From: Vicinamibacteria bacterium
Lineage (GTDB): Bacteria > Acidobacteriota > Vicinamibacteria > Fen-336
Direction: 5' to 3'
Length of the DNA: 64,000 bases
NCBI GenBank assembly: GCA_025994075.1
Contig: JAMQGV010000017.1
Coordinates: 124,001-188,000, forward strand
Position 1 is the first letter of the stretch. Every line of letters begins with the position of its first letter. Under the pieces are notes generated by a model. The model worked only from the letters and a program-made list of their open reading frames with translations. It was not told the DNA's origin and made no database searches. Made by a program: the position numbers and the translations under genes. Below, piece after piece: positions 1-64,000 of this stretch.

Positions 1-1643
1 CCCACGTGCCCGCGATCCTGCGCGAGCAGGGAGCGCTGGCCGTGCCCGCCGACTGCTACCCGACCCGCGACGACGCGCCGGTCCTGCGCAGCGTGTTCTG
101 GAGCTCGGGGCAGCGGCTGCTGCGCGCGGCCCGCGACGTGCGCCATGCCAGCGACCAGTACGGGCTGTGGTGCTCCAACTACGCCTGCGGCCCGGACAGC
201 TTCCTGCTCCACCTGTTCGCCGACCTGATGCGCGGCAAGCCGTGGGCCGTGATCGAGACCGACGGCCACGCGGGCGACGCGGGGACCCGGACCCGGGTCG
301 AAGCGTTCCTGCACTGCGTGGGCGAGGATCGCCGAGCGCGCTCCGCTTCCCTGACGGCACCGGCGGCGCGTTCGCTGACCCGGCTCGACCCCGCGCCGAC
401 CCTGCTGCGAGCGCTCCACGACGAGGGACGCGTGGTGCTGCTGCCGCGGCTCGGCTCGGGCACCGAAGCGCTGGCGGCCTGCCTGCGCGGGCTCGGCGTG
501 GCGGCCGAGTGCCTGCCGGTGCCCGACCGGGCCGCGCTCGAGGCGGGCCGCCGCCACACGACCGGCAAGGAGTGCCTGCCGCTGGCGCTCACCCTGGGCA
601 GCGTGCTGCGGCGCGTGGAGCGGGCCGCGCCCGGAGAGCGGTTCGCGATGCTGATGCCGACCGCGCGCGGCCCGTGCCGCTTCGGCATGTACCACGCGGT
701 GGACCGCCTGGTCTTCGAGCGGCTCGGCCTCGCCTCGCGGGTGCGGCTGTGGACGCCCTCCGACGACGGCTACTTCGAGGGCGCGCCGGCTGGCCTCGCG
801 GCCCTCGTCTTCAGCGGCCTGATGGCCGCCGAGCTGCTGGAGGCGATGCGCTGCGACGCGCTGGCCGGCGCGCCCGACCCCGCGGCCGTGAGCGCGGCCC
901 ACGAGCGACGGCTGCGCGGATTGCTCGCCCATCTCGAGTGCGCGGCGGCCGGTGAAGTCGGCGCTCGCCACGCGCTGGCCGAGGTCGCGCGGGGCCGGCT
1001 CTTCGGCTGCGGGCCGTTCCTGCGCGAGACGGCGCGCGAGCTGGCGGCGTTGCGCGACCCGCGACCGCGGCCGGCCGTGCTCGTGGTCGGCGAGATCTAC
1101 GTGCGGCTCGACCCGTTCGCGACCGACGACCTGGTCCGTCGCCTGCTCGCGCGCGGCATCCGCGTGCGCATCGAGCCCGTCCATCCCTGGCTCGAGTACC
1201 AGGAGCACATCAACGCGCTGGTCGGCATCCCGCGCGATGCGGCCACCCGCTTCAGCGCCTTCATCCAGGCCCGGATCCAGGCTCGGGCCTGGCAGCTCGT
1301 GCGCCCGCCGTTCGGTTGGCCGCAGCCACCCTCCGCAGCCGCGGAACTGCGCGCCGCGGCGCCGTTCATCCGACACCAGCTCGAGGGCGAGCCCGCGCTG
1401 ACGCTGGGTGGCGCTCTGCACGCGTGGCGAGTCGGCGACCTCGACGGGGTGCTGAGCGTGGCGCCGCTCGAGTGCATGGCCGCGCGGGTCGCGGAGGCGC
1501 AGTTTCCCCACGCCGCGCCCGCCGACGACATGCACGTGCTCTGCCTGCAGCTCAACGGCGACCCGATCGACCCGGAGGCGCTCGACGCGTTCCTCTACGA
1601 GGTCGAGGCGCGCTTCGCGCGACGGGCGACGACGTCGTCGTAG
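1..1643 (+). CDS. 2-hydroxyacyl-CoA dehydratase activase, C-terminal part (5' truncated by window)
   Basis: The reading frame is open from the window edge, so the start lies upstream; the GTG at 6 is probably internal. About 546 codons are visible. The segment resembles the C-terminal DUF2229-type half of the very large (about 1400 residue) proteins in which a BadF/HgdC-like ATPase activase is joined to a dehydratase-like region. Recognisable pieces are GKECLPLALTLG around residue 190 and the signature GPCRFGMYH around 225, whose cysteines are typical of this family. Known members are thought to deliver electrons, driven by ATP, to an Fe-S dehydratase, but the role of these giant versions is not settled. 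The 3' end overlaps the convergent glycosyltransferase gene by 49 bp. The family call is fairly firm; the substrate is unknown. Confidence 0.75.
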   Translation, partial: HVPAILREQGALAVPADCYPTRDDAPVLRSVFWSSGQRLLRAARDVRHASDQYGLWCSNYACGPDSFLLHLFADLMRGKPWAVIETDGHAGDAGTRTRVEAFLHCVGEDRRARSASLTAPAARSLTRLDPAPTLLRALHDEGRVVLLPRLGSGTEALAACLRGLGVAAECLPVPDRAALEAGRRHTTGKECLPLALTLGSVLRRVERAAPGERFAMLMPTARGPCRFGMYHAVDRLVFERLGLASRVRLWTPSDDGYFEGAPAGLAALVFSGLMAAELLEAMRCDALAGAPDPAAVSAAHERRLRGLLAHLECAAAGEVGARHALAEVARGRLFGCGPFLRETARELAALRDPRPRPAVLVVGEIYVRLDPFATDDLVRRLLARGIRVRIEPVHPWLEYQEHINALVGIPRDAATRFSAFIQARIQARAWQLVRPPFGWPQPPSAAAELRAAAPFIRHQLEGEPALTLGGALHAWRVGDLDGVLSVAPLECMAARVAEAQFPHAAPADDMHVLCLQLNGDPIDPEALDAFLYEVEARFARRATTSS

Positions 1644-2716
1644 AGCGCCTCGAGCGCGCGGACCCGCTCGCGCAGGTCGTACTCGCGCTCCATCTTGAGC
1701 CGGCCCGCGGCGCCCCAGGCAGCCCGGCGCGCCGGGTCGCGCAGCAGCGCCGACAGGGCGTCGCCGAGCGCGCGCCAGTCGCCCTCGGCCACCAGAACGC
1801 CGGTCGCGCCGTCGTCCACGATCTCCGGCAGGCCGCCGTGGCGGGTCGCCAGCACCGGCACGCCGCAGGCCGCCGCCTCCTTGGCGACCATCAGCCCCGA
1901 GTCGCGATCTCCGTCGCGGGCAACGGCGCTCGGCGCGAGCAGGACCGCGGCACTCCGCAGCCGCTCGGCGACGGCGTCGTGCGACAGCGGACCCGGCAGC
2001 TCGACCCGGTCCGCGAGGCCGAGTTCCGCGATGCGGCGGCGGTACGCGCCGAGCAGGGGCCCGGCGCCGATCAGCGTGAGGCGCGCGTCGAGGCCGGCGG
2101 CCCGAGCGCGAGCGAACGCGCGCAGGCCGTCCTCGTGGCCCTTCTTCGGCACGAAGCGGCCGACCATCAGCACCCGCGGCGGGCCGGACGCCGGCGCGGG
2201 CGGCGGACGGAAGCGCTCGAGATCGACGCCGAGGCGGTGGACGACGACGCGATCCTGCGGGAAGCCGCGGCGCACCGCCTCGCGGGCGAGGTCGGCGCCT
2301 GCCGCGAGGAACAGCGCCGTCTCCTGCCACACCGCGCGGCGGCGCCACCCCCACGGCCACCACGCGGGCTCGGCCAGGCCTCCCGGCGCGGCGACGTCGC
2401 GCCCGTGCAGCGAGACGACGAGCGGCAGGCGGTGGCGGCGGGCGAACGGCAGCGCCCAGGCGGCGTTGTGGGCGAAGTGGGCGTGGAGCAGCTCGCAGCC
2501 GGCGAGCGCGCGATCGATCGCGCGGGCGCGGCCGAGCAGCGCCCGCGCCGGGGCGACGCGGACGATGTCGGGCCACGGGAGCGCCCCCACGGCCTGGCGC
2601 CCGAGGCACAGCACCGTGCCCCGCCAGCGCTCGTGCGCGCGCAGCTCGTCGTGGACGAAGGTCTCCGAAGGCGGCAGGAACACGTTGCGCCAGAGCGCGA
2701 AGCGGCGCGGCTCCAA
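1595..2716 (-). CDS. GT-B glycosyltransferase, family 4 (WcaL-like)
   Basis: A 373-residue cytoplasmic glycosyltransferase with the two-Rossmann GT-B fold. The N-terminal acceptor half has the SETFVHDEL motif (residues about 17-25), which is common in WcaL/colanic-acid type enzymes, followed by LLHAHFAHN and SLHGRDV. The C-terminal donor half has VGRFVPKKG and the E-x7-E type motif SGLMVAKEAA...GGLPEIV, which binds the nucleotide sugar. It starts with ATG, 4 bp after the secreted TPR-like gene, and follows a CDP-alcohol phosphatidyltransferase. The three genes look like one operon for a glycosylated lipid or polymer. Donor and acceptor sugars cannot be read from the sequence. Its tail overlaps the convergent activase gene. 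Confidence 0.88.
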   Translation of the reverse strand: MEPRRFALWRNVFLPPSETFVHDELRAHERWRGTVLCLGRQAVGALPWPDIVRVAPARALLGRARAIDRALAGCELLHAHFAHNAAWALPFARRHRLPLVVSLHGRDVAAPGGLAEPAWWPWGWRRRAVWQETALFLAAGADLAREAVRRGFPQDRVVVHRLGVDLERFRPPPAPASGPPRVLMVGRFVPKKGHEDGLRAFARARAAGLDARLTLIGAGPLLGAYRRRIAELGLADRVELPGPLSHDAVAERLRSAAVLLAPSAVARDGDRDSGLMVAKEAAACGVPVLATRHGGLPEIVDDGATGVLVAEGDWRALGDALSALLRDPARRAAWGAAGRLKMEREYDLRERVRALEALYDDVVARRAKRASTS

Positions 2717-2720
2717 CGCC

Positions 2721-3437
2721 TCAGCCCTCGTCCAGCTCGCGCAGGCTGGTGTCGATGCGGCGGTCGCAGTCGAGGGCGCGCTGGATCAGCTTCTTGAGCG
2801 CGTCGCCGTCGCGGGCGAGCCGCGCCTCCAGCTCCGGGTGGCCCGGGAAGCGGCGCAGCCCCTCCTGCCAGAGAGCGCGGGCCTCGGCGCGGCGGCCGGC
2901 CCGATAGTGATAGGCGTCGCCCAGCGTCACGTAGGTGAGCGCGTGGTAACGGCGCGGCGGCGCGGAGCGCTGCAGGGCGAGCGCCGCCTCGAGGTCGCGG
3001 ATCGCGCGCGGCGCGACGCCGAACACGCGCGGGTAGAAGAGCCCGACCCGGCCGCGCAGGTAGTGGGCGACGTCGGAGCGCTCGAGATCGAGGGCCCGCG
3101 CCAGCCGCTCCGACGCGCGGCGCCCCAGCAGGCCCTGCTTCAGGTTGCTGCGGCCGGGGATGTCGTCGATCGCCGCGAGCGCCGCGTTGACCCAGGCGTT
3201 GGCCACCCGCGGGTGGCGCTTCGCGAGCGCGTCGAGGAAGCGCGACGCGCGCGCGACCTGGCCGCAGCGGATCGCCTCCGGGCGATAGTCGGCGGCGACC
3301 CGCAGGTCGGCCGGCGCCGCCGCGACGGCGGCCTCGCTGCGCGCGAGGGCGTCGTCGCAGCCCGGGGTCCCGCCGCCGAGGGCCGGCATCGCGAGCAGCG
3401 TCGCGGCCAGCGCCGCCGACGGCCAGCGCTCACGCAC
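2721..3437 (-). CDS. secreted TPR-like hypothetical protein
   Basis: A 238-residue protein starting with GTG. An N-terminal signal sequence (RERWPSAALAATLLAMPALG) suggests export. The rest is alpha-helical with tetratricopeptide-like character: residues 60-115 and a clearer TPR near 165-200 (YVTLGDAYHYRAGRRAEARA, then the LRRFPGHPELEARL helix). Such proteins are usually scaffolds. No enzymatic motif is visible. The start overlaps the end of the CDP-alcohol phosphatidyltransferase gene by 8 bp and the end lies 4 bp before the glycosyltransferase gene, so co-expression with both is likely. The specific role is unknown. Confidence 0.75.
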   Translation of the reverse strand: MRERWPSAALAATLLAMPALGGGTPGCDDALARSEAAVAAAPADLRVAADYRPEAIRCGQVARASRFLDALAKRHPRVANAWVNAALAAIDDIPGRSNLKQGLLGRRASERLARALDLERSDVAHYLRGRVGLFYPRVFGVAPRAIRDLEAALALQRSAPPRRYHALTYVTLGDAYHYRAGRRAEARALWQEGLRRFPGHPELEARLARDGDALKKLIQRALDCDRRIDTSLRELDEG

Positions 3438-4600
3438 GATCGGGCCCGGGAGCGGCGATGCGCCGGCGCAGCGCGAGCGCGGCGAAGGTCACGATCGTCA
3501 CGCCCATCGCCAGCGCGGTGCCGACCAGCGCCAGCCACGCGACACCCGCGAGGGCGAAGAGCATGAAGCCGAGCGCGTAGGCGTCGTGCTTGACGAGCGG
3601 CTGCAGGCGGCCGACGAGGCGGCCGCCCGGCAGCGCGTGCAGCTCGGCCGAGTCGCGGGTCGGCTCCAGCGCGAGCAGGCTGGTGGCGCCGATCTGCAGG
3701 AGCTTCGCGTACAGGAAGCCGACCGCGACGAGCACCAGGGCGACGGCGAGGATGCCGGTGGCGACGAGCGCCGGCGGGCCGCCCGCGCGCGCGGTGCCGG
3801 CGGTCACGCCCGCGAGGTAGAGCACGGTGGTCGCGTCGTCGCAGATCGTGTCGAGCCACTCTCCGCGGCGGGTGCCGAGGTGCTTGAGCCGCGCCAGCTC
3901 GCCGTCGACGCCGTCGAGCACGCTGGCCGCCTGGTAGAGGACGCCGCCCGCCGCGAACCCCGCGCAAGAGCCCTGCGCGGAACAGAAGGCGGCCGCGACG
4001 CCGCAGCCGAGCGCTACCGCGGTCATCGCGTCGGGCGACACCGGCAGCGGCGCCAGCAGCCGGGTCAGCCGCAGCGAAAGCGGCCGGTTGAAACGGCGCG
4101 AGACCCAGCCGTCGGTCGGCTTCACGAGGCCGGCGAAGAGCGCGTCCTCGAAGCGCGTGCGGCCCGCGGCCCTGTCGAGGCGCTCGACCCACAGGCCCGG
4201 CGGCAGCGGTTCCGGCGCCAGCGGGCCGCCGCCTGGCGGTCGCCAGCGCAACCCGACGGCGGTGCCGGCGGCGTCGACGTACTCGCCGGGCCGACCGAGG
4301 ACCCGGGCCCAGAGCGCGGGATGCGGCGCGCGGCCCCCGTCCAGCTCGAGGCGCGCGACGGACGGATCGGGCGCGTCCCAGCGCACCGCGGGCAGTCGCG
4401 GATCGGATGCGGGCAGGCGCACGCCGAGTTCGACGAGCGAACCCCGGCCCGGCCCGCCGACGAGGTGGGCCTGGCGCACGCCCGCGGCCCGCCGCGGCCA
4501 CCAGCAGGCGCTGCAGCACCGGGACTCCCGCGAGCGGCTCCCGCCACCAGTCGGGCGCGAGACCTGCGGGAGCGTCGAGCTGGAACAGGGCGAGGGTCAC
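3430..4600 (-). CDS. CDP-alcohol phosphatidyltransferase with N-terminal NTP-transferase-like domain; apparent frameshift near 4480-4500
   Basis: An integral membrane enzyme that moves a phospho-alcohol from a CDP-activated donor. The CDP-AP signature DG-x2-AR-x8-G-x3-D-x3-D is complete (DGELAR, then G, D, D, about residues 190-212 of the long open frame), followed by several membrane helices. The longest open frame begins at GTG 4479 (349 aa), but its N-terminus starts abruptly inside a domain. The preceding 40 codons lie in the next frame, starting from GTG 4600 (V-TLALFQLDAPAGLAPDWW... GVPVLQRLLVAAAG). Removing one G from the GGG run restores the continuous ...LLVAAAGRGVRQAHLVGG. The N-terminal region resembles the nucleotidyltransferase half of bifunctional IPC/DIPP-type enzymes. 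Either a real mutation or a base error could explain this. It is the first gene of the operon with the TPR-like and GT4 genes. Confidence 0.8.
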
Positions 4601-4654
4601 GGCGCGGGCCTTGCTTGATCCAGGACAGCAACCGCCGGGCCAGCGCTCCCCGCA

Positions 4655-5866
4655 ATGCCTTCGCCATCCTCCCCGATCCCGCCGGCTTCGCACGGCCTTC
4701 GCCCGCCGCCGCTGGCGATCGTCAGCGACGAGCGTTTCCCCAGCCACCACACGGACACCGAGCAGATCGTCAAGACCGCGGCGGCCCTGGCACGGGCCGG
4801 TGTCGACGTGCTGCTGGTCGCGCCCCGGCGCTGGCGCACGTGGCGCCAGCCGGCCGCCGAGCGGATGGCGCGAGTCGCGCGGGCCTATCACCTGGACGCG
4901 GCGCCGCCGCTGTGCGAGGTGCCCGGCCCGCCGTCGAGCATGCGCGGCCTCGTCAAGCCGTTCCACGCACTGGCGGGCGTGCTGGCCGCGCGCCGCCGCG
5001 GCCGGCGCCTGATCGTGACGCGGAACCTCGGCGCCGCCCTCGTCGCGCTCGCGTTCGGCTGCCGGGTCTGGTTCGACACCTACAAGCCGCTGCCCGACCG
5101 GCACCCCCTGTGGGCCCGGCTGTTCCGCCGGCTGGCCCGGCACCCGGGCTTCGCGGGCGTCACCACCCACTCCGCCTTCGCCCGCGACGCCTTCGTGCGC
5201 GCGGGACTGCCGGCGGGGCGGGTGCACCGGGTGCTGAACGGACACGAACCGGGCGACCTCGAGCCGCGCCTGACGCGGGCGGAAGCGCGCGAGCGGCTCG
5301 GCTGGGACCCGGACGCGTTCGTCGCGGTCTACGCGGGCCACTGCCGTCCCGGAAAGGGGCTCGGCGTCGTGATCGACGGCGCGGCGCGGGTGGGCGGGCT
5401 GGAGCTCGCCTTCGTCGGCGCCCAGCCGGCCGAAGCGGAGTGGCTGCGCGCGCGCGCAGGCGAGGCCGGCCTGCACTGCCGCTGCGACGGCTGGCTCGCC
5501 GCTCCCGAGCTGGCGCTGCGCCTGCACGCCGCGGACGTGCTGGTCGTGCCGCCGGCGGCGGCCCCGCTGCGCACGATCGGCGACACGGTGCTGCCGATGA
5601 AGCTGTTCCTGTACCTGGCCGCGGGGCGGCCGATCGTGGCGCCGCGGCTGCCCGACTGCGCCGAACTGCTCGTCGACGAGCACAACGCCCTGCTCCTCGC
5701 GCCCGACGACCCCGCGGCGCTGGCGGCGGCCCTCGTCCGGCTCCGCGCCGACCGCGCGCTCGCCGCGCGCCTCGCGGCCGCGGCCCGCGCCGACGGCACC
5801 GAACTCACCTGGGACGCGCGCGCGGCCCGCCTCGCCGCCCTCTTCGCCGCCGCCGACGGATCGTGA
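4655..5866 (+). CDS. GT-B glycosyltransferase, family 4-like
   Basis: A 403-residue protein with two Rossmann-type halves. The N-terminal half starts LAIVSDERFPSHHTDTEQ and includes VWFDTYKPLPDRHP. The donor half contains AVYAGHCRPGKGL (residues about 225-240), then LPMKLFLYLAAGRPIVAP and LLVDEHNALL, the acidic E-x-N region typical of GT4 enzymes. No signal or membrane segment is evident, so a cytoplasmic enzyme acting on an activated sugar is expected. It is divergent from the CDP-alcohol phosphatidyltransferase gene about 55 bp away. No Shine-Dalgarno sequence is obvious before the ATG. The sugar specificity cannot be read. Confidence 0.83.
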   Translation: MPSPSSPIPPASHGLRPPPLAIVSDERFPSHHTDTEQIVKTAAALARAGVDVLLVAPRRWRTWRQPAAERMARVARAYHLDAAPPLCEVPGPPSSMRGLVKPFHALAGVLAARRRGRRLIVTRNLGAALVALAFGCRVWFDTYKPLPDRHPLWARLFRRLARHPGFAGVTTHSAFARDAFVRAGLPAGRVHRVLNGHEPGDLEPRLTRAEARERLGWDPDAFVAVYAGHCRPGKGLGVVIDGAARVGGLELAFVGAQPAEAEWLRARAGEAGLHCRCDGWLAAPELALRLHAADVLVVPPAAAPLRTIGDTVLPMKLFLYLAAGRPIVAPRLPDCAELLVDEHNALLLAPDDPAALAAALVRLRADRALAARLAAAARADGTELTWDARAARLAALFAAADGS

Positions 5867-5967
5867 CGAGCCCGGGTGCAGGCCGCGGCAGCGCGGCGTA
5901 TCCTCGTACGGTCTTCTGGACGCGCCTTTCCCCGCGCGCCCGCCCTACTTCACCAGGAGGTCCATCG

Positions 5968-8151
5968 ATGCGCTTCTTCCGCTCGGCCTCCACCGTCCTT
6001 CTCTGCGCCGCCCTCGCCCCGCTCGCGGTCGCCGACGAAGGGATGTGGATGCCCCAGCAGGTTCCCCAGCTCGCCGAGAGGCTCAAGGCGCTCGGCTTCG
6101 AGGGCGATCCCGCCCAGTTCGCCGACCTGACCGGCTTCCCGATGGGGGCCGTCGTCTCGCTCGGCGGCTGCACCGCGTCGTTCGTGTCCGACGAGGGCCT
6201 GATCGTCACCAACCACCACTGCGTCACCGGCGCGCTGCAGTACAACTCGACCCCCGAGCGCAACCTGCTGGTCGACGGGTTCCTGGCGAAGACCCGCGCC
6301 GAGGAACTGCCGATCGGGCCCGGCTCGCGGGTGTTCGTGACCACCGCGGTCACCGACGTCACCGCCGAGATCCGCGGCAAGCTGCCGCCGAAGATCGCGG
6401 ACGCCGCGCTCGACCGGCTGCTCGAGCGGCGGATCAAGACCCGCGTCGCCGCCTGCGAAGCCGGTGGCGGCAAGCGCTGCGTGGTGGCGCCGTTCTTCGG
6501 CGGCAAGAGCTACTACGAGATCGCGCAGATGGAGATCCGCGACGTGCGGCTCGTCTACGCGCCGGCCGAGGGCATCGGCAACTTCGGCGGCGAGACCGAC
6601 AACTGGCGCTGGCCGCGGCACACGGGCGACTGGTCGTTCTACCGCGCCTACGTCGCCCCGGACGGCTCGCCGGCGACCTTCGCCGCGACCAACGTGCCCT
6701 ACAAGCCGAAGCACCGCCTGCGGGTGTCGCCCAAGGGCGCCTCGCCGGGCGAAGTGATCTTCGTGGCCGGCTACCCGGGCCGCACCCAGCGCCACATGAC
6801 GTTCGAAGAGGTGCGCGAGGTGGTGAACTGGCAGTTGCCGCGCTCGATCCGGCTGGCGAAGGAGCAGATCGCGCTGCTCGAGGAGCTGGCGAAGCAGGAC
6901 AAGGCGCTGGCGATCAAGGCCGCCGGCCGCCTGCAGGGCCTCAACAACGGCCTCACCAACCAGAGCGGCGTGCTCGAGGGCATGACCAGGGGCGGCGCGC
7001 TGGCGCAGAAGGAGAAGCTGCAGCAGGAGCTCCAGGCCTGGATCGCGGCCGATCCCGCCCGCACCGCGAAGTACGGCGGCGCGCTCGACACGCTGGCGAA
7101 GATGCAGGCCGAGGCGGAGAAGACGCGCGAGCGCAACGCGTGGCTCGGCGGGCTCGCGATGTCCTCGACCTACCTCTCCGCAGCCAACAGCCTCTATCGG
7201 CTCTCGCTGGAGCGCGGCAAGAAGGACGACCTCGACCGCGACGAGGGCTACCAGCAGCGCGACTGGGTCCGCCTCAAGGAGGCCCAGGAGCGGATGCAGC
7301 GCACGATCGACCCGCGGCTCGACCGCGTGCTGTTCCGCTGGGCGCTGCTCCACGTCGCCGAGCTGCCCGCCGACCAGCGCATCGCGCCGATCGACGCTGC
7401 CGCCGGCCTCACGCCGGGGATGGCGAAGGCCGACGCCGAGAAGGCGATCGACGGCTGGCTCGACAAGATGTACGCCGGGACGAAGATGGCCGACAAGGAC
7501 TTCCGGCTGTCGCTGTTCGAGAAGCCGGCGAAGGAAGTGGCCGCGACGCAGGACACCTTCCTCTCGCTCGCGGTCGCGATGCACCCGATGCTCGAGGCCC
7601 AGCGCGAGGCCGGCCGCGCCCGCTCCGGCGCCTACGCCCGCGTCCGTCCCGTCTACATGGAGGCGCTGATCGAGAAGGCCGGCGGCCTGGTCGCGCCCGA
7701 CGCCAACTCCACGCTGCGCGTCACCTACGGCGTGGTCAAGGGCGTCGACGGCAAGGACGGCATCTGGCTGAAGCCGCAGACCACGCTCAAGGGCATCGAG
7801 CAGAAGCACACGGGCGAAGGCGAGTTCGACGCCCCCGACACCCAGTTGAAGGCGATCCAGGCGCTGCGCGCCGGCAAGGCGACGCCGTACCTCGACCCGA
7901 AGCTGGGCGACGTGCCGATCGACTTCCTGTCGACCGTGGACACCACGGGCGGCAACTCGGGCTCGCCGACGCTCAACGCCAAGGGCGAGCTGGTCGGCCT
8001 GCTGTTCGACGGCACCTACGACTCGGTGGCGTCGAACTACCTCTACGAGCCGGTGGGCACCCGCTCGATCCACGTCGACAGCCGCTACCTGCTGTGGACG
8101 ATGGTCGAGGTCGACGGCGCCTCCCACCTCGTCGAGGAGATGAACCGCTAG
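5968..8151 (+). CDS. S46 family dipeptidyl-peptidase (DPP7/DPP11 type)
   Basis: A 727-residue periplasmic serine peptidase that removes dipeptides from the N-termini of peptides, the usual length for the family. The start is fixed by AGGAGG at 5955-5960 and by a signal peptide (cleavage after PLAVADEG). The catalytic triad is visible: His in TNHHC (83/84), Asp in WPRHTGDW (D221), and Ser in GGNSGSP (S664). Eighteen residues after this Ser lies Gly682 (LLFDGTYD). In DPP11 this position is Arg and selects Asp/Glu at P1, whereas DPP7 has Gly and prefers hydrophobic residues, so DPP7-like specificity is inferred. It is monocistronic and converges with the M64 peptidase gene across a strong hairpin. 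Confidence 0.95.
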   Translation: MRFFRSASTVLLCAALAPLAVADEGMWMPQQVPQLAERLKALGFEGDPAQFADLTGFPMGAVVSLGGCTASFVSDEGLIVTNHHCVTGALQYNSTPERNLLVDGFLAKTRAEELPIGPGSRVFVTTAVTDVTAEIRGKLPPKIADAALDRLLERRIKTRVAACEAGGGKRCVVAPFFGGKSYYEIAQMEIRDVRLVYAPAEGIGNFGGETDNWRWPRHTGDWSFYRAYVAPDGSPATFAATNVPYKPKHRLRVSPKGASPGEVIFVAGYPGRTQRHMTFEEVREVVNWQLPRSIRLAKEQIALLEELAKQDKALAIKAAGRLQGLNNGLTNQSGVLEGMTRGGALAQKEKLQQELQAWIAADPARTAKYGGALDTLAKMQAEAEKTRERNAWLGGLAMSSTYLSAANSLYRLSLERGKKDDLDRDEGYQQRDWVRLKEAQERMQRTIDPRLDRVLFRWALLHVAELPADQRIAPIDAAAGLTPGMAKADAEKAIDGWLDKMYAGTKMADKDFRLSLFEKPAKEVAATQDTFLSLAVAMHPMLEAQREAGRARSGAYARVRPVYMEALIEKAGGLVAPDANSTLRVTYGVVKGVDGKDGIWLKPQTTLKGIEQKHTGEGEFDAPDTQLKAIQALRAGKATPYLDPKLGDVPIDFLSTVDTTGGNSGSPTLNAKGELVGLLFDGTYDSVASNYLYEPVGTRSIHVDSRYLLWTMVEVDGASHLVEEMNR

Positions 8152-8164
8152 CCGCTTTCCGGGC

Positions 8165-8200
8165 GCGGGGTCGCGGACCTGGCCGGGTCCGTGGCCCCGC
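8165..8200. terminator. hairpin between convergent peptidase genes
   Basis: The arms GCGGGGTCGCGGACC (8165-8179) and GGTCCGTGGCCCCGC (8186-8200) pair over 15 positions, with two G-T wobbles, around a 6-nt loop. The hairpin lies 13 bp after the S46 stop codon and touches the M64 stop codon, so it can serve both strands. No T-run follows, so it may act as a processing or pausing barrier rather than a classic intrinsic terminator. Confidence 0.75.
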
Positions 8201-9612
8201 TACCTCGCCGCCGCGTACTGGTCGATCACCTTCTCGATCGCGCGGCGACACACCGCGCAGAACGGCACGCGGTCGCGGGTGAACATGATGCAGTCGACCT
8301 GCGGCCGGTAGTAGCCCTTGGCCTCGTAGTTGGCGCCCTCGAAGGCGCCGACGTCGTGGGCGTGCTTCTCCGCCCCGAGCCGCTTCTCCTCCTCGTCGCG
8401 CTGGCGGGTGAACAGCGCGTCCATCTCGGCCTCGGGCCGGTTGGCGGCGCGGATCGCGCGGCGCTCCTTCTGGATCTCGCGCGAGCGCGTCTCGAACGCG
8501 TCCTTCTCCCACGGCGTCGGCAGCGGCGTGTCGGGCTTCACCAGGTCGCGCCACTTGGCGGCCTTCGGGTCGGCGGTGGCGTTGGGCTCCCACGGTTCGA
8601 TCCGCTCGGTGGCGGGGCCGTAGGCGACGTCCGAGGTGTAGTACTCGTCCGCCAGCGCCGCGAAGTGGTGGCCGAACTCGTGCACGAACAGGTACGCGGC
8701 CCACGCGCTGTCGGCCGCGACCGTCGCGAACTGGCCGTGGATGCCGCCGCCGCCGTAGGTGTTCGTGTTGGTCATGATCTCGACGAACTCGTACGGCGCC
8801 TGCGAGGCCAGGTCGCGGAAGGCGCGGTTGTCGAAGGTCAGGATGTAGCGCTCGGAGCGGAAGGCGTCGTAGGTCGTTCCCACCGGCGAGCGACGGTGGA
8901 CCCCGGTCGAAGGCCGCGACACGCCCGACTCCGCGGCCGCAGGGCACAGCCCCCACACGTTGAAGTCGGCCCGGCGCGCCTTGAACGGCTCGACCGCGAA
9001 CAGCATCTCCATCAGCCGTTTCGCGTCGCTCTCGCACTTGCCGCGCTGGGCCGCGGTGTAGCCGTCGCCGAGGATCAGGAAGTCGACCTTGTCCGCCGGC
9101 TCGCCCGAGCGCTGCAGCGCCAGCAGCGCGCCCGCCGACGGCGGGGCCGAGGTCTCGACCAGCATGTCGGCGGGATCGACGACCAGCGACCACACCTCGC
9201 GGAAGTCGTGGTGGCGGTCCCGCTTCTTGAGCACGACCTGGACCGGCCCCGCGGGCCGCGGGAAGCGCAGCGACTCCGAGAACGCGCGGTTCATGGTCTC
9301 CGCTTCGCCGGTCGTCTCCCACTCGCCGTAGATCGAGGCGAAGCCGCGCGAGAACACGACGCTCTGGGTCGCGCGGTCGACGACCTCGAAGCGGTACTTG
9401 CCGAGCCCGCTCTCGTCGAGCTCGGCCCCCGGCCGCCCCGGCCACGGCAGCGGCTCGACGACGACCCGCTCGAGCGCGAAGTGCTCGCCGCGCGCGTTGC
9501 CGAAGTGCGTGTAGTCGACCCGAAGCGTCTGGGGCGGCGCCGCGTTCGCGAGAGCGGCGGGCAGGCCGGCCAGGAGAGCGATCGCCAGGCCGCGCAGGGG
9601 GGACGTCCGCAT
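8200..9612 (-). CDS. secreted M64 family zinc metallopeptidase (IgA-peptidase-like)
   Basis: A 470-residue exported metallopeptidase. The signal sequence (residues 1-24, ending ALANAA) is followed by a beta-rich M64 N-terminal domain (about 25-150). The peptidase domain starts at VDFLILGDGYT and carries the zinc motif HEFGHHFAALADEYY (about residue 308), with the family GGGGIHGQF segment just upstream. The C-terminal part has pairs of cysteines (CIMF, CAVCRR) as in other M64 members. The start is supported by a GGGAGG-type ribosome site at about 9620. M64 enzymes are known from Clostridium IgA protease and many Bacteroidetes/Acidobacteria; the substrate here is unknown. With the neighbouring S46 enzyme it suggests peptide scavenging. 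Confidence 0.92.
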   Translation of the reverse strand: MRTSPLRGLAIALLAGLPAALANAAPPQTLRVDYTHFGNARGEHFALERVVVEPLPWPGRPGAELDESGLGKYRFEVVDRATQSVVFSRGFASIYGEWETTGEAETMNRAFSESLRFPRPAGPVQVVLKKRDRHHDFREVWSLVVDPADMLVETSAPPSAGALLALQRSGEPADKVDFLILGDGYTAAQRGKCESDAKRLMEMLFAVEPFKARRADFNVWGLCPAAAESGVSRPSTGVHRRSPVGTTYDAFRSERYILTFDNRAFRDLASQAPYEFVEIMTNTNTYGGGGIHGQFATVAADSAWAAYLFVHEFGHHFAALADEYYTSDVAYGPATERIEPWEPNATADPKAAKWRDLVKPDTPLPTPWEKDAFETRSREIQKERRAIRAANRPEAEMDALFTRQRDEEEKRLGAEKHAHDVGAFEGANYEAKGYYRPQVDCIMFTRDRVPFCAVCRRAIEKVIDQYAAAR

Positions 9613-9706
9613 GAAGCACCTCCCGGAAGGACGACGGGGGAACTCTACGCCTCATCGCGCCCGGCGGCTCTCGGGGTACTCTCCTCGAAACAGCCCCAGG
9701 AGACCC

Positions 9707-10162
9707 ATGAGCGCAATCGAGGTCGGAGAACTGCTCTACGAGTACGAGGTGAAGATCACGCGCCTGACGGAGTACGGCGTGGCCTTCGCGCCACTGGCCG
9801 CCGGAGCGGCGGCCCCGCCGCCCGAAGGAGCCCGCTTCGACGTCCACTTCGAGGGCGCGTCGGCCGGGCCCCGGCTCAAGGGCGCAGTCCAGGGCGTCGA
9901 CTACCTGCACATCCGCGCGGACGGGCGCTTCGCGCTCCACATCCACGCCGAGATCACGACCGACGACGGCCACAAGATCTCGCTGCACGCCGACGGCGTG
10001 GCCCTGCCCCAGCCGGGCAGCCCCGTGTCCGGGCTGCGCGAGAACGTGACGCTCTTCAGCTCGTCGAGCGCCTACGCCTGGGTCAACGGCCTCCAGGTGT
10101 GGGGCACGGGAACGGTCGACCTCGAGCGCCAGGTGGTGCACATCAAGGGCTACGCCGCCTGA
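9707..10162 (+). CDS. DUF3237 family protein
   Basis: A 151-residue cytoplasmic protein chosen from ATG 9707 because AGGAG lies 5 nt upstream. It matches the DUF3237 pattern: a glycine-rich GPRLKGAVQGVDYLHIRADG (about residues 50-70), then HIHAEITTDDGHKISLHADG, and a C-terminal aromatic region ending in VVHIKGYAA. Members are small beta-barrel proteins of unknown function, often near hydrolases or regulators. It is divergent from the M64 gene and convergent with the VOC gene 16 bp away, so probably a single-gene unit. No catalytic residues can be assigned. Confidence 0.8.
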   Translation: MSAIEVGELLYEYEVKITRLTEYGVAFAPLAAGAAAPPPEGARFDVHFEGASAGPRLKGAVQGVDYLHIRADGRFALHIHAEITTDDGHKISLHADGVALPQPGSPVSGLRENVTLFSSSSAYAWVNGLQVWGTGTVDLERQVVHIKGYAA

Positions 10163-10178
10163 AGCGCGGTCGTGTCCC

Positions 10179-10628
10179 TCAGCGGACCTCCCCTTTCATC
10201 AGCGCGTCGTAGCGGCGCTGCATCTCCTCGGGCGTGACCTGCTCGATCGAGTGGCCGATCATCCACTCGTGCCCGAAGGGGTCGCGCACGGTTCCGGAGC
10301 GCTCGCCGTAGAAGGCGTCCGAGGGTTCACGCACGACCACGGCGCCCTCCGCCGCCGCGTGCCGGATCATGCGGTCGCAGTCGTCGACGTGGAGGTGGAT
10401 CGACATCGACGTCCCGCCGATCGACTGCGGGCCGAGGCAGCCGAGCTCGGGGTACTCGTCCGAGAGCATCAGCGTGGCGCCGCCGAAATCCAGCTCGGCG
10501 TGACCGATGCGGCCGCCCGGCTCCGTGAGCCGGAACTTCTCCGTGGCGCCGAATGCGCGCACGTAGAAGTCGATGGCGCGGCCGGCGTCCTTCACCCGCA
10601 GGTAGGGAAACAGCTCGTGAATGGCCAT
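10179..10628 (-). CDS. VOC/glyoxalase-fold protein (PhnB-like)
   Basis: A 149-residue vicinal-oxygen-chelate protein with two beta-alpha-beta-beta-beta modules: residues 5-60 (LFPYLRVKDAGRAIDFYVRA) and 75-130 (MSIHLHVDDCDRMIRHA, then VRDPFGHEWMIG). This is the PhnB/YdcJ-like type found in many resistance-, lyase- and regulator-linked proteins. Metal ligands are not certain. A GGAGGAG ribosome site precedes ATG 10628 and a TAATCT -10-like hexamer lies just before it. It follows the AraC regulator gene 26 bp downstream in the same direction and may be its target. Confidence 0.85.
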   Translation of the reverse strand: MAIHELFPYLRVKDAGRAIDFYVRAFGATEKFRLTEPGGRIGHAELDFGGATLMLSDEYPELGCLGPQSIGGTSMSIHLHVDDCDRMIRHAAAEGAVVVREPSDAFYGERSGTVRDPFGHEWMIGHSIEQVTPEEMQRRYDALMKGEVR

Positions 10629-10654
10629 GGGGCTCCTCCTCGAATGCCTGCAGA

Positions 10655-11587
10655 TTAGGGCGCGGCCCGCCGGCGATCTTGGAGGAAATTGACCTGCGGG
10701 CGCGACGAAACCGAGACGTGGTTTGGTTCGACGGGCGCCAGCGCCCGATAGCGCGCCGGCGACAGGCCCGTCATCTCGACGACCTCGCGCGACAGGTGCG
10801 ACTGGTCTCCGTATCCTTCATCGAGCGCCAGCTCGGCGAGCGGCACCGCGGGCGCCGACGAGAGTCGCCGCAGCACCCGCTGCAGCCGCAGCACCCGGGC
10901 GTACCGCTTCGGCGTCAGGCCGACGGCGTCCTCGAACAGCTCCACGAAGCGCCGGTGGCTGTAGCCGCTCGTCCGCACGAGCTCGGCCACGCTCGGCGCC
11001 TCGGCCACGCGCTCGAGCGCCTCCGCCACGGCCGGGTGCAGACCGCGCACGCGCGGCAGCCGCGCGGCGAGGATCGCCTCCAGGATCTCGAGCCGCCGCT
11101 CCGGCGTGCGCGCCTCCTGCAGTCGCTCGAGGGCGCGCGCCGCGTCGCTTCCCCACAGCGCCTCGAGGGCGGTGTGGGTGCCCGCCAACTCGGCTGCCGA
11201 CCCGCCGCAGAGCAGCGCCGCGGCGCCCGGCCGCAGCATCGCTCCCACCGACTGCGAGGGCCTGGTCACGTCGCGGACGTAGAAGGTCGAGCGAGCGCCG
11301 CCGACGACGGCGTGCCCGAGGTCCGTCGGCGAACGGCCGTCGGCGGTGGCGAACACGCGGAGCGGCGCCGCCAGCCGGAACGCGAGGTGCATGGCGCCGG
11401 TCGGCAGGACGCGCTCGAGCGCGCCCCCGGGTTCCGGCGCCGCGGTGACTCCGGCGTCGTCGGTCGCCCAGAGCAGCGACACGAACGGCCGCAGCGGCGG
11501 CGCGGGAACGCGCCGCACGACGCCAGGCCGTGCCGGGCCAGGAGCGCGCGTGAACGGACGGACGGGCTTCGCTCTCGGAGCGTTCAT
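10655..11587 (-). CDS. AraC family transcriptional regulator
   Basis: A 310-residue DNA-binding protein. The N-terminal domain (about 20-150, PLRPFVSLLWATDD) is of the type often annotated DUF6597, and the C-terminal region (about 195-290) holds the two helix-turn-helix units: LVRTSGYSHRRFVELFEDAV, and ALDEGYGDQSHLSREV followed by the conserved GLSPARYRAL. A -10-like TAGACT at 11607-11612 precedes the ATG by 18 nt. It is divergent from the beta-propeller membrane protein gene across a region with a 22-bp palindrome, and is followed by the VOC gene. The inducer is unknown. Confidence 0.9.
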   Translation of the reverse strand: MNAPRAKPVRPFTRAPGPARPGVVRRVPAPPLRPFVSLLWATDDAGVTAAPEPGGALERVLPTGAMHLAFRLAAPLRVFATADGRSPTDLGHAVVGGARSTFYVRDVTRPSQSVGAMLRPGAAALLCGGSAAELAGTHTALEALWGSDAARALERLQEARTPERRLEILEAILAARLPRVRGLHPAVAEALERVAEAPSVAELVRTSGYSHRRFVELFEDAVGLTPKRYARVLRLQRVLRRLSSAPAVPLAELALDEGYGDQSHLSREVVEMTGLSPARYRALAPVEPNHVSVSSRPQVNFLQDRRRAAP

Positions 11588-11686
11588 GCGGGTGGGGTGT
11601 CTGCCAGTCTAACGCCCGGTGCCCGGCTGGCCACCGGGGGCGTGGTCGCCGGGGCCCTCCGGTCAGGCCAGCGTGCGCAGCGCTCT

Positions 11687-11732
11687 TGGACGACTGTCCA
11701 GAATCACCGTGAGTGTTTTGGATAGTCGGTGA
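11687..11732. promoter_or_regulatory. inverted repeats in the AraC/propeller intergenic region
   Basis: TGGAC-GACT-GTCCA forms a perfect small inverted repeat at 11687-11700. TCACCG (11704-11709) is mirrored by CGGTGA (11727-11732). These are candidate operator half-sites in the divergent region; no binding protein can be assigned. Confidence 0.35.
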
Positions 11733-11759
11733 AAACCGCCGTGCCCGCCGCGGGCCGCT

Positions 11760-11790
11760 GGGCGAACGGCGCCGTTCGCCCGTGTAGCAT
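11760..11790 (+). promoter_or_regulatory. 22-bp perfect palindrome plus -10-like TAGCAT, leaderless start
   Basis: GGGCGAACGGC and its exact reverse complement lie back to back at 11760-11781. TAGCAT (11785-11790) follows, and the ATG of the next gene comes 8 nt later at 11799 with no ribosome site. The palindrome covers where a -35 element would sit, which suggests a dimeric repressor or activator site controlling a leaderless transcript. Confidence 0.5.
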
Positions 11791-11798
11791 CGCCGGGC

Positions 11799-13103
11799 AT
11801 GCCCGGCTCGACTCTCGGCCACCGGCCGCCGCGCTCCGCGACTTCCGCCGTGACGCTCCTGCTCGCCCTCGCGGCGGCCATCCTGCTCGCGCTGCCGCTC
11901 CCGATGGTCGCGATGGGGCTGCTCTTCTCGCCCATGATGTTCGACGCCCCCGGCTCGGCGTCGTCCGCGGCCCCGTGGGTGATGATCGGCAGCCTGCTCG
12001 CCTACCCCGTCGCCTGGCTGGCGTCAGCCGTGGCCGCGTGGTTCCTCCGGCGCCGGGGCCACCATTGGGCGTCGGTGGCCGTCTTCGTGCTGCCGGTGCT
12101 CGCCGCGTCGCCGCTGGGCGGGCTCTTCGTCGTCGAGGAGATGCAGTCGCGAGCCCAGCCCTCGACGATCCGGGACGTGGCCTTCGGCTCCGGCGACCAG
12201 GTCGTGGTCACGACGTCCTCGGACAACGAGCGCAACGGCTGGCTGCTGCGCGTGCGGTTGGACGGGGCCGGCCGACCGGTCGAAGAGGGCGCGGCCCCGC
12301 TCGCCCACGAAGGCGGCATCAGCCAGAGCTGGACCGGTCCCCGGAGGTGGCAGGTGGCCGGCGTCGACGAGAGCAGCGCCTGGGTCGCCGACCCGCGAAT
12401 GACCTGGGACGTCCGCGACCTGCATTCCGGCCTGAGCCTCGCAAAGCCCGTCGCTGCCATCGGCCAGGCGGCGTCCGTCGGAGCACGGGTGTTCGTGGCC
12501 GTCCCGTTCGAGGGCTTCTCCCTGTACGAAGGCGGCCGTGAGCCGCGCAGAGTCGGCTCGCTCGAGCTGAAGGAGCCGACGTACCTGGTGGCGGCGCTGG
12601 ACGCCACGCACGCCGTGGTCGCCATCGGCGACCCGGCCAGCATGCGCGAGCTGCGCGTCTTCGACCTGTCGGACGCCTCGACCTTGCGCGCGCGGGGGAG
12701 CTGGAGCGCGGGCGGTGCGCCGGCCACGAACCTGGTGGCCACCGGCAGCCTCGTGGCCGTGGTCGACGACGGGGGGACGGTGCGGCTCGTGGACTTCACG
12801 GACCGCGACGCGCCCGTCGCGCGCGGCACGCTGAGCGTGCCCGGCCGCCCCGGGCGCCTGGCGGCGCAGCCGGGCCTCGTCGCGATCGGCGCGAGGGACG
12901 ACAGCGCCGTCACGCTGGTCGACGTGACGGACGCAGCGAGCCCGCGAGTGCTCGGGCACGTTCGCGCCGCCGGCCGCAACCCGGCCCTCGCGCTGCGCGG
13001 CGGCCGGCTCCTCGTCGGAGCGGAGCGGACGCTGCAGTCCTTCGACCTGACGGACCCGGCCGCACCGATCCTGGCCGGGGAGCTCGCGCTGAAGGTACGC
13101 TAG
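11799..13103 (+). CDS. membrane-anchored LVIVD/beta-propeller hypothetical protein
   Basis: A 434-residue protein. Residues about 15-125 hold three or four hydrophobic helices (TLLLALAAAILLALPLPMV, WVMIGSLLAYPVAWLASAV, VAVFVLPVLAASPLGGLFVV). The remainder is a soluble beta-propeller made of repeats of the LVIVD type, such as LRVFDLSDASTLRARGSW, VRLVDFTDRDAPVARGTL and VTLVDVTDAASPRVLGHV, each spaced about 42 residues. LVIVD propellers are cell-surface protein-binding modules of unknown specific role. The gene is monocistronic, divergent from the AraC gene, and probably transcribed without a leader. No enzyme motif is visible. Confidence 0.72.
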   Translation: MPGSTLGHRPPRSATSAVTLLLALAAAILLALPLPMVAMGLLFSPMMFDAPGSASSAAPWVMIGSLLAYPVAWLASAVAAWFLRRRGHHWASVAVFVLPVLAASPLGGLFVVEEMQSRAQPSTIRDVAFGSGDQVVVTTSSDNERNGWLLRVRLDGAGRPVEEGAAPLAHEGGISQSWTGPRRWQVAGVDESSAWVADPRMTWDVRDLHSGLSLAKPVAAIGQAASVGARVFVAVPFEGFSLYEGGREPRRVGSLELKEPTYLVAALDATHAVVAIGDPASMRELRVFDLSDASTLRARGSWSAGGAPATNLVATGSLVAVVDDGGTVRLVDFTDRDAPVARGTLSVPGRPGRLAAQPGLVAIGARDDSAVTLVDVTDAASPRVLGHVRAAGRNPALALRGGRLLVGAERTLQSFDLTDPAAPILAGELALKVR

Positions 13104-13137
13104 GGCGGGCCGACCGCAAGCCCGCAGCGAGGCAGCC

Positions 13138-14052
13138 ATGCGCATCGAAGATCACCGCCGATCCGACAACTTCGAAGATCGCGGCACGGGTCGCGGCGGC
13201 CGTGGCGGGGGCCTCCCGATCCAGGCGCTGGTGTCGATCGTGAGGCTGCTCGGGTTCAAGGGCACGCTGATCGCAGGGGCCGTGTGCGCCATCGCGTTCG
13301 TCCTGATGCCGGCCGGGCTCAGGCAGGCGCTGCTGGGGACCCTGACCGGGGGCGGCGGGGGCGCGGCTTCGGCGCCAGGCGCCAGCGTCTGTGCGGCGTC
13401 GCCGGCGAACGGCGCGGCCTGCGATTTCTCGCGCGTCGTGCTCGCCTCGACCGAAGACGTGTGGGCCCGGAAGTTCCAGGCCGGCGAGCTGCCCGACTAC
13501 GGCGCGGCACGCAACGCCTACCAGGCTCCCACGCTCGTGGTGTTCGCGAACAGCGTGTCGACGGGGGGCTGCGGCGGCGCGACCTCCGACGTCGGCCCCT
13601 TCTACTGCCCTGCGGACCAGAAGCTGTACATCGATCCGAGCTTCTACGACTTGATGGAGCGGCGCCTGCGCGCGCCCGGCGACTTCGCGCAGGCCTACGT
13701 CATCGCGCACGAGGTCGGCCACCACGTGCAGCACCTGATCGGCTCCAGCCGGCTGAAGCCGGAGGGCGACACGTCGAACCAGGCTTCCGTGCGCGTCGAA
13801 CTGCAGGCCGATTGTCTGGCGGGCGTCTGGGGTCATCGCTCCCGCGCGACGCTCCAGATCACCGACGAAGATCTCCGCGAGGCGCTCACCGCCGCGCATG
13901 CGATCGGCGACGACAGCCTGGGCCACTCCGACGAGCGCAAGTTCACCCACGGCTCGAGCGAACAGCGCGCGCGATGGTTCCGCCGCGGCTTCGACAGCGG
14001 CGACGCCCGCCAGTGCGACACGTTCGCCGTCCGGAGCGCCAGCGATCTCTGA
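13138..14052 (+). CDS. ypfJ: YpfJ/KPN_02809-type neutral zinc metallopeptidase
   Basis: A 304-residue protein with the family layout: a charged N-terminus beginning RIEDHRRSDNFEDRGTG, one membrane helix at about 40-65 (LIAGAVCAIAFVLMPAG), a glycine-rich linker, and a zinc metallopeptidase domain. The HExxH site is in YVIAHEVGHHVQHLIG (about residue 188), followed by the conserved VRVELQADCLAGVWGH, where Glu is the probable third ligand, and a C-terminal THGSSEQRARWFRRGFDSGD. It is anchored in the inner membrane with the catalytic domain outside. The in vivo substrate of the family is not established. It starts 34 bp after the propeller gene. Confidence 0.92.
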   Translation: MRIEDHRRSDNFEDRGTGRGGRGGGLPIQALVSIVRLLGFKGTLIAGAVCAIAFVLMPAGLRQALLGTLTGGGGGAASAPGASVCAASPANGAACDFSRVVLASTEDVWARKFQAGELPDYGAARNAYQAPTLVVFANSVSTGGCGGATSDVGPFYCPADQKLYIDPSFYDLMERRLRAPGDFAQAYVIAHEVGHHVQHLIGSSRLKPEGDTSNQASVRVELQADCLAGVWGHRSRATLQITDEDLREALTAAHAIGDDSLGHSDERKFTHGSSEQRARWFRRGFDSGDARQCDTFAVRSASDL

Positions 14053-14199
14053 ACCCGCGGGCGAGTCCGGCGAGCGCAGCTCTCCGAGTCGGCCTGCTTC
14101 GACGTCTTGTCGGCGGCAGCAGATCCAGGCCGCCGGCGCCCGCATCATGCCGCCCTTCGACCAGGTGGACCTGGCGGTGCGGGTGGTGGAAGAGCTGCG

Positions 14200-14376
14200 C
14201 TAGTCCGCGAGTCTCTTCAGGATATGGCGCGCGAGGTGTTCGTTGATCTCGGCATGACGCGGTACCGGCTGGGCCATTCGCGTTCGTGGATTCTGTTACC
14301 AGTCGTGCTTCCCGCCGTGTCGGATCAGCTCGCAGCCCAACGCTTCCAGCTTCTGGATCAGGTCGCGTCGCTTCAC
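14200..14376 (-). pseudogene. hicA: hicA-type mRNA interferase toxin with internal stop codon
   Basis: Reading from GTG 14376 gives VKRRDLIQKLEALGCELIRH, GGKHDW, then TAA (14296-14298), then QNPRTRMAQPVPRHAEINEH and LARHILKRLAD, ending at TAG 14200. This is a full-length (59 codons) HicA double-stranded-RNA-binding-fold toxin with its catalytic His in GGKHDW. The stop replaces codon 27, where family members usually have Tyr (HDWY/HSIY), so one TAY-to-TAA change explains it. No HicB-like antitoxin frame is visible on either side. It is probably an inactivated orphan toxin; the sequence around it is otherwise non-coding. Confidence 0.8.
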
Positions 14377-14381
14377 GCGAC
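14362..14381. repeat. short inverted repeat over the hicA start
   Basis: GTCGCGT (14362-14368) and ACGCGAC (14375-14381) are exact inverted arms with a 6-nt loop, spanning the GTG start of the hicA remnant. It could be a residual operator or a translation-blocking hairpin. Confidence 0.35.
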
Positions 14382-14430
14382 GTCGAGTTGACCGACTCGG
14401 CGAACGGCGGGGACGCCAACGGATCTACCC

Positions 14431-14465
14431 CTCTGTGCGTCTCTGTGCTCTCGGTGACTCTGTGG
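14431..14465. repeat. CTCTGTG heptamer cluster
   Basis: CTCTGTG occurs at 14431, 14441 and 14458, with the variant CTCGGTG at 14450; spacing is 10, 9 and 8 nt. Read on the minus strand it gives a CACAGAG-rich string, a type of low-complexity intergenic element seen scattered in other bacterial genomes. It lies upstream of the hicA remnant. Confidence 0.5.
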
Positions 14466-14583
14466 CGTCGTCGCCGTCCCGTGGCGGCTGTAGCCCTCCG
14501 ACCCCCGCCGCGGAGAGCGAGGCGCGGCCGCCGCAAGCGGCGATCAAGCGCTCGAGGTCGGGCGAGAGCTGTACCGCGCGGGT

Positions 14584-15342
14584 TCAGTGCCCGTGCGCGT
14601 GGTGCGGGTGTTCGTGGTGGTGGTGGTCGTGGGCGTGGGCGTGGGTCGCGCGGGGGATGGCCGCGCGGCGGGCTTCGAGCCAGGACGCGAAGCGGTCGAG
14701 GCCTTCGCCCGTCGTCGCGCACACCGGGATCGCCTCGAAGCGCGGCATCACCTTGCGCAGCGAGTCCTCGTAGCCCGCGAGCGACACGCCGGAGAGGTGC
14801 GGCAGCAGGTCGGTCTTGGTCAGCAGCACCAGGTCGGCGCCCTTGAACATCACCGGGTACTTGATCGGCTTGTCGAGGCCCTCGGTGACGGCGAGCGCCA
14901 CCACGTTGCACTCCTGGCCGAGGTCGTAGACCGCCGGGCACACCAGGTTGCCGACGTTCTCGACGAACAGCAGGTCGACGTCCTTCCAGGCGAGGCGGTG
15001 CAGCGCCGCGTGGACCATGTCGGCGTCGAGATGGCAGGCGTTGCCGGTGGTGATCGCCAGCGACGGGATGCCGGCCGCCTCCAGCCGGTTGGCGTCGTTC
15101 TCGGTGGCGAGGTCGCCCGCCAGCGCGCCCAGCTTGCGCGAGCCCGCGTAGTGGCGCGACAGCGACTCGAGCACCGCGGTCTTGCCTGCGCCCGGCGAGC
15201 CCATCAGGTTGACCGTGAGCACGCCGCGCTCGCGGAAGTGGGAGCGGTTGTGGGCGGCCTGGCGGTCGTTGGCCGCGAGCACGCGCTCCTGGACCTCGAC
15301 CGGGACGATCTTGGAGTCACCGCAGCCGCACGAATCGCACAT
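14584..15342 (-). CDS. hypB: hydrogenase nickel incorporation GTPase HypB
   Basis: A 252-residue GTPase that, with HypA, loads nickel into the large subunit precursor. The N-terminal high-affinity nickel site is CDSCGCG (residues 2-8). The G domain has the P-loop GSPGAGKT (about 47-54), the switch region GDLATENDANRL, and TKTD for guanine recognition. A histidine-rich tail (THAHAHDHHHHEHPHHAHGH) probably stores nickel. The start is the ATG that shares one base with the hypA stop (TGATG), so the two are translationally coupled. It is the last gene of the hyp operon. Confidence 0.97.
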   Translation of the reverse strand: MCDSCGCGDSKIVPVEVQERVLAANDRQAAHNRSHFRERGVLTVNLMGSPGAGKTAVLESLSRHYAGSRKLGALAGDLATENDANRLEAAGIPSLAITTGNACHLDADMVHAALHRLAWKDVDLLFVENVGNLVCPAVYDLGQECNVVALAVTEGLDKPIKYPVMFKGADLVLLTKTDLLPHLSGVSLAGYEDSLRKVMPRFEAIPVCATTGEGLDRFASWLEARRAAIPRATHAHAHDHHHHEHPHHAHGH

Positions 15343-15683
15343 CACGCCACCTCCAGCTCGAGCTTCGCCAGCACGATCTCGTCGCCCTGCGCCAGCCGCA
15401 CCGCGCCGCCGCAGCGGTCGCACGTCAAGGGGCCGCCGGGGGCCAGTTCCGCACGGCAGGCGCGGCATTCCCAGCGGGCTTCGACCGGCTCCACCTTCAG
15501 CTCGGCGCGCGCGCAGATCGTGTCCTCGCGGAACAGGTCGTAGGCGGTCTTCAGAAGCCCCACGTCGACGCCCGACAAGGCGCCGACCTGCACGCACACC
15601 GCGTGCACGGCGCGGGCCTGGTGGCGGCGCACCTGCTCCTCCACCTGGTTCACCAGCGCCTGCACGATCGAGTACTCATGCAT
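15342..15683 (-). CDS. hypA: hydrogenase nickel chaperone HypA
   Basis: A 113-residue metallochaperone. It begins with the invariant MHE nickel-binding motif and carries a structural zinc site made of two CxxC pairs, CRAC (about residue 73) and CDRC (about 88). It hands Ni(II) to the hydrogenase large subunit with HypB. The gene overlaps the enoyl-CoA hydratase-like gene by 8 bp at its start and hypB by 1 base at its end. The usual length and motifs leave little doubt. Confidence 0.97.
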   Translation of the reverse strand: MHEYSIVQALVNQVEEQVRRHQARAVHAVCVQVGALSGVDVGLLKTAYDLFREDTICARAELKVEPVEARWECRACRAELAPGGPLTCDRCGGAVRLAQGDEIVLAKLELEVA

Positions 15684-16512
15684 GGGGGAACTTCGGCGGC
15701 CGCTTCTCGAAGAAGGCCGTGATGCCCTCGGCGACCAGCTCGCCGTCGGCGGCGCGCGCCAGCTCCTCCAGCTCGCGATCGAGGTGGACGTCGAGACGGT
15801 CGACGCCGTCCGCCGCGTGCAGCAGCATCTTGGTCACCGCGTAGGAGCGGGTCGGCCCGGCCGCGAGCTGGGCGGCGATCCGCCGCACTTCCGCGTCCCA
15901 CTCCGCCTCCGCGATCACCTCGCTGACGAGGCCGATCTCCTTCGCTTTCGCGGCGTCGAGCCGCGGGTTCAGGAAGGCGAGGTCGAACGCGCGGCGCAGG
16001 CCGACGAGCCGCGGCAGGAAGAAGGTCGAGCTCTCGGCCCCGGTCAGCGCGGTCTTGCCGTACGCCCACTCGAAGCGGGAACGGGCCGAGGCCAGCACGA
16101 TGTCGCAGGCCATCGCCAGGCCGAAGCCGCCCGCGGCCGCGACGCCGTCGACCGCCGCCACTACCGGCTTGGGCGCGCGCTTCAGCTCCGAGATCGTCGC
16201 GTGCAGGTACTCGAGGATCTGCTTGAAGCGCTCGCCGTGGCCGGCCGCGATCTCGCGCGTCTTCGGCTGCAGGTAGCCGAGGTCCGCCGCCTCGCCGCCG
16301 GCGCGGATGTACTTGAGATCGGCGCCGCTGCAGAAGACGCCGTTCACGCCCGAGAGCACGACGCAGCGCACCGCCGTGTCGCGGCACAGCTCGAGCCCGG
16401 CCTTGCGCAGGTCGCGGGCGGTCTCGACGTCGAGCGAGTTGAGCCGCTGCGGGCGGTCGATGGTCAGCCAGCCGACGCCGTCCTCCGTGCGCTCCACGCG
16501 GATGTGGCTCAT
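15676..16512 (-). CDS. enoyl-CoA hydratase/isomerase family protein within the hyp operon
   Basis: A 278-residue crotonase-fold protein. The oxyanion-hole segments are present: FCSGADLKYI (about 59-68) and the VDGVAAAGGFGLAMACD loop (about 117-133). Neither catalytic glutamate of classical enoyl-CoA hydratase is seen: the first is Gly in GFGLAMACD, and the second region reads SRFEWAYGKTALTGAESS. That pattern is nearer to isomerase/PaaG-like branches. The gene starts within the hypE stop (TGATG) and runs into hypA, so it is co-translated with nickel-maturation genes. Its link to hydrogenase maturation is not known; it may act on an acyl-CoA substrate of an H2-coupled pathway. Confidence 0.85.
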   Translation of the reverse strand: MSHIRVERTEDGVGWLTIDRPQRLNSLDVETARDLRKAGLELCRDTAVRCVVLSGVNGVFCSGADLKYIRAGGEAADLGYLQPKTREIAAGHGERFKQILEYLHATISELKRAPKPVVAAVDGVAAAGGFGLAMACDIVLASARSRFEWAYGKTALTGAESSTFFLPRLVGLRRAFDLAFLNPRLDAAKAKEIGLVSEVIAEAEWDAEVRRIAAQLAAGPTRSYAVTKMLLHAADGVDRLDVHLDRELEELARAADGELVAEGITAFFEKRPPKFPHA

Positions 16513-17555
16513 CAGCAGATCCTCGGCAGCGGCTCGCCTTCGATCTCGACCAGCAGCCGGCGGCCGAAGCCGGTGTCGAGCACGACCTGGCCGCGGCGCT
16601 CCGCGGTGCAGGTGCCGACGATCGCCGCGTCGCGCCCCTGCGGGTGCGCGCGGAGCGCGGCCAGCACCGCCTCCGCGGCGTCGGGCCGCACGCCGATCAA
16701 CGCCTTGCCCTCGTTGGCGATCACCAGCGGGTCGATGCCCAGCAGCTCGGAGGCCGCGCGCACCGCCGCGTTCACGGGCACCGCGGTCTCGTCGAGCAGC
16801 ACGCCGACCCCGCTCTTGTGCGCCATCTCGTGCAGCGCGGAGGACAGCCCGCCGCGGGTCGGGTCCTTGAGGGTGACCAGCCCGTCGCCGCCCGCGGCCA
16901 GCGCGGCGCGGATCAGGCCGTTGATCGGTGCCACGTCGGAGCGCAGGTCGCCCGCGAGGTCCAGCTTGTGCCGCGCCGCCATCACCGCGCAGCCGTGGTC
17001 GCCGATGGTGCCGGTGACGATCAGCCGGTCGCCCGGCTGCAGGCCGCAGTCGCGCACGACGCGGGTGGCGATCGCGACGCCCGTGGTGTTGAGCGCGATG
17101 CCGTCGAGCTGGCCCTTGCCCATCACCTTGGTGTCGCCGGTGACGACCGTGGTGCCGGCCTCGACGCAGGCCGCGACCATCGAGGCGTGGATGCGGTCGA
17201 GGTCGGCGCGCGGGTAGCCCTCCTCGACGACCACCGCGCAGGTGAGGCCGAGCGGCTCGGTGGCGCCCATCATCGCCAGGTCGTTGACGGTGCCGGAGAC
17301 CGCGAGGCGGCCGATGTCGCCGCCCGGGAAGAACGCCGGCAGCACGACGTGGGAATCGGTGGTGACCACCAGGAAGCGGCCGTCGCCGAGCGGCAGCGCC
17401 GCGCCGTCGTCCATCGCGTCGAGGCCGATCGCGCCAGCGGGAGCCTTGGGGAAGCCGTCGGTGAACACCTCGCCGATCAGCTGCCGCATCGCGCGGCCGC
17501 CCGCGCCGTGCTTCATCGAGACGCGTTCGCCGAGCAGGTCGAGTCGGAGGTTCAT
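16512..17555 (-). CDS. hypE: hydrogenase maturation protein HypE (cyanide ligand synthesis)
   Basis: A 347-residue PurM/AIR-synthase-fold ATPase. HypE dehydrates the carbamoyl group on its C-terminal cysteine to a thiocyanate that supplies the Fe-CN ligands; here the protein ends in PRIC, as required. The conserved MKHGAGGRAM (14-23), DDGAALPLGDGRFLVVTTDS and GTVNDLAMMGA (about 86-96) segments are present. The start at ATG 17555 overlaps the hypD stop (ATGA), and the stop overlaps the start of the next gene by one base. The usual partner HypF is encoded upstream in the same operon. Confidence 0.97.
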   Translation of the reverse strand: MNLRLDLLGERVSMKHGAGGRAMRQLIGEVFTDGFPKAPAGAIGLDAMDDGAALPLGDGRFLVVTTDSHVVLPAFFPGGDIGRLAVSGTVNDLAMMGATEPLGLTCAVVVEEGYPRADLDRIHASMVAACVEAGTTVVTGDTKVMGKGQLDGIALNTTGVAIATRVVRDCGLQPGDRLIVTGTIGDHGCAVMAARHKLDLAGDLRSDVAPINGLIRAALAAGGDGLVTLKDPTRGGLSSALHEMAHKSGVGVLLDETAVPVNAAVRAASELLGIDPLVIANEGKALIGVRPDAAEAVLAALRAHPQGRDAAIVGTCTAERRGQVVLDTGFGRRLLVEIEGEPLPRIC

Positions 17556-18709
17556 GGCCGCACCTCGGCCTGCGGGGCGTCCGGCGACGAGAGGTCGGGG
17601 ACGCCGCCGTAGAGGTGCCAGATCTTGCAGGTGCCCTCGGACGAGACCATGCAGGCGCCGACCGGCGTGTCCGGCACGCACTCCTTCCCGAACAGCTTGC
17701 ACTGCTTCGGGTTGGCGATGCCCGCCATGATGTCGCCGCAGATGCAGTCCTGGACCAGCGCGGGCGGCGCGTACTTCCACAGCGGGCGCAGGTCGATGTC
17801 GAAGCGGCGGCGGGCGTCCACGTGGGCCCACTCGTCGCGCAGCCGCAGGTTGCCGTTGGGCACGTGGGCGATGCCGCGCCAGCGCCCGCCCGCGGGGCGG
17901 AACACCTTGAACAACTGCTCCTGCGCGTTGCGGTTGCCCTCGCGGGTGACGCAGCGCGGGAACATGTTGACGACCTCGGGCTTGCGGTCGCGCACCAGCT
18001 CCACCAGCTTGACGAGCGCGGCCAGGATGTCGAGCGGCTCGAAGCCCGCCACGACCACCGGCAACTTGTGGCGCTCGACGAACGCCTCGAACACGCCCCA
18101 GCCCGTGATCGTGGCCGCGTGGCCCGCGGCGAGGAAGCCCTCGACCTTCGAGCCCGGCATCTCGGCCACGATCTCCATCACAGGCGGGATGTACTTGTGC
18201 GCCGAGAGCACGGAGAAGTTGTCGGGCACGCCGCCGAGCAGCGCGGCCGCCGTCGCCACCGCCGTGGTCTCGAATCCTGTCGCAAAGAAGACCACGGGCT
18301 CGCGGGTCGCGCGCGCCAGCTCCACGGCCTGGGTCACGCTGTAGACGACCTCCACCTTCGCGCCTTCGGCCTGGGCGTCGCCCAGCGAGAGCACCGTGCC
18401 CGGCACCTTGACCATGTCGCCGTAGGTCGCGATCGTCACGCCCTGGCGCGCCAGCGCGACGCCCTCGTCGACCTCGGGGGTGTCGGTGATGCAGACCGGG
18501 CAGCCGGGGCCCATGATCACGTCGAGCGAGCGGGGGAACGCGGCGCGCAGCCCGTAGCGGGCGATCGCCTGCTCGTGGCTGCCGCACACGTGCATCAGGC
18601 TGACCGTGCGCCCCATCGCATCGGCAGCCGCCGTCAGCGCGCGGCCCAGGTCGCGCGCCCGCGCGGGGTCGCGGAACTTGAGCTGGCGGGAGTCGGCCCC
18701 TTCAGGCAT
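17552..18709 (-). CDS. hypD: hydrogenase maturation protein HypD
   Basis: A 385-residue [4Fe-4S] scaffold protein on which the Fe(CN)2CO unit is built with HypC. Visible family motifs are the redox-active MHVCGSHEQAIARYGLR (about 40), GPGCPVCITD (about 67-76), the FFATGFETTA stretch (about 139), and the C-terminal cluster cysteines in QDCICGDIMAG and NPKQCKLFGKECVP. The start overlaps hypC by 8 bp and the stop overlaps hypE through ATGA. Confidence 0.97.
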   Translation of the reverse strand: MPEGADSRQLKFRDPARARDLGRALTAAADAMGRTVSLMHVCGSHEQAIARYGLRAAFPRSLDVIMGPGCPVCITDTPEVDEGVALARQGVTIATYGDMVKVPGTVLSLGDAQAEGAKVEVVYSVTQAVELARATREPVVFFATGFETTAVATAAALLGGVPDNFSVLSAHKYIPPVMEIVAEMPGSKVEGFLAAGHAATITGWGVFEAFVERHKLPVVVAGFEPLDILAALVKLVELVRDRKPEVVNMFPRCVTREGNRNAQEQLFKVFRPAGGRWRGIAHVPNGNLRLRDEWAHVDARRRFDIDLRPLWKYAPPALVQDCICGDIMAGIANPKQCKLFGKECVPDTPVGACMVSSEGTCKIWHLYGGVPDLSSPDAPQAEVRP

Positions 18710-18989
18710 CGGGGGATTGCTCCGGGTTCGCTTCCAGCTCGGCGCGCACGTCCGCTGCCATCAGGTCGCCGTCGCCGCGCAGCAGCGACTCGTAGAGGTC
18801 GAGCGTGCCCTGGATGTCCTCCTCCGGAATGCGGCGGATCGCGAAGCCCACGTGGTTCAGCACGTAGTCGCCGGCCTGCACCGGCTCGTCCACCAGCTCG
18901 AGGCGCACCGCGCGGCGCACGCCCCAGAAGTCGACCGTGGCGACGAGGCCCTCGACCGACACCACGCGTCCCGGCACTCCCAGGCACAT
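18702..18989 (-). CDS. hypC: hydrogenase assembly chaperone HypC/HybG
   Basis: A 95-residue chaperone beginning with the invariant MCLGVPGRV, whose Cys2 binds iron and the large-subunit precursor. The remainder has the OB-like VDFWGVRRAVRLELVDEPVQ segment and GDYVLNHVGFAIRRI. The start is set by GGAGG just upstream and by the conserved first residues. It lies 20 bp after hypF and overlaps hypD by 8 bp. The C-terminus is slightly longer than the usual 75-90 residues. Confidence 0.96.
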   Translation of the reverse strand: MCLGVPGRVVSVEGLVATVDFWGVRRAVRLELVDEPVQAGDYVLNHVGFAIRRIPEEDIQGTLDLYESLLRGDGDLMAADVRAELEANPEQSPDA

Positions 18990-19009
18990 CGGCGAACCTC
19001 CGTCGTCTT

Positions 19010-21295
19010 CTAGAGCGATTTCCGTGCCACGGCGTCGGCCACGACCGCCTGCCCGAGCGCCAGGCCCCCGTCCCCCGGCGGCACCTCGCGGTGCAACCGC
19101 ACGTCGAACCCGCCCAGGGCCGCGAGCAGGCCCTCGGCCAGCAGCGGGTTCTGGAAGCAGCCCCCGGTGAGCCCCACCGGCGTCCGGCCGTGGTGGCGGG
19201 CCGCGAGCCGCACGACCTCCTCGGCGGCGGCCACCAGCGAGCGATGGAAGCGGGCGGACACAGTGGGCGCGCCGCGCCCGTCCATCAGGTCGCGCACCGC
19301 CGCGCGGGCCGTGAGCCGCAGGTCGATCTCCCACGGGAGGTGCCGGGTGTGAAGGTGGAAGGGGTAGCGGCCGGGCTCGGCGGGGTCGGCGGCGACGTTC
19401 CACAGGAGCGCCACCTCGCCCTCGTAGCTCGAGCGCGCCCGCACCAGGCCCAGCGCGCCGAAGGCGTCGAAGTAGCGGCCGACGCCACGGGCCCGCGGCG
19501 TGTTGAGGTCCGACGCCAGCATCTGGCGGACGACGTGGAGGTCGTGGCGCGGCACGGCGTCGAACAGGGCGAGCGCTGCGGTGGGCGGAGCGCCGTCGAA
19601 CGCGTCTTCGACCAGCGCCAGCGCGAGGCGCCACACCTCGCGCACCGCGCGGTCGCCGCCCGCCATCGCCAGCGGGCGGAACGTGGCGATCCGCTCGCAC
19701 GAGCCGTCGGCGCCGACCAGCAGGAACTCGCCGCCCCACGCCGTGCCGTCGGTGCCGTGGCCGGTGCCGTCCCAGGCGAGACCCAGCAACCGGTCCTCGA
19801 GCCGGTGCTCCGCCATCAGCGCGGCGACGTGGGCGTGATGGTGCTGGACGGCGACCTTCAGCGGCTCGGGCCGCGCCAGCGCGTAGCGCGTCGAGGCGTA
19901 CTCGGGGTGCAGGTCGTGAGCCACCACCTCGGGCGTGACGCGGAGGAAGCGCAGCGCACGCTCGATCGCCGCCTCCCAGGCGTCGAGGGTCGCCACGTTC
20001 TCGAGGTCGCCGACGTGGGGACCGAGGTGGGCCGCAGCGCCGGCGCCGACGCAGAACGTGTTCTTGAGCAGCGCGCCGCAGGCCAGCACCGGTCGCGCGA
20101 ACGGACGCGCCACCGGCAGCGCCCCCGGCACGTGCCCGCGCGCCCGCCGCAGCAGCGTCGGCGCGCCGGCGATGCAGCGGGCGACCGAGTCGTCGCAGGG
20201 CGCGACGATCTCGCGATCGTGGACGAGGAACAGGTCGGCGAGACCGCGCAGCCGCTCGCGGGCCTCGTCGTCGCGCCAGCACAGCGGCTCCTCCGAGAGG
20301 TTGGCCGAGGTCATCACCAGCGGCCGCTGCGCCGCCTCCAGCAAGAGGTGGTGCAGCGGGGTGTAGGCGAGCAGCAGGCCGACCAGCGGGTTGTCGGGGG
20401 CGACGCCCGGGGCCAGCCGGGAGTCGTGGCGGCGCTCGACGAGCACCACCGGCCGCGCCGGCGAGCGCAGCAGCGCGCGCTCCTCTTCGCGCAGGCCGGC
20501 GTGGCGGGCGGCCGCGGCCAGGTCGCGGACCATGACCGCCAGCGGCTTCTGCTCGCGCCGCTTGCGCTCGCGCAGCCGCGAAACCGCGGGCGCGAAGGTC
20601 GCGTCGCAGGCGAGGTGGAAACCGCCCAGGCCCTTGACCGCGACGATGCCGCCCGCCCGCAGCGCGCGCGCCGCGGCGCGCAGCGCCGCGTCGCCTTCGC
20701 CGAGCGAGTGGCCGCCGGCGTCGACGAGGCGCAGGCGCGGGCCACAGGCCGGGCAGGCGATCGGCTGGGCGTGGAAGCGGCGATCGCCGGGGTCCTCGAA
20801 CTCCGCGCGGCACGCGTCGCACATGGCGAAGCCCGCCATCGTGGTCGCGGGGCGATCCCACGGCACGTCGCGCGCGATCGTGAAGCGCGGGCCGCACGCG
20901 GTGCAGTTGGTGAACGGGTAGCGGTAACGTCGCGCGGCGGGGTCGGCGATCTCCGCCAGGCAGTCGTCGCACACGGCGAGGTCGGGCGGGATCGAGACGA
21001 CGCGCTCGGCCGCCGCCGCCGAGGGTTCGATCGTGAACGCGGCAGGCGCCGTGCCGGCCATCGCCTCGGAGCTCAGGTCGTCGATGCGCGCCCCGGGAGG
21101 CGCCTCCGTCCGCAGTCGGCGGGTGAACGTGGCCAGAACCTCGGCGTTCGCGAAGCCCTCGATCGTGACGCCGGCCGCGTGGTTCCAGACCCGGCCGGAG
21201 ACGCCGCACTCGCGGGCGAGCCGCAGCACGAAGGGGCGGAAGCCCACCCCCTGCACGATGCCGCGCAGCGTCAGACGCTGGCCGGAGGGTTCCAT
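19010..21295 (-). CDS. hypF: carbamoyltransferase HypF
   Basis: A 761-residue enzyme that transfers the carbamoyl group of carbamoyl phosphate to HypE. The domains are in the normal order: acylphosphatase (1-90, GIVQGVGFRPFVLRLA), two zinc-finger pairs (about 108-185, CDDC, CTAC, CDAC, CPAC), YrdC-like (about 195-385, AVKGLGGFHLACDA), and the Kae1-like C-terminal domain (GCFQNPLLAEGL, VQHHHAHVAALMAEH). TAGAAC lies 6 nt before the ATG without a ribosome site, so a second, leaderless promoter for the hyp genes is likely, separated from the epimerase-like gene by 93 bp. Confidence 0.97.
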   Translation of the reverse strand: MEPSGQRLTLRGIVQGVGFRPFVLRLARECGVSGRVWNHAAGVTIEGFANAEVLATFTRRLRTEAPPGARIDDLSSEAMAGTAPAAFTIEPSAAAAERVVSIPPDLAVCDDCLAEIADPAARRYRYPFTNCTACGPRFTIARDVPWDRPATTMAGFAMCDACRAEFEDPGDRRFHAQPIACPACGPRLRLVDAGGHSLGEGDAALRAAARALRAGGIVAVKGLGGFHLACDATFAPAVSRLRERKRREQKPLAVMVRDLAAAARHAGLREEERALLRSPARPVVLVERRHDSRLAPGVAPDNPLVGLLLAYTPLHHLLLEAAQRPLVMTSANLSEEPLCWRDDEARERLRGLADLFLVHDREIVAPCDDSVARCIAGAPTLLRRARGHVPGALPVARPFARPVLACGALLKNTFCVGAGAAAHLGPHVGDLENVATLDAWEAAIERALRFLRVTPEVVAHDLHPEYASTRYALARPEPLKVAVQHHHAHVAALMAEHRLEDRLLGLAWDGTGHGTDGTAWGGEFLLVGADGSCERIATFRPLAMAGGDRAVREVWRLALALVEDAFDGAPPTAALALFDAVPRHDLHVVRQMLASDLNTPRARGVGRYFDAFGALGLVRARSSYEGEVALLWNVAADPAEPGRYPFHLHTRHLPWEIDLRLTARAAVRDLMDGRGAPTVSARFHRSLVAAAEEVVRLAARHHGRTPVGLTGGCFQNPLLAEGLLAALGGFDVRLHREVPPGDGGLALGQAVVADAVARKSL

Positions 21296-21301
21296 GTCCC
21301 T

Positions 21302-21307
21302 GTTCTA
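21302..21307 (-). promoter_or_regulatory. -10-like TAGAAC, leaderless hypF start
   Basis: TAGAAC ends 6 nt before the hypF ATG. The 93-bp gap here is the only sizeable one in the 14.6-kb minus-strand run, so it is a plausible internal promoter. Confidence 0.4.
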
Positions 21308-21388
21308 CCAAGTCGCATGCCAGAGGCCCGCAGTCGTCGCCGCCGGTCCCGACCGCAAGCGCTGCTCCCGCCGCACGGCCGGGCGCAG

Positions 21389-22945
21389 CTATTGCGCGAC
21401 GGGCGGGGTCGGCGGGCGCCCGCCCTGCCGGCGCGCGGCCACCGCCAGGTGCTCGAAGGTGTGCTGGGCCTGGTCGCAGCCGAAGCGCAGCGTCATCGTG
21501 ATGTGGTCGCGCATCTCGTGCTGCAGGCCGTCGGTCTCGCGGTCGCGGCGCAGCACCTTGAAGCAGATGCGGTTGAGCTGCTCCAGCGCGCCGCAGACCT
21601 CGGCCGGGTCGTAGCCCTGCGCGAAGCGGCGGCGCGCGAGGTCGGCGCAGTAGTGCATCAGCAGGCCGCGCTCGCGGGTGCGCACCGCGTTCATCAGGTG
21701 GCCGAGGATCAACTGGTGGTTCCACTGGTGCTCCTCGACGGTGAGCCCCTGGTAGCTCGGGAACCGCCGGCGCCCCTCGTCGCTCGTCAGGTACGCCGTG
21801 AACTCGTGCTCGATCTCCAGCTTGTGGCGCTTGAGCAGCGAGTGGATCAGGAGGTTGGCGCGCAGCCGCGCCTCCTTCATCGCCGCGTGGTTGACGCGGT
21901 CCCACTCGAGCGGCTCGGTCTTGCGGTGCTCGACGAGGAACGGCAGGCGGCGCAGGATCTCGAGCCGCGGCCGCGGCGCCCAGTCGAGCCGGGCACGGGT
22001 GCGGCGGGCGTCGACGTTCATCGCCTTGTCGATGTAGTCGGCCATCCACGGGCGCTCGAACGGCCGCTGCCCAAGCAGGCGGCCGAGCAGGTCGCGCCCG
22101 TGCAGGCCCGGCACGCACAGCGCCTTCGGCAGCAGGATCGGCTTCTTGCGGCGCCCGAAGTGGAGCAGCGTCGCCTCCTCGTGCAGCTCGAGGTGGGAGA
22201 CGGAGCCGTCCGGGCTCGCGAGCAGGATCTCGCCGGGAGCGAGCTCGCGCTCGCAGTCGAGCAACCGCTCGAAGAACATCACCAGGTCCTCGACGTGCAG
22301 GTACGGGATGGCGGCCGTGCCGCGGCCGGCGATCACGTTGCGGTTCCACGCCCACGACAGCCAGGTCTCGAGGAACATGTAGAGCGGCGCGTACTCGCAC
22401 CAGTCGGAGAACAGCGCGGCGAAGCGCACGATCGTCGACGGGAAGTACTTCTCGTACTCGCGCACCATCTGCTCGCCGATGCGCTTGGAGCGGGCGTAGA
22501 CGTGGTGGCCGTCGGGCGGGCTCGTCTCGTCGAGCACCGCGCCCGGCGGCGGCAGCTCGCAGGCGGCGAGCGAGCTCGAGAACACGAAGCGCCTGAGGCC
22601 GAGGCCGCGCGAGAGGTCGAGCACGTTGCGCAGGCCGGTGACGTTGGTGCGCTCGTACTCGGTGTGGTTCTCGCCGGTGAAGTCGTAGTGGGCCGCGAGG
22701 TGGATCAGGACGTCCGCGCCGCCGCCGTCGCGGATGCGGGCGAAGGCCTGCTCGAGCGGCAGCCGGTCGCCGATGTCGACCTGCCACCAGGTGATGTTCG
22801 GGTGGACCGGGGCGCCCGACTCGGACTGCGAGCGCCGCGCCAGGCCGAAGACGAGGTAGTCGTGCTTGAGCGCGTCGAGCAGGTGGCGGCCGACGAAGCC
22901 CGAGGCGCCGGTGACGACCAGCCGGGGCAGCGGCAGTACGCTCAC
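21389..22945 (-). CDS. NAD-dependent epimerase/dehydratase-like protein with C-terminal helical domain
   Basis: A 518-residue fusion-like protein. Residues 1 to about 325 form an extended SDR: TGASGFVGRHL nucleotide-binding loop (about 12-22), then HLAAHYDFTG, FSSSLAACE and the catalytic Y-x3-K in VYARSKRIGEQ. The last 150-190 residues are helical and polar (HEFTAYLTSDEGRRRFPSYQ, then YCADLARRRFAQGYDPAEVC, GALEQLNRICFKVL). This resembles the RsbRD/sensor-type all-helical N-terminal domains seen in other proteins, but that is only a visual impression. GTG 22945 overlaps the Rieske stop (GTGA). Its place in a hydrogenase operon is unusual and its substrate is unknown. Confidence 0.78.
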   Translation of the reverse strand: MSVLPLPRLVVTGASGFVGRHLLDALKHDYLVFGLARRSQSESGAPVHPNITWWQVDIGDRLPLEQAFARIRDGGGADVLIHLAAHYDFTGENHTEYERTNVTGLRNVLDLSRGLGLRRFVFSSSLAACELPPPGAVLDETSPPDGHHVYARSKRIGEQMVREYEKYFPSTIVRFAALFSDWCEYAPLYMFLETWLSWAWNRNVIAGRGTAAIPYLHVEDLVMFFERLLDCERELAPGEILLASPDGSVSHLELHEEATLLHFGRRKKPILLPKALCVPGLHGRDLLGRLLGQRPFERPWMADYIDKAMNVDARRTRARLDWAPRPRLEILRRLPFLVEHRKTEPLEWDRVNHAAMKEARLRANLLIHSLLKRHKLEIEHEFTAYLTSDEGRRRFPSYQGLTVEEHQWNHQLILGHLMNAVRTRERGLLMHYCADLARRRFAQGYDPAEVCGALEQLNRICFKVLRRDRETDGLQHEMRDHITMTLRFGCDQAQHTFEHLAVAARRQGGRPPTPPVAQ

Positions 22946-23361
22946 GACGGCGCGGGCTCGACCCGGACGCGCCCGGCCTCGACGCGCACGGGCAGCACGC
23001 GCAGCGGCCGCACCGGCGGCCCGGCCACGGGCCGGCCGTCGGCGCCGAAGGCTCCCTCGTGGCACGGACACACGTACTGGTCCTTCGCCGCGTCCCAGCG
23101 GAGCGGGCAGCCGAAGTGGGTGCAGACGAGAGAGCGCGCGACGAGCCCGCTCTCCGTGTGCGTCACCTCGACGGGATCGCCGTCGACCACCAGCAGTCGG
23201 CGGCCGCCAGGGGGCAACTCGTCGAGCGCGAACTCCGCGCCGGGAGCCGTCGATTCGGGTCCGCGACCGCAGGCCCCGAGCGCGACGGCCCCGAGCGCGC
23301 CGCCGAATCGCAGCAGGGCCGAGCGGCGGCCCGGCCCAGTCGGATGGTCCCGATCGCGCAT
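22942..23361 (-). CDS. Rieske [2Fe-2S] lipoprotein-like electron carrier
   Basis: A 139-residue exported protein. The N-terminus has a twin-arginine-like RRSALLRFGG and a lipobox LGAC, so membrane anchoring after export is likely. The Rieske motif is complete: CTHFGC (about residues 80-85) and CPCHEGAF (about 98-105), giving two Cys and two His ligands plus the disulfide cysteines. It follows the small membrane protein and is coupled to the epimerase-like gene by GTGA. It could pass electrons between the periplasmic hydrogenase and a membrane partner; this is inferred from context only. Confidence 0.9.
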   Translation of the reverse strand: MRDRDHPTGPGRRSALLRFGGALGAVALGACGRGPESTAPGAEFALDELPPGGRRLLVVDGDPVEVTHTESGLVARSLVCTHFGCPLRWDAAKDQYVCPCHEGAFGADGRPVAGPPVRPLRVLPVRVEAGRVRVEPAPS

Positions 23362-23366
23362 CGGCT

Positions 23367-23750
23367 TCACCCGCGGGCGAGCACGTGCACGCGCCAGGCC
23401 AGGAGCGCCATCAGCCCGTCGCCCAGGGCCGACACCGGGATCACCCACGGCGCACCGCCCAGCAACCACACCGTCGCCAGGAACACCACGGCGATCGTCT
23501 TGGTCGTCAGCAGGAAGACGACGCCGCCGTAGCGGAAGTACTCGATCAGGTAGCCGGCGGCCACGACGAGGTGGAACGCGCCGGCCTGGCGGGCGAAGAA
23601 CAGTGGCCGCACCTCGCCGAAGCCGCCGAGCTGCGCGCCCCACTCGGTCACGAACAGCAGCGCCAGCCCGACCCCGACGCTGTGGATCGCGATCAGGACG
23701 ACCAGCGCGCGCTCGACGCGCTTCAGCGCGTCGCGCCCGGCTCCCGCCAC
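23367..23750 (-). CDS. small membrane protein of the hydrogenase operon
   Basis: About 127 residues from GTG 23750; a CTG or the neighbouring GTG 23753 are alternatives. It overlaps the protease gene by 28 bp. Four hydrophobic segments are visible: LVVLIAIHSVGVGLALLFV, FHLVVAAGYLIEYFRYG, VVFLLTTKTIAVVFLATVWL and VIPVSALGDGLMALLAW. There is no haem-ligand pair typical of cytochrome b and no metal motif. It sits between the hydrogenase maturation protease and the Rieske gene and may be a membrane anchor for the latter. I do not recognise a named family. Confidence 0.7.
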   Translation of the reverse strand: MAGAGRDALKRVERALVVLIAIHSVGVGLALLFVTEWGAQLGGFGEVRPLFFARQAGAFHLVVAAGYLIEYFRYGGVVFLLTTKTIAVVFLATVWLLGGAPWVIPVSALGDGLMALLAWRVHVLARG

Positions 23751-24267
23751 CACAGGTCCACCGGCCGCGGTCGCGCCAGCGGCCGCGACGGCACCTCGAG
23801 CCGGTCCAGCTCGTCGAGCACCGCGCGCAGCGCCTGCGGCACGGCCGCGGTCACCTCGCGCGTCAGCGTCACGCCCTGCCGCGAGCAGCCGGGCACGACG
23901 CCGACCAGCAGCACGGACGTCGCCCCGCGGCCCTCGAGATCGGCGAGCAGCAGCGCCTCCTTGACGCCCGGATCGTGCGGCGACAGCCGCGTCCGCGGCG
24001 GGTGAGCCAGGATCGCCTCCTTGCGGTACAGGCGCAGCGTGCCCGGCGGCCCGTCGGAGCGCACGGTGTCGACCAGCACCAGCGCCCGCCGGTCGCACAC
24101 GAACGGCAGCAGGTCGAGGCCCGGGGTCCCGAGGTCGAGCAGCTCGACCTCGGGGTGCGGCGCCCAGGCCGCCTCCAGCTCGCGGATCACGGTGGGCCCC
24201 AGGCCGTCGTCGCTCATCAGCACGTTGCCGAGGCCGAGCACGGCGACGGTCGGGGCCACGGTCGCGT

Positions 24268-24271
<4 letters not shown>
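23723..24271 (-). CDS. NiFe hydrogenase large-subunit maturation endopeptidase (HybD/HyaD family)
   Basis: A 182-residue nickel-dependent protease that removes the C-terminal peptide of the large subunit once the metal centre is inserted. The N-terminal GLGNVLMSDDGLG motif is present; D22 replaces the usual Glu nickel ligand, while D68 (VLVDTV) and H99 (LSPHD) match the other two. The gene starts by overlapping the stop of its substrate gene by 4 bp (ATGA-like spacing) and is longer at the C-terminus than HybD. The cleavage site is expected after H550 of the large subunit. Confidence 0.93.
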
Positions 24272-25965
<1,694 letters not shown>

Positions 25966-25968
25966 GTG

Positions 25969-27156
25969 CTACCCCCTCGCGACGGCGCCGGCTTCGCCGC
26001 CGGCCAGGATCGGGAACGTGCGCACCGCCCACAGGTAGAGGGCGATCTCCAGCGCGACGATGCCGAAGGTGATGAGAAGCTCCGGCACCGCGGGGAAGTA
26101 CGACCACTGCGGGCCCGGGTTGAACGCGATCCAGTAGGTGTTGATGCGGTACACGGTGCCGGCCAGCACCAGCATCAGCGCGGAGCGCACCTGGTACGCG
26201 GCCTCGGCGCGCCTCGCGTCGTTCGACAGCCACCACACGGGCAGCGCCGCCAGCGCCAGCTCGACCAGGAAGACGACTCCGATGGGCGAGGCCACCAGGC
26301 TGAGGTCGCCGGCGACGACCACCTCGAGCGCGCGGAACGCGAGCCAGAAGGCGGCGACGAAGAAGGCCACCCTGGACAGTTTCGCGAGCATCGCGTCCTC
26401 GCGCGGGCGGCCGAACTCGCGGGCCGACCACGAGGCCTCGAGCACCACCACCGCGTAGCCCATCACGATGCAGTTGACGAGGAACAGGAACGGCAGCCAC
26501 GGCGTGAACCACAGCGGGTGCAGCCGCGGGCCGGCCAGCAGCATCATGGTGCCGAGCGACGACTGGTGCATGGTCGGCAGCAGCATGCCGAGAGCCAGGA
26601 TCCAGACGAGCGCCTTGTCCATGAAGCGCAGGCCCGCTTCCGACAGCCGGCGCAGGCCGGCGTGGGCCCCGTCCTTCCACTTCTCGAAGGCCGCCGGCGA
26701 CAGCTCGACGAGCAGCACCGTGACGTAGGCGGCCACGCACAGCGCGACCTCGAGCTGCGGGGAGCCGCTCCAGCGCCAGAAGAAGACCGGCACCTTCCAC
26801 AGGTCCCAGTAGCGGCCGAGGTCGATCGTCACCGCCAGCACCGCCAGGCCGTAGCCGAGCAGGCTGGTCAGTACCGCGGGCCGCACCAGCGGGTGGTACT
26901 CGCCCTTGTTGAGCACGTAGACGAGCAGCGCCACCGCGTAGCCGCCGCAGCCGAGCGCCGTGCCGGTGACGACGTCGAACGCGATCCAGATCCCCCACGG
27001 GTAGCCGTCGTTGAGGTTGCTGACGGCGCCGATGCCGAACGCGAAGCGCCACAGCGCCGCGGCAGCGCCCAGCGCGACGAAGAAGAGCAGCTTGCGGAAG
27101 AACGGCGTCATCAGCTCGCCGCCGACGGGGGTGTGCACGACCGCGTGGGAGCTCAC
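25969..27156 (-). CDS. hybB: HybB/NrfD-type integral membrane subunit
   Basis: A 395-residue protein with about ten membrane helices, for example FFRKLLFFVALGAAAALWRF, AFDVVTGTALGCGGYAVALL and PWLPFLFLVNCIVMGYAVVV. Family features are GYPWGIWIAFDV near residue 50, LLPTMHQSSLG and the final YRINTYWIAFNPG region. NrfD-family subunits of Hyb hydrogenases exchange electrons with menaquinone and may couple this to proton movement. GTG 27156 overlaps the hybA stop (GTGA), fixing the start. It stands in place of a cytochrome b. Confidence 0.95.
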   Translation of the reverse strand: MSSHAVVHTPVGGELMTPFFRKLLFFVALGAAAALWRFAFGIGAVSNLNDGYPWGIWIAFDVVTGTALGCGGYAVALLVYVLNKGEYHPLVRPAVLTSLLGYGLAVLAVTIDLGRYWDLWKVPVFFWRWSGSPQLEVALCVAAYVTVLLVELSPAAFEKWKDGAHAGLRRLSEAGLRFMDKALVWILALGMLLPTMHQSSLGTMMLLAGPRLHPLWFTPWLPFLFLVNCIVMGYAVVVLEASWSAREFGRPREDAMLAKLSRVAFFVAAFWLAFRALEVVVAGDLSLVASPIGVVFLVELALAALPVWWLSNDARRAEAAYQVRSALMLVLAGTVYRINTYWIAFNPGPQWSYFPAVPELLITFGIVALEIALYLWAVRTFPILAGGEAGAVARG

Positions 27157-28091
27157 GACGGCACCCCCTCCCCGCCCGCGGGAGGCGCCGCGGCGCCGCG
27201 CCGGTTGCGCCACATCGCCACCGCCAGCGCGCCGTACAGCGCCACGGGGGCGACGAACCCCTTGTAGATCCCCTCCTGGATCGTGTACGCGACGTGCGGG
27301 ACGCCGCGCGCGCCCAGGTCGGGCAGGCCGATCAGCCCGAACGGCAGGTGGGACAGGTACAGCACCTGGGTGCCGCCGGCCTCGGTGAGCCCGTAGGCGC
27401 GGTTCTCGAAGTAGCGGCCCGGGTTCTGCTCGATGCGGCGGGCGGCCTCCGCGATCAGCTCCTCGCGGGTGCCGTAGACGACCGCCTCGCGCGGGCACAC
27501 CTCGCAGCAGGCCGGCCCTTCCCCGCTCGCGTAGCGGGTGAAGCCGCTTCTGTCCTTCGCCGCCTCGCCCTTGACGCGGTGCCGGCACAGCTCGCACTTG
27601 ACGATCTTCGGCACGGCCTTCTCGAACTCGAACTTGGCCACGCCGAACGGACAGGCCATCTGGCAGTAGCGGCAGCCGACGCAGTAGGAGGGGTCGTAGT
27701 GCACGACGCCCGTCTTCGGGTCCTTCTGCAGCGAGTGCAGCATGCAGGCGCTGGCGCAGGCCGGGTCGACGCAGTGCATGCACTGCGCCTTCACGTACGA
27801 CATGCGCGGGCCGTCCTTGTACAGCTTGATCACGTTCTTGGTGCGGGCGCCGAGGTCGACCGGGGCCAGGTGCAGGCCCGAGGGGTCGCGCTCCGGCTCC
27901 AGGCCGTTGGCCTGCTGGCAGGCGAATACGCACGCCTTGCAGCCGATGCAGCGCGTGGTGTCGTAGAGCATGCCCATGGCGCCGGGCGGCGCCACCTTCG
28001 GCTCGCGGGCCAGCGCCGGCGCCGCGGCGGCGGCGGCCGCGCAGCCGCCGCCCGCGAGCACCTTGAGCGCGGTCCGCCGCGAGGGCGTCAC
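27153..28091 (-). CDS. hybA: HybA-like four-cluster ferredoxin subunit of hydrogenase
   Basis: A 312-residue Tat-targeted (RRTALKVLAGG) electron-transfer subunit. Cysteine groups for four [4Fe-4S] clusters are visible: CIGCKACVFAC (about 47), CMHCVDPACASAC (about 102), CVGCRYCQMAC (about 137), CELC (about 166) and CCEVC (about 193). A C-terminal membrane helix (GFVAPVALYGALAVAMW) anchors it. It links the small subunit to HybB. GTG 28091 overlaps the stop of the small-subunit gene (GTGA). Confidence 0.96.
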   Translation of the reverse strand: MTPSRRTALKVLAGGGCAAAAAAAPALAREPKVAPPGAMGMLYDTTRCIGCKACVFACQQANGLEPERDPSGLHLAPVDLGARTKNVIKLYKDGPRMSYVKAQCMHCVDPACASACMLHSLQKDPKTGVVHYDPSYCVGCRYCQMACPFGVAKFEFEKAVPKIVKCELCRHRVKGEAAKDRSGFTRYASGEGPACCEVCPREAVVYGTREELIAEAARRIEQNPGRYFENRAYGLTEAGGTQVLYLSHLPFGLIGLPDLGARGVPHVAYTIQEGIYKGFVAPVALYGALAVAMWRNRRGAAAPPAGGEGVPS

Positions 28092-29224
28092 GAGTCGCCT
28101 CCTCCGCTCTCGCCGGCCGGCGGCTGCTTCGTCTCGTGCGCCTTCGCGAAGCGGTAACCCGCACCGAGCGCGGCGCCGGCCGCGAGCCCGGCGACGCCGG
28201 CGGCGATCGCGCCGACCTTGCCCTGCGGCGCGCCGACCGCCGGGTAGGTGTCGGGCGGCGTCGGCCGTTCGATGTCGACGGTGTCGTGCAGCGGGACCTT
28301 GAAGGCCAGCTTCTGCTCGGTGCAGCCGAAGCAGGGGTGGCCGAGGCCGATCGGCCAGGCGTCGGTGACCTCGCCGAAGTGCAGCGTCGAGCAGTTGGCG
28401 TGGGTCGCCGGGCCCTTGCAGCCGAGCTTGTAGAGGCAGTAGCCGAGGCGGTGGCCCTCGTCGCCGAACTGGTTCGCGAAGCGGCCGGCGTCGAAGTGGG
28501 CGCGGCGCGGGCAGTGTTCGTGGATCGTGCGGCCGTAGGCGAACTTCGGCCGGCCCAGCTCGTCGAGCTCGGGCAGCTTGCCGAGCGCCACGTACTGCAG
28601 CGCGGTGCCCAGGAAGATGTAGGGGTTGGCGGGGCAGCCGGGCAGCGTCACCACGGTCTTGCCCTTGAGGATCATCGGCGCGCCGGTCGCGCCCGTCGGG
28701 TTGGGCGGGGCCGAGGGGATGCCGCCCCACGAGGCGCACGAGCCGATCGCGATCACCGCGCCGGCCTTCGCCGCCACGTCGTTCAGCATGTCGACGGCGG
28801 TGCGGCCGCCGATCATGCAGTAGACGCCGCCGTCCTTCTCGGGGATCGCGCCTTCGACCACGAGCACGTACTTGCCGGCGTTGGCGGCCATCGCGTCCTT
28901 CAGGCACTTCTCGGCCTGGTGACCCGCGGCGGCGAGCAGCGTCTCGTGGTAGTCGAGCGAGACGAGGTCGAGGATCAGCTCCGCAATTCCGGGGTGCGAG
29001 GTGCGCAGCAGCGACTCGGTGCACCCGGTGCACTCCTGGAAGTGGAGCCAGATGACCGAGGGCTTCGCCCCCCTGGCGACCGCCTCGACCATCTTCGCGG
29101 CGGCGCTCTCGCCGAGCCCGATGGAGGCCGCGGCCATCGTGACGATCTGGACGAAGGAGCGCCGGTCGACACCCGCGTGCGCTCTCGCCGTCCCTGGCGT
29201 GGTTCCCCACAAGCCGACGCTCAT
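28088..29224 (-). CDS. hybO: NiFe hydrogenase group 1 small subunit
   Basis: A 378-residue Fe-S subunit with a Tat signal (DRRSFVQIVTM, residues 20-30). The proximal cluster motif is ECTGCTE (C65, C68), with GSCASWGG and PGCPANP supplying the rest. Medial and distal ligands lie in HEHCPRR, YCLYKLGCKG, THANC and HPCFGCTE. The proximal site has the ordinary four cysteines: ECTGC rather than the ECTCC of oxygen-tolerant group 1d enzymes, which suggests an oxygen-sensitive enzyme. A C-terminal hydrophobic helix (GAIAAGVAGLAAGAALGAGY) anchors it to the membrane. The ATG follows GGAGGTGGGGG. First gene of the hydrogenase operon. Confidence 0.97.
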   Translation of the reverse strand: MSVGLWGTTPGTARAHAGVDRRSFVQIVTMAAASIGLGESAAAKMVEAVARGAKPSVIWLHFQECTGCTESLLRTSHPGIAELILDLVSLDYHETLLAAAGHQAEKCLKDAMAANAGKYVLVVEGAIPEKDGGVYCMIGGRTAVDMLNDVAAKAGAVIAIGSCASWGGIPSAPPNPTGATGAPMILKGKTVVTLPGCPANPYIFLGTALQYVALGKLPELDELGRPKFAYGRTIHEHCPRRAHFDAGRFANQFGDEGHRLGYCLYKLGCKGPATHANCSTLHFGEVTDAWPIGLGHPCFGCTEQKLAFKVPLHDTVDIERPTPPDTYPAVGAPQGKVGAIAAGVAGLAAGAALGAGYRFAKAHETKQPPAGESGGGDS

Positions 29225-29563
29225 CCCCCACCTCCTGGACTACAAGCGGACGCCTCCCCGAGCTTCGGTGAACGACAGGGGCGAGGCAGGGGCGGGTCGC
29301 GGGGCCGGGAACACCCGGTCGAGAGCACCGGTCGCGTGCAAGCTCATCACGAGACCCCCTGTCCCTCGCGAAAGGGCACGGAGAGGAATTGGCCACTCCG
29401 TAGCAAGCCGCGGGCCAGACGAAAGGGTCCTTGCGGAGCCGGACTGTCGCGAAACTCCACAGCGCCACGCGCAAGGGGCGTGCTGGCCGCGGCATCGGTT
29501 GCGGCGGACTGGCGCAGAAATCACCAGCGGCGGCCGCCTCACCGTCGGCGTACCTTGGGCCCG
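29225..29563. promoter_or_regulatory. divergent hydrogenase/Rieske-like intergenic region
   Basis: This 339-bp gap separates the hydrogenase operon (minus) from the Rieske-like gene (plus). TACCTT (29551-29556) lies 7 nt before the plus-strand ATG and fits a leaderless -10. On the minus side there is a strong ribosome site but no clear promoter. No open frame with codon structure is recognised. Confidence 0.5.
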
Positions 29564-29962
29564 ATGAGTTCACGGCGAAGCGAGAGCTGCCAACGGCGGC
29601 AGGCCCTGAAGCTGCTCGGCGTGGCCGCGCTGTCGCTGACTCCCGGCTGCCGTCGCGATGGCGCGGCGGCCCCGGTCGCGCGCGTGCCGCTCGCCCACCT
29701 CGACGGCGGGCGGCGGGTCGTGGTCGCGCTCGGCGACGATCGCGTCGAGGTGTCGCGCACGGCGAGCGGGCTGGTGGCGCGCTCGCTCGTGTGCACCCAC
29801 CAGGGCTGCATCGTCGCCTGGCAGGAGGTGGAGCGGCAGTACAAGTGCCCCTGCCAGGGCGGCTCCTTCGACGCCGAAGGCCGCCCGCTGATGGGACCGG
29901 TGTCCGTGCCGCTGCCGCTGCGCCCGGTGCGGATCGAGGGCGACGAGGCCGTCGTCGGCTGA
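29564..29962 (+). CDS. Rieske-like lipoprotein with Gln in place of the second His ligand
   Basis: A 132-residue exported protein: twin-arginine-like RRQALKLLG and lipobox LTPGC at the N-terminus. The Rieske fold is clear, with CTHQGC (about residues 85-90) and a second loop CPCQGGSF. The last His of the CPCHG motif is Gln (codon CAG). The two structural cysteines are kept. With only two Cys and one His, cluster ligation must differ from a true Rieske centre or be lost. It is divergent from the hydrogenase operon, which contains a second Rieske protein with a normal motif. It may be an assembly or regulatory relative. Confidence 0.88.
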   Translation: MSSRRSESCQRRQALKLLGVAALSLTPGCRRDGAAAPVARVPLAHLDGGRRVVVALGDDRVEVSRTASGLVARSLVCTHQGCIVAWQEVERQYKCPCQGGSFDAEGRPLMGPVSVPLPLRPVRIEGDEAVVG

Positions 29963-30003
29963 GGCTCGTGTCGAGCGTCACCGGGGCTTCACGGGCCGGG
30001 TGC

Positions 30004-30009
30004 TAAGAT
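30004..30009 (+). promoter_or_regulatory. -10-like TAAGAT before the phosphatase gene
   Basis: TAAGAT ends 13 nt before ATG 30023; no ribosome site lies in between. A very short 5' leader (about 6 nt) is inferred. Confidence 0.35.
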
Positions 30010-30022
30010 CCGCGCCCTTCCC

Positions 30023-31237
30023 ATGGACACTCGCCTCGACGCCAAGCTCCTCTATCGCCGTCTCGACGCGCTGTTCGGCCGCCTCGACCGCGGGAAAGCG
30101 CAGCGCAAGGTGCTCGACTCGTTCCTCGAGGACGCGTTCGGCGCGCTGCGGGACGCGCTGCGGCTGCGGGCCGCCGCGCTGTACCGCGAGCGCCGCGACG
30201 ACTTCGAGCTGCAGAAGCTGGTCGGCGACCCGGGCGGGCGGCTCGCGGACAGCTTCGACCCGCTGCGCTCGCCGCTCACCGCGATCTTCCAGCACCGCGT
30301 CTACATCTTCGACGACCCGCTGGCCGAGTCTTCGCCCTACCGCCAGGGCCTGTTCCCGAACGCCGCCGCAGCCGGCCTGGTCGTCGGCGCGCGGCCCAAC
30401 CGTTCGGTGATGCTGTTCGTGCTCGACGAAGGCTGGCAGCGCGAGGAACTCGACTTCACCCTCAACACCGTGCGCTCGGCGCTGGGCTCGCGGCTGTGGG
30501 ACGAGCGGGTGCGCGGCAGCGTCAAGGAGGCGGCCCAGATCCAGCGCTCGCTGCTGGTCGAAGACCCTCCGAAATTCGCGGGCTACGAAATCGCCTGCCG
30601 CTCGGTCAATGCCGACGAGGTGGGCGGCGACTTCTACGACTTCATGCCGTACGGCGCGGAGATGCTCGGCGTCTCGATCGGCGACGCCTCGGGGCACGGC
30701 CTGCCGGCGGCGCTGGTGGTGCGCGACGTCGTCACCGGCCTGCGCATGGGCCTCGCCCGCGAGCTCAAGGTCAGCCACGTGTTCGAGACGCTGAACCGGG
30801 TGATCCACCGCTCGAACCTGTCGTCGCGCTTCGTCTCCGTCTTCTACGGCGAGCTCGAGCAGGACGGCAACCTGATCTACGTCAACGCGGGCCACCAGCC
30901 GCCGGTGGTGTTCGGCCCCGGCGGCGCGCAGCGCACGCTCGACGTCGGCGGCACGGTGATCGGGCCGCTGCCCGAGGCCCGCTTCCGCCGCGGCATCACC
31001 CACGTCGCCCCCGGCGAGGTGATCGTGATGTGCACCGACGGCATCCTCGAACGGCGCGGGCCCAGGGGCGAGTTCTTCGGCGAGGAGCGGGTCGCCGCGC
31101 TGGTGCGCGACTCGCTCGACCTCTCCGCCGACGCGCTGCTCGACCGCATCTTCTCCGCGACCGCCACCTGGGGCACGCCCCGCCCGTGGGAGGACGACGC
31201 GACGCTCGTGGTGGTGAAGCGGCTGCCGAAGTCCTAG
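30023..31237 (+). CDS. PP2C-type Ser/Thr phosphatase (RsbU/SpoIIE family) with GAF-like sensor
   Basis: A 404-residue cytoplasmic signalling protein. Residues about 25-165 resemble a GAF-type sensor, and a coiled linker with AAQIQRSLL leads into the PPM/SpoIIE domain (about 185-400). The metal-binding motifs are DEVGGDFYDF, GDASGHGLPAAL, CTDGILE and WEDDATLVVV. Such proteins dephosphorylate anti-anti-sigma factors in partner-switching systems; no partner gene is adjacent. It converges with the outer membrane protein gene, overlapping by 4 bp. Confidence 0.93.
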   Translation: MDTRLDAKLLYRRLDALFGRLDRGKAQRKVLDSFLEDAFGALRDALRLRAAALYRERRDDFELQKLVGDPGGRLADSFDPLRSPLTAIFQHRVYIFDDPLAESSPYRQGLFPNAAAAGLVVGARPNRSVMLFVLDEGWQREELDFTLNTVRSALGSRLWDERVRGSVKEAAQIQRSLLVEDPPKFAGYEIACRSVNADEVGGDFYDFMPYGAEMLGVSIGDASGHGLPAALVVRDVVTGLRMGLARELKVSHVFETLNRVIHRSNLSSRFVSVFYGELEQDGNLIYVNAGHQPPVVFGPGGAQRTLDVGGTVIGPLPEARFRRGITHVAPGEVIVMCTDGILERRGPRGEFFGEERVAALVRDSLDLSADALLDRIFSATATWGTPRPWEDDATLVVVKRLPKS

Positions 31238-32613
31238 AAGGCCTTCTTCAGCTTCTCCAGCAGCTTGTCGGCGTCGGTGAAGCGGTAGATCACCGAGAAC
31301 TTGAATCGCCACTCGTGGCTGGCGACGCGGCCGACGGCGTCGTGGGCGCGCGGCGACGGGCGCGGCTCGGAACCGAAGTAGGCGGTGGCCAGGTAGCTGT
31401 TCCACCCGTACTGCACCGCGAAGTCGACCTTGACGCGGTTGGTGTTGTAGCCCGAGCCCGCGGCCACGAACACGTAGTCCTGGGGATCGCGGGTGACCAC
31501 GTCGCGCGGTCCCTGCGGCTCGTAGGCGACGCCGAAGCGCAGCGGGATCACGCGGCCGTCGCGCGGAAACAGCTTCTCCACGCCGAGGTTCACGGACACC
31601 GTGTCGCGGGTGGCGCTCTCCGACAGCCGCAACCCGTCGAAGAAGCCGAGGTCGCCGACCCCGGGCGCGCCTTCGATCGCGAAGCGCGACCACGCGTCGC
31701 GGGTCAGGTCGAGGGCGACCGTCCAGCCGCGTCCGGGGCGCACCGCCGTGCCCAGCGCGATCGACCACGGGACCCGCGCCTTCAACCCGCCCAGTTCCTC
31801 CCGGCGCGCCGGGAGCCGGCTCGACACGAACTCGCCGTACTGGGAGTAGTCGGCGCGGAACGCGCTCTTGACCACGGCCCCGAAACGCACCGCGCCGTGG
31901 TCGACGAGCAGGCCGGCCGTCACGTTGGCGCCGTCGAAGCGCTGGCCCTGGCGCGTGATCAGGAACGTGGTGGGGGCCGTCGCCGGCACGGGCGTCTGGG
32001 CGACCGAAGTGGAGAAGTCCCACTCGCCGCGCCACAGGCTGCCGCTGAGCCCCAGGTAGGTGCGGCGCGAGACGCGCACGGCTCCCGCCAGCGACCACAG
32101 GTCGATCTGGCCGCTGCCGCGCTCGTCGAACGAGATCTGCTGGTCCTCTCCGACCGCGCGGGTCGGGAAGCGCAGCACCTCCGCCTCGAAGCGGCCGCCG
32201 AACTGGTACTGGCGCCGCCAGTCGACCTGGAACGTGACGGGGCGCCCCCACAGCGTCGCCGGCACCGCGAGGCTCGCGAACTCCGGGTTGTTGCCGTTGA
32301 AGCGGGACGCGGAGGAGCTGTAGGCGTAGGCCCCGTCGGGGCTGCGGAATCCCTCCCGCGAGAAATCGCGGTCGAAGGTGCCGTTGACGAACGACAGCTC
32401 CGGCCGCCGCAACTGCGCGAGGCCCGCGGGATTCCACGAGGCGGCGGTGCCGTCGTCGGAGACCGCGACGAAGGCGTTGGCCATGCCCGCCGCCCGCGCG
32501 CCCGAGCCGGTGCGGTTGAGCGAGCCGATCGACTGCGCCTCTGCGGCGACACCGGACAGGACGAAGGCCAGCACGGCGGCGAACCCGGGTCGGCCATGGC
32601 GAAGCAGGGGCAT
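31234..32613 (-). CDS. outer membrane beta-barrel transport protein (FadL/PorV-like)
   Basis: About 459 residues with a signal peptide (ending AAEAQ) and a mature N-terminus SIGSLNRTGSGARAAGMANA followed by VAVSDDGTAASWNPAGLA, which is characteristic of the OmpP1/FadL and PorV families (small plug region plus barrel). Alternating amphipathic strands fill the remainder and the C-terminus reads FKFSVIYRFTDADKL. The ATG at 32613 is preferred because TACGAT (32621-32626) ends 7 nt upstream; ATG 32622 is in frame. The probable role is uptake of hydrophobic compounds, or a secretion-associated barrel. Confidence 0.85.
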   Translation of the reverse strand: MPLLRHGRPGFAAVLAFVLSGVAAEAQSIGSLNRTGSGARAAGMANAFVAVSDDGTAASWNPAGLAQLRRPELSFVNGTFDRDFSREGFRSPDGAYAYSSSASRFNGNNPEFASLAVPATLWGRPVTFQVDWRRQYQFGGRFEAEVLRFPTRAVGEDQQISFDERGSGQIDLWSLAGAVRVSRRTYLGLSGSLWRGEWDFSTSVAQTPVPATAPTTFLITRQGQRFDGANVTAGLLVDHGAVRFGAVVKSAFRADYSQYGEFVSSRLPARREELGGLKARVPWSIALGTAVRPGRGWTVALDLTRDAWSRFAIEGAPGVGDLGFFDGLRLSESATRDTVSVNLGVEKLFPRDGRVIPLRFGVAYEPQGPRDVVTRDPQDYVFVAAGSGYNTNRVKVDFAVQYGWNSYLATAYFGSEPRPSPRAHDAVGRVASHEWRFKFSVIYRFTDADKLLEKLKKAF

Positions 32614-32620
32614 TGCCGGC

Positions 32621-32626
32621 ATCGTA
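32621..32626 (-). promoter_or_regulatory. -10-like TACGAT, leaderless outer membrane protein start
   Basis: The hexamer ends 7 nt before ATG 32613 on the minus strand. It overlaps the alternative ATG 32622, which argues for the downstream start. Confidence 0.4.
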
Positions 32627-32689
32627 CGTCCTCGCGCGCGGCCTCCCAAGCGGGGATGCAACCTGCGTCGGTGGCTGCTACGGTGGGGC

Positions 32690-34678
32690 ATGGCAGCCGT
32701 CCGCCGCAACCTCGCCGACCGGCGCCGCCTCGAGCGCGAGGCGGCGCGCCACGAGCGCGCCGGCAGCATCCCCGAGGCACTCGCCGCGCTGTCGCAACTC
32801 GTCGCGGCGGGGTTGGCCGACGGCGACCTGCTCAACCGCTGCGGCGACCTGCACCTGCGCGCCGGCGCGCACGCCGAGGCGATGCGCTCCTGGCGCGCGG
32901 CCGCCGAGCGCCTGCGCGAGGACGGCTTCGTGCACAAGGCGCTGGCGGTGCTGCGCAAGGCGACGCGCCAGGACCCGGCCTGCGACGACGTGCTCGAACG
33001 GATCGCCGAGCTGCACGGCGAGCTGGGCCACGTGGTCGAGGCGCGGAGGCTGACCCTGGACCTGGCCCAGCGCGAGCTGGAGAAGGGGCTGGACCAGCGC
33101 GCCTTCGCGCTGCTGGAGCGGCTGCTCGCCGCCGATCCCGACCCCGCGACGCGCGAGACGCTGGCGCGCCTGTACGAGCAGCGCGGGCGCGGAACCGTCG
33201 CGGCCGGCCACTACCTGGTGCTCGGCAGCGAGCGTTCCGCTGCGGGCGACCTGCCTGGAGCCCGCGCGGCGCTCGAGCGTGCCTGGGAGCTGGCGCCGGC
33301 ACGCGACGACGTCGAAGCCGCGCTGGCCGACGCCTACGTGCGCCTCGGCCTTTGGGCGCAGGCGCTGCCGCTGGCGGCGCAACGCGTGTCGCGCTCCCCG
33401 GAGGCCGTTCCCGAGCTGCACCGGCTGGCCCGGGTGCAGGCGGAACTGGGCCAGGTCGCGACGGCGCGCGACACCTACGAGCGCCTGCTGGCGCTGCAGC
33501 CGGACGACGAGTGGCGCGCGCGCATCGCGCTGCTCCACGCCCGCGAGGGCGAGCCCGACCGCGCCCTGGCCGGCCTCGAGCTGGTGCTGGGGCGGATCGA
33601 GACCGGGGGCGGCCTGGCCCGCGCCATCGAGCTGCTCGAGGAGCTGCTGCGCGCGAGCCCCGACCACGTCCCCGGGCTGCTGCGGCTCGCCGCGCTCCAC
33701 AGCCGCGCCGGCCATCGCGACGCGTTCGCCCGCTGCTACGAGACGCTGCACCGCGTCCACGAGGCGCGTGGCGAAACCGAGCTGGCGCAGGCCGCCGCCA
33801 GGGTCCTCGCCGGAGCTCGCACCCGCCACCGCTTCGCCGGCGGCGGGTCGGCGGCGGAAGCGACGGACCTGCCGGAGGCGCCGGCGGCGCTCGACGCCGC
33901 GACGGAGCGCATCGCCTCGGCTTCCGGCCTGGTGATCGCCGCGGGCGCCGGGCTGAACCTCGACTACGGCTGGCCCGATTACCGCGACCGCGAGGCCTTC
34001 TGGAGCACCTTCCCCGAGTACCGCGAGCGCGGCCTCGCGCTCGAGGAACTGGCGCGGCCAGGCCGCTTCGAGCAGGACCCGGAGACCGCCTGGGCCTTCT
34101 ACGCGCGACGCCTGGTGCTGGCCCGCGCGCGGCGCCCCCACCCTGGCCTGCGCACGCTGGCGCGCTGGCGGGCGCTGGCGCCGGCCGGCGGCTTCGTCGT
34201 GACCTCCTGCGTCGAAGGCGAGTACGCCGCGGCGGGCTTCGACCCCGACCGCGTCGTGGAGTGCTGCGGCAACCTGCTCTGGAGCCAGTGCCCGCGCGAG
34301 TGCGGCGCCCCGCCTTTCCCGACGCCTTCGCGGATCACCCCCGCGCGGCCGCCGCGCTGCCCGGCGTGCGGCGCCGTGGCCCGCCCCAACGTGCTGCTGC
34401 ACGGCGACTGGGCGTGGGACATGAGCCGCCTCGAGGTCCAGGACGCGGCCTTCCGCGCGTGGCTGCGCGGGCGGCGCGGCGTGGTGGTGCTCGAGCTGGG
34501 CGAGACGCCGCGGCTGCCGGTGCTGCGCGCCTACGTGCGCCGGCTGGCGGAAGACGCGGGCGCATCGCTCGTGCGGATCTGCTCCCGCGACGCTTCGGTG
34601 CCGGAGGGAGGCGTCTCGGTGCCGATGTCGCCACGCCGCGCGATCGAGGCGATCAACGAGCGCCTGCGGGCGCGCTGA
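32690..34678 (+). CDS. TPR protein fused to a sirtuin-like domain lacking key catalytic residues
   Basis: 662 residues. Residues 1 to about 385 are tandem TPR-like helices (MRSWRAAAERLREDGFVHKA, then LEKGLDQRAFALLERLLAAD, and similar). The C-terminal 260 residues match a Sir2 subfamily: GAGLNLDYGWPDYRD (419-433), AFWSTFPEYRERGL, and ARPNVLLHGDWAWD. Zinc-type cysteines are kept (CPREC, CPAC). In related proteins the NAD site reads TSNVDG and the catalytic site ECHG; here they are TSCVEG (C507, E509) and ECCG (C526 for the catalytic His). Deacetylase activity is therefore doubtful; a binding role is possible. TACGGT lies 5 nt before the ATG. Confidence 0.85.
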   Translation: MAAVRRNLADRRRLEREAARHERAGSIPEALAALSQLVAAGLADGDLLNRCGDLHLRAGAHAEAMRSWRAAAERLREDGFVHKALAVLRKATRQDPACDDVLERIAELHGELGHVVEARRLTLDLAQRELEKGLDQRAFALLERLLAADPDPATRETLARLYEQRGRGTVAAGHYLVLGSERSAAGDLPGARAALERAWELAPARDDVEAALADAYVRLGLWAQALPLAAQRVSRSPEAVPELHRLARVQAELGQVATARDTYERLLALQPDDEWRARIALLHAREGEPDRALAGLELVLGRIETGGGLARAIELLEELLRASPDHVPGLLRLAALHSRAGHRDAFARCYETLHRVHEARGETELAQAAARVLAGARTRHRFAGGGSAAEATDLPEAPAALDAATERIASASGLVIAAGAGLNLDYGWPDYRDREAFWSTFPEYRERGLALEELARPGRFEQDPETAWAFYARRLVLARARRPHPGLRTLARWRALAPAGGFVVTSCVEGEYAAAGFDPDRVVECCGNLLWSQCPRECGAPPFPTPSRITPARPPRCPACGAVARPNVLLHGDWAWDMSRLEVQDAAFRAWLRGRRGVVVLELGETPRLPVLRAYVRRLAEDAGASLVRICSRDASVPEGGVSVPMSPRRAIEAINERLRAR

Positions 34679-37205
34679 TCGCGCCGGCCACCTCCAGGCT
34701 GCACGACGGCCCGGTCAAGTGAAGGTAGTCGAGCGCGGGCTGCCCGATCGGCGGACCGGGCGGCGCGTTCGGTGTGCCCGGTGCCGTCGTGGGGGTCGCT
34801 GCGCGGTCGACGAAGCGGCGCACGTCTTCGGCCAGCAGAGCGCGGTGGGCCGCCTGCAGCCGGTCTGCGCCTTCCGCGGCGGGCGTGGCCAGCCGGCGCA
34901 GCGCCTCCGTCGCCAGCGCCCGCACCTGCGGCATGCGCGCGCGCCCGGCGAGGGCCATCAGGCGTTCGGCCAGCACGCGTTCCAGCGCGCGGGCGATCTC
35001 GGCCTCGTAGGGCGAGCGCGCCGCGGCGCGCGGGGCCAGCAGCCGGTCGAGCACGTCCTCGAGGCCCGGCAGCGTCGGGTCGACGGCCTTCTGCTCGACG
35101 AGGCGGGCCGAGCGCTCGGCGTCGAGGACCTGGCCGAGCGTGAGGTTCGCGGCCACGACCGCGGGGCTCACGACGTCGAAGGTCGCGCCCGTGTAGCGCG
35201 GGAACAGCTCGCGGTGCGGTTCGTAGTCGAACGGGCGGGGCGGGATGCTCTTCACCACCGATTCCGGGAGCCGCAGCTCCGCCGGGTCCAGCGTGCGCAT
35301 CAGCGCGTCGAGCGCCGCCGCCTGCTCGGCGGCGGAAGCGGGCCGCGTCGGCGTGCGGCCGTCGCCGCGCACCGCGTACTCGTAGTGCTGGCCGCCCAGC
35401 ACCGAGGCCGCGGCCTCCACCTGGTAGCGGTGATGGAGGTAGAGCGGCACCAGCACCTCCTCGAGCGTCGCCAGCGGGCGCCCGCTGCGGATCGCCGACT
35501 CGCCGAAGCGCTCGAGCGCCGCGCGACGGACGTCCAGCATGCGCTGCAGCTCGGCCGCGGGATCGACGCCGTTCGACCACCAGTCGGCGCGGGGGTGGAC
35601 CTCGATGTCCTGGTTGGACAGGAAGCGCACGCCGCGCGCCTGGGCGTCGTCGAGGATCTTCTGCAGCGCCTTCGCACCGGCCGGGCCCTCGGGCTGCTCC
35701 GAGTAGCCCCACGCGATCGCCGTCTTGTCCCACTCGCCCATGCCGCGCGCGTACACCTTCGAGGCGTCGAACGACCCGTCGGGCTTCAGCTCGAGCAGCG
35801 GGTGCGGGTAGTCCATCACCGAGACGCGGCCGCGCTCGCTGTTCCAGTAGTTGTGGGCGAGGCCCAGGGTGTGGCCCACCTCGTGGGCCGAGAGCTGCTT
35901 GAGCCGGGCGAGCGCCCAGTCGGCGAGCAGCGGCGGGTTCTCGTCGCCCCTCGCGTAGGGCGCCAGCAGCCCTTCCGCGATCAGGTAGTCCTGCCGCACG
36001 CGGAGCGAGCCGAGGGTGACGACGCCCTTGACGATCTCGCCGGTGCGCGGGTCGATGATCGAGCCGCCCGTGCTCCAGCCGCGGGTCGAGCGGTGGACCC
36101 AGTTGATCACGTTGTAGCGCGCGTCCAGCGGGTGCACGTCGGGCGGGCGCATCTCCACGCGGTAGGCGTCGCGGAAGCCGGCGGCCTCGAACGCCTCGGC
36201 CCACCAGCGCGCGCCCTCGAGCAGCGCGCTGCGCACCGGCTCGGGAGTCCCGGGGTCGAGGTAGAACACGATCGGCTTGCGCACCGCGCTCGGCGCCGGG
36301 CCGGGATTCACCTTCTCGAGCCGGTGGCGCGCGATGAAGCGGCGCACGAGCGGCTCGTCGAGCCGCGCCGAGCGCTCCTGGTAGCGGATGCCGAAGTAGC
36401 CGCCGCGCGGGTCGAGCGCGCGGGGCTGGTAGCCCGGCCCCGGCAGCTCGATGAAGGAGTGGTGCACGCGCAGGCTGGCGGCCTCGCCGGTCGCCGCGAC
36501 GCTGCCGACGCCCTCGAAGAAGGCACCGCCTCCGAAGTCGGCCGCCGGGTCGGGGGCGGCGCCCCCCTGCGGCGGTCCCGCGGGCTGCTGCCGGACGAAG
36601 GTCAGCTCGACCTCGATCTCGGTGTTCTTCGGGAAGTTGAAGGTCCCCGCGCGGAACAGCGTGCTGCGCGATTCGTCGAAGCGATAGCTGCCCGGCCGCA
36701 GCCGCGAGGCGAGGTTCAGGTTGTCGCGCAGCAGGAAGTCGGTGGCGTCGACCAGCACGCGACCGTCGCTCTCGGCGGCGACCGCGAAGCCCCACAGCAC
36801 CGAGCGGGCGAAGGCGTCGCGCACCGCGCGCACCTCCTCGGGGTTGTCGCTGCTGGCCCGGAAGTCGTAGTTGGGCTGCACCAGCAGCAGCTTCGGGCCG
36901 ACGCGCTCGAAGAACACGATGCGCTCGCCGGCCAGCGCGCCGCGGTCGATGCCGATGTCGTTGGAGCCGAGCCCCGAGCCGAAGCCGTTCGCGTGCAGCA
37001 TCTCCTGCCCGAAGCGCGACACCTCGAGCAGCAGCCGGCCGCCTGCCTCGTCGAAGTACAGCGGCAGGAAGCCGTCCTGCTTCTGCAGGCCCGTCGTGCG
37101 CGCTTCGATCGTCGGCAACGGCACCTTCGGCGCCGGTTGCGCCGCGGCGCCGGCAGCGGCGAGGGTCACGATGGCGCAGGCGCAGGCGGTGCGGAGTGGG
37201 AGCAT
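34653..37205 (-). CDS. large secreted zinc-dependent metalloprotease (DUF5117/DUF4953-type)
   Basis: An 850-residue exported peptidase with signal peptide (ending AAGAAAQ). The N-terminal DUF5117-like region (LPLYFDEAGGRLLLEV, about 46-61) leads into a metzincin-like zinc site HEVGHTLGLAHN (about residue 438) followed by SVMDYPHP, a Met-turn-like segment. The C-terminal region is helical (ALDALMRTLDPAELRLPES). AGGAGG precedes the ATG, and TAGAAT (37230-37235) fits a -10. Relatives are common in Bacteroidetes and Acidobacteria; the substrate is unknown. The 3' end overlaps the convergent TPR-sirtuin gene by 26 bp. Confidence 0.92.
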   Translation of the reverse strand: MLPLRTACACAIVTLAAAGAAAQPAPKVPLPTIEARTTGLQKQDGFLPLYFDEAGGRLLLEVSRFGQEMLHANGFGSGLGSNDIGIDRGALAGERIVFFERVGPKLLLVQPNYDFRASSDNPEEVRAVRDAFARSVLWGFAVAAESDGRVLVDATDFLLRDNLNLASRLRPGSYRFDESRSTLFRAGTFNFPKNTEIEVELTFVRQQPAGPPQGGAAPDPAADFGGGAFFEGVGSVAATGEAASLRVHHSFIELPGPGYQPRALDPRGGYFGIRYQERSARLDEPLVRRFIARHRLEKVNPGPAPSAVRKPIVFYLDPGTPEPVRSALLEGARWWAEAFEAAGFRDAYRVEMRPPDVHPLDARYNVINWVHRSTRGWSTGGSIIDPRTGEIVKGVVTLGSLRVRQDYLIAEGLLAPYARGDENPPLLADWALARLKQLSAHEVGHTLGLAHNYWNSERGRVSVMDYPHPLLELKPDGSFDASKVYARGMGEWDKTAIAWGYSEQPEGPAGAKALQKILDDAQARGVRFLSNQDIEVHPRADWWSNGVDPAAELQRMLDVRRAALERFGESAIRSGRPLATLEEVLVPLYLHHRYQVEAAASVLGGQHYEYAVRGDGRTPTRPASAAEQAAALDALMRTLDPAELRLPESVVKSIPPRPFDYEPHRELFPRYTGATFDVVSPAVVAANLTLGQVLDAERSARLVEQKAVDPTLPGLEDVLDRLLAPRAAARSPYEAEIARALERVLAERLMALAGRARMPQVRALATEALRRLATPAAEGADRLQAAHRALLAEDVRRFVDRAATPTTAPGTPNAPPGPPIGQPALDYLHLTGPSCSLEVAGAISAPAGAR

Positions 37206-37259
37206 CGAAGCCTCCTGGGAGAGGCGCCGATTCTACGACGCGCCGCGCGGGCCGGGCGC

Positions 37260-39503
37260 CTACTCGATCAGCACCTGCTGCTGGGCCTCGACCCACAGCA
37301 CGTCGCGCAGCGCCGCGTGGCGCTGGAAGAACTCGGGGCCCTTCTCGCGCAGCCGCTCGCCGGTGAAGCCGCAGATCACCAGGTCCGCCTGGCCCGAGCG
37401 CTGCTCGACGAGGTGGTTGAAGTCGACCTGGTCGCCGGTGCCGATGATGCGCAGGCTCTTCTCGGTCATCGGCAGCCGACCGGCCGCGATCATCTCGCGC
37501 AGCCGCGTGCGCTCGGCGGCGACGCGGTCGTGGGGGAAGGCCGCGAAGATGCGCACCTCCGCCTGCTCCCAGTCGCGGTGGCCGAGCAGGATGTAGGCGA
37601 GCAGGATCATCAGGTTGGCGTTCTTGTAGTCGTGCCAGGTCAGCCAGATGTGGATCTCGCGGCGGTTCCCGAAGAAGTGGTCGCCGTGCCGCAGCACCAG
37701 GGAGTTCATCTGGGCCGCCGCCGCCATGCCGCAGCCCTGCGCGACCTCGGCGAGCACCTCCGCGTCGTCGTGGCGGGAGAACTCGAACAGCGCGGAGTTG
37801 TTGTCCATGCCCGACACGCCGGGGATCTGCAGGCTCTGCGCGAGCGCCGTCTGCAGCGACGGCGAGACCATGGTGTCGAGGTAGACGCCTTCCGCCGCCG
37901 CCTCGGAGAGCGCGATCAGCCGCGACAGCTCGCGGCGGCTCTGCTTGAAGCCCTCCGCGTCGAGCTGGCCCGGGATGTAGTGGAGGTAGGTGCCGAACCC
38001 GAAGCGGTGGCACAACCAGCCGAGGAAGCGCAGCGGCGCGCTGCGCGAGAAGGTGCGGCCGTCGACCATCACGACGCTCGGCCGCCACTCCACCCGCGAC
38101 GGGCGGCGGCGCCCGTGCTGGAGTCGCACCTGCAGGTGGCGGGTGGCCTGGGTCATGACGCCGAGGAAGATGGCCGCCAGGTCCGACTCGCCGCCGCGGG
38201 TGCTTTCGATCACGCGGTACAGCACGATCATCGCGACGATCGCCGCCAGCGCGTACAGCGGGTCCATCTGGAACATCAGGAACAGGCACATGCCCGCGCC
38301 GAGCAGGCTCAGCCACCACTTGGAGCGGAAGCTGGGGCGATAGCTGGGCCGGGCGGCGAAGTGCTCGAGCAGGCTGATCGCGCACAGCGCGCCGTAGGTC
38401 ACCATGAAGAACATCGAGATGATGCGGGCGACGAAGTCGACGCTGCCGGCCGCCACGAAGGCGAGGGCCAGCCCCGCGGTGACCAGGGTGGCGTTGCGCG
38501 GCTCGTTCTGGGGCCCGCGGCCGGCGGCGAGGAAGCCGTTGACGGCGGGCAGCGGCGCGACGCCGTCCGCAGCCAGCGCCTGCAGCGTGCGGGGGGCGAC
38601 CAGGATCGAGCCGAGCGCCGAGGAGATCGTGGCGCAGACGAGACCGATCGGCACGATCGGCCCCCACAGCGCGATCTGCGACATCACCAGCGGGTCGGCG
38701 GCCAGCACCTCGGGTGGCGCGGAGGCGGCCAGCTTGAACACCACCGCCACGTAGACGGCCATCCCGACCACGGTGGCGCCGAGGATGCCGAGCGGCAGCG
38801 AGCGGCGCGGGTTGGCGAGGTCGCCCGAGAGCCCGACGCCCGCGGTCATGCCGGTGAAGGCGGGGAACACGATCGCGAACACCAGCATGAACGGGTCCGC
38901 GGCGGGGATGGTCGCGGTCAGCGACACTCCTTCCGCGGCGCCGTTCACCGGCCCCCCCAGGAAGAACGCGAGCAGCGACGCCGCCAGCACGGCGACCACG
39001 AACGCCAGCGCCTTGACCCCGAGGTCGGCGCCGCGCGCGATCACCAGCGCGGCCAGCGCCACCGTCGCCGGCAGCGACACCATGCGGGGGTCGAACTCGA
39101 CGCCGGTCAGGGCCAGGAACGCCGGCCCCAGCGGCCGGAACGCCTCGGCCATCGCGATCGTGTAGAACGCCACCGAGATCGCCTGCGAGAGGTAGAGCGA
39201 GATGCCGATCGCGGCGCCGATCGTGGTGCCGAAGCTGCGCGAGATGATGAAGTACTCGCCGCCGCCTTCGACCCGGCGGTTGGTCGCGATCTCCGCGATC
39301 GCCAGCGCGGTCGGCAGCGTGACCATGTGGCCCAGCGCGATGATCAGCAGGGTGCCGAGCACCCCGACGTGGCCCACGGCGTAGCCGAAGCGCAGGAACA
39401 GCACCGCGCCGAGGATGGTGCTGATGCTGGCCAGGAACACCGGCATCGTGCCGAAGCCGTGGCCGCGCTCGGCGGGCTGCGACGGGGCGTGCGCCACCGA
39501 CAC
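37260..39503 (-). CDS. SLC12-like amino acid/cation-chloride permease with C-terminal cytosolic domain
   Basis: A 747-residue APC-superfamily membrane protein. About 12 helices occupy residues 15-430 (FLASISTILGAVLFLRFGYA at the start, then GMTAGVGLSGDLANPRRSLP). A C-terminal soluble region of about 300 residues follows, with REIHIWLTWHDYKNANLMIL and HRDWEQAEVRIFAAF. These resemble the cytosolic tail of eukaryotic Na-K-Cl/K-Cl cotransporters. Bacterial members are usually annotated amino acid permeases or Na-K-Cl cotransporters. GTG 39503 is 5 bp after the saccharopine-dehydrogenase-like gene, so amino acid or ion exchange tied to lysine catabolism is possible. The substrate is not determined. 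Confidence 0.87.
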   Translation of the reverse strand: MSVAHAPSQPAERGHGFGTMPVFLASISTILGAVLFLRFGYAVGHVGVLGTLLIIALGHMVTLPTALAIAEIATNRRVEGGGEYFIISRSFGTTIGAAIGISLYLSQAISVAFYTIAMAEAFRPLGPAFLALTGVEFDPRMVSLPATVALAALVIARGADLGVKALAFVVAVLAASLLAFFLGGPVNGAAEGVSLTATIPAADPFMLVFAIVFPAFTGMTAGVGLSGDLANPRRSLPLGILGATVVGMAVYVAVVFKLAASAPPEVLAADPLVMSQIALWGPIVPIGLVCATISSALGSILVAPRTLQALAADGVAPLPAVNGFLAAGRGPQNEPRNATLVTAGLALAFVAAGSVDFVARIISMFFMVTYGALCAISLLEHFAARPSYRPSFRSKWWLSLLGAGMCLFLMFQMDPLYALAAIVAMIVLYRVIESTRGGESDLAAIFLGVMTQATRHLQVRLQHGRRRPSRVEWRPSVVMVDGRTFSRSAPLRFLGWLCHRFGFGTYLHYIPGQLDAEGFKQSRRELSRLIALSEAAAEGVYLDTMVSPSLQTALAQSLQIPGVSGMDNNSALFEFSRHDDAEVLAEVAQGCGMAAAAQMNSLVLRHGDHFFGNRREIHIWLTWHDYKNANLMILLAYILLGHRDWEQAEVRIFAAFPHDRVAAERTRLREMIAAGRLPMTEKSLRIIGTGDQVDFNHLVEQRSGQADLVICGFTGERLREKGPEFFQRHAALRDVLWVEAQQQVLIE

Positions 39504-39508
39504 CCGGT

Positions 39509-40852
39509 TCAGCCCAGCGGGCCGGCGAAGCGCACGGCGCGCCGCTCGCGGAAGCCGAGGCCGAACTCGCCGAGCTCGGCGAGCACGGGACGATAGATGT
39601 CGGGCCGCAGCGGCACCTCGACACCCACCGCGTCGATCGCCCCTTCCAGGACCATGCGAGTGGCGACGGCCAGCGGCAGCGCCACGCAGCGCGACATCGC
39701 GGAGTCGCCCCACGGCTCGCCGGTCGCGACCAGCGTCGAGGTGATCGACTCGGTGCGGCCGTCGGGGAACACCGCCTCCGCCACGTGTTCGAGCACGACC
39801 ATGTCGCGCTCGCCGGGCCGGTAGCTCATCAGCTTCGCCAGCCGGCCGACGAACAGGTCGAGCGCGGCGCCGCGGGTGGCGGGCAACCGGCGGTCGGAGA
39901 GTAGCCCCGCCCACTCGAGGCGCGCGATCACCTCCGAGTCGGGAGACAGGCGCAGGTGGCGGGCCAGCCGCTCCACTCCCCCGCCCGCGCCGGGCGCCAC
40001 GAGCCGGAGCGTGAGATCGGCCCAGGTGGCGGCCGCGGGCCAGTCGCGCTCCTCGACGTCGAGCAGGCCGAGGTCGGCCGCCGCCTTCAGCGTCGCGCAC
40101 CAGCCCGGGTAGCGCAGCGTCGCCCGCAGCAGGCCTTCCACGTCGTGGAGCTCGTAGCCGTCGCGGTAGGCGAGGCTGTCGCGGTTGGGGTAGAGCTCGA
40201 ACACGCCGAGCCCCTCGACGGGGTGCGGCCAGCAGTGGGCGAACAGCTCCGGCCCCGGCACCTCGCGCACCTCTCCGCCGCGCAGGTAGCGCGCGGGGTT
40301 GCGCCCCGAGAGCAGCACCTGGCGCGGGAACCAGGAGAACTTGTAGCCCCAGGGGTTGTCGTTCGCGTCCGGCGCCGGGAACCCGCCGCAGCAGCTCAGG
40401 AAGCGGCGCACGCGGCCGCCCTGGGCGTGGACCTGGCGCACCAGGCGGATCGCCGACATGTGGTCGAGCCCGGGATCGAGCCCCATCTCGCTGAGCAGCA
40501 GCACGCCTTTCGCGCGGGCCGCGGCGTCCTGCTCCCGCAACTCGGGGGCGACGTAGGACGTGTTGAGCATCGAGATGCCGCGCTCGACGGCGAGCCGCGC
40601 GACCCGCGGGTTGTAGCTCGCCGGCAGCAGGCTGACCACGAGATCGGCCTCGGCGACGAGCGGTCGCAGCGCCGCTTCGTCCTCGACGTCGACGACCAGG
40701 GCGCGACCGCGGCCGTGTTCGGCCAGCAGCGGCTCCACCTTGCGGGTGTCGAGCGCGCCGACGATCAGGCGCACGTCGGTGCGCGGCAGCAGGTAGCGCA
40801 GCAGGGGCGGCGACATCATGCCGGCGCCGAGCACCAGCACGTTCCGGGGCAT
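39509..40852 (-). CDS. saccharopine dehydrogenase-like protein
   Basis: A 447-residue NAD(P)-dependent oxidoreductase. The Rossmann entry is NVLVLGAGMMSPPLLRYL (about 4-21), with DLVVSLLPASYNPRVA and SEMGLDPGLDHMSA (about 132) as in the saccharopine dehydrogenase half of lysine-degrading AASS proteins. The remainder holds the C-terminal substrate domain (NPWGYKFSWFPRQVLLSGRN). It begins 2 bp after the lysine-ketoglutarate reductase-like gene, so together they would convert lysine plus 2-oxoglutarate through saccharopine to glutamate and 2-aminoadipate semialdehyde. In eukaryotes the two are one fused protein. Confidence 0.9.
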   Translation of the reverse strand: MPRNVLVLGAGMMSPPLLRYLLPRTDVRLIVGALDTRKVEPLLAEHGRGRALVVDVEDEAALRPLVAEADLVVSLLPASYNPRVARLAVERGISMLNTSYVAPELREQDAAARAKGVLLLSEMGLDPGLDHMSAIRLVRQVHAQGGRVRRFLSCCGGFPAPDANDNPWGYKFSWFPRQVLLSGRNPARYLRGGEVREVPGPELFAHCWPHPVEGLGVFELYPNRDSLAYRDGYELHDVEGLLRATLRYPGWCATLKAAADLGLLDVEERDWPAAATWADLTLRLVAPGAGGGVERLARHLRLSPDSEVIARLEWAGLLSDRRLPATRGAALDLFVGRLAKLMSYRPGERDMVVLEHVAEAVFPDGRTESITSTLVATGEPWGDSAMSRCVALPLAVATRMVLEGAIDAVGVEVPLRPDIYRPVLAELGEFGLGFRERRAVRFAGPLG

Positions 40853-40854
40853 GT

Positions 40855-42171
40855 TCAGACTCCGCGCAGGGCCGACTCCAGGTAACGATACTCCGGCGCC
40901 AGCTCGCCGCGGTGGGCGACCACGGCGCGCCGCAGCTCCACCGGCAGGTCGAGCTCCGCCAGCGGGCGGCTCCAGTCGCAGCGCGCCAGCTTGGGCACGA
41001 AGCGCAGCAGCGAGTCGCCGAAGTGCTCCGAGGCCTCGCGCGGCAGCTCGCACGGCAGGTTGTCCACGGCCATCACGACGGGGCCCGGACCTTCGACGCC
41101 GGGGCGGTCCGATCCCGCGACCGGGTCGTAGACGTAGACCGGGTCGCCCGGGTCGGTGGCGCGCACGTTGGCCTCGATCGAGCCGTCGACGTCGCAGGTG
41201 ATGTCGCCGATCACGCGCAGCTTGGGCTGGCCTTCGCCGCGCGACCACAGCGCCCGCAGCATCTCGCGGGTGACCAGCCGCGGCTGGGCCGGGTCCCAGT
41301 AGACGCCGTTGACCAGCACCGTGACGTGCGGCAGCAGCACCTCGAGCGCGCTCTCGTAGCGGTCGGGGTGGGCCTGCAGCTCCGCCGCGTCGAAGCCGCC
41401 GTCCAGCCGCCGCCGGAAGCGCTGGGCGCGCCCGAGCACGGTGCGGAACAGCACGTGGCGCGGACGGTCGCGGTCCTCGGGCAGGGCCGCCAGTGCCTCG
41501 GGCTCCAGGTTCTCGAACGGCAGCCGCTCGAACACCTCCTGGGCGCCCTGCGACACGTTGCCCGAGCCGGTGAAGGCGAACGCGACGGGGCGCAGCCCGG
41601 TCGGCAGCCCGCGCTTGCGGATCCGCTCGCCGACGCGGGCGACGTGCTCCAGCGCCTCGTGCAGCGACGAGTAGTGATGGGCGAGGCGCAGTTCCTCGAA
41701 CGGCGTGCGGAAGCCCTCGACAGCCAGCCGCTGGCCCAGCGCCCACAGCGTGTCGAGCATCCCGGCGTACCCCGCGTGGCGGCCGAAGAAGATGATGCGG
41801 CGGCCGCGCGCGTCGACGATCGGCTCGTAGTCGACGAGCGTGCAGCCCTGCTCCAGGAAGCGCCGCAGCAGCGGCATGCCGGCGCTCTGGCCCTTGATGA
41901 CGTGCGAGAAGCAGACGTAGGTGCGGCCCGGCTGCACCTTCTCGACCGGGATCTCCTTGACCCCGAGCACGACGCGGCCGCCGCCGGTGTCGGGACCGAC
42001 GCTGGCCCCGGCCTCCGCGTAGTCCGCATCGGCGTAGACGCGCAGGGGCGAGGCCTCGACGTCGACCTCGACGTCGTGCTCGCGGACCAGCTCGGCGACG
42101 TGGTCCGGGGTCAGCGGCGCGCGCCGCTCCCAGCGGTTCTTGTCCTCGGCGCGGATGGCGATCGTGGCCAT
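40855..42171 (-). CDS. lysine-ketoglutarate reductase (saccharopine-forming) domain protein
   Basis: A 438-residue protein corresponding to the N-terminal LKR half of AASS and related to alanine dehydrogenase. The start IAIRAEDKNRWERRAPLTPD matches the family opening. Later come YVCFSHVIKGQSAGMPLLRR (about 84), DYEPIVDARGRRIIFFGRHA (about 113) and the nucleotide loop FTGSGNVSQGAQEVF (about 196). AAAGGAGG before the ATG marks a good start. It is the first gene of the lysine catabolic unit with the saccharopine dehydrogenase-like and permease genes downstream. Confidence 0.92.
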   Translation of the reverse strand: MATIAIRAEDKNRWERRAPLTPDHVAELVREHDVEVDVEASPLRVYADADYAEAGASVGPDTGGGRVVLGVKEIPVEKVQPGRTYVCFSHVIKGQSAGMPLLRRFLEQGCTLVDYEPIVDARGRRIIFFGRHAGYAGMLDTLWALGQRLAVEGFRTPFEELRLAHHYSSLHEALEHVARVGERIRKRGLPTGLRPVAFAFTGSGNVSQGAQEVFERLPFENLEPEALAALPEDRDRPRHVLFRTVLGRAQRFRRRLDGGFDAAELQAHPDRYESALEVLLPHVTVLVNGVYWDPAQPRLVTREMLRALWSRGEGQPKLRVIGDITCDVDGSIEANVRATDPGDPVYVYDPVAGSDRPGVEGPGPVVMAVDNLPCELPREASEHFGDSLLRFVPKLARCDWSRPLAELDLPVELRRAVVAHRGELAPEYRYLESALRGV

Positions 42172-42241
42172 TTGCGTCCTCCTTTCCGGGGTCCTGTTCT
42201 TCGGGGAACGAGAGCGGCGCCGCGCGCCGCCGCGGGGTCGC

Positions 42242-43783
42242 TCAGGAAGCGGGAGCCGACCCCACGAGGTGCACCGTGCGGGTCGGGAAGGCGAAGCTGC
42301 AGCCGGCGCGCTCCACCACCTGCATGAACTGCAGCAGCACCTCCTGGCGGATGAGCTGGAACTCCGACCAGTCGCTGGTCTCGAACCAGCACATGATCTC
42401 GATGTCGAGCGACGACGCCGCGAACTCCTTGAAGCGGACCACGACGGCGTCGGGCCAGATCTTCGGGTGCTCGCGCAGCGCGCGCTCGAGCCCCTCCAGC
42501 ACCTGCCGCATCTGCGCGGCAGTCGTGCCGTACTCGAGGCCGACGGTGCAGGCGAGCCGCAGCCGGTCGCGGGCGGCGAACGACTCGAGGCGCTGGTCGG
42601 CGAGGCGGCCGTTGGGGATGCTGATCAGCGTGCGGTCGAGGGTGCGGAAGCGGGTCGAGCGCAGGCCGATCGCCTCGACGGTGCCGACGAAGTCCTCGAC
42701 CTTGACGAAGTCGCCGACCCGGAACGGCTGGTCCGCGACCAGCGCGACCGAGCCGAAGAAGTGCTCGACCGTCTTCTGCGCGGCCAGGGCGAAAGCGAGG
42801 CCGCCGAGGCCGAGACCGGCGACCAGGCTGGCCGCGGGATAGCCGAGCTGGCTGAGCGCCGCCACCAGGCCGACCGCCGCGACGGCCACCTTGCCGGTGC
42901 GCACGCCGAGCGAGAGCAGCGAGCGGGCGGAGGGATTCTCCGCGGCCCACGTCGAGGTCGAGAGCGCGTCGCCGACGACGTCCACCGCGCGCCACAGCGC
43001 CCAGAACAGGACCACCACGCCGATCGCCCCGAGCGTCGACACCAGGAAGGCCTGGGCCGGGGCGTAGAGGGCCAGCGCCGGCGAGGCGAGGCCGCCCAGC
43101 AGCAGCGCCCAGCCCAGCGTCAGCGGAGCCGCGAGACGGTCGAGCAGCACGTCGTCCCACGTGGTCGAGGTGCGGGCGAAGGCGCGGCCGAGCAGCTTGC
43201 GGGTCAGGCGGCCGAACAGGCGCCCGGCGCCCCAGGCCAGCGCGGCGAGCAGCCCGAGCGCGGCCCACTGCCACCAGAGCAGGTCGCGCGGCCCCGGCCG
43301 CAGCAGCGGCTCCGGGAGGTTCTCGAGCGCCCAGCGGCCCTCGAGCCCCTCGTACCAGGCCGGCAGCCGTCGCAGGGTTCCGGGAGAGAAGATCCAGTAC
43401 GGCTCGCGTTCGATCCGCACGATGCGGATCGGCTCGGAGCCGGCGGGGCCCGGCACCTCGCCCAGTTCGTCGGTCCCCGTCGGCAGGCCGTCGTCGGCGT
43501 GGCCTTCGGACAGCGGCGAGAGTGCATCGAGGTCGATCCACAGGTGGCGGTCGAGCACCGCCTTCAGCCGCGCGGCGCGGTTCGTGTCGGGGCCTGCCGG
43601 CAGGTAGCGGCCGGCCTCGGCCCAGCGGCCCGCGCGGCACAGGTCCAGGAACCGCGCGACCGCCGCACGTGGCGAGTCGGCGGCGGGCGGCGCCGCGGAC
43701 TCGGCGGACGCGGCCGTCGGCGTGGTGGCGGGCTCTTGGCCGCCGGCCGGCATCGCCGCGGCCAGCAACAGGACCAGGAACAA
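42242..43783 (-). CDS. MscS family mechanosensitive channel with N-terminal periplasmic domain
   Basis: At least 513 residues. A signal sequence is followed by an Ala/Pro-rich linker, a soluble periplasmic region (about 40-160), four or five membrane helices, the MscS pore (SLVAGLGLGGLAFALAAQKT, about 320-339) and the cytoplasmic beta domain (FRVGDFVKVEDFVGTVEAIG). The first usable start by the standard table is TTG 43783, but this truncates the signal peptide. AAGGAGG (43819-43825) and a TAAAAT -10 (43843-43848) instead point to initiation at ATC 43813, giving MPRHALAVCTLF plus the rest. The role is osmotic pressure release or solute efflux. Confidence 0.9.
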   Translation of the reverse strand: MFLVLLLAAAMPAGGQEPATTPTAASAESAAPPAADSPRAAVARFLDLCRAGRWAEAGRYLPAGPDTNRAARLKAVLDRHLWIDLDALSPLSEGHADDGLPTGTDELGEVPGPAGSEPIRIVRIEREPYWIFSPGTLRRLPAWYEGLEGRWALENLPEPLLRPGPRDLLWWQWAALGLLAALAWGAGRLFGRLTRKLLGRAFARTSTTWDDVLLDRLAAPLTLGWALLLGGLASPALALYAPAQAFLVSTLGAIGVVVLFWALWRAVDVVGDALSTSTWAAENPSARSLLSLGVRTGKVAVAAVGLVAALSQLGYPAASLVAGLGLGGLAFALAAQKTVEHFFGSVALVADQPFRVGDFVKVEDFVGTVEAIGLRSTRFRTLDRTLISIPNGRLADQRLESFAARDRLRLACTVGLEYGTTAAQMRQVLEGLERALREHPKIWPDAVVVRFKEFAASSLDIEIMCWFETSDWSEFQLIRQEVLLQFMQVVERAGCSFAFPTRTVHLVGSAPAS

Positions 43784-43842
43784 GGTGCAGACGGCGAGCG
43801 CGTGGCGGGGGATCCGGGCCTCCTTTCGTTTGTACTCATATC

Positions 43843-43890
43843 ATTTTAACCCGGGCGGCCGCCCGGCGCTCCCCGGCCTATAGTCGGCGC
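43843..43890. promoter_or_regulatory. divergent promoters flanking a 16-bp palindrome
   Basis: The minus strand has TAAAAT (43843-43848) about 18 nt before the AAGGAGG of the MscS gene. The plus strand has TATAGT (43879-43884) ending 6 nt before GTG 43891, a leaderless arrangement. CCGGGCGG/CCGCCCGG (43851-43866) is a perfect palindrome between the two and contains a NotI site; it lies where one factor could control both genes. The A+T-rich patch at 43825-43850 stands out in this GC-rich region. Confidence 0.5.
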
Positions 43891-45969
43891 GTGACGAGCG
43901 AGCGGGCGGCGGCATGGGCGGCGGCGCTGCTGGTCGCCCAGCAGGTGGCGGGCAAGGCCGTGCGCGACGGCCTGTTCCTGCAGGCCTTCGAGGCGCACTC
44001 GCTGCCGTGGGCGCTGGTCGGCAGCGCGGCGCTGTCACTCGGCGCCGTGTTCGCGATCTCGACTCTCGTCGCCCGCCGCGGACCGGCCCAGGCGTTGCGC
44101 ACGCTGGTCGCCGTCTCGGTGCCGCTGCTGTTCGCCGAGTGGCTGCTGGTGCAGCGGGCCCCGGCCGCCGGCGCGATCGCCGTCTACGCGCATGCCGCGC
44201 TGTTCGGCGCGACCGTCGTGTCGGTCTTCTTCTCGCTGGTCAGCGAGTCGTTCGACCCGTGGGCCGCGCGCGCCGCGATGGCGCGGATCGGGCTCGGCGC
44301 GTCGCTGGGCGGGGTGGCCGGCGGCGCGCTGGCGCTGCTCGTCTCGCGGGTGCTGCCGCCGGCCGACCTGCTGCTCGGCGTGGCCGCGCTGCAGGCGGCG
44401 AGCCTGTGGGCGGCCGCCTCGTTGCGCGGGGGTGCCGTGCCTTCGGTCGCGGACGCCGCCGCCGAGGCGGTCGCGGGCGTGCGGCTGCTGAAGCGCTCGC
44501 GCTACCTGCGCGACCTCGCGCTGTTCGTGGCGACCGGAGCCGCGATCCAGGCGCTGCTCGACGTGCCGCTCTCCACGGCCGCCCGCGAGCGCTACGCGGG
44601 CGCAGACCTCGTCACCTTCTTCTCCGCGTTCCACGGCGCTTCGGCTCTGCTGGCGCTGGTGGCGCAGCGCTGGCTCGCCCACGCCTCGCTCGACGCCTTC
44701 GGCCTGGCCGGCACCCTGGCCTGGCGCCACGCCGTGGTCGCCGCCGCGGCCGGCGTCGGCACCGCGCTCCCCGGCCTCGCCGCCGCGGCGGTCGCCCGTG
44801 GCGGCGAGGCGCTGCTCTCCAACTCCCTGTTCCGCTCGGCCTACGAGCTGCTGTTCACGCCGCTGCCCGAAAGCCGCAAGCGGCCCACCAAGGCGCTGGT
44901 CGACGTCGGCTGCGACAAGCTGGGCACGGCCGTCGGCGGCGGCCTCGCCCTGCTCGTGCTGCTGCTGCCCGCGCCGCTCGACCAGCGCGCGCTGTTCGCG
45001 CTCGCCGCGCTGGGCGCCGGCTTCGCGCTGGTGCTGTGCCGCCGCCTCCACGCCGGCTACGTCGAGGAGCTGGCGTCCAGCCTCGAGCAGGGGCTGGTGG
45101 CGCTCTCCGAAGAAGACGCCCGCGACTCGACGACCCGCTACACGCTGGCGCGGGCCACGACGACGCTGCACCGCGAGGAGCTGCTGCGCGAGCTGGGAGC
45201 GCTGTCGCGGTCCAGCGCCCCGAACCCCGTCCCGCTCCACCCCGACGAACGACTGCTGGCCGATGTCGCGGCGCTGCGCTCGGGCAACGCGGCCGCCGCA
45301 CGTGCGGTTCTGGGGCGCGGGGAGCCGCCGCTGCCCGCGGCGCTGGTCCCGCTCGTGATCCCGCTGCTGGAGCGCAACGAGCTCTATCTCGACGCGTTGC
45401 GCGCGCTGCGACGAGCGGCGCCTGCCCACGCCGGGGCACTGATCGACGCGCTGCTCGACCCGACGACGCCGGAAGCGGTGCGCCGCCGGCTGCCGCGGGC
45501 GCTGCGCGGCGTGGACGTGCCGCGGGTCGTCCCCGGGTTGCTGATGGCGCTGGTCAGCGCGCCGCTCGAGGTGCGCCACGAGTGCAGCGCCGCGCTGCTG
45601 CGCCTGGTGCCCGAGGGCTTCGAGCTGCCGCTGCGCACCGACGACCTGCACGGCCTCGCCACCCGCGAGCTGCTCCACCTGCGGCCGGGCCGGGCCCTGA
45701 AGGAACCGCACAAGCTCGAGCACGTGTTCCACCTGCTGTCGCTGGTCCACGACCGGCGCGCGCTGCGGGCCGCCCTGTGGGCGCTGCGCGACGACGGCGC
45801 CCTGCGCGGCACGGCGCTCGAGTACCTCGACAACGTGTTGCCCGACCCGGTCGCCGATCCGCTGTTCGCCGCGCTTGGCACCGACCGCTCGCGCACGGAG
45901 CGCAAGGAGCCCGCGGTCCTGGCCGAGCAGCTCTCGAGAGCCGCCCCCGCGGGCGAACCCGAGGACTAG
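43891..45969 (+). CDS. MFS/nucleotide-translocase-like membrane protein with C-terminal HEAT-like region
   Basis: A 692-residue protein from GTG 43891. Residues 1 to about 390 hold about 12 hydrophobic helices in an MFS-like arrangement. The segment FRSAYELLFTPLPESRKRPT (about 315-334), followed by ALVDVGCDKLGTAVGGGLAL, is the conserved region of ATP/ADP-translocase (Npt)-related MFS proteins. The C-terminal 270 residues are soluble helical repeats of HEAT type (LIDALLDPTTPEAVRRRLPR and similar). Free-living Acidobacteria-like genomes encode many of these; transport of nucleotides has not been shown for them. The gene ends next to the convergent kinase gene with no gap. Confidence 0.82.
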   Translation: MTSERAAAWAAALLVAQQVAGKAVRDGLFLQAFEAHSLPWALVGSAALSLGAVFAISTLVARRGPAQALRTLVAVSVPLLFAEWLLVQRAPAAGAIAVYAHAALFGATVVSVFFSLVSESFDPWAARAAMARIGLGASLGGVAGGALALLVSRVLPPADLLLGVAALQAASLWAAASLRGGAVPSVADAAAEAVAGVRLLKRSRYLRDLALFVATGAAIQALLDVPLSTAARERYAGADLVTFFSAFHGASALLALVAQRWLAHASLDAFGLAGTLAWRHAVVAAAAGVGTALPGLAAAAVARGGEALLSNSLFRSAYELLFTPLPESRKRPTKALVDVGCDKLGTAVGGGLALLVLLLPAPLDQRALFALAALGAGFALVLCRRLHAGYVEELASSLEQGLVALSEEDARDSTTRYTLARATTTLHREELLRELGALSRSSAPNPVPLHPDERLLADVAALRSGNAAAARAVLGRGEPPLPAALVPLVIPLLERNELYLDALRALRRAAPAHAGALIDALLDPTTPEAVRRRLPRALRGVDVPRVVPGLLMALVSAPLEVRHECSAALLRLVPEGFELPLRTDDLHGLATRELLHLRPGRALKEPHKLEHVFHLLSLVHDRRALRAALWALRDDGALRGTALEYLDNVLPDPVADPLFAALGTDRSRTERKEPAVLAEQLSRAAPAGEPED

Positions 45970-47853
45970 TCAGCCGACCAGCCGCAGCTTCTGCAGCAGT
46001 TCTTCGGCGTCGGCGTGGCGGTCGGCCGGGTCCTTGGCGAGCAGCCGCATGACCTCGATCTCGAGATCGGAGGCGAGCGCCGGAACCAGCTCCCGCAGCG
46101 GGCGCGGCGCTTCGCTCACGTGCAGGCGCAGCACCGCGAACGGGGCTTCGGCCTCGAACGGGCGGCGGCCAGCCAGCATCTCGTAGGCGATCACGCCCAG
46201 CGCGTAGAGGTCGGCGCGGGCGTCGATCTCGCGGCCCTCGATCATCTCGGGCGCCGCGTAGTCGGGGCTGCCGAGGAAGGCGCCGGTCGCGGTCATGCCC
46301 TCGAAGCGGCGGGCGCGGGCGATGCCGTAGTCGGTGACCTTGATGGCGCCGTCGCGGCCGAGCAGCACGTTGGAGGGCTTCAGGTCGCGGTGCACGACGC
46401 CTTTCGAGTGGCCGTAGTCGAGCGCCTCCGCGACCGCCAGCAGGATGCGCCGCACCTCGTGCTCGGGCTGGGCGCCCTCGCGGCGCAGGCGCTGGGCCAG
46501 CGTCTCGCCCTCCACCCGCTCCATCGTGAAGAACGGAATGCCGTCGATCTCGCCGCGGTCGAGGATGCGGATCACGTTGGGGTGGTGCAGGGTGCGGCCG
46601 ATCTCGGCCTCGCGCAGGAAGCGCTCGAGGAAGCGCGGGTCCTCCTGGAAGCCGGGCAGCGGGCGCTTGAGCGCGACCCGCTCGCCGTCGCGCTCGGCCT
46701 CGTAGACGATCGCCATGCCGCCGCGGCCGAGCCGCGACAGCAGCGTGTAGTCGCCGAACGGCGCGGGGAACGCCTCCTCCACCTCGAAGGGTCGCGGCGT
46801 GCGCAACGAGCCGCCGGGCGTGCGCTCGACTCCGGCCGCCGGCGTGCGGCCCGAGGGCGGTCGCGCGCCCGGGGTGGGGAACGCGAACGTCCACGTCAGC
46901 GAGCCGGTGCCGTCGACGCGGCGCCGCCTCAGCGCCAGCCACAGCAGCGCGCCGACCACGACCGCCGCACCCAGCACCCGCCAGCCGAAGGGCCGCGATT
47001 CGGCGTCGGTCCTGCCGGGGTCCGCGGCCGGCGCGGGCGACGGCTCGGTCGCGATGCGATCGGTCAGCGCGATCTCCAGCTCCCGCGTTTCGCCGGCGGC
47101 CAGCTCGAACTCGCGCAACGCGTCCGCGCGGCCGGGGGAAGCGACGCGCAACCGGTGCCGCCCGGGAGCGACGGCGGGCAGCCGCAGGCGGCCGGTGAGC
47201 GGGTCGGTCGTGCCGATCAGCGCGTCGTCGAGGTAGACACTGGCGCCCGGCGGCGACGTGCGGAGGACGAGGGCCGTGGCCCGCGCGGGAGGCGTCGGCG
47301 TGGCCGTCGCACTCGCCGTCGGCCGCGGCGTGGGCGAGGTCGGCGTCTCGCGGGGCGGCGCCGGTGTCGGGTCCGGCGTCGGGACCGGGGTCGGCGCCGG
47401 AGTCGCCGGCGGGCGCGTCGGCTCCGCGGTCGGCACCGGCGTGGCGCGGGCGGCCTGCGTCGCGGCAGCCACCCGCGCCTCGAGCGCCTCGATCTGGCTC
47501 AGCAGCCGGCGGCGCTCGGCTTCCGGCTCGGGATAGCGCTGCCCGCGCTCGAGGGCGAGCCGCGCCGCGCGCGTGTCCTCGACCAGAAGACACGCCTCGG
47601 CCAGCTTCAGGTAGGGCTGGTAGTCGGTCAGGAAGTTGGTGCCGTAGGTCTGCACGTTGCGGCCCGGCTCGGGCCGCAGTCGCGCCGCCAGCTCGAAGGC
47701 GGCAATCGCGTCGCCGGCCCGCCCGGACCGCAGCGCCTGCAGGCCGTTCTCGTACTCCTCGTACCACGGCCGCGCGGTCTGCCCCGCGGCCCCGGCGGCG
47801 AAAGCGAGCGCCAGGAGCAGCGGGACGAGCCGGCGGAGTGGCCCGTCCCTCAA
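45970..47853 (-). CDS. membrane Ser/Thr protein kinase with extracytoplasmic TPR/PEGA region and C-terminal kinase
   Basis: 627 residues from TTG 47853, which overlaps the transketolase stop (TTGA). Order: signal/anchor (1-24), TPR-like helices (28-135), a Pro/Thr-rich linker (138-193), a PEGA domain (196-262, SPPGASVYLDDALIGTTDPL), a membrane helix (290-309), and the Pkn2/Hanks kinase (368-627). The kinase has GRGGMAIVYEA, Lys396, HRDLKPSNV (D490), TDYG instead of DFG (D508) and an activation loop GMTATGAFLGSPDYAAPE. The usual bacterial layout is the reverse (N-terminal kinase). It probably senses an envelope signal. Confidence 0.92.
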   Translation of the reverse strand: MRDGPLRRLVPLLLALAFAAGAAGQTARPWYEEYENGLQALRSGRAGDAIAAFELAARLRPEPGRNVQTYGTNFLTDYQPYLKLAEACLLVEDTRAARLALERGQRYPEPEAERRRLLSQIEALEARVAAATQAARATPVPTAEPTRPPATPAPTPVPTPDPTPAPPRETPTSPTPRPTASATATPTPPARATALVLRTSPPGASVYLDDALIGTTDPLTGRLRLPAVAPGRHRLRVASPGRADALREFELAAGETRELEIALTDRIATEPSPAPAADPGRTDAESRPFGWRVLGAAVVVGALLWLALRRRRVDGTGSLTWTFAFPTPGARPPSGRTPAAGVERTPGGSLRTPRPFEVEEAFPAPFGDYTLLSRLGRGGMAIVYEAERDGERVALKRPLPGFQEDPRFLERFLREAEIGRTLHHPNVIRILDRGEIDGIPFFTMERVEGETLAQRLRREGAQPEHEVRRILLAVAEALDYGHSKGVVHRDLKPSNVLLGRDGAIKVTDYGIARARRFEGMTATGAFLGSPDYAAPEMIEGREIDARADLYALGVIAYEMLAGRRPFEAEAPFAVLRLHVSEAPRPLRELVPALASDLEIEVMRLLAKDPADRHADAEELLQKLRLVG

Positions 47854-49685
47854 GCCGACAGCAGGCGGCGGGCGGCGGCGGCGATCGCGTCCGCGTCGAT
47901 GCCGTAGGCGTGCATCAGCACGGTCGGCGGGCCGGAGCGCGGGATCTCGCGCACCGCGAGGTGCTCCACGCGGGCGCGGCCGTTGACCGCGGCCATCACG
48001 GCCTCGCCGATGCCGCCGCAGGCGTTGTGGTCCTCGGCGACCACGAAGCCCCTGGTCTCGGCAGCCGCCTTCAGGAGCGTCGCGGCGTCGACCGGCTTGA
48101 CGGAGTAGAGGTCGATCACGCGGGCCGCGATCCCGTCCTTCGCCAGCGCGTCGGCCGCCTTCAGCGCCTCGTGCAGCGTGACGCCGGCGCCCACCAGCGT
48201 CACCGCGTCGCCGGCGCTGCTGCGCAGCGTCTTCGAGCCGCCGACCGGGAAACGCTCGGCGTTGTCGTAGAGCACGGGCGTCTTCGGCCGCGACATGCGC
48301 AGGTAGACGATGCCCTCGGTGTTGGCCGCGGCCTCGACCAGCCGCTCGGCGCTGACGGCGTCGGACGGGTAGAGCACCGTCGCGCCGAGGATCGCCCGCA
48401 TCATCGCCAGGTCCTCGAGCGCCATCTGCGAAGCGCCGTCTTCGCCGATCGAGACGCCGGCGTGGGAGCCGGTGAGCACCAGGTGCTTCGGCCGCGAGAT
48501 GGCTGCCATGCGGATGAAGTCGTAGCCGCGGGTCAGGAAGCAGGCGAAGCTGGCCGCGAACGGCACCTTGCCCTCGCTCGAAACCCCGAGCGCGACGCCG
48601 ATCATGTTCTGCTCGGCGATGTAGCCCTCGGCGTAGCGCTGCGGCGCCACCTTCAGGATCTTCTCCGTGTAGGTCGAGTTCTTGGTGTCGCCGTCGATCG
48701 CGACGACCTGCGGGCAATCGGCCGCCAGCTTGGCGAGCGCCGCGCCGTACGCCTCGCGGGTCGCCACTTCCTTGCCCTTCTCGTATGCGGGCGTCAGGCG
48801 CGGCTCGGCCGCCGCCATGCGGTTGGGCGCGGGCTCGTAGCGGCGGGCGGGCACCGGGATCGACACCTCGGCGGGGCCGATCTCGGCGAGCGCCTTGTCC
48901 ATCTCTTCGCCCTTCTTGAGCGGCTTGCCGTGCCAGGCGTCCTTGTCCTCGATGAACGAAACGCCCTTGCCCTTGAAGGTCTTGCACACGATCGCGACCG
49001 GCCGGCCCTTGGTGTTGCGGGCCTTCGCGAACGCGCCGCGCAGCGCGTCGACGTCGTGGCCGTCGATCACCAGCGCGTCCCAGCCCCAGGCCTGGAAACG
49101 CCGCGCGTAGCTCTCGACGTCGTGGCCGTACGCGGTCGGCCCGCTCTGGCCGAGGCGGTTGACGTCGACGATCGCGGTCAGGTTGTCGAGGCCGTGGACG
49201 GCGGCGAACTGCGCCGCCTCCCACACCGAGCCCTCGGCGCACTCGCCGTCGCCCAGCAGGCAGAACACGCGGGCCTCGCTCTCGTCGAGCTTGCGGCCCC
49301 AGGCCATGCCGGCGGCGGCCGACAGCCCCTGGCCCAGCGAGCCCGTGGCGACCCGGACCCACGGCGAGAGCGGCGTCGGGTGGCCCTCGAGCGGGCTGTC
49401 GAAGCGGCGCAGCGTCATCAGGTCCTCGCTGATGGCGCCGGCCTCCTTGAGCGCGGCCCACTGGATCGGCGCCGCGTGGCCCTTGGAGAGCACGAGCACG
49501 TCGGCGTCGTCGCCCGAGGGGTCCTTCGGGTCCCAGCGCATCTCGTCGAAGTAGAGAACCGCGAAGATCTCGGCCGCGGACATGCAGGTCGAGGGGTGGC
49601 CGGAGCCGGCCTCGGTCGTCATCAGGATGGAGTGCCGGCGGAGCCGGTTCGCCATCGTCTTCAGGGCGGCGGTGTCGACGCTCAT
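47850..49685 (-). CDS. tkt: transketolase
   Basis: A 611-residue thiamine-diphosphate enzyme of the short (about 620 residue) animal/archaeal-like class, moving two-carbon units in the pentose phosphate pathway. It has all three domains: the TPP/Mg site GDGECAEGSVWEAAQF (about 146) with NRLGQSGPTAYGHD, and the pyrimidine-binding domain with EGYIAEQNMIGVALGVS (about 355) and GVSIGEDGASQMALED (about 413). The C-terminal domain ends in AAARRLLSA. It begins with ATG preceded by a GAGAAGAGA stretch. The stop is coupled to the downstream kinase gene. Confidence 0.96.
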   Translation of the reverse strand: MSVDTAALKTMANRLRRHSILMTTEAGSGHPSTCMSAAEIFAVLYFDEMRWDPKDPSGDDADVLVLSKGHAAPIQWAALKEAGAISEDLMTLRRFDSPLEGHPTPLSPWVRVATGSLGQGLSAAAGMAWGRKLDESEARVFCLLGDGECAEGSVWEAAQFAAVHGLDNLTAIVDVNRLGQSGPTAYGHDVESYARRFQAWGWDALVIDGHDVDALRGAFAKARNTKGRPVAIVCKTFKGKGVSFIEDKDAWHGKPLKKGEEMDKALAEIGPAEVSIPVPARRYEPAPNRMAAAEPRLTPAYEKGKEVATREAYGAALAKLAADCPQVVAIDGDTKNSTYTEKILKVAPQRYAEGYIAEQNMIGVALGVSSEGKVPFAASFACFLTRGYDFIRMAAISRPKHLVLTGSHAGVSIGEDGASQMALEDLAMMRAILGATVLYPSDAVSAERLVEAAANTEGIVYLRMSRPKTPVLYDNAERFPVGGSKTLRSSAGDAVTLVGAGVTLHEALKAADALAKDGIAARVIDLYSVKPVDAATLLKAAAETRGFVVAEDHNACGGIGEAVMAAVNGRARVEHLAVREIPRSGPPTVLMHAYGIDADAIAAAARRLLSA

Positions 49686-49716
49686 CGTCTCTTCTCTGTG
49701 TTCCTTCGCCTGCGAA

Positions 49717-50925
49717 CTAGCGCGCGTCCGTGCTCACGACCTCGCCTTCGATCACGACGCCCGTGACGCGGGTCGTGTACTCGAAGGGGTCGCCGTCGAA
49801 CAGGGCCAGGTCGCCGTCCTTGCCGGGCTCCAGCGAGCCGACCCGCTGGGCGACGCCGACCAGCTTCGCCGCGTCGAGCGTGACGGCCGCCAGCGCGCCT
49901 TCCAGGCCGAGCCCGTGGGCAGCCGCGATCGCGGCCTCGAACAGCGGGACCCGGACCTTGGGCACGTAGCCCTCGAAGCCCGTCTGCAGCGCCATCGGGA
50001 CGCCGGCCTTCTTCAGCGCCGCCGCGGTCTCGAAGCTGGCGTTCTCCAGCTCGCCGCCGTGGCGCGCCATCATCGGGTGCGGGATCACCGCGACGCCCGC
50101 CTTCTTCACCTGATCCATCACCGCCTGGACCTCGGCCGCGCCGTCGAGCACCACCTTGATCCTGAACTCGTCGGCCACGCGCAGCGTGGTCAGGATGTCG
50201 CTCGCACGATGGACGGTGACGAGCAGCGGCCGTTCGCCCTTCAGCACCGGGACGAGCGCCTCGAGGCGCAGGTTGGGCTCCGGCTCCTTGCCCTTCTCCG
50301 CCGTCTCCTTCTTCTTGAGGTACTCCTGGGCCTTGATCAGCTCGGCCCGCAGCAGGGCGATCATCTTGGGCTTGGAACCCGGGCTCTTGCCCTCGGGAGC
50401 GCGGGCGCCCTGGCCCAGCGTCGCCGCGATCATCGCCGCGGGCACCAGCACGTCGCGCTCGACCGAGTGGCCGCGGGTCTTGGCGACGAGCGTCTGGCCC
50501 GAGATCACGGCACCGGGGCCGTGGCCCGTGTGCACGGTGGTGGTGCCGTAGCCGCGCACCCACTCGACCAGCCGGTCCTGCGGGTTGAAGCCGTCGATCG
50601 CGCGCAGCTCCGGTTGCAGCGGGGCCGAGGTCTCGAGCTGGTCCTGGTCGTGGCTCTGGTTGAGCCAGCCGGTGAAGCCGACGGTCGAGTGGGCGTCGAC
50701 CAGGCCCGGCGTCACGACCTTCGCGGACAGCGTCTGGTAGCCGGCGGGAATCGCGAGGCCGACGCCGACCTTCTCGATCTTCCCGTCCTTGCCGACCAGC
50801 ACGACGCCGTCCTTCAGCGGCGCGCCGGCCATCGTGTAGACGGTCTCGCCGCGGACGGCGAGCTGGGCGCCCGCGGGGACTGCCGCGGCGAACAGGGCGA
50901 GTGCCAGGAGTGCGTTGCGGTTCAT
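49717..50925 (-). CDS. secreted amidohydrolase-like protein lacking metal ligands
   Basis: 402 residues, signal peptide ending PAGAQ. The amidohydrolase fold is evident (VVTPGLVDAHSTVGFTG, C-terminal VGSLEPGKDGDLALFDGDPF). The metal site is degraded: the HxH pair is HST (H79, T81), the segment matching LQHVSD of its neighbour is LDGAAE, and the HTDDG segment is QTGFEG. A catalytic role is doubtful. ATG 50925 overlaps the stop of the intact paralogue by ATGA. In related genomes such proteins come in pairs, so it may be a partner subunit. Confidence 0.85.
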   Translation of the reverse strand: MNRNALLALALFAAAVPAGAQLAVRGETVYTMAGAPLKDGVVLVGKDGKIEKVGVGLAIPAGYQTLSAKVVTPGLVDAHSTVGFTGWLNQSHDQDQLETSAPLQPELRAIDGFNPQDRLVEWVRGYGTTTVHTGHGPGAVISGQTLVAKTRGHSVERDVLVPAAMIAATLGQGARAPEGKSPGSKPKMIALLRAELIKAQEYLKKKETAEKGKEPEPNLRLEALVPVLKGERPLLVTVHRASDILTTLRVADEFRIKVVLDGAAEVQAVMDQVKKAGVAVIPHPMMARHGGELENASFETAAALKKAGVPMALQTGFEGYVPKVRVPLFEAAIAAAHGLGLEGALAAVTLDAAKLVGVAQRVGSLEPGKDGDLALFDGDPFEYTTRVTGVVIEGEVVSTDAR

Positions 50926-52247
50926 CGGGAGATCTCCTCGTCCTCGCCCTCGTGGAGGTGCAGGCCCTGGGAATCGTGGCTCGCGCCGAAGCCGCCGACC
51001 GCGTAGAGGCGGTCCTTCGGATCGGCGCGGTCGAACACCTTCTGGCCCTCGACCCAGGTCTCGAGCACGTTCGTGTAGACGCTGAACGGGTCGCCCGAGA
51101 GGATCACGAGATCGGCGTCCTTGCCCTTCTCCAGCGAGCCGACCCGCGACGAGAGGTCGAGCATCTTCGCCCCGGCGAGCGTCAGCGCCTCGATCGCCTT
51201 GCCGCGCGACAGGCCGTTGCGGATGGCGAGCGCCGCCTCGCGGCGGAAGAAGCGGGAGTCGACGATGCCGTCGTCGGTGTGGAAGCCGAACGGGGCGCCG
51301 GCCTTCTCGAGCGCGGCGCCGTTCTTCATCGAGACGTCCGCGGTCTCCAGCTTGCCGCCCGGGGCGTCGACCATGATGATCGAGCTGCCGAGCACCTGCT
51401 TGCTGGCCGCGATCTGCGGAGCCACCTTCCAGGCGTCGCTGACGTGCTGCAGCACCGTGCGGAAACCGAACTCCTCGGACAGGCGCAGCGCGGTCAGGAT
51501 GTCGTCGTGGCGGTGGGTGTGGAAGTGCACGATGCGCCTGCCCTCGAGCACCTCGACGAGCGCCTCCATCGCCAGGTCGCGCGCCGGCGCCTTCTTCGGG
51601 TCGGCCGCGGCGTCCGCCAGCTTCTTGCGGTACTCCTGCGCCTTCACGTACTGCTCGCGCACCAGCGAGGCCGACTTGGCGCGGGTGCCCGGGAACGGCG
51701 GCTGGCGGCGCGAGTTGGTGCCGTTCGCCATCTTCATGCCGCCGGTGACGCCCTTCTCGGTCGTCAGCAGCAGCGCGTCGATCGTCTTCGCCTCGCGCAG
51801 CTTCAGGTAGGCCGTCTGGCCGGAGAGCAGGTGGCCCGAGCCCGGCATCACGTTGACGGTGGTGATGCCCGCGGCCTGCGCCTTCTGGATCGCCGAGTCG
51901 GCGACGTTGATCGCGTCGATCGCCCGCACGTCGGGCTGGATCGGCGCCGAGGAATCCGCGCCCTGCACGCCGCCGATGTGGGAGTGGGTGTCGACCAGCC
52001 CGGGCATCAGCACCTTGCCGGTGACGTCGCGCCGCTCGGCGTCGCCGGGGATGCTCACGCTCCCCTCGGCGCCGACCGCGACGACCTTGCCCTTGTGGAC
52101 GACGACGACCCCCTTCGGGATCTCGGGCCCGGCGACCGGGATCACCCGAGCGCCCACGAACGCGATCGGCTTCTCCTGCGCGGCGAGCGCGGGGGCGAGC
52201 AGGCCGAGGGCAACCCCGGCCGCGGCAAAGGCGCGGCTTCTCATCAT
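50922..52247 (-). CDS. secreted amidohydrolase (imidazolonepropionase/prolidase-like)
   Basis: 441 residues with a signal peptide (ending ALAAQE). The metal site looks intact: LVDTHSH (H88, H90), HFHTHRHDDI (about 239-248), VLQHVSDAW (about 262) and FHTDDG (about 312). The C-terminal VGSLEKGKDADLVILSGDPF is typical of the family. GGAGG precedes ATG 52247, and TAGACT (52281-52286) is a likely -10. It heads a two-gene unit with the degenerate paralogue. Substrates of such exported members are probably peptides or cyclic amides; this is not established. Confidence 0.92.
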   Translation of the reverse strand: MMRSRAFAAAGVALGLLAPALAAQEKPIAFVGARVIPVAGPEIPKGVVVVHKGKVVAVGAEGSVSIPGDAERRDVTGKVLMPGLVDTHSHIGGVQGADSSAPIQPDVRAIDAINVADSAIQKAQAAGITTVNVMPGSGHLLSGQTAYLKLREAKTIDALLLTTEKGVTGGMKMANGTNSRRQPPFPGTRAKSASLVREQYVKAQEYRKKLADAAADPKKAPARDLAMEALVEVLEGRRIVHFHTHRHDDILTALRLSEEFGFRTVLQHVSDAWKVAPQIAASKQVLGSSIIMVDAPGGKLETADVSMKNGAALEKAGAPFGFHTDDGIVDSRFFRREAALAIRNGLSRGKAIEALTLAGAKMLDLSSRVGSLEKGKDADLVILSGDPFSVYTNVLETWVEGQKVFDRADPKDRLYAVGGFGASHDSQGLHLHEGEDEEISR

Positions 52248-52280
52248 TCGGCGACAACCTCCGGAAAAAGGCGGCCGGCC

Positions 52281-52286
52281 AGTCTA
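52281..52286 (-). promoter_or_regulatory. -10-like TAGACT before the amidohydrolase pair
   Basis: TAGACT lies 34-39 bp upstream of ATG 52247, with a GGAGG ribosome site between them. Confidence 0.35.
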
Positions 52287-52339
52287 TCGCGGCCCGCCAC
52301 GCCGGGGGGAGCCTGCAGTGTCGCGGGCGGGCCGCCGGA

Positions 52340-53545
52340 TCAGTCGACGGGCTGCAACGTCGCGGGTCCCGCAACGGCGGGCGCGGCGGGGCTGCGGTGA
52401 GGCCGGGGCGCCGGGTTCGGGTCGCCATCGGAGAAGTCGAACTGCAGTTCGAGGTAGGTCCCCGGGGGCGGCGGCACCGCGAGGCGAACGCGCAGGTCGA
52501 GGGCCGCGAGGTGGGCGCTCGAAAGCTCCAGGCCTGAACCGCCAGAGGCTGACGAGGCTCCCGCGAGGCTCGCCTGCCACGCCAGGGGCTCGCCTGAAGA
52601 GCCGCGGACCTGCAGGTGGACGTTGCTCACGAAAGAGAAGACAGGGACTCGCACCGCGAAGTCGCGGTCGACGACGATGTTGCCGGGGGCCAGGCCGTGA
52701 ACGGCGTGCGACGCGACCGCAGGCCGGCCGGTTGCTCGGCGCCAGGCGCGGCGCGCGGGCTCGAAAGCGGAGCCCAGCAGCGGTCGCAGTGCGCGCCCCG
52801 CCAGGTGGGCGCCCCACAACAGCGGCACCAGCGGTACGCCGTGGCGGGCGTTGACGGCGGTGATCTCGCGCAGACGCGCGACGCTCATCCGGGCGGTCTT
52901 GGCCTCCGGCAGCAGCCGCGCGGCCGCCAGCACCTCGGGCAGGAAATGGAAGCGGGCGCCGCCCGCGTGCATCCGGCACCAGAGGTCCCAGTCCATGGTG
53001 AAGTGCAGGCTCGCGTCGATCCCGCCGGTGCTTTCGTAGGCCCCGCGCCGCATCAGCACGCCCGGCTGCGCGATGAACGGCGTGTGGTTGCGCAGGGCGA
53101 CGGCATCGAATGCGCCGACGCCCGGGACGTAGCCGCCGAACTGGCCCGCGGCGTCGATCAGCGCACAGTGGCCGTAGACGACGTCCGCGCGCTCGCGCGT
53201 CAGAGCGGCGACGGCCACATCGACGGCCTCGGGCATCAGCAGGTCGTCTGCGTTGAGCCAGCCCAGGATGTCGCCCCGGGCCGCGCGGAAGCCCCGGCCG
53301 AGCGCATCGGACTGGCCCGCGTCCCGCTCGACGACGATCCGCACCCGCGGCGCGTCCCGCCACCGCGCCAGCACCTCGCGCGTCTCGTCGTCGGAGGCGT
53401 TGTCCTGGACGAGGACCTCGAGGTGGGCATAGGACTGCCGCGCGAGACTCTCGAGCGTGCGCGAGAGATACCGCCCGTGGCGCCACGACGGAACCACCAA
53501 GGAGACGAGCGGGGCACCACTCGAGTTCATGGCTTCGGGCGACAT
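52340..53545 (-). CDS. GT2 family glycosyltransferase with C-terminal domain
   Basis: 401 residues. The GT-A domain (about 10-235) opens LVSLVVPSWRHGRYLSRTLE, with VLVQDNASDDETREV, the metal-binding GWLNADDLLMPEA (about 93-105), and DWDLWCRMHAGG (about 168-179). The C-terminal 130 residues are beta-rich, with ASHAVHGLAPGNIVVDRDFA. They may bind glycan or carry the acceptor; I do not recognise the domain. ATG 53545 is used; ATG 53530 also fits, given TACCCT at 53549-53554. It is divergent from the polyprenyl synthase gene and marks the left edge of the glycan locus. Confidence 0.88.
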   Translation of the reverse strand: MSPEAMNSSGAPLVSLVVPSWRHGRYLSRTLESLARQSYAHLEVLVQDNASDDETREVLARWRDAPRVRIVVERDAGQSDALGRGFRAARGDILGWLNADDLLMPEAVDVAVAALTRERADVVYGHCALIDAAGQFGGYVPGVGAFDAVALRNHTPFIAQPGVLMRRGAYESTGGIDASLHFTMDWDLWCRMHAGGARFHFLPEVLAAARLLPEAKTARMSVARLREITAVNARHGVPLVPLLWGAHLAGRALRPLLGSAFEPARRAWRRATGRPAVASHAVHGLAPGNIVVDRDFAVRVPVFSFVSNVHLQVRGSSGEPLAWQASLAGASSASGGSGLELSSAHLAALDLRVRLAVPPPPGTYLELQFDFSDGDPNPAPRPHRSPAAPAVAGPATLQPVD

Positions 53546-53547
53546 GC

Positions 53548-53554
53548 TAGGGTA
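53548..53554. promoter_or_regulatory. overlapping bidirectional -10-like element
   Basis: The heptamer TAGGGTA gives TAGGGT on the plus strand (13 nt before ATG 53567) and TACCCT on the minus strand (before ATG 53545/53530). One stretch may open in both directions for the divergent GT2 and polyprenyl synthase genes. Confidence 0.35.
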
Positions 53555-53566
53555 GCCGTCCTGCCG

Positions 53567-54529
53567 ATGCCAACGCGCCGAGCGAGCAGCCGCGCCGACA
53601 TCTTGCGCTCGACGCGGCGCTTCCTGGACGGCACGCTCGCGCGGCTGCCGGGCCTGAGCGCCGAGGCCCGCACCCTGCTCGCCCGGCCCGGTCGCCTGCT
53701 GCGCCCGCGGCTCGTCGGCCTCTCGGCCCGCGTCGCGGGTGGCGCCACCCGCCGGAGCCGGCGCCTCGCCGCGCTGGTGGAGACCCTTCACCTCGCGAGC
53801 CTCCTGCACGACGACGTGATCGACGACGACGACGTCCGCCGCGGCGCACCGTCGCTGCGCCGGCTCGCCGGCAACCGCACGGCGGTACTCACCGGGGACG
53901 CGCTGCTCGCGGCGGCGGTGCGGATCGCCGCCGGCGAGCCGGAGTTGGGCCGCGCGCTGGCCGGAATCGTCGAGGCGATGGCGTCGGGCGCCGCCCTCGA
54001 GGACCAGGCCGCCCGCGAGGGCGACCTGCGCGAGGAGACCTACCTCGCGATCGCGAGGCTGAAGACGGCATCGCTGTTCGCGACCAGTTGCGGTGAGGGT
54101 GCGGCAAGCGCGGGGGCGACCTCCGAGGTGCGGCGGCACCTGTGGCGCTTCGGGGAGCGATTCGGCCTCGCCTACCAGGTCCGTGACGACCTGTGCGACG
54201 AGTTCGAGGGGCGAGGCAACGACGTCGCCCAGGGCCGGGCGACGTTGCCGCTGATCCTGGCGCTGGCACGCACCGCGCCAGGGCCGCGGCGCACGATGCT
54301 CAGGCTGTTGTCGCGCGGTCGGAACGACCCCGCCGCCCGACGACGACTCCGCAACGCGGTCGCCGAACAGGGGGGCATCGCGGCGGCGCAGGCGCGGCTC
54401 GCCCGGTTCGCCTCGTCTGCGGCGCGGGCGCTCGCGCCCCTGCCCGCGAGCAGCGCGCGCGACGAGTTGCTGGCGCTCGTCGCGGAACTGCTCGTCGAAG
54501 GGGCTGGCCCGTCCACGGCCAGCCGCTGA
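53567..54529 (+). CDS. trans-polyprenyl diphosphate synthase
   Basis: A 320-residue all-helical prenyltransferase. The first Asp-rich site is LHDDVIDDDDVRRGAPSLRR (about 84-103) and the second is YQVRDDLCDEF (about 204-214). The conserved RPGRLLRPRLVGLSARVAGG precedes them. It adds isopentenyl units to an allylic diphosphate; chain length depends on residues upstream of the first motif (ALVETLHLASL) and cannot be stated firmly. It sits in a glycan export locus and could supply a lipid carrier or a prenyl group; a housekeeping quinone role is the alternative. Confidence 0.92.
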   Translation: MPTRRASSRADILRSTRRFLDGTLARLPGLSAEARTLLARPGRLLRPRLVGLSARVAGGATRRSRRLAALVETLHLASLLHDDVIDDDDVRRGAPSLRRLAGNRTAVLTGDALLAAAVRIAAGEPELGRALAGIVEAMASGAALEDQAAREGDLREETYLAIARLKTASLFATSCGEGAASAGATSEVRRHLWRFGERFGLAYQVRDDLCDEFEGRGNDVAQGRATLPLILALARTAPGPRRTMLRLLSRGRNDPAARRRLRNAVAEQGGIAAAQARLARFASSAARALAPLPASSARDELLALVAELLVEGAGPSTASR

Positions 54530-54536
54530 CGGGCCC

Positions 54537-54542
54537 TATCAT
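54537..54542 (+). promoter_or_regulatory. -10-like TATCAT, leaderless PhyH start
   Basis: TATCAT ends 7 nt before ATG 54550; no ribosome site is present. Confidence 0.45.
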
Positions 54543-54549
54543 TCGCGCC

Positions 54550-55455
54550 ATGTTCAAGGACCCACGACGGCAGCAGCACTTCGCCGAACAGGGCTTCGTG
54601 CGCCTGCCGTTCCTCGACCCCGCCGCGGTCTCGCGACTGCAGGACTGGCTGCAGGCCTCGCCGCCCGCCGTCTCGAGTCCGATCGGATTCGACGTCTCGC
54701 TCGACAGCCCGCAGCCGGGCTACGCCGGGCGCGCGATGGAGGCCCTGATCGCCGCCACGGCCGAAGCCGCGGCGCTGCACTTCGGCGACGTCCAGGTGTT
54801 CACGGCCAGCTTCGTGATCAAGGCTCCAGGGCCGAGGGGGCTGGTGCCTCCGCACCAGGACTGGACCTTCGTCGACGAGAGCGCCGCGGCCTCGGCAACG
54901 GTCTGGGTGCCGCTCGTCGACACCGACTTCGCGAATGGCACGATGGGCGTGATCCCCGGCAGCCACCGGCTGCCCGGCCGGCGCGCCTCGCCTTCGCCTT
55001 TCTTCCCGGCCCCGATCGCCCGTCACTCCCTGCGCCTGTTGCCGTGGGCGCAGTTCATCCCCCTCCGCGCAGGCGAGGCGCTGGTCTTCGACAACCGGCT
55101 GGTCCACTGCTCGCCGCCGAACTTGTCGGCGGCGCCACGGCTGGCCGGCGGCATCGGGATCGCCCCGGCCGAGGCGCCGCTGCTCCACTACTACGCCTTG
55201 CCGGGCCGCACGGACGGGGCGCTCGCCGAGTACGCCATCGACCGCGGCTTCTTCACCCGCTACAACAACGAGCGCCTCGCGCGCCTGCACGCGGCGGGCC
55301 GCCGGCCCGAGGATCTGGACTCGTGCCGCGAAGTTCCGGCCGACCTCCCGCTCGAGTGGGACGCGCTGGCCGCGCGGCTCGAGGCCGCCGGCAACCGCCC
55401 CGACCCGCTGCTGGCCCGCCGCTTCGCCGACCTGGGCTTCGGGAACCCCGGGTGA
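54550..55455 (+). CDS. phytanoyl-CoA dioxygenase (PhyH) family Fe(II)/2-oxoglutarate oxygenase
   Basis: A 301-residue double-stranded beta-helix oxygenase. The facial triad is visible: H102 and D104 in PPHQDWTF, and H186 in FDNRLVHCSPPN. R197 is a likely 2-oxoglutarate contact. The conserved TMGVIPGSHR (about 131-140) is present. Such enzymes hydroxylate lipids, amino acids or natural-product chains; next to glycosyltransferases a modification of a sugar or lipid is possible. A truncated copy of its N-terminus follows immediately (GTGA overlap). Confidence 0.9.
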   Translation: MFKDPRRQQHFAEQGFVRLPFLDPAAVSRLQDWLQASPPAVSSPIGFDVSLDSPQPGYAGRAMEALIAATAEAAALHFGDVQVFTASFVIKAPGPRGLVPPHQDWTFVDESAAASATVWVPLVDTDFANGTMGVIPGSHRLPGRRASPSPFFPAPIARHSLRLLPWAQFIPLRAGEALVFDNRLVHCSPPNLSAAPRLAGGIGIAPAEAPLLHYYALPGRTDGALAEYAIDRGFFTRYNNERLARLHAAGRRPEDLDSCREVPADLPLEWDALAARLEAAGNRPDPLLARRFADLGFGNPG

Positions 55456-55607
55456 CTGCGATCTTCAGCGACCCGTGCCACCAGGTGGTGTTCGAGCGGC
55501 AGGGGTTCGTCCGCGGAGAGCTTCTCGAAGGAGAACCGGAGCGCGGTCCGGGCAGGGCCCGCCAACTCGGCGAGCTGCACTGGCCCCTGCCGGCGCCCCG
55601 TCGCTGA
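55452..55607 (+). pseudogene. truncated PhyH-like fragment
   Basis: The 51-codon frame from GTG 55452 opens VTAIFSDPCHQVVFERQGFV, closely matching the N-terminus of the preceding PhyH protein (MFKDPRRQQHFAEQGFVRLP). It then loses similarity (RGELLEGEPERG...) and ends at TGA 55605. This looks like the remnant of a tandem PhyH duplicate. No catalytic residues remain. Confidence 0.7.
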
Positions 55608-55636
55608 GCCCGGGGACCGCGACGAAGGCCTTTTGG

Positions 55637-55642
55637 TAGTCT
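55637..55642 (+). promoter_or_regulatory. -10-like TAGTCT, leaderless methyltransferase start
   Basis: TAGTCT ends 8 nt before ATG 55651; TTTTGG lies just upstream. Confidence 0.4.
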
Positions 55643-55650
55643 GCCGCGCC

Positions 55651-56508
55651 ATGCAACCGCCCACCTCCGACCCGGCCGACGACGTCGGGAGCTTCTACGA
55701 TCGCAACGCCGGCGCCTTCGAGCGGGTCTACGGGTCCGTGATCCAGGCCTACCGCACCCGGGACGTCACCCGGCTGCTCGACCGCCAGATCGCCTCGATC
55801 GGCCTGCGCGCTGGGATGAGGGTGCTGGATGCCGGCTGCGGCGTGTGCGGCCCCGCGATCCACTTCGCGCGCCGCGTCGACCTCCGCGTCGAGGCGCTGA
55901 CGATCTCCGGCGTGCAGGCGGCGCGGGCGCGCGAGGCCGTGGCCGCGGCGGGACTGGCGGAGCGCATTCGGGTCCACCACGCCGACTATCAGCGACTGGA
56001 CACGCTGTTCGCGCCCGCTTCCTTCGACGCCGTCTACTTCCTCGAGTCCTTCGGGCATTCTCGCGATCAGCCCGCGCTGCTGCGGCAGGTCGCGCAGGTC
56101 CTGAAGCCGGGAGGAGTGCTGTTCGTGAAGGACATCTTCCTTCGCCTGAGCGACGACCCGGCCCGGGCGGAAGCGATGGCGCGCGAAGTGCGCCGCATCA
56201 ACGAGGCCTACCGTTACCGGATCCCGTCGCTCGAGGCCACGATCGCTGCGCTGCGTGGCCTCGGGTTCCACCTCACGCGGCTGGGCCCGGTCGACATCCC
56301 GCTCGAGGACTTCGAGAACCTCACGATCTCGAACGAGTTCCAGGAGCTGACCGGGATCGCCCGCATCCACGACTGGGGCAGCTACGTGTTCCCCGTGGAG
56401 TTCTTCGACCTGCAATGCCGCAAGCCCTGGTTCGGCGACGAGCAGGACGCGCACATGTCCTACGTGCAGCGCCTCGTGAAGGCGGGACGCGCGGACGAAC
56501 TCGCTTGA
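55651..56508 (+). CDS. class I SAM-dependent methyltransferase
   Basis: A 285-residue methyltransferase. The SAM loop is VLDAGCGVCGPAIHFA (about 58-73), with Cys in place of the second glycine; the acidic ribose-binding region and post-motifs SFDAVYFLESFGHS and LKPGGVLFVKDIF follow. The overall pattern is that of the UbiE/sterol (ERG6)-like branch: YDRNAGAFERVYG at the N-terminus and FQELTGIARIHDWG near the C-terminus. It probably methylates a lipid or glycan precursor of this locus. The stop overlaps the TTG of the ABC permease (TTGA). Confidence 0.9.
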   Translation: MQPPTSDPADDVGSFYDRNAGAFERVYGSVIQAYRTRDVTRLLDRQIASIGLRAGMRVLDAGCGVCGPAIHFARRVDLRVEALTISGVQAARAREAVAAAGLAERIRVHHADYQRLDTLFAPASFDAVYFLESFGHSRDQPALLRQVAQVLKPGGVLFVKDIFLRLSDDPARAEAMAREVRRINEAYRYRIPSLEATIAALRGLGFHLTRLGPVDIPLEDFENLTISNEFQELTGIARIHDWGSYVFPVEFFDLQCRKPWFGDEQDAHMSYVQRLVKAGRADELA

Positions 56509-57260
56509 GGCCAGGACGGGAGATCGTCCGCCAGCTGCTCCGCGTCGACGCGCGCCGGCGGGGCACCCGCACCTGGTCGCACCTCGCGCGGCCTCTCGCC
56601 CAGCCGGCCCTGATGTGGGCCGTGGGCGCGCCTCTCTTCGGGCCCGGCCTCGCGGCCGCGGGCGTCTCGCAGGTCGGGATGTTCGTCGCCGCCGGCCTGT
56701 TCCCGTGGTTCGCGCTGTCGCAGGCGCTCGGCCGCTCGAGCGGGATCCTCACGGAGTACGCGACCTTCGCTCGCCGTGGCGCGGCGCCGCTGCCCCTGCT
56801 GGCGGCGATCCCCGCGCTGGAGGCCACCCTGACGCTGGCGGCGGCCCTGGTCGCCCTGGCCGCGCTCTCGATGGCGAGCGGCACGGCCAGCCCGCGCCTG
56901 CTGGTGCTCGTGCCGCTGCTCGCGGTGCAGGGCCTTCTGGCGCTCGGCCTCGGCTGGGCCGTGTCGGCCCTCGGGGCGCTGCACCGCGCCGCCACGGACT
57001 TCGTGCCGCTCGCGCTCTACCTGCTGCTGCTGACCGCGCCGGTGCTGCACACGGGCTCCGGCGTGCCGAGCCCCTGGCGCGACCTGGTCGCCCTCAACCC
57101 GCTGACGCCGCTGATCCACGGCTATCGCTTCGCGCTGGGATGCGGCGGCGAGCTCTCGGGCGCCGGCGTGCTGGGACTGGCCACTGCGACCACCGCGGCG
57201 CTGACGGTCGGAGCCGCCTGTCTCCGGCGATTCAAGCCGTGGGCGAGCGAACTGCTTTGA
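56505..57260 (+). CDS. ABC-2 type polysaccharide export permease (Wzm-like)
   Basis: A 251-residue membrane protein with six hydrophobic helices, for example LVLVPLLAVQGLLALGLGWA and FVPLALYLLLLTAPVLHTG, and the NPLTPLIHGYR motif (about 200) found in polysaccharide and O-antigen exporter permeases. TTG 56505 is the only start that keeps the N-terminus and is coupled to the methyltransferase stop. It should pair with the ATPase encoded immediately downstream. Confidence 0.88.
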   Translation: MRPGREIVRQLLRVDARRRGTRTWSHLARPLAQPALMWAVGAPLFGPGLAAAGVSQVGMFVAAGLFPWFALSQALGRSSGILTEYATFARRGAAPLPLLAAIPALEATLTLAAALVALAALSMASGTASPRLLVLVPLLAVQGLLALGLGWAVSALGALHRAATDFVPLALYLLLLTAPVLHTGSGVPSPWRDLVALNPLTPLIHGYRFALGCGGELSGAGVLGLATATTAALTVGAACLRRFKPWASELL

Positions 57261-58444
57261 GCGGCGTGCCGCCCGGGGCCATCCGGATCGAGGGCCTCGG
57301 CAAGGCGTTCAGCTCGCGACCTCGTGGCTGGGCCAGCCTCGTGCGCGTGATGACGGGGCGTCCGCTGGCGGGGCCCCTCGTGTGGGCCTTGCGTGACATC
57401 ACCCTGGACCTGGCTCCCGGGGCGTCTCTGGGGCTGGTCGGTGCCAATGGCGCCGGCAAGTCGACGCTGCTCGCGCTGATGGCCGGCCTGCTGCGGCCGA
57501 CGAGCGGACGGCTGGCAGCTGGCGGCTCGGTGCGGGCGCTGCTGGACCCGGGAGCGACGCTGGTGCCGGAACTGACCGGCCGCGAGAACCTCGAGCTCGC
57601 GGCCGTCGAACAGGGACTCTCGGCGCGCGAGATCCCCGAGTTCGTTGCCGAGGCCGCGAGCTTCGCGGACCTCGGCGACGCCCTCGAGCGGGAGGTGTGG
57701 GGCTACTCGGCGGGCATGAGGCTGCGCCTGACCTTCGCCGCGGCCACCAGCCGCCCGTGTGACGTCCTGCTCGTCGACGAGGTGATCTCCGTCGGCGACG
57801 CGACGTTCTCGGGGCGGTGCCTGCCGAGGTTCCGGGCCCTGCAGCGAGCCGGGACCACGCTGGTCGTCGCCAGCCACGTGCGCTACTGGATCAACGAGTT
57901 GTGCGAACAGGCGCTGTGGCTGCACGAGGGCCAGGTCCGCTCCCTGGGGGCTGCCTGCGACGTCACCGCCCAGTGGGAGCACTTCGCCCAGCGGGCCGAG
58001 GCCGACCGCGCCCGCGGCCCGATCGCCAGCGCCTCCGCGCGGCTCGAATCGGTGAGCGTGGGTTCCGACGGCACGCGCGCCCAACTCGCCATCGGTGACG
58101 ACCTCGTGATCCACGTCAGGTTCCAACTCGCGGACGTGCGGCCGCCGCTGTCGATGATCGTGCTCGTCTTCCGCGAGGACGGCGTCCCCGTGTTCCTGAC
58201 TTCGAGCCACTTCCGCGGGTTCTTCCCCCGGGTCCAGGACGATCGAGCGTCGGCCTGCCTGACCTTCCGGCGTCTTCCGCTGCTGCCGGGGCGCTACCTG
58301 GTGACGGTCGGGCTGATGGACGGCGAGTTCCTCCATCCGCTCGCCCTGGTGCCCGACTGCGCCGAGTTCCGGGTGGCCGCCGGCAGCCATCGCGAGCTGG
58401 GCCTCGTCCTGCCCGACCACGAGTGGAGCGACGGCCCGCCCTGA
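57257..58444 (+). CDS. ABC transporter ATP-binding protein with substrate-recognition domain (Wzt-like)
   Basis: 395 residues from TTG 57257, overlapping the permease stop. The ATPase (about 8-245) has Walker A GANGAGKST (about 62-70), the signature YSAGMRLRLTFA (about 153) and Walker B VLLVDEVISVGD (about 173). The C-terminal 150 residues are beta-rich (LVIHVRFQLADVRPPLSMIV) and resemble the Wzt carbohydrate-binding domain that reads the glycan end. With the permease it would export a lipid-linked polysaccharide to the periplasm. Confidence 0.93.
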   Translation: MSGVPPGAIRIEGLGKAFSSRPRGWASLVRVMTGRPLAGPLVWALRDITLDLAPGASLGLVGANGAGKSTLLALMAGLLRPTSGRLAAGGSVRALLDPGATLVPELTGRENLELAAVEQGLSAREIPEFVAEAASFADLGDALEREVWGYSAGMRLRLTFAAATSRPCDVLLVDEVISVGDATFSGRCLPRFRALQRAGTTLVVASHVRYWINELCEQALWLHEGQVRSLGAACDVTAQWEHFAQRAEADRARGPIASASARLESVSVGSDGTRAQLAIGDDLVIHVRFQLADVRPPLSMIVLVFREDGVPVFLTSSHFRGFFPRVQDDRASACLTFRRLPLLPGRYLVTVGLMDGEFLHPLALVPDCAEFRVAAGSHRELGLVLPDHEWSDGPP

Positions 58445-58467
58445 GCTTCTCCGGCGCAGCCGACGTT

Positions 58468-58494
58468 GCTCACCGGGGCGCAGGCCCGGTGAGC
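58468..58494. terminator. hairpin between convergent genes
   Basis: GCTCACCGGG (58468-58477) and CCCGGTGAGC (58485-58494) are perfect 10-nt arms with a 7-nt loop. The hairpin lies 24 bp after the ABC ATPase stop and overlaps the 3' end of the convergent gene, so it can end both transcripts. No T-run follows. Confidence 0.7.
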
Positions 58495-59513
58495 CGGCAG
58501 GACAGGTGCTCGGACGTCGCCAGCTTCGCGGACTCCAGGCGCAGGCGCATCTCCCCCGGCACAGGAGGGCCCGGGCTGCCTTGCGCGCGGCAGGTCCCTT
58601 CGATCCGTGCCTCCTCCCCGGAATCCGTCCAGACGCCGCTGCAGCCCAGCGTCGCGGGCGTTCCATCGTCTACCGACCGGGTGCCCGATGCCTTTCCGTC
58701 GGGCAGCAGGACGAGGTGTACCAGCGGCCGGTCTGGCTGCGCTGCCGCGGTGCATTCCCAGCGGCCGACGAATGGCGACACCTTGGGCTTCGCGAGTGGT
58801 TCGCCTTGGGCGGGACGGAGCAGGTAGAAGAGCCCCTCACCTTCGCCCGCCGTCTGGTACCGGAGCGCGTGCGACTTCCGCCCGCGACACGGCACCAGCA
58901 GGACGTCGCCGGGCATGGGGATCCCGTCGAACACCGGAATGCCCGCCCCGGCCTCGCCCTCGTTCGGTTCGATTCGGACCCGCCGCCCGTCCCCAAGCGG
59001 GGAGTGGAACAGGTAGACCTCGTCGCAGGGCAACTCGAGCGTTCTCCACGCCGGCGCGGGCGACAGCCTGAGAAGTCGATCCGAGTCCGCAGGCCCGGGG
59101 GGCTCGGGAGTTGTCCCGCTCCGCAGGGCGGGCGGCCTCGACCGGCCGACTGTGATGCGCACTTCCCTCCCGAGCGGCTCGACCCGAAGCGGGACCGGCG
59201 CAACCAGTCGCAGCGCAACCCGGAGCCCGGCTCGGCCGTCTTCCCAATCGCGCGGGCCGAGGACCAGGGAGAGGACTTCGGGCGCCCCCGACTCGTGGGA
59301 CCCGGTCCAGCGGTCCACGTCGACAGCGACGTCGACGAACAGCGTCCGGGAGTCAGGGCGCCGAATCGCAAAAGGCGGGATCGGGGCGCTGGCGGAGAGG
59401 ACGATGCGGGTCGACGACGAGTCGGAATGGAACTGGAGGTCGGTGACCGTCCCGGTCCCGGCCGAGAGGGCCACGACGAGGCCGATCCACATCGCGTGGC
59501 GAGAGGATACCAT
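58470..59513 (-). CDS. exported hypothetical protein with AMIN-like N-terminal region
   Basis: 347 residues with a hydrophobic N-terminus (MWIGLVVALSAGTGT). Residues about 22-125 (LQFHSDSSSTRIVLSASAPI, then PDSRTLFVDVAVDVDRW) follow the pattern of AMIN domains, which bind peptidoglycan or other envelope glycans. The C-terminal half (VGRWECTAAAQPDRPLVHLV, GCSGVWTDSGEEARIEGTCR) is a beta-rich lipocalin-like stretch with several cysteines and no known name. ATG 59513 is used; ATG 59492 is an alternative because TATCCT lies within the longer N-terminus. Confidence 0.7.
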   Translation of the reverse strand: MVSSRHAMWIGLVVALSAGTGTVTDLQFHSDSSSTRIVLSASAPIPPFAIRRPDSRTLFVDVAVDVDRWTGSHESGAPEVLSLVLGPRDWEDGRAGLRVALRLVAPVPLRVEPLGREVRITVGRSRPPALRSGTTPEPPGPADSDRLLRLSPAPAWRTLELPCDEVYLFHSPLGDGRRVRIEPNEGEAGAGIPVFDGIPMPGDVLLVPCRGRKSHALRYQTAGEGEGLFYLLRPAQGEPLAKPKVSPFVGRWECTAAAQPDRPLVHLVLLPDGKASGTRSVDDGTPATLGCSGVWTDSGEEARIEGTCRAQGSPGPPVPGEMRLRLESAKLATSEHLSCRLTGPAPR

Positions 59514-59674
59514 CCGCCCTCGGCTCGGCCGTCGAGGACGGGCCCTCGAGCCCGTTCGGGGGAGGCTTTGGACGAGGTCGCGACTCTGGAGAGGCTGCAG
59601 GCCGACGAGCCGGCTCCGTGTTCGTTTCGCCGGAACCGCGCGAGCGTCCTCGTTCCGCGGCGGATGAGTCCGGC

Positions 59675-61819
59675 TTGAGTCGGCCGGTCGTCGTCGCCGG
59701 GGCAGGCGGCTTCATCGGCGGCCACCTGGTGCGCGCGCTGCTCGACGCGGGCCGCGAGGTGCGCGCCGTGGACGTCAAGCCCGCGGAGGAATGGCACCAG
59801 CGCCTGCCCGGCGCCCTCAACCTGCGCCTCGACCTTCGCGAGCGCGACGCCTGCGCGCGAGCCCTGCGGGGCGCCGGCGAGGTCTACAACCTGGCGGCGG
59901 ACATGGGCGGCATCGGCTACATCACGGAGAACCGGGCTGCCTGCATGTTGTCCGTACTGATCCACGCCCAGCTGCTGGAGGCCGCCCGGCGCGAGTCGCT
60001 TGACCGCTACTTCTTCGCGTCGTCCGCCTGCGTCTACCCGACCACGCTGCAGGAGCGTCCGGAGGTCGAGGGCCTCGCCGAGGACGACGCCTACCCGGCA
60101 CTGCCGGAGGACGGATACGGCTGGGAGAAGCTGTACGGCGAACGCCTGTGCCGCGCCTTCCTCGATGACTACGGGCTGCAGACCCGGGTCGCGCGCTACC
60201 ACAACGTCTACGGGCCGTTCGGCACCTGGGAGGGCGGACGCGAGAAGGCTCCCGCGGCGATCTGCCGCAAGGTCGCCGAGGCGGTGGTCAGCGGCCGCCA
60301 CGAGATCGAGATCTGGGGCGACGGGCAGCAGACCCGCAGCTTCCTGTGGGTCGGCGACGCCGTCGACGGGACGCTGCGGCTGACGACGAGCGACGAGCCC
60401 GGGCCGCTGAACATCGGCAGCGAGGAACGGGTCACGATCGACGAGCTGGTGAGCCTCGTCGAGGACATCGCGGGCGTGCGCCTGCAACGCCGCTACCGGC
60501 TCGACGCGGCCGTCGGGGTCCGCGGGCGCAACAGCGACAACACGCGCGCCCGCGAACGGCTGGGGTGGAGCCCGGCCACCTCCCTCCGCGAGGGCCTGGA
60601 GCGCACCTGGGCCTGGATCTTCGACGAGGTGCGCGCCCGCGCCGGGCGCGCCGCGGCGCCGATGGTGTCGGTGGCGGCGCCCGCGCCGGACCTCTCCGTC
60701 GTCGTGGCCTCGCGCAACGACGCGCACGGTGGCGACATCGCGAAGCGGATGCGGATCTTCGTGCGCGGGCTGCTGCACCAGGCGCGGCGCACCGGGCTGC
60801 GCGCGGAGCTGATCTTCGTCGAGTGGAACCCGCCGCCCGACGCGCCACGGCTGCACGAGCTCCTGCCCCGCCCGGAGCCGGGCGATCCGCTGCGACTCCG
60901 GACGGTGACCGTGCCCGCCCGGGTCCACGACCGCTATCGCCACGGGGACGCGATCCCGCTCTTCCAGATGATCGCGAAGAACGTGGGCATCCGCAGGGCC
61001 CGCGCCGAGCGCGTCCTGTGCACCAACGTGGATCTGCTGTTCTCGGACCCGCTGGCCGACTTCCTGGCGGCCGGGCCGTTCGACCCGGGCTGCGTCTACC
61101 GCGCCAACCGCTGCGACGTCCCGGACCAGTTCGACCCCGACGCGGACGTCGCGGCCCTGCTCGCGTCCTGCGAGGCCTCGGTGCTGCGTCGGCTGGGCCA
61201 CGCCGGTCACCGCGACCCTCGCTTCGAGCGGATCCTCTTCCCCCGCCCGCCCTCCCCGAACTGGCGCTACGCCCTCTTCCTCCGCGGGGTCGACCTGCTC
61301 CTGCGCGGCGGCGCGGCGGTCAACGCCGCCGCCGAGTTCGTCGCCCAGGAGGCGCTCGGGACCGCGCCGGAGCACCGGGGCCACGCCCCGCAGGGCCCGC
61401 CGACGGCCTGGCACACGCCCACCTCGCCGGGGGAGATCGCCTTCGGGGCGCTCGACACAGACGCCTGCGGGGACTTCATGCTGATGTCGAAGGCGGCGTG
61501 GCTGGACATCCAGGGCCATGCGGAGCTCGACCTGTACTCCATCCACCTCGACTCGCTGGCGCTCGGCTCAGCCGTGGCGCGCGGCTTCCGACAGGTCGTG
61601 CTGGCGCCGGAGCAGTGCACGTACCACCTCGACCACCCCTCGGGCTGGATGACGCTGGCGGGGGTCGAGAAGCTGCGCTTTCTCGAGCGGCGACCCGCCC
61701 TCGACTACTCGACGATGCGCGAGATCGTCCTCGACCTGCTGCAGAGCGGTCGCCGGCTGGACCTGAACGCGCCGGACTGGGGCCTCGCCGGCGAAGCCCT
61801 CGAGGAACACCAGTGGTGA
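59675..61819 (+). CDS. fused GDP-mannose 3,5-epimerase-like SDR and glycosyltransferase-like protein
   Basis: About 714 residues from TTG 59675; GTG 59618 is an in-frame alternative. Residues 1 to about 325 are an extended SDR: GAGGFIGGHL, LAADMGGIGYITENR, SSACVYP, and the Y-x3-K pair in GYGWEKLYGE. These resemble GDP-mannose 3,5-epimerases. The remainder (about 345-714) starts LSVVVASRNDAHGGDIAKRM and includes VLCTNVDLLFSDPLADFLAA, a nucleotide-sugar-transferase-like acidic motif, then DACGDFMLMSKAAWLDIQGH. Fusion of sugar making and transfer in one chain is unusual. The stop overlaps the next start (GTGA). Confidence 0.85.
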   Translation: MSRPVVVAGAGGFIGGHLVRALLDAGREVRAVDVKPAEEWHQRLPGALNLRLDLRERDACARALRGAGEVYNLAADMGGIGYITENRAACMLSVLIHAQLLEAARRESLDRYFFASSACVYPTTLQERPEVEGLAEDDAYPALPEDGYGWEKLYGERLCRAFLDDYGLQTRVARYHNVYGPFGTWEGGREKAPAAICRKVAEAVVSGRHEIEIWGDGQQTRSFLWVGDAVDGTLRLTTSDEPGPLNIGSEERVTIDELVSLVEDIAGVRLQRRYRLDAAVGVRGRNSDNTRARERLGWSPATSLREGLERTWAWIFDEVRARAGRAAAPMVSVAAPAPDLSVVVASRNDAHGGDIAKRMRIFVRGLLHQARRTGLRAELIFVEWNPPPDAPRLHELLPRPEPGDPLRLRTVTVPARVHDRYRHGDAIPLFQMIAKNVGIRRARAERVLCTNVDLLFSDPLADFLAAGPFDPGCVYRANRCDVPDQFDPDADVAALLASCEASVLRRLGHAGHRDPRFERILFPRPPSPNWRYALFLRGVDLLLRGGAAVNAAAEFVAQEALGTAPEHRGHAPQGPPTAWHTPTSPGEIAFGALDTDACGDFMLMSKAAWLDIQGHAELDLYSIHLDSLALGSAVARGFRQVVLAPEQCTYHLDHPSGWMTLAGVEKLRFLERRPALDYSTMREIVLDLLQSGRRLDLNAPDWGLAGEALEEHQW

Positions 61820-62949
61820 CGGCACCGCAGGCAGCCGCGTCGCCGCTCGGCGTCGTCGGCCTCGGCCGCCTGGGCCTCGCCATCGCGCTCACGCTCGAGC
61901 GCGCGGGCCACGCGGTCGTGGGCGTCGAGCGCGACGCCGCGAGGGCGGGGGCGATCGCGCGGCGCACGCTGGAGTCGGTGGAGCCCGGGGTCGACCGGGC
62001 GCTGCGCGAAGCCCGCCGGCTGGAGTTGCGATCGGACGCCGCGGAACTCCCCGAGACGGGCTGCGAGGTCGTGCTGGTCGCGGTGGCCACGCCGTCGACC
62101 GACGAGGGCGGCTACGACCACTCGGCTCTCGTGTCCGTGGCGGACCGGCTCGCCGCGGCCGGGCCGCAGCAACGGCCCCGCGACCTGGCGATCGTCTCGA
62201 CCGTGATGCCGGGGACCACGGACGCCCTCGCGCGGCGGCTGGCGCCGCTGGGTTGGCGCGTCAGCTACAACCCCTCCTTCATCGCGCTCGGTTCCGTCAT
62301 CGCCAACCTCGAGTCTCCCGACGTCTGCCTGCTCGGCGTCGCCGACCCGGCGGCCGCCGAGCGGATCGTCGACTGCTGGCGACCGGTCTGGAAGCGCGAG
62401 CCCGCGTTGCGGGTCCTGGCCCCGCGCGAGGCCGAGCTCGCCAAGATCGCGACCAACAGCTTCCTGACCCTGAAGATCGCCTTCGCGAACGCCGTCGGCG
62501 ACCTGGCGCTGCGGCTGGGCGGCCGCCCGGAGGCCGTGCTAGGAGCCCTGGCCGCCGACGCGCGGATCGGCGAGCGCTGCCTGGGCCACGGGTTCGGTTA
62601 TGGGGGCCCGTGCCTCCCGCGCGACAACCGGGCGCTCGATCGCGCGGCGCGGGAGTTGGGGCCGGAAGGCTTCCCGCTCGGCCGCGCCGCCGACGCGGCC
62701 AACGCGAGCCACCTGGACTTCCAGGTCCGGCGCGCGCTGGAGGCGTCGGAGAGCGACGTGGTGACGCTCGATCACGCCACCTACAAGCCGGGCCCGTCGA
62801 GCCTCGAGGAATCGCAGCCGCTGGCCTTCGCGCTGGCCCTGGCCCGGGCCGGGCGGCGGGTCCGGATCCGGGAGCGGCCCGCGGTGATCGAGGCCCTCCG
62901 CGCCGAGTGGGGCGACCTCTTCGAGTACGAGGTGGAGCCGCGCGCTTGA
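61816..62949 (+). CDS. UDP-glucose/GDP-mannose dehydrogenase family protein
   Basis: A 377-residue NAD-dependent sugar dehydrogenase, a little shorter than the usual 430-450. The NAD loop is LGVVGLGRLGLAIALTLERA (about 11-30), with VATPS and STVMPGTTDALA in the first domain. The active-site Lys/Asn helix is ELAKIATNSFLTLKIAFANA (about 211) and the catalytic Cys is in GFGYGGPCLPRDN (about 259). The C-terminal domain is compact but has the usual TYKPGPSSLEESQ. It oxidises the C6 hydroxyl of a nucleotide sugar to a uronic acid. GTG 61816 is coupled to the upstream stop. Confidence 0.92.
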   Translation: MTAPQAAASPLGVVGLGRLGLAIALTLERAGHAVVGVERDAARAGAIARRTLESVEPGVDRALREARRLELRSDAAELPETGCEVVLVAVATPSTDEGGYDHSALVSVADRLAAAGPQQRPRDLAIVSTVMPGTTDALARRLAPLGWRVSYNPSFIALGSVIANLESPDVCLLGVADPAAAERIVDCWRPVWKREPALRVLAPREAELAKIATNSFLTLKIAFANAVGDLALRLGGRPEAVLGALAADARIGERCLGHGFGYGGPCLPRDNRALDRAARELGPEGFPLGRAADAANASHLDFQVRRALEASESDVVTLDHATYKPGPSSLEESQPLAFALALARAGRRVRIRERPAVIEALRAEWGDLFEYEVEPRA

Positions 62950-64000
62950 GCCCGGGCAGTCCCGCGATCGTCGTGGTCGGCTACGACCGGCCCCACAGCC
63001 TCGAGCGGCTGCTGCGCTCGCTGGCGTCCGCCGTCTACCCGCCCGGGCCGGTGCCGCTCGTGATCAGCATCGACGGCGCCCACCCGGGCAGCCTCGAGGT
63101 CGCCCACGGCTTCACGTTCCCGCACGGCCCCAAGGCGGTGCTCGCGCGCGAGCGGCTCGGGCTGGTGGACCACGTCCTGGCCTGCGGCGACCTGGTCGAG
63201 GAGCACGGCCGCCTGGTGATGCTCGAGGACGACCTGGTGGCCTCGCCCCACTTCTTCCGCTGGGCCACCGCAGCGCTCGACTTCTACGCGGACGACGACC
63301 GCGTGGGCGGGATCTCGCTCTACCGCTACGCCGTCACGGAGAGCTGCCCCGCGCCGTTCGAGCCGCTCGACGACGGCTCGGACGTCCACTTCGTCCAGAT
63401 CGCGGCGTCCTGGGGCCAGGCCTGGACCCGCGAGCAGTGGCGGCGCTTCCGCACGTGGGACGCGGCGCACGGGCCCGAGCAGGTGCGCGCGCTGCTGCCG
63501 GGCTACATGCGGCGCTGGCACGGTCCGAGCTGGAAGCGGCGATTCGTCGCCCACCTCGTGGCCACGGGCCGCAGCTTCGTGTTCCCGCCCGTCGCGCTGA
63601 CCACGAACTACCACGAGGCCGGCACCAGCGCGACCACGTTCGGGCTGTACCAGGTGACCCTGGAGGCGCGCGCCCGCGACTACCGGTTCGTGCGGGCGGC
63701 GGAGTCGCGCGCGGTCTACGACGCGTGGTTCGAGATGACGCCCGAGTGCCTCGACACCTGGACCGACGCGTTCCGCGGCCACCGCTACGACGTGGACCTC
63801 TACGGCGTCAAGGACCCGGGGGAGCTCGCCGCGGATCACGTGCTGACCACGCGGGCGTGCCGCGAGCCGCTGCGCGAGTACGGGCTGAAGCGGGTCCCGA
63901 ACCTCGCGAACGTGATCGAGGGCGTCGAGGGCCGCGGCATCGCGTTCGCGCCGCGCGAGCGGGTCGAGGACGAGCCGGCGCCGCCGGCGAGGCATCACTA
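62946..64000 (+). CDS. glycosyltransferase (GnT-I-like), 3' end beyond the window
   Basis: About 351 codons from TTG 62946, which overlaps the dehydrogenase stop (TTGA); the frame stays open to the window end. The start SPGSPAIVVVGYDRPHSLER is followed by LVISIDGAHPG, the metal site VMLEDDLVASPHFF (EDD, about residue 96) and SWGQAWTREQWRRF. This pattern is like the GnT-I-type GT-A proteins related to alpha-1,3-mannosyl-glycoprotein N-acetylglucosaminyltransferase. A soluble cytoplasmic enzyme is expected. It is the last visible gene of the glycan operon 59675-64000. Confidence 0.88.
   Translation, partial: MSPGSPAIVVVGYDRPHSLERLLRSLASAVYPPGPVPLVISIDGAHPGSLEVAHGFTFPHGPKAVLARERLGLVDHVLACGDLVEEHGRLVMLEDDLVASPHFFRWATAALDFYADDDRVGGISLYRYAVTESCPAPFEPLDDGSDVHFVQIAASWGQAWTREQWRRFRTWDAAHGPEQVRALLPGYMRRWHGPSWKRRFVAHLVATGRSFVFPPVALTTNYHEAGTSATTFGLYQVTLEARARDYRFVRAAESRAVYDAWFEMTPECLDTWTDAFRGHRYDVDLYGVKDPGELAADHVLTTRACREPLREYGLKRVPNLANVIEGVEGRGIAFAPRERVEDEPAPPARHH

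Follow-up and report, generated by a model that had tools for sequence, protein, structure and literature searches.

Class M sirtuins, which include SirTM, are ADP-ribosylating sirtuins (Rack et al. 2015; PMC4518038). Mutation of Asn118 of SirTM, or of Gln137 at the position of the catalytic His, abolishes most of its activity, and ADP-ribosylation in class M depends on the Asn as well as on the residue that occupies the His position (PMC4518038). In the FAM118 sirtuins, the Asn mutants were termed catalytically inactive for NAD depletion, and the SIR2_2/FAM118 branch contains sirtuins with extra domains, TPR among them, which means that a TPR-sirtuin fusion alone is not new (PMC12700824). From the results with the Asn mutants of SirTM and FAM118, it follows that sirtuins other than deacylases need the Asn as well. 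So far as is known, nearly all described sirtuins retain both the catalytic Asn and the catalytic His, and SirTM, which lacks the His, still has the Asn. The gene described here lies in a window of 64,000 nucleotides, the whole stretch of DNA that was analysed, from an uncultured Acidobacteria bacterium. Judged from its sequence, it probably encodes a TPR adaptor that is restricted to the genus and carries a pseudo-sirtuin domain; this domain would have no NAD chemistry and would act as a binding or scaffold module. In a literature search that was far from complete, no paper on a sirtuin with TPR and pseudoenzyme character, no title or abstract describing a sirtuin pseudoenzyme, and no combination of a TPR fusion with the conserved loss of Asn, Asp, and His as a set were found.

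The TPR-Sir2 fusion gene is located at 32690-34678 of the window on the plus strand, as a single gene with an ATG start and an open frame of 662 codons (662 amino acids). The GC content at codon positions 1, 2, and 3 was 0.83, 0.56, and 0.94, similar to that of the neighboring genes, and the long antisense frame had the shifted codon-position pattern typical of a shadow ORF. Another genome from this genus, that of Acidobacteria bacterium ACD2 (a MAG, WYBL01000140.1), encoded a full-length orthologue with 64% identity over residues 5-662. This orthologue was located by alignment of the Sir2 domain, an earlier whole-protein scan of the contigs with species-specific peptide patterns having matched nothing. 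The variation between the two genes was greatest at third codon positions, which, together with the codon-position GC, showed that the reading frame is real. The orthologue carried TSCVEGEY and ECCGN, that is, the same set of C507, E509, and C526 that is encoded here by TGC at 34208, GAA at 34214, and TGC at 34265. The source genome is a draft of 51 contigs and is 85% complete, as would suit an artefact of sequencing, assembly, or frame, but the gene is situated within a 350-kb contig and its codon-position composition and divergence match the frame. Sequencing error is excluded because the independent ACD2 genome has the same residue set, and we regard an artefact of any of these kinds as ruled out, its probability being close to nil.

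The TPR-Sir2 gene and the FadL-like gene, which starts at 32622 on the minus strand, were divergently oriented with an intergenic stretch of 67 bases between them (32623-32689), and a convergent met-zincin gene overlapped the 3' end of the TPR-Sir2 gene by 26 bases. Pfam assigned the four flanking genes to SpoIIE, OMPP1/FadL, met-zincin, and amino acid permease, and no macrodomain or GcvH/lipoate gene was present among these four. No defence gene was found among the scanned neighbors, and the protein matched no defence-system model of PADLOC. The genes at 24608-29224 on the minus strand read by eye as a probable hydrogenase cluster (iron-sulfur protein, membrane subunit), with the putative small subunit at 28088-29224 on the same strand.

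Residues 2-377 (32693-33820, plus strand) consisted of a TPR array matched by Pfam TPR_19 (E 2.3e-18) and TPR_14, with the repeats scoring above cut-off, in which the full-length AF2 model predicted 21 helices, from H2-23 to H363-377, forming about 10 TPR units with pLDDT mostly above 90. The array was followed by a flexible linker at residues 380-393 (33827-33868, plus strand; pLDDT below 50 in AF2) and by the sirtuin (Sir2) domain at residues 394-662 (33869-34675, plus strand). Pfam SIR2 (PF02146) matched residues 419-574 with 37.4 bits, above the curated cut-off of 24 (E 3.3e-9), and the domain modelled alone by AF2 gave a sirtuin fold with pLDDT 92.5 and pTM 0.89. In the full-length model (pLDDT 90.7) both halves were confident, but their relative orientation was not fixed because the pTM of the whole chain was 0.47. 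The best Foldseek matches of the Sir2 domain were SirTM 5a3a (E 4.6e-13, TM 0.74) and then Sir2-Af1 1ici, with many sirtuins at probability 1.00, and the best matches in a profile search were 4twi/1ici. The zinc cysteines of the small domain, C534, C538, C557, and C560 (34289-34369, plus strand), stood in invariant columns and were present in both orthologues, as in the Sir2 family. These results bore out the first-pass annotation in its open frame, coordinates, and residue numbering, in the TPR array ahead of a sirtuin domain that spans the C-terminus, and in the retention of the zinc cysteines. Among the signatures that it had listed, ARPN was present, while the “GFW-like” signature was AFW here (GFW in the stand-alone relatives) and “FGDW” was HGDW here and FGDW in the ACD2 orthologue.

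The Sir2 domain and its ACD2 orthologue were aligned with 26 stand-alone relatives from Acidobacteriota, referred to here as the parents. These sirtuins of about 280 amino acids showed homology to the TPR-fused protein over the full length of the domain (33-45% identity), with the same zinc ribbon and equal spacing of the active-site motifs. Their sequences contained TSNVDGQFQxAGF, ECHGSIHHLQC, ARPNILMFGDW, and GAGTAVPTVR, and the parent motifs were AGAGMGVDSGLPDFRG, TSNVDGQF, EC(or V/I)HG, ARPN, GAGxxVPTVR, and INPRE. HMMER placed the parent N-V-D onto N99-V100-D101 of Sir2-Af1 and the H onto H116. The parent subfamily, sampled from Acidobacteriota and apparently uncharacterised, kept N/D/H and had GAGxxVP instead of the usual GTS motif. 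By profile, it was about equally near SirTM and Sir2-Af1. Its GAGTAVPT motif was the counterpart of the class M GVGx[NT]TP motif, since the C-terminal piece of the parent, a consensus-like query, aligned GAGTAVP onto GVGHTTP and RINP onto TLNH of SirTM 5a3a, weakly when taken alone (E = 0.011) and with 4e-25 for the full-length profile match. GAGxxVP resembles the class M motif, and the parent subfamily could bridge the classical and class M sirtuins.

Among the 88 columns that were at least 92% invariant among the parents, 56 were retained in both TPR-fused proteins, 24 were altered in both, and 8 were altered in one; in 20 of the 24, the two proteins had changed to the identical residue. The first NAD-binding loop (residues 418-433; 33941-33988, plus strand) was AGAGLNLDYGWPDYRD against AGAGMGVDSGLPDFRG in the parents, with AGAG, P429, D430, and R432 retained and with G423N, S426Y, L428W, F431Y, and G433D altered. 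In the nicotinamide pocket, C507-V-E509 (34208-34216, plus strand) replaced N-x-D (N507C, D509E), and E524-C525-C526-G527 (34259-34270, plus strand) replaced E-C-H-G, which placed Cys at the position of the catalytic His (H526C; H116 of Sir2-Af1). Every aligned parent kept the N, D, and H, and both TPR-fused proteins had the C, E, and C. The phosphate-binding motif GAGTAVPT was altered to G604-E-T-P-R-L-P-V (34499-34522, plus strand) by A605E and G606T, and residue 631 (34580-34582, plus strand), Cys here and Ser in ACD2, replaced the Asn of the parent RINP, which in SirTM (Asn258, within TLNH) contacts the adenine ribose (PMC4518038). F512Y and S528N were altered as well. Judged from these columns, the NAD site as a whole, not the catalytic corner alone, has been rebuilt. 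The first-pass annotation was correct in naming C507, E509, and C526, but its count of three altered positions was too low, and its suggestion that the protein may bind NAD was weakened by changes on the nicotinamide side (N507C, D509E, H526C, F431Y), in the GAG motif on the phosphate side (G606T), and at the adenine-ribose Asn (N631 to C/S). Residual nucleotide binding may persist, with the first GAG loop, D430, and R432 being retained.

The catalytic His (HG) and the Asn and Asp of N-x-D that mark a classical deacylase were absent in both orthologues, and the best NCBIfam deacylase model gave 88.3 bits against a cut-off of 243, which the stand-alone parents with intact N/D/H did not reach either. 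We infer the loss of NAD chemistry from these changes. By analogy, class M offers a counterpoint to a pseudo-enzyme, as it shows that a His-less sirtuin can be an active enzyme: SirTM, the nearest solved fold, is itself without the His and yet a transferase (PMC4518038). The TPR-Sir2 protein might accordingly be read as a His-independent NAD enzyme, such as a SirTM-like ADP-ribosyltransferase, in which C526 or E509 would take positioning or base roles; the substitution at E509 is conservative, and the protein still has GAG419-421, D430, and R432. We consider this unlikely, since SirTM needs Asn118 and keeps Asp120, Asn258, and GVGx[NT]TP (PMC4518038), at which positions this protein has C507, E509, C/S631, and GETPRLP, and since the four scanned flanking genes contained neither a macrodomain nor a GcvH/lipoate gene. 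The altered residues could also provide a new thiol or metal chemistry, in which C507, C526, C525, and E509 would form a redox-active pair of cysteines or bind a second metal, and a redox or metal switch or sensor would be relayed via the TPR arm. Two Cys do replace the Asn and the His, which in the known sirtuins both act at the nicotinamide ribose, and C507, E509, C525, and C526 are present in both orthologues; this proposal, which we hold to be quite unlikely, rests on two sequences, and C525 is not specific to them but is also found in most parent sequences.

The TPR-Sir2 fusion was found in 2 of the 193 genomes examined for the class, and stand-alone parents were found in two others. In a phylum sample of 396 genomes, 25 further genomes besides the source genome gave matches, and all of their proteins were of the parent type. 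Homologues of the same architecture with HG and N-x-D, which would speak against the pseudo-enzyme reading of the first-pass annotation, were looked for, and none was found among the 193 class genomes and the 396-genome phylum sample. C526, C507, and E509 were conserved as a set, being identical in the sole other homologue of this architecture, that of ACD2. The source genome itself encoded two further sirtuins, one with TQNVDG and ELHG and the other with TQNVDG and DLHG. In a third species of the genus, the FadL-like gene directly adjoined the gene found at 43879 of the window, with 76 bases between them, and tblastn detected no trace of the TPR-Sir2 gene at this site. No relative was found on viral contigs; 11 plasmid records contained relatives below 60% identity, none nearer than 37%.

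Selection on the gene was estimated by NG86 with bootstrap ranges between the orthologues of the source genome and ACD2. For the Sir2 half, the dN/dS was 0.50 (95% bounds 0.35-0.68); the TPR half gave 0.47 (0.37-0.62). The true values are probably lower, as NG86 tends to undercount synonymous substitutions in G+C-rich sequences. Purifying selection acts on the gene, which, with dN/dS of about 0.5 and therefore below 1, is not drifting or decaying as a pseudogene. A relaxed or decaying Sir2 half that is kept as an inert stabiliser, with the TPR half as the working part, would fit the long stem branch of the TPR-fused pair and a dN/dS above that of the neighbors (0.09 for the hydrogenase small subunit and 0.27 for the FadL-like gene). 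It is, however, improbable, because amino acid identity is higher in the Sir2 half (72%) than in the TPR half (61%), the 95% bound of the Sir2 dN/dS ends at 0.68, the zinc cysteines and AGAG are retained, and the altered sites are mostly identical in both proteins. A statistical test of whether the altered columns were better conserved than the rest gave only p = 0.10, and no weight is placed on it. The main weakness of the pseudo-sirtuin reading is that the variant rests on two sequences, and the three identical residues alone are unsurprising at 72% domain identity. With the C/E/C set in ACD2, N/D/H in all aligned stand-alone relatives, and purifying selection, these comparisons support the earlier suggestion of a pseudo-enzyme.

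In the tree, the TPR-fused pair fell within the parents, close to two sequences that belong to one family, with moderate support that was not firm (86/94 and 95/61). The stem had 1.7 changes per site and the tips 0.26 and 0.17, which indicated a burst of change followed by relative stability. The dS was 0.44-0.70 in the TPR-Sir2 gene against 0.07-0.12 in the adjoining FadL-like and hydrogenase genes, and the nucleotide identity to ACD2 dropped from about 99% to 70-80% at the gene edge. Because of this higher dS and the step in identity, the genealogy of the gene is older than that of the flanking DNA, which is most simply explained by recombination. Divergence from ACD2 was mosaic over 25899-34685 of the window, with the hydrogenase and FadL-like genes 96-97% identical, the SpoIIE phosphatase 83%, and the TPR-Sir2 gene 68-77%, a pattern that suggests separate recombination events on either side of the FadL-like gene. 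ACD2 contained a segment of about 19.5 kb with coding-like ORFs (in the region 27400-47200 of its contig) that the window lacks; the insertion or loss falls precisely where the TPR-Sir2 gene has its 3' end (34685/34686).

In the pseudo-sirtuin reading, the fusion would have arisen when an SgmX-like TPR array was joined to a stand-alone sirtuin from the parent subfamily of Acidobacteriota. The NAD and catalytic site would then have been rebuilt in a burst (N to C, D to E, H to C, F to Y, the GAG-x-x-VP changes, and the loss of the adenine-ribose Asn), through which the sirtuin fold and zinc ribbon would have been kept. NAD cleavage by the Sir2 domain has most likely been lost. The domain would instead work as a scaffold or binding module, whose ligand might be an acyl-lysine peptide, a nucleotide-like compound, or a protein, and the TPR arm, tethered by the flexible linker, would recruit a partner; the choice of ligand and of partner is a matter of speculation. 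If this is true, a natural sirtuin without Asn, Asp, His, and further NAD contacts, with its fold under selection, would be a clear pseudo-sirtuin and would allow the role of the sirtuin fold to be probed without NAD chemistry.

The TPR half resembled the N-terminal repeats of SgmX-like TPR proteins, which act in type IV pili formation. One such protein in the source genome (61689-62792 of its own contig) had about 26% identity to it, and similar SgmX-like proteins occurred across the family. With 23.5 bits, the TPR-Sir2 protein did not reach the cut-off (1800) of the SgmX model NCBIfam NF052243, and a sirtuin takes the place of the C-terminal region of SgmX. With class M SirTM, the Sir2 domain shared a profile match along the whole domain and the absence of the catalytic His. 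Class M membership was nevertheless rejected, since the hallmark Gln is Cys526 here, the sites of Asn118, Asp120, Asn258, and GVGx[NT]TP all differ, and the neighbors are unrelated to the macrodomain and GcvH-L partners of SirTM (PMC4518038). The zinc-ribbon sirtuin fold is common to Sir2-Af1 and the SIRT5/CobB-type deacylases, but the catalytic Asn, Asp, and His of those enzymes are absent. The SIR2_2/FAM118 and antiphage sirtuins that have been studied cleave NAD via the Asn that the TPR-Sir2 protein has lost. Unlike the TPR-Sir2 protein, the stand-alone parents have no TPR array and keep the N, D, H, GAG, and INP, all of which it alters, and these parents with intact N/D/H would be matched controls for it.
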